Shown here piece after piece: positions 1 to 42,226 of a stretch of 42,226 bases of DNA. Origin of the DNA: Spirochaetales bacterium. Lineage in GTDB: Bacteria; Spirochaetota; Spirochaetia; DSM-2461. The notes under the pieces are model-generated. The model was given only the letters and a program-made list of their open reading frames with translations, made no database searches and was not told the origin of the DNA. How positions within the stretch are numbered: the stretch's first letter is position 1; every line of letters starts with the position of its first letter. Made by a program: the position numbers and the translations under genes. The DNA is taken from contig JAFGPQ010000011.1 of assembly GCA_016936115.1 (NCBI GenBank), forward strand, positions 1-42,226, written 5' to 3'.

Positions 1-594
1 GAGAAGATCTTCGAGCCCTTCTTCACCACCAAAGAATTGGGCAAGGGGACCGGGCTGGGCCTTTCCATGGTTTACGGTACGGTGCAGGACCACCGGGGGG
101 CTATCAAGGTCTACAGCGAAGTGGGACGGGGGACCGTATTCCATCTCTTCCTGCCCTGCCTCTGCTCGGAGCTTGAGATAGAGGAAACTTCGGTTAAGAG
201 AGACGACTGGAAAGGGAGCGGTACGGTTCTGCTGGCCGACGATGAGGAGATTATCCGCATGACCGGCAAGCCGCTCCTGGAAGCTCTGGGATTCGATGTT
301 CTGCTGGCGTCCCATGGAGAGGAAGCGTTATCAATATTTGAAAGGGAACGGGACCGGATCGTTCTGGTCATTACGGACATGATCATGCCCCGCATGGACG
401 GAAAAGAGCTGATTCACCGTATAAGGCAAATCAACAACAACTGCCCCATCATCCTCTCATCGGGCTTCACCCAGCAGGAGGACATCGTGACTCTGAAAAA
501 GCAGGGCCTGTCGGGATTTCTGCAAAAGCCCTTCCGCCAGGAAGAGATGAGCCAGGCTATTCACCGTATTCTTTCATCGTCACAACCTTCGTAA
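1..594 (+). CDS. Hybrid sensor histidine kinase, C-terminal part (HATPase end + receiver)
   Basis: The reading frame is open from base 1, so the gene begins outside the window. The first codons give the end of a kinase ATP-binding domain: an F-box (EKIFEPFFTTK) followed by the G2 box GKGTGLGLSM. After a linker comes a receiver domain from about base 205 to 580. It has the acidic pair in LLADDEE, the phosphoacceptor Asp in ITDMIMPRMDG (codon at 376-378), a Ser in the switch position (SSGF) and the conserved Lys in QKPF. The family is the His-Asp phosphorelay hybrid kinase, which passes phosphate from the kinase core to its own receiver; sensor part and signal are not visible. Its last 38 bases overlap the convergent gene on the other strand. 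Confidence 0.9.
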   Translation, partial: EKIFEPFFTTKELGKGTGLGLSMVYGTVQDHRGAIKVYSEVGRGTVFHLFLPCLCSELEIEETSVKRDDWKGSGTVLLADDEEIIRMTGKPLLEALGFDVLLASHGEEALSIFERERDRIVLVITDMIMPRMDGKELIHRIRQINNNCPIILSSGFTQQEDIVTLKKQGLSGFLQKPFRQEEMSQAIHRILSSSQPS

Positions 595-2032
595 TCCCGT
601 CCTGCCTCATATGCACCTTGTAATAGGCGTTCCGGACCGAACCCTGATTATCGGTTACCTTAACGGCCACCTTCAAGCGGTAGGCCCGAGATCCCATCAG
701 ACTCAGGGGGATCTCCCCTTCCAGATACCAGAGCTTTTTCTCCGGATCATCCATATTCCGGGTAAAGCGAAAGAGGTTCAGCCGGAAAACCTCGGTCAGC
801 GAATTCAGCCGCACATGGCTTGTGGTCAGCTTTTTCCCGTAGATGCGCACCCGGCGGCGCAGGTGCAGCACATTGGCCGGTCGCAGGATGGATTTCAGGG
901 CATCCCCCTCGGTCCCGTAAAACCGGGCGATATCCGCCGGCAGATCCTTCATCTTCATATGCTCCACCGATAGCCTCGCCCGGCCCACGGGACGGCTGAC
1001 CAGGTTGTCGTAGAGATTGTCTGTCCGGTCCGATATGATTACGGGGATAATCCTTTTGAAAATAGCCCGGAGCCCCTCCTTGATCCTGTCCTTCAGGGAG
1101 TAGGAGAGAACCGCAATCAGGATCCAGGGCAGACTGTAGGTCACAAAGAAGCGGTTGGCATAGAGGGTGGCGATCACCGCGAAGGCCATGGCCACCGCCG
1201 CGGCCACCGCCGCCAGAAGCTGGGAGGTGTTCCTGTTCAGGGAGGAGTCCCTGTTGTCCATATAGTTGACAGAATGGGCCCACTTCTTGAGGATACTCTC
1301 CCGGTAGATCGTTCTCTCCCGGTTCTCCTCGCTTTGATCATCCCCGTCCAGAACGGCATAGTTCCGGCTGCGCCGGTATTCGATCTCCCTTAAGAGCAGC
1401 TTTCTGATTCGCTTCTTTCCGGTAGCCCCCTCCGCATCGTTGAAGAGGGACAGAAGGGGGGCCAGAACCGATTCCACGGTCAGACTGATAAGCTCATCCG
1501 CCAGAAGAAAGGCATGGCCGATCTGAGTACCGTACCGGCCGTGATTCTTTTCGGGTATCCGCAGAGCCCGGAATCGGGACAGGATCTCCTCAAGACGTTC
1601 GTAAAAAAGGATAACCTCCCCCTTCAAAGCCGGCGAGGGGCCTATCGTCTGAATGAGTTCTTTGATACGGTTCTCCTTGTCATCCATCAGTTCCAGAAAG
1701 ACATTGGCCAGAACCCGGAATTCATAGAGGATCAGACGGTTCTCCTCGGTGGTGAAGATCCGGTTCTTTCCCAGCATATTCTCCAGCCGGATCAGAGGAC
1801 TGACCCGGTTATTGCGATCCAGGAGGTCTTCCAGGGTGGTTCTGTAAATCGTATAACGAGTGTAAATATGAGTATCGGACAGGATCTCCTGCCGGGAATA
1901 GGTGGAATCCCGTATATCCAGAGTAAAGGGGGAAAGCAGAAAGATATCCAGAATATAGCCGTTGTTCCTCTCCCGGCTCAGGGGATAGTGATGTTTGAAT
2001 TCCACCTGGTAGCGGCTATGCTGTTTTACCAT
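557..2032 (-). CDS. Unknown two-TM membrane protein
   Basis: 491 residues; I do not recognise the family. The first ~260 residues are charged and mostly helical, with Arg/Glu-rich stretches. Two adjacent hydrophobic segments follow (about residues 263-286, very Ala-rich, and 289-308), then a soluble C-terminal half with alternating beta-type sequence. This predicts a membrane hairpin with both large domains on the same, probably cytoplasmic, side. The ATG start at 2032 is preceded by a GGAGGG Shine-Dalgarno. The gene follows the aldolase gene by 9 bases on the same strand, so the two are probably co-transcribed. The stop lies inside the 3' end of the convergent kinase gene. The length and steady codon pattern support a real gene; function is unknown. 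Confidence 0.75.
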   Translation of the reverse strand: MVKQHSRYQVEFKHHYPLSRERNNGYILDIFLLSPFTLDIRDSTYSRQEILSDTHIYTRYTIYRTTLEDLLDRNNRVSPLIRLENMLGKNRIFTTEENRLILYEFRVLANVFLELMDDKENRIKELIQTIGPSPALKGEVILFYERLEEILSRFRALRIPEKNHGRYGTQIGHAFLLADELISLTVESVLAPLLSLFNDAEGATGKKRIRKLLLREIEYRRSRNYAVLDGDDQSEENRERTIYRESILKKWAHSVNYMDNRDSSLNRNTSQLLAAVAAAVAMAFAVIATLYANRFFVTYSLPWILIAVLSYSLKDRIKEGLRAIFKRIIPVIISDRTDNLYDNLVSRPVGRARLSVEHMKMKDLPADIARFYGTEGDALKSILRPANVLHLRRRVRIYGKKLTTSHVRLNSLTEVFRLNLFRFTRNMDDPEKKLWYLEGEIPLSLMGSRAYRLKVAVKVTDNQGSVRNAYYKVHMRQDGITKVVTMKEYGE

Positions 2033-2041
2033 AGACCCTCC

Positions 2042-2905
2042 TTACAGGGGCTGCCTGCCATTTAGAAAAATGTCTATCTGCTCCGATACGGTATCCCCGA
2101 CCCTCTTCTGCAGGGATTGGAAGATAAGGGGAATATCGTTATAGCTCTTCCCCGAAGAGGCCAGATCCGTTTTCAGGGAGTCCAGGGCGGCCTGGGACAT
2201 GCCAGTGTAGAAATTGATTTTCGTGATACCCAGAGAGATGGCCCTCTGAAAATCCTCCCGGCCGATGCCCGATCCGCCGTGAAGCACCAGGGGTACCCCC
2301 GCCCTGTCCCGGAGCGCTGCGAGCCGGGCGAAATCCAGCTGCGGCTCTCCCTTGTAGCGGCCGTGGGAGTTGCCTATGGCTACGGCCAGAGCGTCCACTC
2401 CGGTTTCCCTCACATAAGCTCCCGCCTGCTCCGGATCGGTGTAGAGGGACGGGTCGGCCTCACTGAAGAGGGCTCCCCCCTCGTCGCCGCCCACGGCGCC
2501 CAGCTCCGCTTCCACACTCACTCCCCTGTCATGGCAGTAGCGGACGATTTCGGCGGTCCGGGCCAAGTTATCCTCGTAACTCAGGGAGGAGCCGTCGAAC
2601 ATGACCGAGGTAAATCCCAGATCGACCACCCGCTTAACCGTATCGAAGCTCAGCCCGTGATCCAGATTCAGGACGACCGGAACGGCTGACCGTTCCGCCG
2701 CTCTCACCGCGGCGCAGGAGAGCAGTTCCGTATCCACATAGGGCATATGCACTTCTGCCAGGTTCAGAATCACCGGGCTGCGTGCCTTTTCCGCTGCCTC
2801 GATAACCGCGGTGAGGAATTCCAGATTCACCATATTGAAGGCGCCGATAGCGTATTTTTTTGTTTTTGCGTCTCTCAATTGATCCGCCAGATTGACAAGG
2901 GCCAT
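2042..2905 (-). CDS. Class II ketose-bisphosphate aldolase (FbaA/GatY/KbaY family)
   Basis: 287 residues, full length for zinc-dependent class II aldolases of the tagatose/fructose-bisphosphate type, which cleave a ketose-1,6-bisphosphate to dihydroxyacetone phosphate plus an aldehyde. Visible active-site pieces are the catalytic Asp and zinc His in NLDHG (D82, H83), VEAELG near 131-136, the second zinc His in GNSHGRYKG (H181), the third in VLHGGSG (H209, with the phosphate-binding GGSG loop), and N231 in TKINFYT. Substrate (fructose, tagatose or another sugar phosphate) cannot be told from sequence alone. The ATG is preceded by AGGAGT. It is the first gene of a short leftward unit that continues into the unknown membrane protein. 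Confidence 0.92.
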   Translation of the reverse strand: MALVNLADQLRDAKTKKYAIGAFNMVNLEFLTAVIEAAEKARSPVILNLAEVHMPYVDTELLSCAAVRAAERSAVPVVLNLDHGLSFDTVKRVVDLGFTSVMFDGSSLSYEDNLARTAEIVRYCHDRGVSVEAELGAVGGDEGGALFSEADPSLYTDPEQAGAYVRETGVDALAVAIGNSHGRYKGEPQLDFARLAALRDRAGVPLVLHGGSGIGREDFQRAISLGITKINFYTGMSQAALDSLKTDLASSGKSYNDIPLIFQSLQKRVGDTVSEQIDIFLNGRQPL

Positions 2906-2946
2906 GTTACACTCCTGTTAACAGAACGGTAACATTCTCCCATAAA

Positions 2947-3855
2947 TCAGCATTTTGAGAAAGAGCCTATTTCCCCCATCGCCCTGACCGCCTCGGGAAA
3001 AAGGGGAGCCATCAGGGGAAAAGCGTGAACCATGCGGGGCCACTCCGAAAAGGAGGCCTGACCGCCCTGCTCATTAATCCTCCGGTATAGGGAAAGGATG
3101 TCATCGTAATGAACTTCATCGGTTCCGGTCATCAGCAAAAGGGGAGTCGTGCCGGAATAATCCCCGAAAAGGGGGGAAAGCAGGGGATCCGCCGGGTTAT
3201 GACCGTTCCGGTAGTAATCTCCCCAGAGATGCCAGGAATCGAGTACGGCGATATCCTTCCGGGCGTTCCGGGTAAAGGAACCGGCGGTACAGTGAAAATC
3301 CGTCAGCGGGGAGACAGCAAAGGCCCGCCGCGGCTGGGGCCGGTCTTTCTCTTTCAGAGCGAGCAGCAGGGAAAGCACCAGGGTCGCACCGGCCGACTCC
3401 CCGCCGATGACAATTTTCTCCGGGGCAATTCCCAAATCCAGGAGGGATTCGTAGACGGAAAGACTGTCTTCCAGAGCGGCGGGAAAGGGGTGTTCCGGAG
3501 CCAGCCGGTAATCGAAGACCAGGGATTTCATGGCACAGGCACGGGCGAATTTCGCCACATGCATCCGGTGAGTCAGAATAGAGCCGGAGATGAAGCCTCC
3601 TCCATGGATATACAGGAGTATACCCTCGGATTCCCTCTTTTCCGGAAGAAGCCATTCCCCCTGGATACCATTCAGAGTGACCTTTTCGGACGTGACACCC
3701 CGGGGCAGTTTCATCTTTTCCGAGGCCCGGTCGATCCTGCCCCGGAATTCGGAGACGGAGAAATTCCCGTCCGCCCGTTCCCTCTCCCTTTTACCGGAAA
3801 GAAGATGGCGGTTTCTCATGAGACCGATTATCATCCTGCTGCGCAGACTCTGCAT
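2947..3855 (-). CDS. Alpha/beta hydrolase, hormone-sensitive-lipase family esterase
   Basis: 302 residues. It has the oxyanion-hole motif HGGG at 84-87 (YIHGGGFISGS), the nucleophile elbow GESAG with S154, an acidic residue in GTDEVHYDD (D246) and a His in MVHAFPL (H277). Together these form the Ser-Asp-His triad typical of HSL-type carboxylesterases, which hydrolyse short acyl esters. There is no signal peptide, so it is probably cytoplasmic. The DYRLAPEHPFPA segment after the HGGG motif is also characteristic. The start lies one base after the stop of the TetR gene upstream, so translation is coupled and the TetR protein probably controls it. The natural substrate is unknown. Confidence 0.92.
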   Translation of the reverse strand: MQSLRSRMIIGLMRNRHLLSGKRERERADGNFSVSEFRGRIDRASEKMKLPRGVTSEKVTLNGIQGEWLLPEKRESEGILLYIHGGGFISGSILTHRMHVAKFARACAMKSLVFDYRLAPEHPFPAALEDSLSVYESLLDLGIAPEKIVIGGESAGATLVLSLLLALKEKDRPQPRRAFAVSPLTDFHCTAGSFTRNARKDIAVLDSWHLWGDYYRNGHNPADPLLSPLFGDYSGTTPLLLMTGTDEVHYDDILSLYRRINEQGGQASFSEWPRMVHAFPLMAPLFPEAVRAMGEIGSFSKC

Positions 3856-3856
3856 C

Positions 3857-4468
3857 CTATACCCCCTGCTTCAAAAAAAGCCGTTCCAGAATTACCGGAT
3901 CCGGTCCGATGTACTTCTTTCCCATGGAAACCTTGTGCATTCCCAATCCCTTTATGGTCACCCAGAAAAGCAGAGAAAGCTCCCGGGGATCTCCTTCGGG
4001 TACGGAGCCTTCCCTCTGGCCCTGCCGAAAAATCCCTTCCATCACGTCATAGGGAATCCTTCCCAGATCAGATCCCATATTCCTGACTTCTTCGGGAACC
4101 GATTCATCGGAAGAAGCCCGGGAGATGAGCATAACCGATCTGGCAAATTTCCCACTTTCTGCCACATTGGCCAGAAGTTCCTTAAGGGCCCGGCGTATCT
4201 TCTCCTTCGCCGTTACGGGCAGGGCTTCCAGACTCCGGGCCGCTTCGGCCATCCTTTCGTAGGCATTGGCGATGAGAGCCGAATAGACCTCTTCCTTGGA
4301 GCGGTAATAGTGATAGAGCAGTCCCCGGGACATACCCGCTTCCCCGGCGATTTCTTCTATTTTGCTGGCCCCGAGACCTTTACGGGAAAAAACATCCAGA
4401 GCTGCCTGGAGAATCTTTTCCCTTCTCCGGGCCTGAATCTTCTCATTATCTTCCTTTGTCCGCGGCAT
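3857..4468 (-). CDS. TetR family transcriptional regulator
   Basis: 203 residues, typical TetR length. The N-terminal helix-turn-helix is clear (about residues 30-66, KIEEIAGEAGMSRGLLYHYYRSKEEVY). The variable C-terminal half should bind an effector. The ATG at 4468 follows an AAAGGAAAA ribosome-binding site. It is the first gene of a two-gene unit with the esterase just downstream. A perfect 7-bp-arm palindrome lies 17-32 bases upstream of the start and is a likely autoregulatory operator. The protein is therefore predicted to repress itself and the esterase until a ligand, perhaps a substrate of the esterase, releases it; the ligand is inferred, not seen. Confidence 0.92.
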   Translation of the reverse strand: MPRTKEDNEKIQARRREKILQAALDVFSRKGLGASKIEEIAGEAGMSRGLLYHYYRSKEEVYSALIANAYERMAEAARSLEALPVTAKEKIRRALKELLANVAESGKFARSVMLISRASSDESVPEEVRNMGSDLGRIPYDVMEGIFRQGQREGSVPEGDPRELSLLFWVTIKGLGMHKVSMGKKYIGPDPVILERLFLKQGV

Positions 4469-4484
4469 GGAAATTTTCCTTTGA

Positions 4485-4500
4485 TTGAATATTTATTCAA
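4485..4500. promoter_or_regulatory. Palindromic TetR-type operator
   Basis: The sequence TTGAATATTTATTCAA has 7-base inverted arms (TTGAATA/TATTCAA) around a 2-base centre. It sits just upstream of the TetR gene start, where TetR-family repressors normally bind as dimers. Size and symmetry fit that family; binding is inferred. Confidence 0.6.
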
Positions 4501-4552
4501 ATATAAATCCTTTTTCAGAAATCATCAACCCCCTCCCTCACTCTGCTTCGGG

Positions 4553-4580
4553 CTAAAAAAAAACCCCAAGTGGTTTTTTT
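4553..4580. other. A/T-rich inverted repeat between divergent genes
   Basis: A run of A followed by CCCCAAGTGG and a run of T forms a stem of about 9 bp (AAAAAAACC/GGTTTTTTT) with a 6-base loop. It could stop transcription in either direction or bend DNA. It lies between the divergent TetR and phosphatase genes, which is an odd place for a terminator. A TATAAT hexamer at 4598-4603 may serve the downstream gene. Confidence 0.3.
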
Positions 4581-4680
4581 CTGAAAAGCGGGTATATTAT
4601 AATCCTAAATCTCTGTTCAGAGCCTAAGGTTCCGGACGGGGATCATTAAAAAAGTATTTAAAAAGATCTGGAGAAAACAA

Positions 4681-5817
4681 ATGAATAGGAGAATCGTTCT
4701 TTTAGTAGACGACGACGGGGAAATTCTGCAATCCCTGAAAAGAGAGCTGGATGATCTGTTTCAGGAACTGAGCCTGTTACCGAAACTGTTCGAGGATCCC
4801 CTCGAGGCTCTCGCATTCATCAAATCGGAAAACAGGGAAGTCGCCCTTCTCATATCCGATCAGAAAATGCCCGGGCTGGCCGGTTCCGACCTTATCCGTG
4901 AAACGGCGGAAATCAACGAATCCATTGTATCCATCCTGCTCACCGCTTACAGCGATATCGATACGGTGGTCGCCTCTGTCCGTTCGGGTATTTCCGGATT
5001 CGTGCTCAAGCCCTGGAACGAGCGTGAACTGGCCGGGGAAGTGCGCAAGGCCTATGAGAAGCATCTGACCCGGTGCGAAAAAAACCGGCAGGAAGCCAAC
5101 CATAACAGCGATATGTTCCGCAGCGGACAGCTTCAGCAGAAATACCTGAATGCCCCATTGCCCAACAACGACCGTATCAAGATAACCGTCAGCTATCATC
5201 CGGTCATGGCCTGCGGCGGGGATTACTACGATATCATTCCCATCGATGAGGAGAACTATCTCGTCCTTATCGCCGATGTGGCCGGTCACGGGGTCAATGC
5301 GGCGTTTATCACCTTCATTATAAAAACCCTTGTGGGGGATTCCTCTTTTAAAGCCCTGCTCCACAGGAATCTTTCCGTCCAGAGCCTGATTTCCTGGCTT
5401 AATGTCCGACTGAACCGGGAGCTGGCCAATGTGCAGCCCCTTATCATCAGCCTCTGCATCGGCCTCTTTGATCTTAAGAGCATGGCCTTGAAGATATGCA
5501 ACGGAGGGCACATGCCCCCCTTTATTATCAGGGGAGACAAGGCGGAGATGCTGAATGTCAAAGGTACGGCCCTGGGCTTCAGTGAAGAGATCCCCTATTT
5601 TGAAAAAACCTTTCCCCTGAAAAAGAGGGACCGGGTAGTCTTTTATACGGACGGCATCACCCGCATAGAGGACAGGGGCACCCCTCTGAAGAAAATAATG
5701 GAGTTCCACCGGAGCAACCGGTATTTTTCCACCGCCGTCATGAACGATATCAAAGAGGAGCTGAGCAACGAACCCTTCGCGGATGACATGACCATCATTT
5801 CCGTTGAGGTCCATTAA
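4681..5817 (+). CDS. Response regulator with PP2C/SpoIIE-type phosphatase output
   Basis: 378 residues. The N-terminal receiver (about 1-125) has D10-D12, the phosphoacceptor D60 in LLISDQKMPG, T88 and K110 (VLKPW). A short helical linker leads to a SpoIIE/RsbU-type PPM phosphatase domain (about 165-378) with metal-binding motifs CGGDYYD (D181), IADVAGHG (D199, G202), CNGGHMPP, FYTDGI and FADDMT. The family dephosphorylates anti-sigma-factor antagonists or similar Ser/Thr-phosphorylated partners when the receiver is switched. No anti-sigma kinase or STAS protein lies nearby. TGGAGA precedes the ATG. The stop overlaps the ATG of the next kinase gene by one base (TAATG), so the kinase is its probable partner. 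Confidence 0.93.
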   Translation: MNRRIVLLVDDDGEILQSLKRELDDLFQELSLLPKLFEDPLEALAFIKSENREVALLISDQKMPGLAGSDLIRETAEINESIVSILLTAYSDIDTVVASVRSGISGFVLKPWNERELAGEVRKAYEKHLTRCEKNRQEANHNSDMFRSGQLQQKYLNAPLPNNDRIKITVSYHPVMACGGDYYDIIPIDEENYLVLIADVAGHGVNAAFITFIIKTLVGDSSFKALLHRNLSVQSLISWLNVRLNRELANVQPLIISLCIGLFDLKSMALKICNGGHMPPFIIRGDKAEMLNVKGTALGFSEEIPYFEKTFPLKKRDRVVFYTDGITRIEDRGTPLKKIMEFHRSNRYFSTAVMNDIKEELSNEPFADDMTIISVEVH

Positions 5818-7358
5818 TGAGCATCAGAAAAAAGAGCCTCCTCATATTTCTGTTCATTCTCGTAACCTCGAATTACCTCTTCTTTCTGCTCACTTACACC
5901 CTGACCTCATTCTCCCGTTATAATGCCATGACGGAACAGCTGGCCGGCGAGATATCCCGGTTACAGGAGCAGGGAAAGGAGCTGGAGGGGGAGGGGGAAT
6001 GGGACCGGTTGAATCAGCATAAGGCCGATTTCATTCACCGGCTGAAATATCTTTCCATCCCCGTTTTCATTATCATTCACATATTCATAGTCGTTCTTTT
6101 CGTTTTTTCCCGTCAGAAGGTGATTAATCCTCTGGAGGAATTGGAAGAGTCGGCCCGCCTCTTCGATCAGCGGAGCGGCGGCAGCTTTCCCCTGCCCGCT
6201 CCGGGAAATGACGAAATCGACTCTCTGGCCCTGTCCATAAGGAAAATGGTGAGCATCATTGATAACCAGCGCCGATGGCTGGACCGGAATCTGGAGAATA
6301 TGGATGACGGAATTATCTCCCTGGACAGCAAAGGACTTATCTCCTACATGAACAAAAGGGCCCAGGAGATGACCGGCTGGCCCTTCACCGAAGCGGCGGG
6401 CCTTCCCCACGACGAAGTGATTTCCCTCAAGGATGCCCTTTCCCTTGAAGGCTGGGAGAACTGTTCCCAGAAGACGCTCCTCTACCCTCTGGGAGGAAAC
6501 CGTCTGGATGTGGAAATCCGCTGGTACGGCATCGAAAACGAACTGGGAACTCTTCTCGTTATCCGGGATATCTCCGGGGAATTGAAACGTCAGAGGGAAC
6601 TGGAGAAGCTGCAGAGCCGGATGAATCAGCGAAGCAAGCTCTCCAGCATCGGTCTCATGGCAGCCGGGATGGCCCATGAAATCAACAATCCCATCGGTTT
6701 CATCCAGAGCAATCAGCGGTTTTTCCATAAAAGTCTGGAACGTATCAAAGAGGAGATGGGGGAAAACCTGACGGAAAGCCTCGCTTCCCGGTTCGACGAA
6801 TTGATTAGGATCAATGAAGCCAATCAGGCGGGCATTGAGAGAATAGGAGAAATAGTCAAAGGGGTTAACAGTTTTTCCCGGGAAAGACAGGACTCTCCCC
6901 CGGCGGAGCATGATATTAATGAGCTGGTAGGCAGAACCCTTGAGATTGTCCGTAACAGGAGCGAAAAGAAAGCCATTATTCACAGGGAGTTGAATGCCCT
7001 GCCCAAAACCATCTGCTTCGCCCACCAGATAGAGCAGGTTCTCATGAATCTGCTCATCAATGCCATCCAGGCGGCGGACGGGGACCATCCGGAGATCTTC
7101 CTCACCACATCCTGCCGGGAGAATATGATAACCTGCTCCATGGAGGACAACGGCCCCGGGGTCAGCGGTAAAATCGCCGAAAAGATTTTCGATCCCTTTT
7201 ATACCACGAAAAAGCAGGGCGAAGGCACCGGCCTGGGGCTTTACGTATCCTACAATATCATCCGCAAATACGGAGGGGATATCCGGGTGGGTAAATCCCG
7301 GTGGGGGGGAGCGGAATTTATTTTCTATATCCCTGTGCAGCAGAAAAACGTGATATAA
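5817..7358 (+). CDS. PAS-domain sensor histidine kinase
   Basis: 513 residues. Two membrane segments (about 8-28 and 80-102) flank a short, Glu-rich extracytoplasmic loop. A HAMP-like linker follows, then a PAS domain (about 155-255, MDDGIISLDSKGLISYMNK), then the kinase core. The H-box is MAHEINNPIGF with phospho-His H287. The N-box is QVLMNLLINAIQA, and the G boxes are EDNGPG and GEGTGLGLYV. This layout belongs to the NtrB/AtoS-like kinases. It is translationally coupled to the REC-PP2C gene and should phosphorylate that receiver, linking an unknown signal to a phosphatase output. Its stop codon lies inside a -10-like promoter element for the next gene. Confidence 0.93.
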   Translation: MSIRKKSLLIFLFILVTSNYLFFLLTYTLTSFSRYNAMTEQLAGEISRLQEQGKELEGEGEWDRLNQHKADFIHRLKYLSIPVFIIIHIFIVVLFVFSRQKVINPLEELEESARLFDQRSGGSFPLPAPGNDEIDSLALSIRKMVSIIDNQRRWLDRNLENMDDGIISLDSKGLISYMNKRAQEMTGWPFTEAAGLPHDEVISLKDALSLEGWENCSQKTLLYPLGGNRLDVEIRWYGIENELGTLLVIRDISGELKRQRELEKLQSRMNQRSKLSSIGLMAAGMAHEINNPIGFIQSNQRFFHKSLERIKEEMGENLTESLASRFDELIRINEANQAGIERIGEIVKGVNSFSRERQDSPPAEHDINELVGRTLEIVRNRSEKKAIIHRELNALPKTICFAHQIEQVLMNLLINAIQAADGDHPEIFLTTSCRENMITCSMEDNGPGVSGKIAEKIFDPFYTTKKQGEGTGLGLYVSYNIIRKYGGDIRVGKSRWGGAEFIFYIPVQQKNVI

Positions 7359-7359
7359 T
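7351..7359 (+). promoter_or_regulatory. Extended -10 promoter for a leaderless SDR transcript
   Basis: TGATATAAT is an extended -10 element (TGnTATAAT) overlapping the stop codon of the kinase gene. Only 6 bases separate the hexamer from the ATG at 7366, so transcription would start at or next to the start codon. No good -35 hexamer and no Shine-Dalgarno are visible. Confidence 0.55.
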
Positions 7360-7365
7360 CACCCC

Positions 7366-8205
7366 ATGTTCAATTTAAGCGGAAAAACAGCTCTGGTAAC
7401 AGGGGGAGCCTCGGGAATAGGATTCGAGACTGTGATGCGCCTTCTGAAGGAAGGCTGCCGGGTCGCCGTATGGGATGCCTCCGAAGCGGGCATCGAAAAG
7501 GCCCGGACTCTTCTGATCGATTTCAAGGAGCGCCTGCTCTGGCGCCGGGTGGATATCGCCGACATTAATGCCGTCCGGGATGAGGCGGATTTTCTGCGCA
7601 GCACCTGGGAATCCCCCCAGATACTCATCAATAACGCCGGGGTGATGCGCCGGGGACTGTACACCGAAGGTTCGGAGGCGGATTGGCAGCTGACCATGGA
7701 TGTCAATCTGGGAGGAACCCTGCACACGATCTGCGCTTTTCTCCCGGATATGTACGCAAAGGATGAGGGCCATGTGGTGAATATCTCCTCTGCGGCGGGC
7801 ATGCTGGGCGTTTCCGGTCTTTCGGTTTACGCGGCAAGCAAATGGGCCGTCCACGGTCTGACCGATTCCTTGCGGGAAGAAGCCTTTACAAAGGGGAGCA
7901 GGGTTCGCTTCAGCTCGATCCACCCCTTTTACATCGCCACGGGACTCTTTGAAGGGGCCCGGATCAAAGGACTGGGCAGTATCCTGGTTCCCCAGGTGAA
8001 AAATCACGATGTTATTGCCAAAGCTATTGTGGAATCGGCCCTGAAGAGGGGAAAGGTGAAGGTCTACCGGCCCCGTTCTCTTTTTCTGATCGATCTTCTC
8101 AAGGGCTTCCTGCCCTACCCGGCTTTCGCCGCTTTCGTCCGCTTCTTAAAGGTTCAGGAAAGCATGAACTACCACAAGGACAATCAGAAAGGAGACCGGA
8201 AATGA
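7366..8205 (+). CDS. Short-chain dehydrogenase/reductase
   Basis: 279 residues of the classical SDR type. It has the NAD(P)-binding motif TGGASGIG at 12-19, NNAG in the central strand (ILINNAGVMRRG), a catalytic Ser in NISSAAG (S142) and Y155xxxK159 in VYAASKWAVHG. After the fold comes a hydrophobic C-terminal stretch (FLIDLLKGFLPYPAFAAFVRFL) that may attach the enzyme to a membrane. The reaction is NAD(P)-dependent oxidation of an alcohol or reduction of a carbonyl; substrate unknown. The stop overlaps the ATG of the aldehyde dehydrogenase (ATGA), so the pair may convert an alcohol to an acid through an aldehyde, possibly on long-chain or lipid-like substrates. There is no ribosome-binding site in front. 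Confidence 0.92.
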   Translation: MFNLSGKTALVTGGASGIGFETVMRLLKEGCRVAVWDASEAGIEKARTLLIDFKERLLWRRVDIADINAVRDEADFLRSTWESPQILINNAGVMRRGLYTEGSEADWQLTMDVNLGGTLHTICAFLPDMYAKDEGHVVNISSAAGMLGVSGLSVYAASKWAVHGLTDSLREEAFTKGSRVRFSSIHPFYIATGLFEGARIKGLGSILVPQVKNHDVIAKAIVESALKRGKVKVYRPRSLFLIDLLKGFLPYPAFAAFVRFLKVQESMNYHKDNQKGDRK

Positions 8206-9683
8206 CCATGAAAGAACGGATTGAACTCTCCCGCCGGGCCCAGGGGGAATGGAAAAATCTCTCCCTCAAAGAAAGAGCCCGGCGGCTGAAGCCCCTGGGA
8301 AGGCTGATTCACGAGCGGGCCGACCGGATATCCGACGTGATAAGCGAAACCACCGGCAAAACCGGGGTGGACGCCCTGGGTTCCGAGGTGCTGCCCTCTT
8401 CTCTGGCAGTGGGATTTTACTGCCGCCAGGCCCCCCGCTATCTGCGTCCCCGTCCTCTGAAGGGCGGCTCGGTTCTCTTCTTTAACAAGCAGTCCAGCCT
8501 CTACCGGGAACCCTATGGGGTCATCGGCATTATCAGCCCCTGGAACTACCCCTTCGCCATTCCCTTTCAGGAAGTGGTTATGGTTCTCATCGCCGGGAAC
8601 AGCTGCCTGCTCAAAGTGGCCCGCCAGTGCGTCCCCGTGGGGGAGGAGATCGCCCGGCTCATGGAAACCCTGGACCTGCCGAAGGGACTCTTCCAGCTCG
8701 TAAATCTCCCCGGGGCCGAAGCGGGAAACGCCTTTATTGAATCGGGCATGGACAAGCTCTTTTTCACCGGTTCTAATCCGGTTGGCATAGAGCTGGCGAT
8801 AAAGGCGGCGGAAAGACTGATGCCCCTGAGTCTGGAACTGGGGGGCAACGACGCCATGATCGTCCTGAAGGGAGCCAACCTGGAGCGGGCCGCCGCCGGC
8901 GCCTGCTGGGCGGGATTCTCCAACTGCGGCCAGTCCTGCGGCGGGGTGGAGCGCATCTTCGTTGAGGAAGAAGTCTATGAAGAATTCGCTACTCTTCTGC
9001 GAAAGAAGGTGACATCCCTGACCCAGAAACCCTGGAACGAGCGCTCCTCCGATCTGGGAGCTCTGACCACGAAAAAGCAGCTGGAAACGGTAAAATCCCA
9101 TGTGGCCGATGCCCTGGCAAAGGGGGCCGTAATCTCCGCCAGGTCCGGCGAAGAGCCCCAGGAGGATTCCCTCTTTTACCCGGCCACCCTGCTGGAGCAG
9201 GTGAAGCCGGGCATGATCACCATGGACGAGGAGACTTTCGGCCCTGTGCTTGCCCTCTGCAGGGTAAAGGACGGGGAGGAGGCCCTGAAACTGGCCAATC
9301 AGTCCCATCTGGGGCTTACCGGCTCGATCTGGACGAAAAATACCCGCCAGGCCCGGTATTATGCCGCCCGCCTGGAAGCGGGAGCGATTACTATAAACGA
9401 CCACCTCATGTCCCATGGACTGGCGGAAACCCCCTGGGGCGGCTACAAGCAGTCCTCCGTGGGACGGTCTCACGGAACCCCCGGACTGGACGAGGTAACC
9501 CAGTCCAAGGTGGTGATTCACGACAGCCTGGGCCATCTGCCCCGTCAGATGTGGTGGTACCCTCACAGCACGCAGGTCTACAGAGGCTTAAGGGATGTGA
9601 TGGCCCTGGTCTTCGGCCCCAAGCGGCTCAAGGGACTGATCGGCACGATACGGATTTTCCTGCGGAGCTTCAGCTCCCGCTAG
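8202..9683 (+). CDS. NAD(P)-dependent aldehyde dehydrogenase
   Basis: 493 residues, normal for the ALDH superfamily. Visible features are PWNYPF in the substrate and cofactor region (about 112-117), FTGSNPVG for cofactor binding, the general base E212 in LELGGN, the nucleophile C246 in NCGQSCGG (34 residues after E212, as in ALDH2), and EETFGPVL. The C-terminus ends in a hydrophobic/basic tail (FGPKRLKGLIGTIRIFLRSF) that may touch the membrane, echoing the tail of the preceding SDR. It oxidises an aldehyde to a carboxylate; the substrate is not identifiable. The ATG at 8202 has AAGGAGA upstream; a second in-frame ATG lies at 8208. The gene is coupled to the SDR and ends 4 bases from the convergent AraC gene. 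Confidence 0.93.
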   Translation: MTMKERIELSRRAQGEWKNLSLKERARRLKPLGRLIHERADRISDVISETTGKTGVDALGSEVLPSSLAVGFYCRQAPRYLRPRPLKGGSVLFFNKQSSLYREPYGVIGIISPWNYPFAIPFQEVVMVLIAGNSCLLKVARQCVPVGEEIARLMETLDLPKGLFQLVNLPGAEAGNAFIESGMDKLFFTGSNPVGIELAIKAAERLMPLSLELGGNDAMIVLKGANLERAAAGACWAGFSNCGQSCGGVERIFVEEEVYEEFATLLRKKVTSLTQKPWNERSSDLGALTTKKQLETVKSHVADALAKGAVISARSGEEPQEDSLFYPATLLEQVKPGMITMDEETFGPVLALCRVKDGEEALKLANQSHLGLTGSIWTKNTRQARYYAARLEAGAITINDHLMSHGLAETPWGGYKQSSVGRSHGTPGLDEVTQSKVVIHDSLGHLPRQMWWYPHSTQVYRGLRDVMALVFGPKRLKGLIGTIRIFLRSFSSR

Positions 9684-9687
9684 GCAC

Positions 9688-10584
9688 CTAGACATACTTC
9701 CCCGGGGTGACCCCCTTGTACTTCTTGAAGGTGCGTATGAAGTGGAACACATCGCAGAATCCCAGGGACTCGGCGATGTCCTCCATTTTGCGGTTCGTGG
9801 TCAGAATCAGATCCGCCGCCGCATCTATCCGTAGCCGCCTGTCGTACTCCATGGGGGTGATGCCGTAGCGTTCGCGGAATTTGCGGATCATATAGGATTT
9901 GGTCCATCCCGTCTCCCGGGCCAGTTCATCCAGGCTGATTTTTCCGGGAAACCGGTCCCGTATCATCCCCTTCAGATGCTCCGTCCGGCTCCGGCCCTCC
10001 TCCCGGCTGACCCGTTCCATGACCGTCTCCTCATTAATCTTTTCCCGGATCAGGGTAAACAGTTCCAGAAGCAGCAGATCGGACCGGAATTGTCCCGTCC
10101 GGGAATTCTCTGCCAGACTGTTCTGCAGTTTTCGCTGCAGATGGAGAAAGCGGTTCGTCTCCTCCTCGGAAAAAAGAATCAGATCCTTCCCCTCGCAGGG
10201 TTCCCCGAAGAGTAGAGAGAAAATCCGGCTCAGGGGAAGTTCCAGGCGATTGTCCCGGGAAATATATTCAAAGGTCACTTCGCTGTAAAAGATCTCTCCC
10301 GAAAGGCGAGGATAGAAATTGTGAATATTTCCCGGCGAGGAGAGAGCCAGAAGTCCCTTCACGCATGGTACGGGATTGTCCCCGAAAAAAAATTCGTTCT
10401 CCCCGCCGAAGAATAACAGCAGATGGTAGACCGCATGCTCGTGGGGCCGGGAATTCAGCCCCTCCCTGTCGGAATGCCTTTCCCTTCCGCAGTGCACCAC
10501 GGAAGGATAGTATAGGTCCCCCTTCCAGGGGAGGGACAAAAAATGACTGCGCTGACGCTTTTCCGTTCGTAAATAGGCATCCAT
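9688..10584 (-). CDS. AraC family transcriptional regulator
   Basis: 298 residues. The C-terminal ~100 residues hold the two helix-turn-helix motifs of AraC/XylS proteins: ISLDELARETGWTKSYMIRKFRE and the signature region DIAESLGFCDVFHFIRTFKKYKGVTPGKY. The N-terminal ~170 residues resemble a cupin-type sensing domain (PHEHAVYHLLLFFGGENEFF). The gene is divergent from the uroporphyrinogen-decarboxylase-family gene, 85 bases away, which makes that gene its most likely target. No Shine-Dalgarno precedes the ATG at 10584; a TATGAT hexamer 8 bases upstream hints at a short or absent leader. Confidence 0.93.
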   Translation of the reverse strand: MDAYLRTEKRQRSHFLSLPWKGDLYYPSVVHCGRERHSDREGLNSRPHEHAVYHLLLFFGGENEFFFGDNPVPCVKGLLALSSPGNIHNFYPRLSGEIFYSEVTFEYISRDNRLELPLSRIFSLLFGEPCEGKDLILFSEEETNRFLHLQRKLQNSLAENSRTGQFRSDLLLLELFTLIREKINEETVMERVSREEGRSRTEHLKGMIRDRFPGKISLDELARETGWTKSYMIRKFRERYGITPMEYDRRLRIDAAADLILTTNRKMEDIAESLGFCDVFHFIRTFKKYKGVTPGKYV

Positions 10585-10649
10585 AGTAATATATCATACA
10601 TATTTATAACCATAATATCCATATTATTCTCCCATATGTACTCTATAAT
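10581..10649. promoter_or_regulatory. Divergent control region with CCATA repeats and -10 box
   Basis: This very A/T-rich gap holds four CCATA-containing words (starting at 10581, 10610, 10619 and 10632), three of them within 31 bases, and a TATAAT hexamer at 10644-10649 for the rightward gene. There is no recognisable -35 hexamer, which fits a promoter that needs an activator such as the adjacent AraC protein. That the repeats are its binding sites is inferred. Confidence 0.4.
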
Positions 10650-10669
10650 TCATATTCAAGGAGATAAGT

Positions 10670-11806
10670 ATGACACAGAATGACTTGGCCCGATTCTGGG
10701 AAAATGATGAAATCGCCCACAGGGAGAACACCTTTTACGAGGGAGCGCCCCAGGTCGCTCTGGGCATACGGATGAGCCAGGAGTGCGTCTACGCCGAGCT
10801 GGGAGAGGAAGGGGATCCTTGGGGAAAGGAGCCGGCGGACCGTCAGTATGAACTGAACTGCCGCTACAACGATCTTTCCGAGAAAGCGGTGGGTCTGCGC
10901 CTCCTGCCCGAGGTAAAACCGGCGGATGTGATCACCTTCCCCAAAGTAAAGCGCATCGGAGAGGTTTTCGAAGGAACCTACGAACAGAAGCCCATGACAG
11001 GTGAATGGCTCCACAGCGACATCAACACCCCGGAAGAGCTGGAAGCCATGCTGGACCGGGTAGACAATCTGAATATGAGAGAGTTCATCCTGCCCGAAAA
11101 CTGGGACCGGGATGTACTGAAAATCTATGAAGAGACCGGAGTAAGGCCTCCCCTGCACCGCCACATCCGAGGGCCCGTGACACTGGGTACTTCCATCTTC
11201 GGAATTGAGAATCTGATCTTCCTCTACTATGATCATCCGGAACTCTTCGAGCGCTTCGGCAAAACCATAAAACGGGTTGTTCTGGAAATATCCGCTCTCT
11301 TCGACGAGGAAGGGGGATTCACGAAGGATAACCGGCCCGGGGGATTCAGCTTTGCCGATGACGACTGCAACCTTATGACCCCCGACATGTACGCCGTTTT
11401 CGGTTTCCCCACACTCCGGGATGTCTTTACCGAATACAGTCCCCTTTGGGAATCGGACCCGGAGGGTCACTACCGTTACCAGCACTCCGATTCGGCCATG
11501 GAGCATCTTCTGCCCCAGCTGGCTCAGGTGAACCTGACCGGCTGCAACTTCGGCCCCACGGTGACCGTGGGCAAGATCCGGGAACACATGCCCCGCACCC
11601 GCATCGACGGCTGTCTGGCTCCCTTCACCTTCATGAACAACAATCGGGCGGTCATTACCGAAGAGATTCTCCGGGACATCCGCATGATAAAAGAGGCGGA
11701 CACGAAGGGACTGAATATCTTCACAGCCGGATCCATCAACAACGGAAGCTCCCTGGCGAGCATGAGACTGGTGATGGAACTGATCATGGAGCACGGCCAG
11801 TACTGA
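10670..11806 (+). CDS. Uroporphyrinogen decarboxylase family protein (MtaA/CmuA-like)
   Basis: 378 residues with the look of the URO-D/MtaA/CmuA family: RHIRGPVTLGTSIFGIENLIFL in the middle, PGGFSFADDDCNLMTPDMYAVFGFP, and a TIM-barrel-like C-terminal half ending in AGSINNGSS. Besides true haem-pathway enzymes, members move methyl groups from methoxylated or methylated compounds to corrinoid proteins. No haem-synthesis gene is nearby and the gene is paired with an AraC regulator, so a catabolic role is more likely than uroporphyrinogen decarboxylation. A strong AAGGAGAT site precedes the ATG. The substrate is unknown, and no corrinoid protein gene is present in the window. Confidence 0.85.
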   Translation: MTQNDLARFWENDEIAHRENTFYEGAPQVALGIRMSQECVYAELGEEGDPWGKEPADRQYELNCRYNDLSEKAVGLRLLPEVKPADVITFPKVKRIGEVFEGTYEQKPMTGEWLHSDINTPEELEAMLDRVDNLNMREFILPENWDRDVLKIYEETGVRPPLHRHIRGPVTLGTSIFGIENLIFLYYDHPELFERFGKTIKRVVLEISALFDEEGGFTKDNRPGGFSFADDDCNLMTPDMYAVFGFPTLRDVFTEYSPLWESDPEGHYRYQHSDSAMEHLLPQLAQVNLTGCNFGPTVTVGKIREHMPRTRIDGCLAPFTFMNNNRAVITEEILRDIRMIKEADTKGLNIFTAGSINNGSSLASMRLVMELIMEHGQY

Positions 11807-11827
11807 TGAATCCCATCCATTAATGAT

Positions 11828-11856
11828 TTGCCCTATCCCCCTTCCTTGAGTATATT
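11828..11856 (+). promoter_or_regulatory. Sigma-70-type promoter of the two-component operon
   Basis: TTGCCC (11828-11833) and TATATT (11851-11856) are separated by 17 bases. The expected transcript would start near 11863, about 12 bases before the response-regulator ATG. Confidence 0.5.
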
Positions 11857-11874
11857 GAATTCCGGGAAGGGTTT

Positions 11875-12615
11875 ATGGAAGAGCCAATAACAATGGATCA
11901 TATACTGATAATCGAAGACGACCGGGAGATTGCCGGTGTGGTTGCACGGAATCTGGAATCGACCGGATGGAAGACGGAGCAGGCCCATGACGGCCCTACC
12001 GGCTTGGATCGGGCCCTTACAGGAAGGTTTCAGGCAATTATTCTGGACATCATGCTCCCGGGCATGGACGGGATCACTCTCTGCCGCCGTTTCCGGGAGA
12101 CCAACGGTGACACGCCCATTCTTATGCTCACAGCAAAAACCGACGAAATCGATCTTGTTCTGAGCCTGGAACTGGGGGCGGATGACTATCTTACCAAACC
12201 CTTCAGCATGAGAGAGCTGATCGCCCGGGTCAAAGCGCTGCTCCGTAGATCCCGCCGAAACGGATCCGATCGTGCCGGCGACAATCCTGCAGGGGAGGAA
12301 CTCCTCCAATCGGGCGAACTAAAACTGGACTTGACGGGCCACAGGGCCTGGCTGGGAAAAAATCTCCTGAACCTGACCGTCAAGGAGTTCGAACTCCTGA
12401 GCCTGTTCGCGGGAAATCCTGGGCGGGCCTACAGCCGCTCCGATCTGCTCAATCTTGTCTGGGGCTACAACTTCGAAGGTTACGAACATACGGTCAATAC
12501 CCATATAAACCGTTTGAGAAACAAGATAGAAAAGGATCCCGCCCATCCGGAGTATCTTGAAACAGTTTGGGGAATCGGTTATCGGTTCCGCAAGGAGAGG
12601 GGGGAGGAAGTCTGA
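11875..12615 (+). CDS. OmpR-family response regulator
   Basis: 246 residues. The N-terminal receiver has acidic D15/D16, phosphoacceptor D58 in ILDIMLPGMDG, T86 and K108 (YLTKPFSM). The C-terminal winged helix (about 148-243) ends in the usual HTVNTHINRLRNKIE and ETVWGIGYRF motifs. It should bind tandem direct repeats when phosphorylated. An ATG at 11893 is an alternative start, but GGGAAGG lies just before 11875. The stop overlaps the next ATG (TGATG), tying it to the histidine kinase gene. The operon right downstream is for methionine-sulfoxide repair and carries fitting repeats in front of it, so that operon is the inferred target. Confidence 0.93.
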   Translation: MEEPITMDHILIIEDDREIAGVVARNLESTGWKTEQAHDGPTGLDRALTGRFQAIILDIMLPGMDGITLCRRFRETNGDTPILMLTAKTDEIDLVLSLELGADDYLTKPFSMRELIARVKALLRRSRRNGSDRAGDNPAGEELLQSGELKLDLTGHRAWLGKNLLNLTVKEFELLSLFAGNPGRAYSRSDLLNLVWGYNFEGYEHTVNTHINRLRNKIEKDPAHPEYLETVWGIGYRFRKERGEEV

Positions 12616-14072
12616 TGTTCCGCTCCTTTTACGCCCGAATTTCACTCCTTTTTCTCCTTCTTATTCTTATTCTGGGAACGGCCAGTCTCTTTATCGCTTT
12701 TAACGCCTCCCGCCATCTCTTCGATGAGGTGGAGCAGCTTTTGAACAGGGAATACGCCGCCAGCATCGCCGCAGAGTTGAAGCCCCTGACCGATGGGAAA
12801 ATTTCCGATGTAGCGATAGGAGAAGCGATCCATTACATGATGGTTCTCAATCCCATGGTAGAGATTTACCTTGTGGACAGCCGCGGGCATATCATCAGTT
12901 ACTTCGCCGGGGGAAAGGATCCGGTCCTGCGCCGGGAGATCGATACGGCTCCTCTTGTGCGCTTTCAGGAGAGCCGGGGATACGAAACTCTCCTGGGAGA
13001 CGATCCCCGCACCAAAAGCAGCCGAAAGCCCTTCTCCGCCTCACCCCTTGAAATCAACGGGGAGCAAGGATGGGTCTATGTCATTCTCAGAGGACAGAGC
13101 TATGACCACTCCCTGGCTCTGGTCCGGACCGATTATTACACCCGCTCCGGGCTTTTCACCTTCCTTCTGGCCATGGTGATCACCCTGGCCGCCGGATTCT
13201 TCCTGTTCTTCATTCTCACCTATCGCCTGCGCTCCCTTGATCTGGGAGTTCAGGCTTTCAAAAAGGGGCAATTCGATCACAGAATTGCCATTCGGGGAAA
13301 TGATGAACTGGCATCCCTGGGCCGGGCCTTCAATGAAATGGCCGAGTCCATAGCACAGGGCATAGAAAAGCTCCATGAAGCGGACCGTCAGAAGAGCGAT
13401 CTCATCGCCAATATCTCCCATGACCTGCGGAGCCCCCTGGCATCGATACGGGGCCATCTGGAGTCTCTGCAGCTCAGCGAGAACAGGCTCTCCGAGAAGG
13501 AGCGGGAGGAGTATATTGCCATCACCCTGCGTAATGTGGCCGGATTCCAGAACCTGGTGGAGGAGCTGCTGGACCTGGCCCGGCTGGAAGCCCGGCAGAT
13601 TTCACCGGAGAAAGTGGATTTCTCCCTGGCGGAACTAGTGCAGGACGCGGTTCTGAAAGTCAGCCACCGGGCCCGGGAAAAAGAGATATCCCTGGCCTAT
13701 GAACCGGACGGTGATCTTCCCCTGTTCCCGGGCGACATCGGCCTGATTGAGAGGGCGGTTACGAATGTCCTGGACAATGCCCTGGACCATACCCCCGAGG
13801 GGGGGAAGGTATCGGTCACCCTGGACCAAACGGGGGAGGGCTTCTCCCTGGCCGTTAGCGATACGGGAGAGGGCATCGCCGAAGAGGATCTGCCCTATAT
13901 CTTCGAGAGATTCTACCGGGCCGACAAGAGCCGCACGAGAAAAGCAAGCAGCACCGGCCTGGGCCTGGCCATCGCACGGGAAGTGGTGGAATTGCACGGC
14001 GGGAAAATATGCGCGGATAACCTACCCCGGGGAGGCGCCCGCTTTGTCCTGACCCTGCCCGGTACAGTTTAA
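12615..14072 (+). CDS. Transmembrane sensor histidine kinase (EnvZ/BaeS-like layout)
   Basis: 485 residues from the ATG at 12615, chosen because it overlaps the regulator stop; the frame is open further upstream but that part lies inside the regulator gene. TM1 is at about 5-28 (a long Leu/Ile run). An extracytoplasmic sensor region spans about 29-177. TM2 is at about 178-204, followed by HAMP (about 205-258), a dimerisation/phospho-acceptor domain with HDLRSPLASIRG (H269) and an ATPase domain with NVLDNALDHTPEGG, DTGEGI and STGLGLAIA. The sensor region has no recognised fold. By position it should sense a cell-envelope condition, perhaps oxidant damage, and phosphorylate the adjacent regulator. 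Confidence 0.93.
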   Translation: MFRSFYARISLLFLLLILILGTASLFIAFNASRHLFDEVEQLLNREYAASIAAELKPLTDGKISDVAIGEAIHYMMVLNPMVEIYLVDSRGHIISYFAGGKDPVLRREIDTAPLVRFQESRGYETLLGDDPRTKSSRKPFSASPLEINGEQGWVYVILRGQSYDHSLALVRTDYYTRSGLFTFLLAMVITLAAGFFLFFILTYRLRSLDLGVQAFKKGQFDHRIAIRGNDELASLGRAFNEMAESIAQGIEKLHEADRQKSDLIANISHDLRSPLASIRGHLESLQLSENRLSEKEREEYIAITLRNVAGFQNLVEELLDLARLEARQISPEKVDFSLAELVQDAVLKVSHRAREKEISLAYEPDGDLPLFPGDIGLIERAVTNVLDNALDHTPEGGKVSVTLDQTGEGFSLAVSDTGEGIAEEDLPYIFERFYRADKSRTRKASSTGLGLAIAREVVELHGGKICADNLPRGGARFVLTLPGTV

Positions 14073-14083
14073 GCTTAATTGCC

Positions 14084-14114
14084 ACTTCCGTGACACTTTC
14101 GTGATCTTTCGGAA
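14084..14114 (+). promoter_or_regulatory. Tandem direct repeats, probable OmpR-family operator
   Basis: ACTTCCGTGA (14084-14093) and ACTTTCGTGA (14095-14104) agree at 9 of 10 bases and are 11 bases apart. A third, weaker copy TCTTTCGGAA (14105-14114) agrees at 7 of 10. Spacing of 10-11 bp puts the copies on one face of the helix, as in pho-box or OmpR-type sites. They lie between the kinase stop and the thioredoxin start. Confidence 0.55.
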
Positions 14115-14140
14115 TTACCTTACGTAACAGGAGGTAAACC

Positions 14141-14608
14141 ATGAAAGTGTTTACAATTTATTTTTTAGCGATAGCGACGATTCTGATCCCCCTGGCAGCG
14201 GAGGGACAGAAAGAGGATATGGCCCCGGAGAACTCCATGATGGCCATGGAAAACAGCTCCCCCATGAATGATACCATGGGCATGGAAGGGGAGCCCTTCA
14301 TCACCTATAAAAATCCCGAACAGGCCATGATGCTGGCAGAAGAGAAGCCCACCGTACTCTTCTTCAATGCCAGCTGGTGCCCCGACTGCCGGGCCGCCCG
14401 GGAGGATTTTCTTACCCATAAAAGCTCCCTTACCGATATAAATCTCATTCTGGTCGATTATGATGATTCGGATGATCTCAAAATGAAGTACGGGGTTACC
14501 TACCAGCACACCTTCGTCCTGATAGACGGCATGGGAAAAAGCCTGGACTTTTGGAACGGAGGGGGAACCGAGGAACTCCTGGCCCACGTAAGCGGGGAGG
14601 GAATGTAA
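14141..14608 (+). CDS. Exported Met-rich thioredoxin-like protein
   Basis: 155 residues. An N-terminal signal peptide (hydrophobic 3-20) places it outside the cytoplasmic membrane; there is no lipobox Cys. Residues 27-64 are rich in Met (at least nine). The thioredoxin fold follows with ASWCPDC, redox cysteines C80 and C83. The usual cis-Pro before the next strand is replaced: the sequence reads YQHTFVL where PTF is normal. The role is disulfide/thiol exchange, probably passing electrons from the membrane CcdA-type protein encoded next to methionine sulfoxide reductase. AGGAGGT lies just before the ATG. It is the first gene of a three-gene operon, 2 bases before the next ATG. Confidence 0.88.
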   Translation: MKVFTIYFLAIATILIPLAAEGQKEDMAPENSMMAMENSSPMNDTMGMEGEPFITYKNPEQAMMLAEEKPTVLFFNASWCPDCRAAREDFLTHKSSLTDINLILVDYDDSDDLKMKYGVTYQHTFVLIDGMGKSLDFWNGGGTEELLAHVSGEGM

Positions 14609-14610
14609 TC

Positions 14611-16293
14611 ATGCTTGCTTTTTTCGCCTTCCTGTCCGGCATCGTAACCATATTATCACCCTGCATACTGCCCGTCCTGCCCCTTATTCTTTCGGGCAGC
14701 GTGGGCGGGAAAAGCAAACCCCTGGGCGTGATCATCGGATTCTCCGGCAGCTTCAGCCTGTTTACCCTGTTCCTGTCCGCCCTGGTGGAGATACTCTCCC
14801 TTCCCCCGGAAGCCCTGAGGACAGCCGCCGTTGCTCTCATCGGAGTCTTCGGCATCATTCTGCTCTTCCCCTCCCTTCAGGAGCAGTGGGAAAGATTCTC
14901 CTCCCGTTTCATCCGAAAGAAGGGGGGGAGCGAAAAATCCGGTTTTCGGGGGGGATTGCTCACGGGAATGAGTCTGGGGCTGCTCTGGACCCCCTGTGTC
15001 GGTCCCATCATGGCATCGGTCATAACCCTGGCCGTCAGCCGGAATGTTGACGGGGGAGCGGTTCTGATCATTCTGTCCTACTCCCTGGGCACCTCCCTGC
15101 CCATGTTCGCTCTCATGGCGGGAGGGCGAAAACTTCTGAACCGCTTTCCCCGGCTCACGTCACGAGCCGGTTCGATCCAGCGCGTCTTCGGCTTAGTTAT
15201 GATAGCCACAGCGTTGATGATTGCCTCGGGAGCGGACAGAAAAATCCAGACAGCCCTTCTTGAAGCGTTTCCCCGGTACGGGTCGGGGCTCACTTCCTTT
15301 GAAAATATCGAACCGGTCAAAAAAGCCTTGGAGAGACGGAACGGCACAACGGGAAAATTACAACCTGACAAGCCGGGAAATTACGGCCCTGCACCGGAGC
15401 TCATAGCCGAAGGCCCCTGGATCAATACGGCGAAGGACCTGACCATGGATGATCTGATGGGAAAGGTAGTTCTGGTGGATTTCTGGACCTACAGCTGCAT
15501 CAACTGCATCAGGACGATTCCCTACCTCAGGGAGTGGTACGACAGGTACTCCGCGCAAGGGCTGGAAATCATCGCCATCCACTCCCCGGAATTCCCTTTC
15601 GAAAGGAACAGGGGCAACGTGGAGAAGGCCGTGAATGATCTGGGAGTGGACTGGCCCGTGGTTCTGGACAACAGCTTCGCCCAGTGGAATCACTACGGGA
15701 ACCGTTTCTGGCCGGCCCACTACTTCATCGACGCCCGGGGGAACATACGCTATGCCCACTTCGGCGAAGGGGCTTATGAGGAGTCGGAAAAGGTCATCGT
15801 CTCCCTTCTGAAAGAGGCCGGTTACGATCCGGCGGAACCGATGGAAGGTGATAGGGAAGTACCGTCTTCTGTCCATACACGGGAAATCTACCTGGGTTAC
15901 GCCAGAGCTTCCGGCTTCCTGGAATCCGATCCCCCCCGGGACAGATCGGCTACCTTTCGTTTCACCGATCCGGAAGAAGAGGGTCTGTGGTCCCTGGAAG
16001 GAAACTGGATGATCAGGAACGATTTTATTGAAACCGATGGCGACGGTGATCTGAAACTGAAATTCAAGGCAAATGGCGCCTTTGTAGTACTGGAATCCCT
16101 TGAAGAGGGCAGCCGGATTTCCGTCACCATAGACGGGTTGCCCGCCGGGGATACGGCGGACGTATCCGGTGGCTTGCTCGTCCCGGGACAAAGCGGATTA
16201 TATCGTCTCATGGAGACCGGCGAATCGTCAGAACATTTACTGCAACTCAGGATTCAGGGCCGGGTGAGACTCTATACCTTCACATTCGAATAA
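14611..16293 (+). CDS. DipZ-like CcdA-thioredoxin fusion, membrane thiol electron carrier
   Basis: 560 residues from the ATG at 14611, 2 bases after the previous stop; the frame is open upstream but only across the previous gene. The N-terminal ~210 residues are a CcdA/DsbD-beta membrane domain with its paired cysteines in [11 protein letters not shown] (C18) and LLWTPCVGP (C129). A TlpA-like thioredoxin domain follows (about 255-410) with YSCINC (C296, C299) and cis-Pro in WPAHYF. The last ~140 residues are beta-rich, like the C-terminal module of mycobacterial DipZ. Such proteins take electrons from cytoplasmic thioredoxin and hand them to extracytoplasmic partners. Placement between an exported thioredoxin and an exported MsrB-MsrA suggests those are the partners. 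Confidence 0.88.
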
Positions 16294-16309
16294 TAACAAG
16301 GAGCATGAC

Positions 16310-17500
16310 ATGAAATTCAATCATATATCGACATTGAAAGTATTAGCAGCGGTTTTTCTTCTGTCCTCTCCCCTGACAGCGGGGGGATCCGCCGACAGAG
16401 CAGAACCGGGAACCGAAATCAGGGATTTGCAGGATCCCCTCCCCCCTCCCGGCTTTACCGGTAATGAATGGATGGTTCCGGAAGATAGGGAGCTGAGAAA
16501 CCGTCTCACCGATCTTCAGTACAGGGTCACCCGGGAGGAGGGAACGGAACCTTCCTTCCGCAATGAGTACTGGGATAACCACGAAGAGGGCATCTACGTG
16601 GATATCCTATCCGGGGAGCCCCTCTTCAGCTCCACGGACAAGTTCAACTCCGGCACGGGCTGGCCCAGCTTCACCCAGCCCATATCCGGGGGAAATGTGG
16701 TGGAGGAGACGGACAGCTCCCACGGCATGGTCAGGACCGAGGTCCGCAGTTACTACGCCGACTCTCACCTGGGCCATGTCTTCCCCGACGGACCGGCACC
16801 GACGGGGCTGCGTTACTGCATCAACTCCGCCTCCCTGAGATTCATCCCCCGGGAGAACATGGAAAAAGAGGGCTACGGTGCCTATCTATATCTTTTCGAA
16901 GAGAAACTCAGGATTCGGGGGGAAATCCCCGACTGGCGCAGCCGCTACGATGAGAAACAAGCGGAGACAGCGGTTTTCGCCGGAGGATGCTTCTGGGGGG
17001 TGGAAGCGGTTTTCGAGCAGCTTCAGGGGGTTCTTTCCGTGGATTCCGGCTATGCGGGAGGTGACACGGTTTCTCCCACCTATGAAGCAGTGGGTTCGGG
17101 CGCCACCGGCCATGCGGAATCGGTACGCATTATCTACGATCCCCGGCAAATCGATTACCCGACCCTGCTAAAGGTGTTCTTTACGATCGCACATGATCCT
17201 ACACAGCTGAATTATCAGGGACCGGACCGGGGCACCCAGTATCGTTCCGCCGTATTCTATACCGACGAAACCCAGAAGACACTGACCGAGAGATACATAA
17301 GTGAATTGGAAAATTCGGGCCGGTTTGATAAGAAAATAGTCACGGAAGTAACCCCCCTTGAGCAATTCTACCGGGCCGAGGATTATCATCAGGATTTCCT
17401 GCGCCTGCACCCTTCCCACCCCTATATCTCCTATTGGGACATCCCCAAACTGGAGGATCTGCAGCGCAGCTTCCCCCAGCTTCTGGCGGAGGACAGGTAG
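16310..17500 (+). CDS. Exported bifunctional methionine sulfoxide reductase, MsrB-MsrA order
   Basis: 396 residues. A signal peptide (hydrophobic about 11-24) precedes an MsrB domain (about 58-195) with [30 protein letters not shown] and catalytic C170 in [11 protein letters not shown]. An MsrA domain (about 220-385) has C227 in GGCFWG, YAGG, GHAE and YHQDF. MsrB reduces R- and MsrA S-methionine sulfoxide. The zinc-binding cysteines of many MsrB are absent ([10 protein letters not shown]). The entire protein has only these two Cys, so no resolving cysteine exists in either domain and the sulfenic acid must be reduced by an outside thiol. AAGGAGC precedes the ATG. It is the third gene of the thiol-relay operon. 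Confidence 0.93.
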
Positions 17501-17510
17501 CCGGAATCAA

Positions 17511-17539
17511 TTGACAGGTTCGTCCGGACATGGTAGTTT
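17511..17539 (+). promoter_or_regulatory. Promoter for a leaderless thioesterase transcript
   Basis: A perfect TTGACA (17511-17516), a 17-base spacer and TAGTTT (17534-17539) end exactly 6 bases before the GTG start at 17546. Transcription would begin at the start codon. No Shine-Dalgarno is present. Confidence 0.6.
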
Positions 17540-17545
17540 TTTTCT

Positions 17546-17947
17546 GTGAATAACTATACCATCGTCCGGTTCGAACATCTGAATCAGCATGACAATCTCT
17601 TCGGCGGCCAGATGCTCAGCTGGGTGGATGAATTCGCCTGGCTCACCGCCGCCCGGGATTTCCCCGGTTACCGTCTGGTCACCCGGGCCATGGATAAAAT
17701 CAGCTTTGAGAAAAACGTTCCCAACGGTTCCATCCTGAGGTTCCACATACTCCCCTGTAAACAGGGCAACAGCAGTATCACCTACATGGTGGACGTTTTC
17801 GCCGATGCCCCCGGGGCCAGCGGCGAGGTTCTCGTCTTCGGCACCAAGGTCACCTTCGTCAGCATTTCCGAGACGGGAGAAAAGGTTCCCCTGCCCAAAA
17901 GCGACGTCCTGAGATCCCAGAGAGAGGAATTTCTCTCCCAGATCTGA
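17546..17947 (+). CDS. Hotdog-fold acyl-CoA thioesterase (YciA/BACH-like)
   Basis: 133 residues. The N-terminal part NQHDNLFGGQMLSWVDEFAWL matches the core of YciA-type acyl-CoA thioesterases, where the conserved N/D-LFGG segment forms the active-site turn. KISFEKNVPNGSILRF and GEVLVFGTKVTFVSI supply the hotdog strands. It should hydrolyse acyl-CoA to CoA and free acid in the cytoplasm. The GTG start is needed to include the N-terminal strand, and no later start would keep the LFGG motif with its leader. No ribosome-binding site is present. The next gene makes an enzyme of CoA synthesis, so both touch CoA supply, but each seems to have its own promoter. Confidence 0.87.
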   Translation: MNNYTIVRFEHLNQHDNLFGGQMLSWVDEFAWLTAARDFPGYRLVTRAMDKISFEKNVPNGSILRFHILPCKQGNSSITYMVDVFADAPGASGEVLVFGTKVTFVSISETGEKVPLPKSDVLRSQREEFLSQI

Positions 17948-17958
17948 AACCCTATCGA

Positions 17959-17988
17959 TTGACAATTTCTCCCTCAAAGTCCTATTAT
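17959..17988 (+). promoter_or_regulatory. Promoter upstream of coaX
   Basis: TTGACA (17959-17964) and TATTAT (17983-17988) with an 18-base spacer. The transcript would begin near 17995, leaving a leader of about 80 bases that contains the inverted words AATCAA (18042-18047) and TTGATT (18055-18060). Confidence 0.55.
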
Positions 17989-18077
17989 GGAAACAGCCGG
18001 GTCGATTCGTTGAACGGTACCGGCGGTAAAAAACTTATCTTAATCAATTCAGACTTGATTCAAAGGGACAGGATCTG

Positions 18078-18848
18078 ATGACACTAGCACTTGATGTGGG
18101 CAGTTCCCGGATATTCGGGGGACTGATACAGGACGGCGGCGTTCTGGCTTCTTTTCACAAAAATACCTCCACCGGACTCACCAGGGATGAACTGGGGCTT
18201 TTTCTGGTGCAGTGGCTCGAAACCCGGGGTTACCGAAAGGAAGACATAGGACTCTTCGTTTACTGCTCCGTGGTACCCGAACTGAACCGGGTGCTAGAAG
18301 AGTGCGGCCGTATCTATCTGGAAAGGGAAGCCCTGACTCTCAGGGCGGGCGTAAAAAGCGGTTTGCAGGTTAAGTATACCAACCATCAGGAGTTGGGTGC
18401 GGATCTGATAGCCAATGCGGTGGGAGCCGCCGGCAGCCATCCCGACAGAAACCTCATCATAGTCGATTTCGGAACAGCCACGAGTCTATGCGCTGTGAGC
18501 AAAGAGAGAGAATACCTGGGGGGCACCCTCATACCTGGACTTACCATAGCCATGGAGGCCCTGGCGGACAGAACGGCCCGGCTTCCCGTGGTAGAGATCG
18601 CTCCGGTGGGCAGAGTCTGCTCCCGGGATACGGTCAGCGCCATTCAGGGGGGTCTTTTCTACGGAACCCTGGGCATGCTCAAGGAACTCATAAAACGGCT
18701 CAGCCGGGAGTGCTTTCCCGAAGAAAGCGTTCTTGTCATAGCCACGGGAGAACAGGCCCGGCTTTTTGAGAAATTTTCTCTCTTCGATCACATCATACCG
18801 GAGCTCGTCCTTCTGGGACTGGATCGGATCCGTCATCTGAACTCATAA
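18078..18848 (+). CDS. coaX: Type III pantothenate kinase
   Basis: 256 residues of the CoaX type (ASKHA fold). It has the N-terminal phosphate loop LALDVGSS (D6; usually DxGNT, so the loop is slightly divergent), ELGADLIANAVGA with catalytic D109, the second phosphate motif VDFGTATS (D130) and PGLTIAMEAL. The enzyme phosphorylates pantothenate with ATP, the first step of coenzyme A synthesis; the type III form is insensitive to CoA feedback. A GGGACAGGA site precedes the ATG. It lies 28 bases before pdxS, so CoA and vitamin B6 synthesis may share a transcript. Confidence 0.92.
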   Translation: MTLALDVGSSRIFGGLIQDGGVLASFHKNTSTGLTRDELGLFLVQWLETRGYRKEDIGLFVYCSVVPELNRVLEECGRIYLEREALTLRAGVKSGLQVKYTNHQELGADLIANAVGAAGSHPDRNLIIVDFGTATSLCAVSKEREYLGGTLIPGLTIAMEALADRTARLPVVEIAPVGRVCSRDTVSAIQGGLFYGTLGMLKELIKRLSRECFPEESVLVIATGEQARLFEKFSLFDHIIPELVLLGLDRIRHLNS

Positions 18849-18876
18849 TCTGAATTGACCAAGGCTGGAGGTCGCC

Positions 18877-19782
18877 ATGGGCGAACAGACCTGGTCTGCC
18901 AAGCAGACAGCAACATGGAAAAGCAAAGTAGGATTAGCCGAAATGCTCAAGGGGGGCGTTATCATGGATGTGGTAACCCCGGAACAGGCGAAAATTGCCG
19001 AGGAAGCGGGAGCCGCCGCCGTCATGGCTCTGGAAAGGGTCCCCGCGGATATCCGACGTGACGGAGGGGTAGCCCGCATGTCCGATCCGGAAATGATCAA
19101 GGGCATACAGGAGGCGGTCACCATTCCGGTTATGGCCAAATGTCGTATCGGCCACTTTACCGAAGCCCGCATTCTGGAAGCCCTCGCCCTGGATTTTATC
19201 GATGAGTCGGAGGTTCTTACCCCGGCGGACGACCGGTTTCACATATTCAAGGAAGACTTTGCCGTGCCCTTCGTCTGCGGCTGCCGTAACCTGGGCGAAG
19301 CTCTGCGCCGCATAGGCGAGGGAGCCGCCATGATCCGCACGAAAGGGGAAGCGGGCACCGGGGACATTCTGGAAGCGGTCCGCCACATGCGCACCCTCAA
19401 GGAGGAAATCGCCCAGCTGACCGTTCTCCCCCGGGAAACTCTTATGACCCGGGCTAAAGAACTGGGAGCTCCCTACGATCTGGTCTGCGAAGTGGCCCGC
19501 ATGGGCAAGCTGCCCGTACCGAATTTCTCAGCCGGAGGCGTAGCAACTCCCGCCGATGCGGCTCTGATGATGCACCTGGGAGCGGAGGCGGTCTTCGTAG
19601 GATCGGGTATCTTCAAGTCCGAATCACCCCAGAAGCGGGCCCGGGCCATTGTGGAAGCGGTCACCTACTATGAAGACCCGGCGAAACTGGCAGAGATATC
19701 CCGGAATCTGGGCGCCCCCATGACAGGCATCGGTATGGACGAACTGCTCCCTGACCAACGAATCGCCGGACGGGGCTGGTAA
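18877..19782 (+). CDS. pdxS: Pyridoxal 5'-phosphate synthase, synthase subunit
   Basis: 301 residues, a few longer than usual at the N-terminus. The family is highly conserved and visible here: [13 protein letters not shown] (D31), [21 protein letters not shown], the substrate-binding lysine K88 in MAKCRIGHF, the second lysine K156 in RTKGEAGTG, and [20 protein letters not shown]. The enzyme builds PLP from ribose 5-phosphate, glyceraldehyde 3-phosphate and ammonia, working as a dodecamer with PdxT. GGAGGT lies just before the ATG. The stop overlaps the pdxT ATG by one base, so the two subunits are translationally coupled. Confidence 0.97.
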
Positions 19783-20339
19783 TGGCCGTCCCGGGCATAC
19801 TGGCCCTACAAGGGGGATTTGAGGCGCACCGCCGTATTCTGGTCCAGCTGGGTTACGACCCGATCCTGGTGCGAACCGGGAGGGATCTGGACAGGGTGTG
19901 CTCTCTCATCCTCCCCGGCGGGGAGAGTACGGTCATGACTAAGCTGCTGAAGCGCGCCGATCTGTTCGAGCCTCTGGCGGAGAAAATTCAGGCCGGCCTG
20001 CCCGTCTTCGGTACCTGCGCCGGTATGATCCTGCTCTCCAACGGGGTGGAAGAGTCGGACCAGCCCACCCTTGGAGCCATGGATTTCACTGTCAGAAGGA
20101 ACGCCACGGGACGTCAGAAAGAGAGCTTTGAAGTTCCCCTGCTCTGGCAGGAAAAGAACTTCAGCGCCCTCTTCATCCGCGCCCCGGAAATCCAGCGGAT
20201 CGGTAACGGGGAAATGGTGCTGCTCAGCTACCGGGACAAACCGGTTCTGGTGCAGCAGGACAACTGCCTCGCCGCAAGCTTTCACCCCGAACTGACCGGC
20301 TTTACAGAAATCCACCGCTATTTCCTGAACCATATTTAA
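19782..20339 (+). CDS. pdxT: Pyridoxal 5'-phosphate synthase, glutaminase subunit
   Basis: 185 residues, standard length. It is a class I glutamine amidotransferase: the oxyanion region is LPGGES, the nucleophile is C79 in VFGTCAGMILL, and the His/Glu of the triad are H168 and E170 in SFHPELTG. It releases ammonia from glutamine and channels it to PdxS. The ATG overlaps the PdxS stop (TAATG). The gene ends the rightward unit and meets the leftward jag block about 70 bases later. Confidence 0.96.
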   Translation: MAVPGILALQGGFEAHRRILVQLGYDPILVRTGRDLDRVCSLILPGGESTVMTKLLKRADLFEPLAEKIQAGLPVFGTCAGMILLSNGVEESDQPTLGAMDFTVRRNATGRQKESFEVPLLWQEKNFSALFIRAPEIQRIGNGEMVLLSYRDKPVLVQQDNCLAASFHPELTGFTEIHRYFLNHI

Positions 20340-20344
20340 CCAAT

Positions 20345-20377
20345 AAAAAGGGACTGCCTCCGCAAGGAGCAGCCCCC
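20345..20377 (-). terminator. Rho-independent terminator of the jag operon
   Basis: Read leftward, a G/C-rich stem (GGGGCTGCTCC with GGAGGCAGTCCC, one bulge and one G-T pair, loop TTGC) is followed by TTTTT. It ends the yidC-jag transcript. On the plus strand no T-run follows, so it mainly serves the leftward genes. Confidence 0.75.
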
Positions 20378-20408
20378 ATTCTCAATTCTTCATTCCTAAT
20401 TCTGCATT
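20378..20408. repeat. AATTCTTCATT-type intergenic repeat, copy 1
   Basis: A 31-base A/T-rich element built from two AATTCT(T/G)CATT words, found 4 bases past the jag stop. It matches the element at 26773-26803 at 28 of 31 positions. Both lie directly downstream of a leftward gene. Confidence 0.6.
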
Positions 20409-20412
20409 GACC

Positions 20413-21090
20413 CTACCGGGAACCCTTGTAAATAATCCGGACTCTCTTGAAAAGCCCTTCCCCTTCACTCTTGGTCATTACATCATTTCTGTCGTTCAGA
20501 GTGGTATGAATCAACCTTCTTTCAAAGGGATTCATGGGCTCAAGCAGTTTGGAAGATTTGGACCGGATCACCGCTTCGGCGGTCTTCTCGGCGATCTTGA
20601 TCAGGTTCTCCTCCCGGCGGCGGCGGTAATTCTCCGCATCCAGGATAACCCGGTTCTGACTTTTGCCTTCGGATATGCGGCTCTCGTATACATTGACTAG
20701 AAGCTGCAGGGCATCGATATTCTTTCCCTTCCGTCCGATGAGGATCGCCGAATTATCCGATTCGATAGAAAAAATCAGCTTCTCCTGCTCCCTCTCTTTC
20801 AGAGTTACCACCGCTTCGTAACCCATATTTTTTATGACATTGGTGGTAAAGTCGATAAGTTTCTTTTCCAGATCGTTTTCCGGCTCCAGATCGGGTCTCT
20901 CGTCCTTAAAGGTAAACTGACTGTCGTCAAAATGCGCCCGAATTCTTACGGTTCCCTTCTTAAATAGAAAACCGGACTTTTCCGCCGACAGGATCTCCAC
21001 TTCAAACTGATCCTGCGTGAGACCGAGTTCGCTCACCGCTTTCTGTATGGCGTCCTTCTCGGTCTTTCCTTCGAATTCCTTAATCATCAT
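20413..21090 (-). CDS. jag: Jag/KhpB RNA-binding protein
   Basis: 225 residues with the three parts of the family: an N-terminal Jag-N domain (about 1-52, EFEGKTEKDAIQKAVSELG), a type II KH domain (about 80-150) with the loop IGRKGKNIDALQLL, and an R3H domain (about 152-218, DAENYRRRREENL). It is thought to bind RNA and to affect cell elongation and division; in many bacteria it is encoded beside yidC, as here. AGGAGAT precedes the ATG; a second Met follows directly. It is the last gene of the leftward block and is followed by a clear terminator. Confidence 0.95.
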   Translation of the reverse strand: MMIKEFEGKTEKDAIQKAVSELGLTQDQFEVEILSAEKSGFLFKKGTVRIRAHFDDSQFTFKDERPDLEPENDLEKKLIDFTTNVIKNMGYEAVVTLKEREQEKLIFSIESDNSAILIGRKGKNIDALQLLVNVYESRISEGKSQNRVILDAENYRRRREENLIKIAEKTAEAVIRSKSSKLLEPMNPFERRLIHTTLNDRNDVMTKSEGEGLFKRVRIIYKGSR

Positions 21091-21129
21091 ATATCTCCTG
21101 AAACCGGCTTAACACCGGTATAATCTCTC

Positions 21130-22932
21130 TTATTTGCCCTTTCCCTTTTTGGGAGTGACAAGGCCGTCCTGAATCTTCTTCTTCCTGGTTATGTAAACCT
21201 GCTGGGCCGTGGTCATCACGTTCATGGAAATCCAGTAGATAAGCAGACCGGAGGGCACGTTATAGAGCACGAAGAAGAACATGGCGGGCATACCGTACAT
21301 CATCATCTTCTGCTGGGCCCCGGACTGGCCGGCGGTCTGGGTATTCTGGGTGAACTTCATGGAAAGGAGCTGCGTAGCCACATAAATGATGGGCAGAAGA
21401 CGCAGATCGCTTCCGATATTGAAGGGTATCGTCACCGGGGCGAAATTCCATACCGATTCGGGGGCGGACAGGTCATTGATCCAGCCGGGAATAAACACGG
21501 CCCCTCTCAGGTCGAAATAGCGGTTCAGCATGCCGTATACCGCAAAGAGGATGGGCATCTGGAGCAGCATGGGCAAACAGCCTCCCAGGGGACTGACTCC
21601 CTGTTCCTTGTAGACTTTCCCCATCTCCGCCTGCTGTTTCTGGGGATCGTCTTTGTATTTCTCCTGCACTTCCTTGATGATAGGCTGTATTTCCTGCATC
21701 CGGGCGGTGGACTCATAACTCTTATGGGTCACCGGAAAGAGAATGATCTTGATGAGAAGGGTCATAAGGATAATGGCGATACCGTAGTTGGGGATAACCT
21801 TGTAGATAAGCTCGATAATCAGCTTTAAAAACCACTGAATCGGGGCCAGCACGCCGCTGGAAGAGGAGAGCTCATTCAAATTCAGACTGGAAAAGTTGAA
21901 GCTGTTGTCTATCCCGTTGTTATAGAGCGAGAGATACTTCTTATCCTTGGGTCCGATGTAGAAGTAGTAAACATCGCTGTTTTTGGAGCTTCCGATAGCC
22001 GGCCGGGCCAGAGACATGTAGGAGGTGTCCTTCCCGTCGGTACCGGTCTCCCGGTTATCGAAAATCACCTTGTATTTGGTTGAATCGGTTATGGCGGCCA
22101 CGGTGAAGTACTTTCCGCTGATGGCAGCCCAGTTCACATATTCATCTACGGTATACTGATTTTTCTTCGTTCCCTTGTTCAAAAGGGAGATCTTTTCGTT
22201 TTTATAAGTCTGGAACTGACGGAAATAGTAACGCCCGTCCAGCTTATCAAAGGAAGGCCCGATCTGGGGACCGTAGGTAAGGGTATAGGCGTAACCGTCG
22301 TAATTCAGGGGAATGTAATCATTCTCCGAATTAACCATTTCCACTTTCATTTCCATCATGTACTCATTGGGTACGAAACGGAACTTCTTGGTGATGGTGA
22401 AGGGAGAACTGGTCGTCCCGTCGGCATAATTCATTACAAAGGACTGATAAAAGTGGAATTCATAGTCGCTGACCTTCTTGTAATAGAAAGGTACGTTTAT
22501 GGGGTGGGAGTAGTTTTCTCCGAAGGACAACTCAAAGGCTGACCGTCCTTCCGCCACGGGAAACACCATATTTACCGGCTCCCCGTCATCACCCACATGT
22601 TCCTTAAGGGTAAGCGAACTGATGACACCGCCGGCGGTGGAGAACTGTATGTTGTAAAAATCCGTGGTCAGGGAAATCTGCTTCACTTCCGCAGGAGCCG
22701 TTCCTTCGGGAGCGTTCACACTGTACTCGCTGCTTACCGCCAGGGATTCGCTGCTGATAACCGAGGTCTCCGTGGTCTGACTATCGGCAACCTGGGTATC
22801 CTGGGGCTGATTCGTAACGGCCTCCGTTCCCGCAGCAGCCTCCGGAGCAGGGAATATCCGATTCTGAAGAAAGGAAAACCCCATGATGACGACGAAACTC
22901 AATACAACGGCAAGTACAACATTTTTATCCAT
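21130..22932 (-). CDS. yidC: Membrane protein insertase YidC
   Basis: 600 residues, the long form found in Gram-negative-type cells. TM1 is at about 5-22 (VVLAVVLSFVVIMGFSF). A Thr/Ser/Glu-rich linker and a large periplasmic beta-sandwich domain (about 70-350) follow. The conserved insertase core has five membrane segments (about 360-580), with IKIILFPVTHKSYESTARMQEIQP, QKQQAEMGKVYKEQGVSPLGGCLPMLLQMPI and PSGLLIYWISMN. The C-terminal tail is basic (ITRKKKIQ..KKGKGK), as expected for ribosome contact. The protein inserts and folds inner-membrane proteins with or without SecYEG. The presence of the periplasmic domain fits a diderm such as a spirochaete. Confidence 0.97.
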   Translation of the reverse strand: MDKNVVLAVVLSFVVIMGFSFLQNRIFPAPEAAAGTEAVTNQPQDTQVADSQTTETSVISSESLAVSSEYSVNAPEGTAPAEVKQISLTTDFYNIQFSTAGGVISSLTLKEHVGDDGEPVNMVFPVAEGRSAFELSFGENYSHPINVPFYYKKVSDYEFHFYQSFVMNYADGTTSSPFTITKKFRFVPNEYMMEMKVEMVNSENDYIPLNYDGYAYTLTYGPQIGPSFDKLDGRYYFRQFQTYKNEKISLLNKGTKKNQYTVDEYVNWAAISGKYFTVAAITDSTKYKVIFDNRETGTDGKDTSYMSLARPAIGSSKNSDVYYFYIGPKDKKYLSLYNNGIDNSFNFSSLNLNELSSSSGVLAPIQWFLKLIIELIYKVIPNYGIAIILMTLLIKIILFPVTHKSYESTARMQEIQPIIKEVQEKYKDDPQKQQAEMGKVYKEQGVSPLGGCLPMLLQMPILFAVYGMLNRYFDLRGAVFIPGWINDLSAPESVWNFAPVTIPFNIGSDLRLLPIIYVATQLLSMKFTQNTQTAGQSGAQQKMMMYGMPAMFFFVLYNVPSGLLIYWISMNVMTTAQQVYITRKKKIQDGLVTPKKGKGK

Positions 22933-22975
22933 TACGACTCCTATCCAGTGACCGGCATGGGATCACTTTCGTTGA

Positions 22976-23209
22976 TCAGGGTACCGGATCATACCCGCCG
23001 GGATGGCGCGGATGGCAGCGTAGGATCCTTCTGACCGATAAATACATACCCTTGGCGAATCCGTATTTTTCCAGTGCTTCGGCGGAATAGGCGGAACAGG
23101 TGGGATAGAAACGACATGATCTTGGGAGAAAGGGGGATATGATTTTTCTATAAAACAAAACTAACAAACGGAAAGCTTTGCCTAAATACGTATTAATCCA
23201 CTTTAGCAA
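22976..23209 (-). CDS. yidD: Membrane protein insertion efficiency factor YidD
   Basis: 77 residues with the family core [32 protein letters not shown] and the C-terminal [17 protein letters not shown]. YidD is a small membrane-associated protein that assists YidC-dependent insertion. Three conserved Cys are present. The start overlaps the end of rnpA by 17 bases, and yidC follows after 43 bases. Confidence 0.95.
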
Positions 23210-23540
23210 GACCGGACCTTCTTATCAGGAAATGAAACTGTTCTTCCCTATCCCTGAAACTGTAATCGCCAGGATAGATAATAAGGATAACATCAAAACC
23301 CTGCTTAATAGCATCCTTATTATTCCTGAAGATCTCTTTCATAATCCGTCGGGCATAATTTCTCTGTACCGCATTGCCGTACTTTTTCCTGAGAGTGATA
23401 CCGATGCGGTTATACTCTCTCCCGTTTGGGGTAAAAAAAATTTTTGCGCCCCTGCACGAACTGGCGGCAGCGGACGCAAAAATTTTCTTGAAATCGGAAG
23501 AACTTCCGATTCGCTCATCCCTAGTAAGGTTTCTTTTCAC
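23193..23540 (-). CDS. rnpA: Ribonuclease P protein component
   Basis: 115 residues. It has [17 protein letters not shown] near the start and the family signature region [19 protein letters not shown] (RNR-like motif) in the middle. With the catalytic RNA it matures the 5' ends of tRNAs. The start is GTG at 23540, which lies inside the end of rpmH (20-base overlap); it ends 17 bases inside yidD. Nested overlaps of this type are known for rpmH-rnpA in some bacteria and suggest tight co-translation. Confidence 0.95.
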
Positions 23541-23676
23541 TGGAAACGGAAAGTTTCTTCCTGCCCTTTCTTCTTCTTCTGGAAAGAATCTCCCTACCGT
23601 TCTTCGTTTTCATTCTGGCTCTGAAACCCCAGCGTCTGTTTCTTTTCGTTTTACTGGGCTGATATGTTCTTTTCAT
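23521..23676 (-). CDS. rpmH: 50S ribosomal protein L34
   Basis: 51 residues: begins [22 protein letters not shown] and continues with [21 protein letters not shown], the typical very basic L34 sequence, with a short tail ending KKPY. It is slightly longer than the usual 44-46 residues because of that C-terminal extension, which is exactly the part that overlaps the rnpA start. AGGAG lies about 7 bases before the ATG. A strong promoter is directly upstream. L34 sits in the large ribosomal subunit. Confidence 0.97.
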
Positions 23677-23732
23677 CCGTCAGTCTCCTGATATTTTTAT
23701 ACTACACAGTTTTATGCAAATAAAGCGAAGTA

Positions 23733-23761
23733 ATTTTAGTTGCCTCGAAAGATTATGTCAA
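23733..23761 (-). promoter_or_regulatory. Strong sigma-70 promoter of rpmH
   Basis: Read leftward: TTGACA (23756-23761), a 17-base spacer and TAAAAT (23733-23738). It would drive rpmH-rnpA-yidD-yidC-jag, starting about 50 bases before the rpmH ATG. Confidence 0.8.
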
Positions 23762-23766
23762 CTGCG

Positions 23767-23786
23767 AAAAGGGGGATTAATCTCCC
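23767..23786 (-). terminator. Possible weak terminator after the DciA-like gene
   Basis: Read leftward, GGGAGATTAATCCCCC is a near-perfect inverted repeat with a very small loop, followed by TTTT. It overlaps the stop codon of the DciA-like gene and lies just before the rpmH promoter. The short loop and short T-run make it weak. Confidence 0.3.
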
Positions 23787-24196
23787 AAATTCCGTAAGTT
23801 TTGTAAAAGTGAGGAGAATTCTTCATCCTGAGCAGGCAAATCCTCCCTGTCCGACTCTTCCCGGTATTCTTCGATAAGCCGGGCGTTTTTCAGAAGTTCC
23901 CGGTTAATGTTTTCTTTCCCGCAGAAAACACGAAAGCTTCTGATATCCATGCGGGGAAACTGTTTCTTGATCTTTCTGAGCAGGGCGGTTTTCTTTATAT
24001 AGAATATCTGCGCCCATCCGGGATGATCGCAATTCAAGAGAAGTACCCCGTTTTTGATGTCCTTTACTGTCAGGTGGGCCGCCAGATCGGTTCCCACCAT
24101 TTTTTCCCAGGAGGAGATAAAGCCGATCCACTCCTCCCCTTCGGCGATAATCTCCCGGTCAAAAAACTGTTTGATGATATCCGTAGCGTCTCTCAT
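23777..24196 (-). CDS. DUF721/DciA-like protein
   Basis: 139 residues. The segment FISSWEKMVGTDLAAHLTVKDIKNGVLLLNCDHPGWAQIF is typical of DUF721 (WxxxVGxxLAxHTxPxxxxxGxLxVxxxxxxWAxEL). In many bacteria this domain is DciA, which helps load the DnaB replicative helicase. The C-terminal third is charged (EESDREDLPAQDEEF). The start overlaps the recF stop (by 4 bases), and recF, dnaN and dnaA follow upstream, so a replication role is a reasonable inference. The family is assigned by motif only. Confidence 0.82.
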   Translation of the reverse strand: MRDATDIIKQFFDREIIAEGEEWIGFISSWEKMVGTDLAAHLTVKDIKNGVLLLNCDHPGWAQIFYIKKTALLRKIKKQFPRMDIRSFRVFCGKENINRELLKNARLIEEYREESDREDLPAQDEEFSSLLQNLRNLGD

Positions 24197-25275
24197 CGCT
24201 TAGTCAGTACTCCCTTTTCTATATCAAAGAATATACTGTTCTGTCCGCTCTGGTAAGTGTCGTCCCCGGGTAGAAAGGTAAAAAAAGCCTGTTCGTAGGG
24301 GGGAAGACAGTCCAGAAGAAGTTTCCTTTTTTCCCTGTCCAGTTCCAGAAGCACATCATCCAGGAGGAGAATCGGCTTTTTCTCCTGACTGGCGCTGATG
24401 AAATCGGCCTGGGCAATACGCATAATCAGGGAAACCAGACGCATTTGTCCTGTGGAACCGAAATCAACGAAATTCTTACCCCCGTGCATGAAAACAAAGT
24501 TATCCCTGTGGGGACCGTACAGGGAGGATCCCCGGAAAATTTCCTTATCCTCCCGGGAACGGAGAAAGTCGAAAATCTCTTTATCCTCCTCCATATTTCT
24601 CCAGGAGGGCTGATAGGTGATGACAAGATCCTCCTCGAGACCGGAAATTTTTCTAAAGTACCGGCTGAAGTGGATATTGAAGAGGGAAGTCAGTTCCTTA
24701 CGCCGAGTCTGGATTTCCTTGCCGGTTGTCACCATCTGAACCGTATAGATCTCCAGGAGGTCCCTCTTTTTCTCTTTAAGAAGCTTATTGCGGGTAAAGA
24801 GGATTTTCTTATATTTCCTCAGAGAATCCACATAGTAGGGATACTGATAGCTTAAGGTCTGATCGAAAAAAAGCCGCTTTCTTTCGGGGGATCCGTTCAC
24901 AAAGGAGAGATCGTCATGACAAAAAACCACGCAGGGAATGTTATTTATAAGTTCTTTCCGGTCCCGTATGATTTTGTCATCCAGTTTCGTGGTACGGGCG
25001 CCGTTTTTGAAGGATATTCCCAGGGATCCGAACTGCTGCCCGTTGAAGGAATAGCGGGCTCCGGTGAAAAAGCCCTCTTTACCGTGGCGGCACAGATCCT
25101 TCTCAGATTTCCCACGAAAGGAGGAGGCATAGCAGAGATAGTAGATCATTTCCAGAAAATTCGTCTTTCCCTGGCCGTTCAGGCCAACGAGAAAAATATT
25201 ATCCGCTCCGCTCAGATCAATCCGGCTGTCTTCCAGGTTTCTGAAATTAACGGAACGGACGCCGGTGAAGCCCAA
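24193..25275 (-). CDS. recF: DNA replication/repair protein RecF
   Basis: 360 residues. It has FRNLEDSRIDLSG at the N-terminus, Walker A GLNGQGKT (31-38), the ABC-type signature region FGSTGQMRLVSLIMR and Walker B ILLLDDVLLELD, all normal for RecF. The protein helps load RecA at single-strand gaps with RecO and RecR. The first usable start is TTG at 25275, only 7 bases after the dnaN stop, so translation is probably coupled to dnaN. Its C-terminal end overlaps the DciA-like gene by 4 bases. Confidence 0.95.
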   Translation of the reverse strand: MGFTGVRSVNFRNLEDSRIDLSGADNIFLVGLNGQGKTNFLEMIYYLCYASSFRGKSEKDLCRHGKEGFFTGARYSFNGQQFGSLGISFKNGARTTKLDDKIIRDRKELINNIPCVVFCHDDLSFVNGSPERKRLFFDQTLSYQYPYYVDSLRKYKKILFTRNKLLKEKKRDLLEIYTVQMVTTGKEIQTRRKELTSLFNIHFSRYFRKISGLEEDLVITYQPSWRNMEEDKEIFDFLRSREDKEIFRGSSLYGPHRDNFVFMHGGKNFVDFGSTGQMRLVSLIMRIAQADFISASQEKKPILLLDDVLLELDREKRKLLLDCLPPYEQAFFTFLPGDDTYQSGQNSIFFDIEKGVLTKR

Positions 25276-25282
25276 TCCCGGC

Positions 25283-26389
25283 CTAGTCCATCTGCATGGG
25301 CATTACCACGTGCAGATAATCCTTTTCAGGATTGCTCTGCAGTGTAACGGCCCTGTTTTTCTCGGTAAAGAGGAAAAGAATGTTGTCCTCGTCGATAACA
25401 TTCAGAGGTTCTATCAGATAGGTGTAATTCAAAGCGAAAGTCGTTTCCGGTCCCTCATAGGTACAGGAAACCTTTTCACGGGCCGTACCCACGTCGCTCT
25501 CTTCCGACTTGAGAATGATCTGATCCCCTTCCACGGTCAGGAAAATCTTCTTGGATTTATGCTCCGCCAGAATGGAAACACGGCGCAGGGCATTGGAGAG
25601 ATCCTCCTTGTTGATAACCACCCGGTTGTCCTGATTTTCGGGGATAACCTTGCGGTAATTGGGAAACTGACCGTCTATAAGGGATGAGGAAATTTTCTGA
25701 TTGTCGAAGCGGACGAAAATAGACTTGTCCACCACGGCTATCTGGATGTTTCCCTCTCCGGAGGCGAGTTTTTTAATAAGCTGAAGGATTTTCGGGGGAA
25801 CGATGATTCCGGGGAAATCGGGAATATTCTCTTCGAATTCCCTTCCGATATAGGAGAGTCTTCTTCCGTCGGTTCCCACCATAACGAGACGGGAATCCTC
25901 CTTCTCCATATAGACACCGTTCATAAAGTAACGGGTTTCATCATCGGAAATGGAGAAAATGGTATGGGAAATCATTTCCATGAAGAGTTTCTGGGAAAGT
26001 TCGAAGTAGGATGCGTCGTCCACGGCGAGAAGTTCGGGGAATTTGTCCGCATCGATCGTATTCAGCTGAAAGGAGATGTTCTCATCCTCCGTACGAATGA
26101 TCATTTTTTCATTGTTCACCTGCTCAAAGGTAATGGTTCCGCTGGGAAGTGAGCGGATGATGCCCAGAAATTTATCACAGTAGATTGTGGTGCTTCCCGC
26201 TTCTTCTATCTCTACGGGTATAACCGTTTCAAAACCCACTTTCAGATCAGTAGCTTTGATGGTGAGGGAGTTATTATCCGCCTCGAGAAGAACATTGGAC
26301 AGAATGGAAAGGGCATTTCTGGAAGAAACGATGTCCTGGGCAATAGAAATTTCTTTTAAAATGATATTTTTGTCGCATTTAAATTTCAT
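25283..26389 (-). CDS. dnaN: DNA polymerase III sliding clamp (beta subunit)
   Basis: 368 residues, three repeated clamp domains as expected. Recognisable pieces are LSNVLLEADNNSLTIKATDLKVG near the start, YFMNGVYMEKEDSRLVMVGTDGRRLSY in the middle and the C-terminal YLHVVMPMQMD, where VMPMQ is the classic clamp ending. It forms the ring that tethers polymerase III to DNA. The ATG at 26389 follows AAAGGAGA. The gene faces away from the origin, co-directional with the fork moving left. Confidence 0.97.
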   Translation of the reverse strand: MKFKCDKNIILKEISIAQDIVSSRNALSILSNVLLEADNNSLTIKATDLKVGFETVIPVEIEEAGSTTIYCDKFLGIIRSLPSGTITFEQVNNEKMIIRTEDENISFQLNTIDADKFPELLAVDDASYFELSQKLFMEMISHTIFSISDDETRYFMNGVYMEKEDSRLVMVGTDGRRLSYIGREFEENIPDFPGIIVPPKILQLIKKLASGEGNIQIAVVDKSIFVRFDNQKISSSLIDGQFPNYRKVIPENQDNRVVINKEDLSNALRRVSILAEHKSKKIFLTVEGDQIILKSEESDVGTAREKVSCTYEGPETTFALNYTYLIEPLNVIDEDNILFLFTEKNRAVTLQSNPEKDYLHVVMPMQMD

Positions 26390-26432
26390 GAAAGAATTCT
26401 CCTTTCAGGGGATGATTATGGAAATTTATGAT

Positions 26433-26446
26433 AACACATTTGTGTT
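26433..26446. promoter_or_regulatory. Palindrome in the dnaN control region
   Basis: AACACATTTGTGTT has 6-base arms around a 2-base centre and lies about 45 bases before the dnaN start. It overlaps the likely promoter zone (leftward TTGAAA at 26444-26449). A binding protein is not known. Confidence 0.35.
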
Positions 26447-26490
26447 TCAAACGAAAGCCTTCTATTTCTAAATTTATTAATTTATAACAG

Positions 26491-26505
26491 TAGTAATAGT
26501 AGTAG
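26491..26505 (+). promoter_or_regulatory. DnaA-trio element
   Basis: Five contiguous triplets TAG-TAA-TAG-TAG-TAG. Read 3' to 5' they are GAT, GAT, GAT, AAT, GAT, which fits the DnaA-trio consensus (3'-[G/A]A[T/A]-5') that guides DnaA filaments onto one strand during opening. A CAG triplet precedes them, and GGCC separates them from the nearest DnaA boxes. Confidence 0.75.
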
Positions 26506-26591
26506 GGCCTGTGAATTTGTGAAAAGGGGTACTATATAACAATTATATAATAAATTAGAAGAAGGATAAGTCTGAGGAAAAAACGGCCATT

Positions 26592-26672
26592 TTATCCACA
26601 TAATCACAGGAAGCCCGGTTACCCACAGGAATCCACCGGTTTACCCTGAACAGACTAACAGAGTTATCCACA
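26592..26672 (+). promoter_or_regulatory. Cluster of three DnaA boxes
   Basis: TTATCCACA at 26592-26600 and 26664-26672 are perfect; TTACCCACA at 26619-26627 differs by one base. All three have the same orientation. Confidence 0.85.
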
Positions 26673-26772
26673 AGCGTTTGGAATTGATAATTGGATTGCA
26701 GGGTTGAGTGATAAATAACTATATTGTCTTGCTGCGTTAGCTCCTGGGAGCCAAATAATTGCAAAAAGCCCA

Positions 26773-26803
26773 ATTCTTAATTCTGCATTCCTAATTCTTC
26801 ATT
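26773..26803. repeat. AATTCTTCATT-type intergenic repeat, copy 2
   Basis: Matches the element at 20378-20408 at 28 of 31 positions, with the T and G of the two internal words exchanged. It begins 3 bases past the dnaA stop codon, the same placement as copy 1 behind jag. Confidence 0.6.
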
Positions 26804-26806
26804 TAC

Positions 26807-28198
26807 TCAGGAGTAAATATTCTTCTTCAGTTCCGTGATCATCGGTTCCAGGGTGGAGTCAACGGCCATGCGCTCATCGATTCTCTGACAGGCGTGCATA
26901 ACAGTGGTGTGATCCTTACCGCCGAATTCAATACCGATTTCCGTTGTGGAATAATCGGTCAGTTCCCGCGAGAGAAACATGGCTATGTGACGGGGGAAGG
27001 TTATTTTCTGAGTTCTTTTCTTCCCTTTGATATCCATGATGGAAACATTGAAATACTCGGAAACGACCTTCTGTATTTTTGCGATATTCACAGCAGTCTG
27101 GGGGGAGACTGAGAAGTACTGCTGCAGAAGGTTCTTCACCGTCTCAACGGTGATATCCTTTTTAACTATATCCGCATAACCGATAATTCTGTTCAGGGCC
27201 GCCTCCAGATCTCTGATGTTTGATGTGATATTCCGTGAGATAAATTCAATCACTTCCAGGGAGATCTCACCGGTATAGTTAGTCTGTTCAATCTTTTTCT
27301 TGATAATGGCTATACGGGTTTCATAACTGGGGGGCTGGAGATCCACCATGAGGCCTCTCTGGAAACGGCTCTTGAGGCGGTCATTGAATTTTTTCAGCTC
27401 CGAGGGGGGTCTATCGCAGGTGAAGACAAGCTGTTTGTCAAAATCGTATAGGGCATTGAAGGTATGGAAGAGCTCTTCCTGGGTATCGTTCTTGTCCTGG
27501 AGATCATGGATATCGTCCAGAAGCAGAAGATCCACCTTGCGGTATTTATTTTTGAAATTGTTCTGCGTATTGGTTCTGATGGACTGGATAAATTCGTTGA
27601 CGAAAGTTTCGCTGGGAATACAGACTATTTTTGCCTGGGGATTTGCTTCATAGACCTGATTTCCTATGGCCTGCATCAGGTGGGTTTTACCCAGGCCGAC
27701 TCCTCCGTATATAAGGAAGGGATTATACTGGGTTTTACCCGGATTATCGGCGATAGCCTTGGCGGCCCCCACGGCAAAATCATTATTATTGCCGATCACG
27801 TAATTATCGAAGGTGAAATTCGTCTGCAGCTGAGGATGGGAAACCCTTCTTTCGGAAACAGGAATGCTCTTTTTCACCGTTTCCCGAACGGGAGCGATTT
27901 CTTCAGGGTCATCATCATCATAAACTTCCTCCTCCTTATTCTCTGAAATGATGAAATCCACCTTGATTCGGGAACCGGAAAGTTCTTCCAGGGTTTTTTC
28001 AATAAGAGTGTTATAGTTACGGGAGAGAACCTGGTCACGATAGAAACGGGAAGGGGTTTCAATAATGAGTTGCGAATTATCATAGGATTTGTAAACCAGT
28101 TTTTCAAACCAAAGATGGAATTCCGCCTCGTCTATCTTATTTTCCCTTATCTGACGGATGCATTCGTCCCAAAAGACTTTGAACTCCAAGTTGGCCAT
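26807..28198 (-). CDS. dnaA: Chromosomal replication initiator DnaA
   Basis: 463 residues with all four domains. Domain I spans about 1-80. A short acidic linker follows (EEEVYDDDDPEE). The AAA+ domain is recognised by NFTFDNYVIGNNNDFA, Walker A GGVGLGKT (165-172), Walker B LLLLDDIHDL and an Arg-containing sensor region. The C-terminal DNA-binding domain has the DnaA signature GGKDHTTVMHACQRIDE. DnaA binds DnaA boxes and opens the origin. CAGGAG precedes the ATG, with an extended -10 element upstream. The origin lies just past its 3' end, between it and dnaN. Confidence 0.98.
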   Translation of the reverse strand: MANLEFKVFWDECIRQIRENKIDEAEFHLWFEKLVYKSYDNSQLIIETPSRFYRDQVLSRNYNTLIEKTLEELSGSRIKVDFIISENKEEEVYDDDDPEEIAPVRETVKKSIPVSERRVSHPQLQTNFTFDNYVIGNNNDFAVGAAKAIADNPGKTQYNPFLIYGGVGLGKTHLMQAIGNQVYEANPQAKIVCIPSETFVNEFIQSIRTNTQNNFKNKYRKVDLLLLDDIHDLQDKNDTQEELFHTFNALYDFDKQLVFTCDRPPSELKKFNDRLKSRFQRGLMVDLQPPSYETRIAIIKKKIEQTNYTGEISLEVIEFISRNITSNIRDLEAALNRIIGYADIVKKDITVETVKNLLQQYFSVSPQTAVNIAKIQKVVSEYFNVSIMDIKGKKRTQKITFPRHIAMFLSRELTDYSTTEIGIEFGGKDHTTVMHACQRIDERMAVDSTLEPMITELKKNIYS

Positions 28199-28228
28199 AA
28201 AAATCTACTCCTGGTCTTATATACGCAT

Positions 28229-28237
28229 ACTATAGCA
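28229..28237 (-). promoter_or_regulatory. Extended -10 element for dnaA
   Basis: Read leftward, TGCTATAGT is an extended -10 (TGnTATAGT) about 30 bases before the dnaA ATG. The rest of the 136-base gap to gyrB is A/T-rich and holds TATAAT words at 28289-28294 and 28312-28317 that could serve gyrB. No DnaA box is seen in this gap. Confidence 0.45.
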
Positions 28238-28334
28238 TAATTTCAGAGGGAATGACTATCTTTACTTTTTTAGTCTTGAAAGATATAATATAATGGTTAT
28301 TTTCCCCATACTATAATTATTAGCAGGTAGAATC

Positions 28335-30245
28335 ATGTCCAACAATTACGATGCTCAGAGTATTCAGATACTGAAAGGTCTGGAGGCAGTCCGTAAACGT
28401 CCGGGAATGTATATCGGCTCAACCGGGACAGACGGTCTTCATCATCTTGTTTATGAAATAGTGGATAACAGTATCGATGAAGCCCTGGCCGGTTATTGTA
28501 ATGAAATCTGTGTCTTTATTGAAGAGAATGATATAATCAGAGTCACCGATAACGGACGGGGTATTCCCACGGGAATTCATCTTGTGGAAGGAATAAGCGC
28601 GCTGGAAGTGGTTATGACGAAACTGCACGCGGGCGGTAAGTTCGACAAAGGTACGTACAAGGTATCCGGCGGACTTCACGGAGTGGGTGCGGCTGTTGTA
28701 AATGCTCTCTCGGACTGGTGTGAAGTCAGTGTTAATCAAAACGGAAAGGTTCATCGTCAGACTTATAAAAAAGGTATACCCGACGGTCCCATGGAAATTG
28801 TGGGAGACACCGACCAGACCGGTACTATTACGCGATTCAAGCCGGACAGTTCCATTTTTGATGAACTGATCTACAGTTATGACGTGCTTTCCCAGAGACT
28901 GCGGGAGCTGGCCTTTCTGAACAAGGGTGTCCACATTAATCTGAAAGATGAGAGACCGGGGCAGACCAAGAGCAATAATTTCATGTTCGAAGGGGGAGTG
29001 AAATCCTTCGTCGAGTATCTGAATAAGAAAAAGGTACCTCTCCATGAGGAGCCGGTTTATTTTGAAACCATCAAGGATGACATTACCGTAGAAGTGGCCA
29101 TGCAGTATAATGATGGGTTCTCCGAAGTTATATTTTCTTACGTCAACAACATTAATACGAGAGAAGGCGGTACGCATCTCTCCGGATTCAAAACAGCTTT
29201 GACCAGGACCATGAACAACTTCTTGCAGCAGGATACGAAGCTTTCCAAGAAGGCGGATGAGAGTTTTTCCGGGGACGATGTCCGGGAAGGACTCACCTGC
29301 GTCATTTCAGTAAAAGTACCGGAACCCCAGTTTGAAGGGCAGACGAAAACGAAGCTGGGAAACTCGGAAGTGAGAGGTCTTGTGGATTCCCTGGTAAATG
29401 AAGAGCTGACCTCTTATTTTGAAGAGAATCCCCGGGTTATCGGAGTTATTCTCGAAAAAGCTATGCTGGCAGCCAAGGCGAGAGCCGCTGCCAGAAGGGC
29501 CCGGGAAAACGCCCGTCGTAAAAACCCCCTTGACGGTGCCAGTCTTCCGGGCAAACTGGCGGACTGCGCCGATAAGAATCCGGAAAACTGCGAAGTCTTC
29601 ATTGTCGAGGGAGATTCGGCAGGGGGTTCGGCTAAGCAGGGTCGGGACAGATCAATTCAGGCGATACTTCCTCTCTGGGGGAAAATGCTGAATGTGGAAA
29701 AGACCCGGGTGGAGAAGGTTATTTCCAATGATAAGATGTATCCCATCATCGCAGCTCTCGGAACTAATTTGGGAGATGAGTTCAATATAGAAAAACTTCG
29801 CTACCATAAGATTATCATCATGGCCGATGCGGATGTGGACGGATCCCATATCAGAACCCTGCTGCTTACCTTTTTTGTCCGATATATGCAGCCCCTGGTT
29901 GAGAAGGGCCATATCTATCTGGCCATGCCGCCCCTTTATAAAGTCAGTTACGGCAAGCAGTTCGGTTATGCCTTCGATGATGCGGAGCGGGATAATCTGG
30001 TAAAATCCTTTGCGGTGGATCCCGAGAAAATAGAGATTCAGAGATACAAGGGTCTGGGCGAAATGAATCCGGACCAGCTCTGGGAAACCACCATGAATCC
30101 GGAGACCAGAAATATAAAAAGAGTGACCATGGAAGATTTCGTTGCAGCGGATGAGATCTTTACCATTCTCATGGGCGAGGAAGTTCCCCCCCGTAGAAAG
30201 TTTATTGAGGATAACGCCCTTTCCGTTGTGAACCTTGATGTGTAA
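28335..30245 (+). CDS. gyrB: DNA gyrase subunit B
   Basis: 636 residues, the short form without the large insert of enteric GyrB. The GHKL ATPase domain shows [23 protein letters not shown] and [15 protein letters not shown]. The TOPRIM domain shows [15 protein letters not shown] and [17 protein letters not shown]. The C-terminal [21 protein letters not shown] binds Gyr[13 protein letters not shown], with Trp where most phyla have Arg, is a spirochaete-like feature. With GyrA it introduces negative supercoils. gyrA follows after 12 bases in one operon. Confidence 0.98.
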
Positions 30246-30257
30246 CAGGAGTGCAGA

Positions 30258-32843
30258 GTGAGTGATTTTCAGGGAAAAGTCATACCCATCGCCATTGAAG
30301 ATGAGGTAAAAGAGTCCTATCTGAATTATGCCATGTCCGTAATTGTCAGCCGTGCGCTGCCGGACATTCGTGACGGTCTGAAGCCGGTCCACCGGAGAAT
30401 TCTCTATTCCATGAGTGAAATGGGTCTCCGCTATAACAGCAAGGAAAAAAAGTGTGCCCGTATTGTGGGTGACGTACTCGGTAAATTCCATCCCCACGGA
30501 GATGCTTCGGTATACGATGCCCTGGTCAGAATGGCCCAGGATTTTTCTCTGAGAGAACCCCTGGTTCACGGACAGGGAAATTTCGGTTCCGTAGACGGGG
30601 ATCCCCCAGCTGCCATGAGATACACCGAAGCCAAGATGGCCCGTATTTCCGAGGCCATGCTGAGGGATATCAAGAAGGAAACCGTCGATTTCGGGCCCAA
30701 CTACGATGATTCCATGCAGGAACCCCTTGTTCTTCCCGCGGCATTTCCCGCTCTGCTGGTTAACGGTTCCAACGGTATCGCCGTCGGTATGGCTACAAAT
30801 ATGCCTCCCCACAACCTGGGAGAGGTTTGCGACGCAGTCTGTGCCCTGATCGAAGATCCGGAATTGACCATTGAGGATCTTCTGGAATATGTGAAGGGAC
30901 CCGACTATCCCACGGGAGCCACTATTTACGGCAAAGTGGGCATCCGCATGGCGGCAAAAACCGGCCGGGGAAAAATTATCGCCCGAGCCAAGTATCACCT
31001 GGAAGAGTTAAGGGGTGACAGGGAAGCCATTATCTTCACAGAAATTCCCTACCAGGTGAATAAGGCAAAGCTGATTGAAAGAATTGCCGAGCTGGTAAAG
31101 GAAAAACGGATTGAGGGCATCTCGGAGCTGAGAGATGAGTCGGACCGGCAGGGTATGCGTATCGTTATTGAATTGAAGAAGAGCATTCCCACGAAAGTTG
31201 TTCTGAATCATCTTTTCTCCTTAACCCCGCTTCAGTCCAATTTCAACGTAATTAACCTGGCCCTTGTTGACGGAAAACCCAAGCTATGTAATCTCAAGCT
31301 CATTCTGAATCATTTCATTGCCCACCGGCAGGATGTTATCAGACGGCGCTGTATCTTCGATCTTGAAAAAGCTAAGGCAAGAGCCCATATTCTGGAAGCC
31401 CTTAAGGTAGCCCTTGATAATATTGATGAGATTGTCGAAATCATCAAGAAATCTGAAAATGTGAATATGGCCCGGGTTAACCTGATGGAGAGATTCAGTT
31501 TCACTGAAATCCAGGCCCAGGCGATTCTGGATATGAGGCTGCAGAAGCTCACCAGTCTGGAAACCCAGAAGATCATCGATGAACTGAACGAAGTCCTGGC
31601 CGAAATTGCCTACCTGGAAGACCTTCTTGCCCATGAAGAGAAGATTCTGGGCGTTATCAAGGATGAAACCCAGGAGTTGAAGGAGAAGTACGGTAATCCC
31701 CGCAAGACAGATATTCTACCCGAAGAGCTGGAAAGCATGAATATGGAGGACTTCATCAAGAAGGAGAACATGGTCGTTCTTATCTCCAACAGGGGTTTTA
31801 TCAAGAGAATTGCCGTAACTGAATACAAAGAGCAGAGCCGGGGAGGTAAGGGTTCCAATACATCAAAGCTCAAGGATGATGATTTCATAGAGCACATGTT
31901 TATAGCCAATACCCATACCCATATCATGTTTGTTACCAATAAGGCCAAAGCTTACTGGCTTAAGGTCTACGAAATACCCGAAGGCTCCCGGGCCTCCAAG
32001 GGAAAACACCTCAGGACCATTTTTGAATTCGAAGAGGATGAGGAGATTACCGCATCCGTTCCCCTGGAAGAGTTCAGAGAGGACCAGTACCTGTTCATGG
32101 CCACGAAGAATGCGGTTGTGAAAAGGGTTTCCACCTATGATTTCAGAAATGCGAAGATGAGAGGTATCAGAGCTATTGATCTGGATGAGGGGGATTCCCT
32201 GGTTACGGCTAAGCTGACCTACGGTGACGGTGATATTATGCTTGTCACAAAGAGGGGCAAGGGGTTACGGATTAACGAAGAGAATGTTCGCTGTATGGGC
32301 CGTGTTGCCCGGGGTGTCAGAGGTATAAAGCTGGCCGAAGGTGATGAGCTTATCGGTATGTGTAATGTCAATGACGATTATAAGATGCTCCTTATTTCTG
32401 AATACGGCTACGGAAAGCGAACCGACTTCAATGAGTTTTCTGCTCACGGAAGAGGTACGGGAGGTCAGAAAGCCTATGGCGTTAATAAAAAGACCGGAGA
32501 ACTTGTGGGTATTCTTTCCGTTCTTGAAGAGGATAGTATAATCTGTATTACATCACAGGGAAAGGCTATCCGATTACCGGTACACTCCATTTCTATCAAC
32601 GGGCGAGCGGCTTTCGGCGTACGTGTTCTGAATACGGGATACGATGATAAGCTTATCGGTTTGGCCCGTCAGGAAAAGGAAAACGAGGATAATGTCACAT
32701 CAGAAGATGAAGAAGATGATAATCAGCTTGAGTTAATCGGAGACGAAAATGATTCCGGTGTTTCACGTGAAACAATATCCGAAGATGAAACTGATGAGGA
32801 TGAACAGGAAGATTCGGAAGATCAGGATGATACTGACGAGTAA
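30258..32843 (+). CDS. gyrA: DNA gyrase subunit A
   Basis: 861 residues from a GTG start with CAGGAG upstream. The breakage-reunion domain has catalytic Y122 (AMRYTEAKM). The quinolone-determining region reads [10 protein letters not shown]: position 83 is Ala (Ser in E. coli) and 87 is Asp, as in mycobacteria, which predicts lowered fluoroquinolone sensitivity. The C-terminal beta-pinwheel has a GyrA-box variant QSRGGKG. The last ~50 residues are an extremely acidic tail (Glu/Asp runs). A perfect parS site is embedded in the DNA coding for that tail, at codons for GVSRETI. A strong terminator follows the stop. Confidence 0.98.
32759..32774. promoter_or_regulatory. parS: parS site 1, inside gyrA
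   Basis: TGTTTCACGTGAAACA is the exact 16-bp ParB-binding consensus, a perfect palindrome. It lies within the gyrA coding sequence, in the acidic tail. Confidence 0.9.
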
Positions 32844-32864
32844 TTAACAGCTTATTAAAAATAG

Positions 32865-32890
32865 GGGATGGCGATTGCCATCCCTTTTTT
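32865..32890 (+). terminator. Rho-independent terminator of gyrBA
   Basis: GGGATGGC and GCCATCCC form a perfect 8-bp stem with a GATT loop, followed by six T. It ends 47 bases after the gyrA stop. Confidence 0.92.
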
Positions 32891-32905
32891 GTTTCACGTG
32901 AAACA
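32890..32905. promoter_or_regulatory. parS: parS site 2, downstream of gyrA
   Basis: A second exact TGTTTCACGTGAAACA, starting on the last T of the gyrBA terminator. It is 131 bases from the first copy, start to start. Confidence 0.92.
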
Positions 32906-32928
32906 TTAGGTGATAAATTCCTATACCT

Positions 32929-33062
32929 GTGGAAAACTTCGGGGTTAAATTCCTATTTTAGTGATATCAAAAAACGCGCATATTAATTCTATGTATTATA
33001 AGGAATAAATTCATCAGGAAAACGGAATATCAAAATTAATCCGGTGGATAAGATGTGGATAA
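32929..33062. promoter_or_regulatory. DnaA-box-like sites between gyrA and nfu
   Basis: TGTGGAAAA (32929-32937) fits the relaxed box consensus, GGTGGATAA (33043-33051) has one mismatch and TGTGGATAA (33054-33062) is perfect. All are in one orientation, opposite to the main oriC boxes. They may titrate DnaA or form a secondary cluster. Confidence 0.55.
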
Positions 33063-33086
33063 AAAAAACTGCTCCTACAGGAGCAG
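33061..33086 (-). terminator. Rho-independent terminator of the nfu gene
   Basis: Read leftward, CTGCTCC, loop TGTA and GGAGCAG form a 7-bp stem followed by a T-run (the A-run at 33061-33068). It ends the leftward Fe-S scaffold gene. Confidence 0.85.
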
Positions 33087-33111
33087 CTCTTAACCTGAGA
33101 TAAAGAAGTTT

Positions 33112-33342
33112 TTAGATATTCTCTACTGAAGAAATCTCAGGAACAACCTTTTTAAGATAGTTCTCCACTCCCTGCTTCAGTGTCATCTGCGCCATGGGGC
33201 ATCCGTTACAGGCTCCCTGCAGTTCTACCTTTACAATATTCTCATCGGTGATTTCAACGAACCGGATATCACCACCATCGGCCTGAAGACTGGGTCTTAC
33301 TTCTTCAAGTGCCTGGGAAACTCTTTCTTTAAGATCGCTCAT
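33112..33342 (-). CDS. NifU-like (Nfu) iron-sulfur scaffold protein
   Basis: 76 residues, a stand-alone Nfu domain. It has RPSLQADGGDIRFVEI at 16-31 and the CxxC motif in GACNGCPMAQMTLKQGVE (C45, C48), which binds a 4Fe-4S cluster as a dimer and passes it to target enzymes. AAAGGAG precedes the ATG at 33342. It is a single-gene unit with its own terminator, and diverges from the GntR gene. Confidence 0.93.
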   Translation of the reverse strand: MSDLKERVSQALEEVRPSLQADGGDIRFVEITDENIVKVELQGACNGCPMAQMTLKQGVENYLKKVVPEISSVENI

Positions 33343-33418
33343 GGATTTCTCCTTTTTATGATGAGTATAATAATTATTTATCCCTATTTCAACACCTAAT
33401 TTATCGGGAAAAACATAA

Positions 33419-33447
33419 TTGACGGGGGTATGAAACTATTCTATTAT
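33419..33447 (+). promoter_or_regulatory. Promoter of the GntR-SDR operon
   Basis: TTGACG (33419-33424), a 17-base spacer and TATTAT (33442-33447). The transcript would start about 12 bases before the ATG at 33466. Confidence 0.6.
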
Positions 33448-33465
33448 TACATAAGAGGTTAAAGG

Positions 33466-34170
33466 ATGAATTCTATTGTTAAAGAACCGGTCTATCTTCA
33501 GATCTGTCATGTTCTGAAAGAGTTAATCGACAAGGGAGAATTCTCCCGGGGAAGTCGTTTTTTATCGGAGCGAGAGGTCAGTGCCCGTTTTGATGTAAGT
33601 AGAACAACAGCAAATAAAGCTCTCTCCAGCCTGGTGGGGGAGGGAATCCTCACCTATAAAAAAGGTGTCGGTACTTTTGTTTCCGAGGGTTCTGCTAAAG
33701 TCAGTATCGATATTCAGGAATTCCTGAAGCATACCCCCCATATGAGCTATGATATAAAGGTCTTCTGCGAGAGAGCCTTTAAGGATCTCCCCGATTCCAT
33801 TCAAAATGTCTTTAGCGAAGCTCATCCGGTATACTATATCATGACCGTATATTCCCTATCCGGTTCCCCAGTCATTATTAACAGGAAATATATTAACACT
33901 CCCGATTCGCTTAAATCCGGGGAGAAATTTATTAAGAATGACTATTTTGAGTATAACCTGGTAAAAAAGGAAATCAATCTTTCCCGTCTCAAGAAAAATG
34001 ATGCCCCCCTAATGAAAATGAATGAAGGGGATACTCTGTATCTGGTAAGAGATGAACTGGTGAAGGAAGACAGTGTTGTCTATGATGTCAGTCTACTGAA
34101 GTCCGAGAATATCAGCTTTATCATGGATTTGGATGGTATCATGAAGATCAGTTGCCAGGGTGAAATTTAA
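33466..34170 (+). CDS. GntR family (HutC/UTRA-type) transcriptional regulator
   Basis: 234 residues. The N-terminal winged helix-turn-helix is typical: EPVYLQICHVLKELIDKGEF, FLSEREVSARFDVSRTTANKALSSLVGEGIL, GVGTFVSEG (about 7-75). The rest (about 90-234) resembles a UTRA ligand-binding domain (YYIMTVYSLSGSPVIINRKYI, LYLVRDELVKEDSVVYD). It should respond to a small molecule, often a sugar phosphate or amino acid in this family. The stop is immediately followed by the ATG of an SDR gene with no gap, so the regulator probably controls its own operon. Confidence 0.92.
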   Translation: MNSIVKEPVYLQICHVLKELIDKGEFSRGSRFLSEREVSARFDVSRTTANKALSSLVGEGILTYKKGVGTFVSEGSAKVSIDIQEFLKHTPHMSYDIKVFCERAFKDLPDSIQNVFSEAHPVYYIMTVYSLSGSPVIINRKYINTPDSLKSGEKFIKNDYFEYNLVKKEINLSRLKKNDAPLMKMNEGDTLYLVRDELVKEDSVVYDVSLLKSENISFIMDLDGIMKISCQGEI

Positions 34171-34962
34171 ATGACGGTAAATAACAGAGTCGTTTGGATT
34201 ACGGGAGCCTCATCGGGAATAGGGGAGGCGCTGGCCTATGAATTTCATAAAAAGGGCGCCCGGGTTGTCATTTCAGCCCGAAATAAGGAGAAATTGGATC
34301 AAATATCTCAATCTCTGGGAGAAAACTGTTACGTTCTCCCCCTGGATATGATGGAACGGAATTCCTTTGGGGAAGCTCTCGAATCTGTTTTACAGAAGTG
34401 GGGGCGAATCGATATTCTCATTAATAATGCCGGTATCAGTCAAAGATCCCTGGTCGCGGATACGGATATAACCGTTGTTGAGAAAATTATGATGACGAAT
34501 TACGTGGGTCCCGCCGGCCTTACCGGTTTAGTCATCCCCCATATGATTGAAAGAAATGAGGGATACTGCCTCTTTGTCAGCAGTGTGGCCGGTAAATTCG
34601 CCACCCCTCTCCGCAGTTCCTATGCAGCCTCGAAAATGGCTCTGCAGGGATTTACCGATTCCCTAAGAGCAGAGGTTCATCATCAGGGGATAAGGGTCTC
34701 CCTTATTGTGCCCGGTTTCGTTAAAACGGCTATCTCACTGAATGCCCTGGAGGGAAAAGGGAACCAGCACGGCTTGATGGATCCCAATCAGGAAAGGGGC
34801 ATATCTGCGGAACAAGCGGCGAAAATTATTGTAAAAGGGATTGAAAAGGAAAAACGCGAGATCTATCTTGGTATGGTGGCTAAGACACGATTTGCCCTGT
34901 TCCTAAGCCGCTATATTCCTTCTCTTCTGGCTGTGGTGATGCGTAAAGCGAAAGTAACCTAA
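34171..34962 (+). CDS. Short-chain dehydrogenase/reductase
   Basis: 263 residues. The cofactor motif is TGASSGIG (11-18), the central motif LINNAGISQRS, the catalytic Ser lies in FVSSVAG, and the pair Y151xxxK155 is in YAASKMALQGF. The VSLIVPGFVKTAIS segment and a hydrophobic C-terminus (FALFLSRYIPSLLAVVMRK) resemble the DHRS7-like branch, often membrane-associated. It is an NAD(P)-dependent oxidoreductase of unknown substrate. It has no own ribosome-binding site and relies on coupling to the GntR gene. It meets the leftward metallophosphoesterase gene 5 bases later. Confidence 0.92.
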   Translation: MTVNNRVVWITGASSGIGEALAYEFHKKGARVVISARNKEKLDQISQSLGENCYVLPLDMMERNSFGEALESVLQKWGRIDILINNAGISQRSLVADTDITVVEKIMMTNYVGPAGLTGLVIPHMIERNEGYCLFVSSVAGKFATPLRSSYAASKMALQGFTDSLRAEVHHQGIRVSLIVPGFVKTAISLNALEGKGNQHGLMDPNQERGISAEQAAKIIVKGIEKEKREIYLGMVAKTRFALFLSRYIPSLLAVVMRKAKVT

Positions 34963-34967
34963 CGTGG

Positions 34968-36032
34968 CTAACCCAGAAAAAGATCCAGACAGTCGGAAAT
35001 ATAGGATATGTAATCGGACTTAATAACAGCCCGGCTGTAGTTCGTCCCTTCCAAAGGCTGAGCCTTCCTGATCATCTTGGATCTCTTTTGGGGAGTATTC
35101 CTGTCGAACCAGTATACCAGGGATATTTTCCCCCGGTTCAATTCAATACAGGAGATTCCTCTCTTTCCGATGGCACAGCCGGAATTAAAGAGGCAGGGCA
35201 CAATAACTTCATCGGAATAGATGGAGTGAGCCAGATCTCCGAACTTATCGTCCTTTGTAATTTCATCCAATTCTTTCTTGAGCTTCCTTATTTTCTTCCG
35301 TAACTTTTCATGCTTGTCCGGTGAGGCATCCCGGTAAGTCCGCAGGAGATACTCTATTTTGTATTTAACCATCTCTTTACGGGATTGGGATTCGAAAAGG
35401 GGCCTGTGAGTATGGCCGATGATGGATACGATCTTCTTATACTGTGAAAACTGATAGGAGTGCTTCTCCAGGTAGTGCTTCTTCCAGTTATTGTCCTTGT
35501 CGGAATAGTTTTTGATGCCCAGGGGTTTGGCTATATAATGGAGGGCAAACTCCACCAGTTTATTGAAACGGCTGTAGAAGCGGGAAGACTGATGGCCGTG
35601 ATAAACAAAAAAATCCTGCCTATTCCAGGTGAATGTGACTCCATCGTGAAGGGGAAACAGTTGATGCTGACTCAACTCCAGCAGAAGCTTGTCATCGTGG
35701 TTTCCGCATATTTTCGTCAGTCTCTTGTCCCTGTTATACAGGGTGAAAACCTCATAAAGGTCCTTCCAGTACTCTCTGATACGGGGTAGTGAAAATTTCT
35801 GCAGCTCCTCCACATCACCGTTCAGTATCAGATGCCATTTCTTTTGGTTATAGTATTTCTCAAGGATTTCCTGAACCATAGGGCCGTTATCGAGAAAATC
35901 ATCCTGCCGTTTGCCGTTGCCCATATGAAAATCACTGATGATGATAATCTTATCCTTATCGGTAAAGGTAAGGGGAGTGGCCTTGCGGTAGGTATGCTCC
36001 AGGGAAGGGTTAATTAAAATTTTACGTTTCAT
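34968..36032 (-). CDS. Calcineurin-like metallophosphoesterase
   Basis: 354 residues. The metal-binding motifs are present in order: IISDFHMGNG (D34, H36), LILNGDVEE, KICGNHDDKL, FVYHGHQSS and IGHTHRP. The C-terminal half has a Lys/Glu-rich helical insert (KHEKLRKKIRKLKKELDEI) and a final beta region. Substrates in this family range from nucleotides to lipid precursors; UDP-diacylglucosamine hydrolases share the DFHMG-like start but are shorter. Function is not settled. There is no Shine-Dalgarno; a -10-like TATATT lies 9 bases before the ATG. Confidence 0.88.
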   Translation of the reverse strand: MKRKILINPSLEHTYRKATPLTFTDKDKIIIISDFHMGNGKRQDDFLDNGPMVQEILEKYYNQKKWHLILNGDVEELQKFSLPRIREYWKDLYEVFTLYNRDKRLTKICGNHDDKLLLELSQHQLFPLHDGVTFTWNRQDFFVYHGHQSSRFYSRFNKLVEFALHYIAKPLGIKNYSDKDNNWKKHYLEKHSYQFSQYKKIVSIIGHTHRPLFESQSRKEMVKYKIEYLLRTYRDASPDKHEKLRKKIRKLKKELDEITKDDKFGDLAHSIYSDEVIVPCLFNSGCAIGKRGISCIELNRGKISLVYWFDRNTPQKRSKMIRKAQPLEGTNYSRAVIKSDYISYISDCLDLFLG

Positions 36033-36041
36033 TATAAGTAA

Positions 36042-36071
36042 AATATAATGGATTTGTTGGAAAAGTGTTAA
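36042..36071 (-). promoter_or_regulatory. Possible promoter of the metallophosphoesterase gene
   Basis: Read leftward: TTAACA (36066-36071), an 18-base spacer and TATATT (36042-36047). The -35 word overlaps the stop of the threonine aldolase gene. The transcript would begin at or within a few bases of the ATG at 36032. Confidence 0.4.
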
Positions 36072-37135
36072 TTTCCCGTAAAAAATTTACTCCCGAACTC
36101 TTCTATGATCCCGGGCAGGGATGATTCTATGTGGTCAATATCATCCTTTGAAACTTCATTATTCGTGACAAAGCGAAACCAACCTCCTTCGGGAGGATAG
36201 GTCAGGATATTCTCTTCCTTCAGAAGATTGAGGAAAAAAAGCTCCTTTTCCGGGGTATCGGCACCTTTTACCTGAATGAAGACCATATTGATCTGAATGC
36301 TCTCCCTGTCCACATGAAAGAGGGAATATCTTCCGAAGATCTCGCCCAGACGTTTCGCATGGGTATGGTCGTCGGCCAGTCTATCCACCATGTTATCCAG
36401 AGCAAACAATCCGGCTCCCGCCAAAATGCCGATCTGCCGCATTCCTCCGCCCATGATTTTCCTGTTGCGCCTGGCCCGGTCTATAAAGGCTTTGCTGCCG
36501 CATAGGAGGGAACCGGCCGGAGCGGTGAGCCCTTTGGAGAGACAGAACATGAGAGAATCCGTATGGGAGGCGATCTCCTTTACCGATATACCCAGAGCCT
36601 GGGCGGCATTAAAAAGACGGGCTCCGTCCAAATGAACGGGTATACCATAGGTTTCGGCTCCCCTTTTAATCCTTACCATCTCCTCGAGGGGAAGCAGGGT
36701 TCCGTTGGAGAGGGGATTCTCAATCTCTATGAGGGAGGGTTTGGGAAAATGAATATCATCGGACTTGCGAATCTTCGGTTCAATTTCATCCCAGGTCAGC
36801 CATTTGCCTTTGGGAGAGATGGTTCTTAAAAAGGCGGAGCTGAGAATGGAGGCGGCGCCGCACTCATGCTGGACGATATGGGAATCGTCGGAAAGATACA
36901 CTTCGCCGCCCCTCTGTATATGGGTCATAAGGGAGAGCTGATTAGCAAAGGTCCCGCTGGGTACGAAAAGGGCAGCCTCTTTGCCGGTCAGCTGCGCCGC
37001 CCGGGCTTCCAGTTCATTGACAGTGGGATCCTCTCCCAGGACATCGTCACCCACGGGGGCGTTCATCATGGCTTCTCTCATGGCGGCAGAAGGTTTGGTT
37101 ACCGTATCGGATCTCAGATCAATCATTCTTTTCAT
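36068..37135 (-). CDS. Low-specificity L-threonine aldolase / beta-eliminating lyase
   Basis: 355 residues of the PLP-dependent fold-type I threonine aldolase family. It opens with the hallmark [22 protein letters not shown]-contact residues include H90 and E91 in IVQHECGA, D170 and R173 in [10 protein letters not shown], and the Schiff-base Lys K201 in [12 protein letters not shown]. It cleaves threonine or allo-threonine to glycine and acetaldehyde. The ATG at 37135 has no clear ribosome-binding site; a second Met (MKRMID) is 9 bases later. It follows the unknown gene upstream by 9 bases, so the two are probably in one transcript. Confidence 0.93.
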
Positions 37136-37144
37136 GGGATTATG

Positions 37145-37846
37145 TTAACACTTTTTCCTGAGAAAGTAGAGTCCGTCCGCAGAACTGAGGGTGAATTGTT
37201 CCGTTCTTTTCATGAAATGATGAAAATTCAGGGTGGGTTTTCGCATAAGTCCTGGCCCTCCCATGAAATAAGCCCAATCTACTTGATTGGGAAGTATAAG
37301 TCTTTCTCCGAAAAGATTGATCACCCGTTCCATGGACTTTTCCATGAGGTTAAGCCAGAGATCCGATTTATGGTCCAGCTCTTCCCTTTCGGGGCGGCGA
37401 ATGTGCTCCATATGATAAAAACCGCTGTCGTAATCCAGAACCTTGATACGCAGGGCATCGCCTACCTGAAAATCATATCTTTCATAAAACTCACCCATAG
37501 CCAGGACTGGCAGGGAGAGACGGGAACAGTCGCTGCCCAGATGCTCCTGCATATTCATAAGAAGTATCTTCTTTCCCAGTATGGGATGATAATCTTCCAG
37601 TGTCTGCAAGGTGAAAGGGATCATTTTATGGGGAATGATGCCGTTGCCGTCGGTCAGAATAATTTCCCAGGGAGGCATAGAGGGAGGGCAAAAGGGATGC
37701 CAGCGGTCCCCGGGGACCAGAATATTACGGTTCACCTCTTCCCAGGAGGGATACACGAGAAAGGAAGCCCCCCGGTAATAGGCATTTTTGCTTATGTAAT
37801 GGGAACCGTCGTAGAAATATTCATCCCGGCATCCGATTTTTTTCAT
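37145..37846 (-). CDS. Unknown protein, 233 residues
   Basis: I do not recognise this protein. It has no signal peptide or membrane segment. It is rich in aromatic residues and contains several Trp and Pro clusters ([42 protein letters not shown]). It looks like a single globular soluble domain. The gene lies directly upstream of threonine aldolase on the same strand, with a 9-base gap, and 81 bases from the divergent MFS transporter gene. Steady length and the tight operon fit support a real gene. Confidence 0.7.
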
Positions 37847-37918
37847 CTATTTCTAAATCCTCACAGGAAATTTACAAAAAAAGCTGGCGGGAGTGAAGTA
37901 TTTTTTCTTCCCATATTC

Positions 37919-37924
37919 TATAGT
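37919..37924 (+). promoter_or_regulatory. -10-like hexamer in front of the MFS gene
   Basis: TATAGT ends 6 bases before the ATG at 37931. No Shine-Dalgarno and no good -35 hexamer are visible, which fits a leaderless transcript from the second of two adjacent ATG codons. Confidence 0.35.
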
Positions 37925-37927
37925 CCA

Positions 37928-39085
37928 ATGATGAGCTCCCCATCCGACAGAAAAAAAATCTACGCCTACGGTCTTATCTATTTCGGCCTGTTCGGCGCTT
38001 ATGCCATTGTCGCCCCCTTTCTTCAGCTTTTTCTAAGGGATATGAATTTCTCCCCCTCCCAGATAGGCATAATGCAGGGAAGCTTCGAAGTGGCCGGTAT
38101 CATCGGTCCCATGCTGCTGGGAAGAATCGGGGATAAAACCGGGCGCTACAAACTTCTTATTATCCTGAGTATGTCCCTGGCCATCGTCTTTCACAGCATT
38201 CTCATTCTGCCTATGCCCTTCTATCTGGCCCTGTGTATCATCTTTTTTCTGGGCTTTTTCTATAAGAACGGCATTCCCCTGACCGATACCCTGGCCTCCC
38301 ACGGCCTGCCCCGGTTTCAGAGTAATTACGGCAAGGTCCGTATCGTGGGCAGCCTGGGCTACGTGATCATCTCTTTTTCCCTATCCATACTGGGACTTAT
38401 AGACGGGTCGTCTCCTCGTTCCATTCTCATCTGGTTTATCATAACGGTAGGGTTTCAGATCATGACCCTGTTCTTCGTTCCCCCTCCCGCCTATTCGGAG
38501 GAGGAACGGCTTAAGGCGACGGGGCATCTGACCCCTCTCTTCTGGCTGGTCATCGCCATTGTCTTCTTCAACCGGATTGCCATGTCCTCCTACTACTCCT
38601 TCTTCTTTCTCTTTATCAAACAGACCTGGGCCATTGAGAAAATCGGCGCTGTCAGCGCCCTGGCCGCTTTTATAGAGATTCCTGTTATTGTTCTCACATC
38701 CCGTATGATAGGGCGGTTCGGCTATGTGAATCTCTTCTTTCTCGCCCTGATAAGTGTCTCCCTGAGATTACTGGACTATGCTTTTGCCCGATCCTTTCTC
38801 TTCGTTCTGGCGGGACAGCTGTTGCACTGTCTGACCTTCGGTCTCATGCACGCTCTGACCATCGCGTTCATTCAGGAAAAGACCAAACCTGCTAATAGGG
38901 GAGTGGCCATGGCTATTTACATGTCCATCGGTATCGGATTGGCCGGTTTTATCGGCAGTACGGCGGGAGGGTATATCGTTGAGAATCTAGGTTACCGGCA
39001 GCTGTTCCTCTCTTACGGTCTCCTGCCCCTGGGCGGGCTGGTTCCTCTTTATTTCCTGAAGCGGAAACTCAGGCTCGAACATTAA
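37928..39085 (+). CDS. Major facilitator superfamily transporter
   Basis: 385 residues with about 12 hydrophobic segments. The first, after a short basic head, is YAYGLIYFGLFGAYAIVAPFLQLFL. LLGRIGDKTGRYKLL between TM2 and TM3 is the MFS motif A region. Overall form (GIMQGSFEVAGIIGPMLLG, YGKVRIVGSLGYVIISF, MAIYMSIGIGLAGFIGS) recalls the nucleoside:H+ symporter/phenylpropionate-permease-like branch, but the substrate is unknown. The frame is open for over 1 kb upstream, but that part is antisense to two genes; the adjacent ATG codons at 37928 and 37931 give the expected MFS N-terminus. Confidence 0.9.
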   Translation: MMSSPSDRKKIYAYGLIYFGLFGAYAIVAPFLQLFLRDMNFSPSQIGIMQGSFEVAGIIGPMLLGRIGDKTGRYKLLIILSMSLAIVFHSILILPMPFYLALCIIFFLGFFYKNGIPLTDTLASHGLPRFQSNYGKVRIVGSLGYVIISFSLSILGLIDGSSPRSILIWFIITVGFQIMTLFFVPPPAYSEEERLKATGHLTPLFWLVIAIVFFNRIAMSSYYSFFFLFIKQTWAIEKIGAVSALAAFIEIPVIVLTSRMIGRFGYVNLFFLALISVSLRLLDYAFARSFLFVLAGQLLHCLTFGLMHALTIAFIQEKTKPANRGVAMAIYMSIGIGLAGFIGSTAGGYIVENLGYRQLFLSYGLLPLGGLVPLYFLKRKLRLEH

Positions 39086-39125
39086 TGAACGAAGACGTTA
39101 TTAATCTAAAACTAACACTAATTCA

Positions 39126-39134
39126 TGATATAAT
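39126..39134 (+). promoter_or_regulatory. Extended -10 promoter of the lipoprotein nuclease gene
   Basis: TGATATAAT is a perfect extended -10. The predicted start, near 39141, is the beginning of the stem-loop that follows. Confidence 0.55.
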
Positions 39135-39139
39135 TTCAT

Positions 39140-39176
39140 CCCGGAGATAATACTAAAAAAACTAATTATCTCCGGG
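39140..39176 (+). promoter_or_regulatory. 5' stem-loop covering the ribosome-binding site
   Basis: CCCGGAGATAAT (39140-39151) and ATTATCTCCGGG (39165-39176) are perfect 12-base inverted arms with a 13-base A-rich loop. The right arm includes the first bases of the Shine-Dalgarno GGGAGGA (39174-39180), 4 bases before the ATG at 39185. There is no T-run, so it is not a terminator. It could mask translation or stabilise the 5' end. Confidence 0.6.
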
Positions 39177-39184
39177 AGGAAAAA

Positions 39185-42160
39185 ATGAAAAAGTTACTAT
39201 GGGCCTTATGGGGAGCGATACTCCTCCTGGCATCCTGCGAGGGGACTCTGGACCCGCTGCAGGAGGGGGGCGCTCTCAAACTGACTCTAAGCGAAACGAT
39301 CAGCCGAACTCTGGAACCGGAACTTTCCATGGATCCGGCTACGGTGAAAGTCTATCTTTCCGGACCCAATGGGGAGGAGCTTGAAAGTAATCTTGACGCC
39401 GATGAAACGGAAACCCTCTTTTCCGGCCTTAAATACGGATCCTGGTCGATAAGGGCGGAAGCCTTTAATGAAGAGGAGGTACTTATAGGTGAGGGTAATG
39501 CCGATTGTATAGTACATAACGGTCAAACCACTTCTGTAACGCTTATTCTGTCGCCCCTGGAAGGGCAGGGCTGCCTCTCCCTTGTGGTGAACTGGGATGT
39601 GACGGAAGTGGAAACTCCCGTATTGCAGGGAATTCTACTGGACAAGGAAGGGGAAAAGCATTTCCTGGACTTTACCCTGGACGGGGGAAAAGCCTCTGCC
39701 TGTCTGGATCTTAACATGGGGTACTACTCCCTCTCACTCGCCCTGTATGACGATGATTTTCTCTGTATCGGGGCCATGGAGATCGTTCGGATTATCGCTG
39801 AAGAACAGACGAACGGCAGCTTTGATTTCACAAATATCAAGGAGAATTACGGTACCATAGATGTGACGATCGATGTGTCCCTGGAAAATCCTCTTCATCC
39901 CCTCATCGGCGGAGCTCTGGATGTATCCGGTGTCTCCGATCCTCTGGTCATGACCGCCTCCACCGAGGAGGGACTGGACAACGTTGCCTATGCCTGGTAT
40001 CTGGACGGGCAGGCTGTCGCCTGGGGCGGCAGTTATACTTTTCTTTCCGATGAAACAGGGCCCTATCGCATTGATCTGGCAGCCTTTTCCAGCGACGGGA
40101 GCAGGGCCGGTTCTACTGGATTCACCTTGCTTGTCTCCGATGAGGTGAGCGGCTATATGAAGATTTCAGAGGTACAGGGGGCGGGCCATGTGAGCCCCTA
40201 TGTGAACCAATCCGTGGAAAAGGTAATCGGTGTGGTAACCGCCTGCGACAATAGGGGATTCTGGATGCAGAGCCTGGCGGCGGATGATGATTTTTCCACA
40301 AGCGAAGGCATCTACGTCTATACCTACAGCGCACCGGAGCGGCAGCCGGGAGATCTGGTTCTGGTGGATGGTACGGTTCAGGAGTACGGCTATTCCGGAG
40401 CCTTGAAGCTGACCGAGCTGAATTATGTAACCGTGGAAACACTACAGTCCGGGTACCCTCTGCCCGATCCGGTGCATATAGGTCTGGAGGGAATCCTGCC
40501 TCCGGATGGGGTGATATGCAATGATGCTGATGAGACAGTTTACAATAGTCTTTTTGATCCCGAAGAGGACAGCATCGATTTTTTCGAAGCCCTGGAAAGC
40601 ATGCTTGTGGAAATTGATAATCCCGTGGCCGTGGGGGGAACGAAATACGGGGAAATACCTGTGATTCCCCGGGGGCTTAGCTACGAGTCAGCTACGAATA
40701 GGGGAGGGCTGATTCTGTCAGAAAGCAATGCCAATCCCCAGCGTCTGCATATCGATACGGATGCGGCTATCCTGGGTTATGATCCCCTGAATGCCGATAC
40801 GGGGGATACCTTTGCTGAGCCGGTACAGGGAGTGGTGGGGTATGACTACGGAAAATATCTGATTCTGCCTACCATGCTGCCACAAATACAGCACAGTGGC
40901 TTATCCAGAGAAATCACAGATCTGACCGGGGATGAAGACCATTTGACCGTGGCTACCTTCAATATGGAGAATTTTCCCCGGGATGACGAAGCCATGACTG
41001 AAAATCAGATCGAAGAGAAAATCGCCGATATGGCAGAAACCTTCGTAATAGGAATGGGTTCCCCGGATATTGTCTGTGTTCAGGAGATGACCGATGACAG
41101 TTGCTCAGAAGACGACGGAACGGTAAGTTCCGACCGTAATGCGGGAAGACTGATTCAGGCGGTGACGGTTATAGGCGGACCTGGTTATGAGTATGTGGAT
41201 GTGGATCCGGTGGATAAGCAGGATGGCGGGTGGACGACGGCTAATATAAGGGTAGGGTATTTCTATAATCCTGACCGGGTCTCTTTTACGCCCGCAGGTA
41301 ATCCCGGCGCTCTGGATGAAACCTCTCTGGTGCTTAACGGGGATGAACTGTCTCTGACTCTCAACCCGGGACGATTCAGCATAGACTCTTTTGCCAACAG
41401 CCGGAAATCACTTCTGGCCCAATTCGAATTCCAGGGGCAATCGGTATTCCTTATCAATAATCATCTCTGTTCCAAAGGGGGAGACGATTATCAATACGGG
41501 GAGTATCAGCCCCCCCGTACTCCCAGCGAGGAAGAACGGCTTGTACAGGCCGGGGCGGTCAGAGACATGGTTCAGGATATTCTTAATGCGGACGAGGATG
41601 CCAATATCGTTCTTATGGGGGATCTCAATGACTTTCCCTTTTCCGGTACCCTGGGCATTCTCGGGGAGTCCGGACTTGTCAGTCTGACCGAAGAGCTTCT
41701 TTCCGATAATGAGCGATACAGCTATATCTACGAAGGGAACAGCCAGCAGCTTGATCACATGCTGGTATCCCCGGCCCTCCTTTCGGAAGCTAAAGTTAAT
41801 ATCGTGCATCGCTATGCCGAGTTCGATTCCGAATCCCGTCATACCGATCACGATCCTATTGTCGCTTCCCTATATATGGGAACGGGCGAAACCGTTAGTG
41901 AAACGGGCCTGTTTTTCTCGGAATACGCTGAAGGATCGTCGAACAACAAATATGTGGAGATTTGCAATCCCTCTGCCGAATCGGTATCCCTCGAAGGTTA
42001 TCAACTGCTGTGTTTTAATAACGGCGGCACCACATCCAGCGGGAGCTTCGATTTGATAGGCAGCCTGGCTGGGAGCAGTCTTTACGTGGTTATGAACAGC
42101 GGGGCCGATCCGCTTATCCTGGATAAGGGGGATACCACCCTGACCGTATTTACCTATTAG
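39185..42160 (+). CDS. Surface lipoprotein with OB-fold, endonuclease/exonuclease/phosphatase domain and short lamin-tail-like end
   Basis: 991 residues. The lipoprotein signal MKKLLWALWGAILLLASC predicts lipid attachment at C18. Residues ~20-310 are beta-rich, probably Ig-like modules, without clear family. An OB-fold-like part (~325-420, GVVTACDNRGFWMQS..GDLVLVDGTV) precedes the catalytic EEP domain (~583-900): VATFNMENF, DIVCVQEM, NNHLCSKG, VLMGDLNDFP, LDHMLVSP and the terminal HTDHDPI. This is the layout of ExeM/NucH-type extracellular nucleases. The last ~85 residues start a lamin-tail-like domain (LFFSEYAEGSSNNKYVEICNPS) that stops early at TVFTY. GGGAGGA precedes the ATG, partly inside a stem-loop. 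Confidence 0.88.
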   Translation: MKKLLWALWGAILLLASCEGTLDPLQEGGALKLTLSETISRTLEPELSMDPATVKVYLSGPNGEELESNLDADETETLFSGLKYGSWSIRAEAFNEEEVLIGEGNADCIVHNGQTTSVTLILSPLEGQGCLSLVVNWDVTEVETPVLQGILLDKEGEKHFLDFTLDGGKASACLDLNMGYYSLSLALYDDDFLCIGAMEIVRIIAEEQTNGSFDFTNIKENYGTIDVTIDVSLENPLHPLIGGALDVSGVSDPLVMTASTEEGLDNVAYAWYLDGQAVAWGGSYTFLSDETGPYRIDLAAFSSDGSRAGSTGFTLLVSDEVSGYMKISEVQGAGHVSPYVNQSVEKVIGVVTACDNRGFWMQSLAADDDFSTSEGIYVYTYSAPERQPGDLVLVDGTVQEYGYSGALKLTELNYVTVETLQSGYPLPDPVHIGLEGILPPDGVICNDADETVYNSLFDPEEDSIDFFEALESMLVEIDNPVAVGGTKYGEIPVIPRGLSYESATNRGGLILSESNANPQRLHIDTDAAILGYDPLNADTGDTFAEPVQGVVGYDYGKYLILPTMLPQIQHSGLSREITDLTGDEDHLTVATFNMENFPRDDEAMTENQIEEKIADMAETFVIGMGSPDIVCVQEMTDDSCSEDDGTVSSDRNAGRLIQAVTVIGGPGYEYVDVDPVDKQDGGWTTANIRVGYFYNPDRVSFTPAGNPGALDETSLVLNGDELSLTLNPGRFSIDSFANSRKSLLAQFEFQGQSVFLINNHLCSKGGDDYQYGEYQPPRTPSEEERLVQAGAVRDMVQDILNADEDANIVLMGDLNDFPFSGTLGILGESGLVSLTEELLSDNERYSYIYEGNSQQLDHMLVSPALLSEAKVNIVHRYAEFDSESRHTDHDPIVASLYMGTGETVSETGLFFSEYAEGSSNNKYVEICNPSAESVSLEGYQLLCFNNGGTTSSGSFDLIGSLAGSSLYVVMNSGADPLILDKGDTTLTVFTY

Positions 42161-42226
42161 GCCGAAATTCGAGTTTTCCGCCCCTCTATTATAAAAATCC
42201 CTCTCATTGTATAATTTGTTTGCAGA

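Follow-up and report, generated by a model that had tools for sequence, protein, structure and literature searches.

A predicted spirochaete chromosomal origin with a conserved, putative DnaA-trio unwinding module between dnaA and dnaN

The gap between dnaA and dnaN in this Spirochaetales bacterium is very probably its chromosomal origin, with positions 26460–26526 as the predicted unwinding module, a basal unwinding system (BUS) by sequence. The observations behind this assignment concern sequence, order, spacing, conservation, unique position, the skew minimum of a relative and the contact residues of DnaA. The window, by which we mean the whole 42,226-nucleotide stretch analysed, is one contig (C209) of a 3.93-Mb draft assembly in 368 contigs. 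An earlier note, made from the letters of this DNA, had taken it to be spirochaetal; this is borne out by its nearest named relatives, which are Spirochaetaceae/Spirochaetales MAGs (DnaN identity 93% to Spirochaetaceae bacterium SZUA-368 and 90% to Spirochaetales bacterium bin_42). The gene neighbourhood is as follows, with jag and yidC also on the minus strand, like dciA, recF, dnaN and dnaA.

23777–24196, minus strand, dciA-like gene (replicative helicase operator); Pfam PF05258 DciA, 48.5 bits (cut-off 24)
24193–25275, minus strand, recF; TIGR00611, 306.7 bits
25283–26389, minus strand, dnaN, sliding clamp; TIGR00663, 350.5 bits
26390–26806, dnaA-dnaN intergenic region of 417 bp, predicted oriC; gap conserved in relatives
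26807–28198, minus strand, dnaA, DnaA initiator of 463 aa; NCBIfam TIGR00362, 519.8 bits; aligns with DnaA chain 8btg_A
28335–30245, plus strand, gyrB, divergent from dnaA; TIGR01059, 1005 bits
30258–32843, plus strand, gyrA; TIGR01063, 1175 bits

Since dnaA and dnaN both lie on the minus strand, the module reads leftwards in window coordinates, from dnaA to dnaN. Read in that direction on the minus strand, it consists of CTTTTCACA / AAATTCACA, GGCC, the triplets CTA CTA CTA TTA CTA CTG TTA, and TAAATTAATAAATTTAG. In plus-strand letters, the A/T-rich stretch (26460–26487) is followed by TAA CAG (26485–26490, the TAA being shared with that stretch), TAG TAA TAG TAG TAG (26491–26505), GGCC (26506–26509), and the boxes TGTGAATTT (26510–26518) and TGTGAAAAG (26518–26526). 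Its parts are:

26518–26526, minus strand, BUS DnaA box, first of a tandem pair; CTTTTCACA, 6/8 specified bases
26510–26518, minus strand, second (weak) BUS DnaA box of the pair; AAATTCACA, 6/8; at offset −13 from trio 1 in 23/67 gaps
26506–26509, minus strand, GC-rich spacer GGCC; reads GGGCC when the neighbouring trio base is included
26488–26505, trio strand plus, six DnaA-trios; 3'-GAT GAT GAT AAT GAT GAC-5' from 26505 down
26485–26487, plus strand, possible seventh trio 3'-AAT-5'; fits the loose NAN rule, as a triplet not conserved beyond the genus
26460–26487, A/T-rich stretch; 93% A+T, A/T-rich in relatives too

A CTA on the minus strand corresponds to a 3'-GAT-5' trio on the plus strand, so that the six trios comprise five GAT/AAT and one GAC. 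Melting would probably begin, and the helicase be loaded, in the A/T-rich stretch. All four components lie where the earlier note had placed them, in the order of the B. subtilis BUS, and its two weak overlapping boxes directly before the GC tract were found as described (co-oriented, 6/8 each, sharing one base). Their weakness counts against the BUS assignment, although the same-genus locus L003 has a perfect TTATCCACA at the position of the first. Two details needed amending. First, the trio run is present, but the conserved run is six triplets (26488–26505) rather than five. Second, the gap does contain DnaA boxes, but the strong ones (26592–26600, 26619–26627 and 26664–26672) are distal and face the opposite way. 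The published BUS survey looked in each predicted oriC for a DnaA box accompanied, within 16 bp, by at least three 3'-NAN-5' trios (Pelliciari et al. 2021, PMC8287927). In the window, six to seven trios begin 12 bp from the box at 26518–26526, and, as expected of a BUS, an A/T-rich region (26460–26487) borders the trio run at its end remote from the boxes. Because the published sequence definition fits and the unit lies in a predicted oriC, we classified it as a BUS by sequence.

The window has a single run of five consecutive YTA triplets, and such a run turned up in 0/100 shuffled windows and 0/5000 shuffled gaps. Across the 3.93-Mb assembly there are four 15-base YTA runs including the origin one, and one of the other three is identical to it in sequence, which fits a reading of the TAG/TAA run as a chance or slippage-born trinucleotide repeat (microsatellite) beside dnaN with no role in initiation. 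CACA is absent at the right distance from those other three runs; a YTA run with CACA 10–13 bp before it is found a single time in 3.93 Mb (reversed-pattern control, 0). When the strict pattern was searched over 197 whole genomes of the phylum with no location preset, it gave 13 matches, one per genome, of which 12 come immediately after dnaA and share its strand, and the thirteenth lies directly upstream of dnaN with a contig end adjoining, while the reversed control gave two matches in total. A microsatellite would account poorly for this confinement of the strict pattern to the dnaA-dnaN gap, for the joint conservation of the flanking box and GC block, or for a register, six-triplet length, 12-bp spacing and direction that persist among relatives at ~40–60% DnaA identity. 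Conservation thus largely refutes the microsatellite reading, to which we give almost no credence.

For the comparison with relatives, gaps were taken from the dnaA stop to the dnaN start and scanned on both strands for a box, 9–14 bp and trios, with scores judged against dinucleotide shuffles. Many other loci, without dnaN found beside dnaA (a genus of family f3; f23, f29 and others), fell outside this origin comparison. A box, a 12-bp spacer and six triplets were found in 40/46 distinct gaps of close relatives. The unit was also present in 28/34 sampled genomes of the same class, spanning 11/14 families, and in 10/21 sampled genomes from other classes; 80/81 scan matches scoring at least 12 were oriented from dnaA to dnaN. 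Genomes of the genus hardly differ in the block from CACAAATTCACAGGCC to ATAAATTAATAAATTT, whereas most of the remaining gap is divergent. The layout of the predicted module is therefore kept across most spirochaetes sampled, and the conservation of trio and boxes, proposed in the earlier note as a check that might refute its reading, held in close and distant relatives. The scan of the dnaA-dnaN gap yielded nothing above shuffles in the Leptospira-like families (f19) or in f37. The unit is thus not a feature of the whole phylum.

Several gaps deserve separate mention. A decayed unit is visible by eye in some that scored negative, such as L066, L163, L164 and L170, and a clade of close relatives (L011, L012, L015, L039) has a gap with CTACTAGTTTATAACTATATA only and no recognisable trio run. 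In family f5, probably Borreliaceae (~0.9-Mb chromosomes with dnaA mid-chromosome; L163–L166), box and trio seem to evolve separately: one genus (L165, L166) has six clear trios and poor DnaA boxes, and another (L163, L164) has the decayed run CTA CTA ATA CAA CTA TTA.

An information profile anchored on trio 1 gave TTWTCCACA at −21 to −13, then another, weaker box at −13 to −5, G/C at −4 to −1 and then six triplets, with conservation dropping at +17/+18 and A/T-rich sequence beyond; the box and the first three triplets in this profile are partly selected by the scan. Not forced by the scan are triplets 4–6, their sharp end and the exact 12-bp preference (53/78), which we take as evidence for probable evolutionary constraint on the 12-bp spacing and on a length of six triplets. 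A BUS is expected to have co-oriented tandem boxes of which the upstream one comes nearer to the consensus. In the window both score 6/8; in relatives the upstream box is the stronger, reaching at least 6/8 in 49/67 gaps versus 23/67 for the downstream one, a difference that partly reflects scan selection. The middle T was lost from triplet 4 in 15/78 sequences, from triplet 5 in 5 and from triplet 6 in 8. The triplet-4 losses fall in several separate lineages, with the later triplets mostly staying in register. Loss is commonest at the fourth triplet, which appears to be a tolerant position, a detail that is new here. Between the distal and BUS boxes, relatives also conserve two elements, one A-rich and resembling AAAGANNTA and the other TAA, at −36 to −28 and −52 to −50 relative to trio 1; both are weak in the window. 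We know of no counterpart to these elements.

The block sits directly upstream of dnaN, a place where DnaA can be a transcription factor, as suggested for B. burgdorferi dnaN (PMC9879097), and it might be a dnaN promoter/regulatory element or a dnaA autoregulatory site instead of an unwinding site. We consider this very unlikely, since a promoter would not be expected to have trio-matched triplet periodicity with a conserved T at the middle position (an A in the trio strand), nor to coincide with a skew minimum at the dnaA of a relative or with distal spacings like those of B. subtilis. Promoter and unwinding roles are in any case compatible and not exclusive.

GC skew, a further check proposed in the earlier note, also left the origin assignment standing. 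In G002, a complete genome of the same family, cumulative GC skew has its minimum at dnaA (3.12 Mb) and its maximum near 1.3–1.4 Mb, as measured in forty 20-kb samples ~100 kb apart and thus coarse away from dnaA; over the 40 kb around dnaA, the skew sign switches at ~3.12 Mb. The window's own cumulative skew reaches its lowest point at ~24.6 kb, which is 2 kb from the gap; that the skew is weak to the left of the gap is a point against the assignment. Bipartite origins exist in other phyla (for example in Helicobacter pylori), and the window skew is too weak to fix the turning point within a kilobase, so one might look for the true origin or a second sub-origin elsewhere, such as the gyrB-dnaA gap (28199–28334), with the trio block as an auxiliary element. 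That gap has no box above 6/8, whereas of the five exact TTATNCACA boxes in the window two fall in the dnaA-dnaN gap, where 0.05 would be expected by area; together with a further box that has a single mismatch, they make a DnaA-box cluster beside dnaA and dnaN. An origin elsewhere is therefore extremely unlikely in our estimation. Skew and conservation together support the earlier reading of the dnaA-dnaN gap as a putative oriC with a box, GC tract, trio and A/T-rich unwinding unit.

Upstream of the module, the gap carries five distal boxes, with offsets counted from trio 1:

26664–26672, plus strand, distal DnaA box TTATCCACA; offset −167, inverted relative to the BUS; same in both same-genus genomes
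26619–26627, plus strand, distal DnaA box TTACCCACA (7/8); offset −122, inverted; −123/−122 in 18/67 gaps
26600–26608, plus strand, weak distal box ATAATCACA (6/8); offset −103, inverted; −103/−102 in 19/67 gaps
26592–26600, plus strand, strong distal box TTATCCACA; offset −95, inverted; exactly −95 in 24/67 gaps, −95 to −93 in 36/67
26573–26581, minus strand, weak forward distal box TTTTCCTCA (6/8); offset −76; −76 to −74 in 25/67 gaps

The weak box at 26600–26608 is one 8-bp step from its neighbour at 26592–26600, and 55 bp separate the centre of the box at 26573–26581 from that of the BUS box. The inverted offsets −167, −122, −103 and −95 and the forward offsets −76, −21 and −13 are common to the window and the two same-genus genomes. 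In the non-redundant set of 67 gaps, the favoured positions are −95 (24 gaps), −103, −122/−123 and −132/−133 for inverted boxes, and −76/−74 and −65/−64 (55 and 44 bp centre to centre from the BUS box) for forward distal boxes, with peaks spanning up to nine labelled families. The position maxima (13 forward, 24 inverted) exceed those in shuffled sequences (at most 5 and 7) and in randomly slid sequences (at most 9 and 12), two controls that retain shared ancestry, so that the distal register could be partly inherited without constraint. That the positions persist while the sequence between the boxes diverges argues for constraint. The distal boxes are in fixed register relative to the BUS, which is new here.

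In B. subtilis, box #3 natively stands 44 bp from box #6, which is also the minimum distance for activity; beyond it, distal-box function is helically phased (PMC6669920). It is an evenly balanced proposal, on our assessment, that spirochaetes have a rigid ~165-bp layout composed of the BUS, forward boxes 44/55 bp upstream, an inverted overlapping −95/−103 pair mirroring the −21/−13 pair of the BUS (both 8-bp steps), and exactly six trios, the fourth dispensable. If true, this would point to an ancestral two-part, helically phased orisome common to spirochaetes and B. subtilis, extending beyond the trio module.

For most of its length, the window DnaA could be aligned with the DnaA chain in the solved structure 8btg; we assume that the numbering of this chain, with 446 residues, is that of B. 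subtilis DnaA. The window protein keeps the equivalents of all six residues that contact the trios in the B. subtilis BUS complex, Glu183, Asn187, Ile190, Ile193, Asn196 and Glu228 (PMC10721633), as well as the arginine finger Arg264. The equivalent of Arg202 (DnaA residue 216) is Lys in the window and in 56/65 scored sequences. B. subtilis Arg202 contacts the trio guanine, and Lys stands there in most spirochaetes examined. A link between this exchange and guanine-first trios was considered and dropped, as the mean number of C-first triplets of six did not differ (Lys 3.88 vs Arg 3.75).

We infer DnaA binding, filament formation, strand opening and looping from other species. ATP-DnaA would be anchored through domain IV on the co-oriented boxes 26518–26526 and 26510–26518, and the oligomer would extend across GGCC onto the plus strand. 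Its protomers would there grip six successive trios, from 26505 down to 26488, through the initiator-specific motif of the AAA+ domain, stripping the plus strand from its partner and opening the A/T-rich stretch in the direction of dnaN. The distal boxes at −76, −95/−103, −122 and −167, with their fixed helical spacings, would hold further DnaA, which probably loops onto the BUS complex, as is thought for the distal boxes of B. subtilis.

DnaA-trios were reportedly first described in a 2016 Nature paper, and biochemical tests of the module cover several Gram-positive species as well as Helicobacter, Synechococcus and Deinococcus. In B. subtilis, the origin unit sits between dnaA and dnaN. The window's unit resembles this incC/BUS in its gap location, its order of box pair, trios and A/T-rich sequence, its co-oriented tandem boxes, its six trios, its box-to-trio spacer (within the 10–13 bp peak) and the conserved ssDNA-contact residues of DnaA; a distal box at 44 bp centre to centre is a further likeness among spirochaete gaps. 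It differs in that its proximal boxes are weak, its strong distal boxes are inverted and Arg202 is replaced by Lys. Distal positions are evolutionarily fixed in spirochaetes, whereas B. subtilis tolerates many.

According to the main text of the 2021 survey, a BUS is predicted in 1755/2070 (85%) bacterial species; that text names no spirochaete and reports no unwinding test on one, and cultured spirochaetes may be among the supplementary entries (PMC8287927). As the BUS is known and widespread, our finding is a confirmation and no surprise. Our literature search found no paper combining DnaA-trio, oriC and spirochaetes. In Borrelia burgdorferi, the oriC lies in the same gene gap as the window's unit and DnaA binds this gap in EMSA; the paper limits itself to two hypothesised boxes and mentions no trios (PMC9879097). 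What is added to a known kind of element is constraint over much of the phylum, a distal register that is fixed and a fourth trio that appears tolerant. This extends the predicted DnaA-trio module to a phylum for which we found no trio study, the fixed 44/55-bp distal boxes offer natural support for the looping/phasing model derived from synthetic B. subtilis origins, and the recurrent loss of the fourth triplet provides a ready test of how many contacts a DnaA filament needs.

Two further features of the window were noted. Positions 1–20000 have a G+C content of 55% without skew and positions 23001–42226 one of 44–48%; the shift near 20–23 kb may reflect a regional effect, DNA acquired by transfer or a join made in assembly. 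The DciA-family gene immediately after recF is a candidate helicase-loading factor adjoining the origin.
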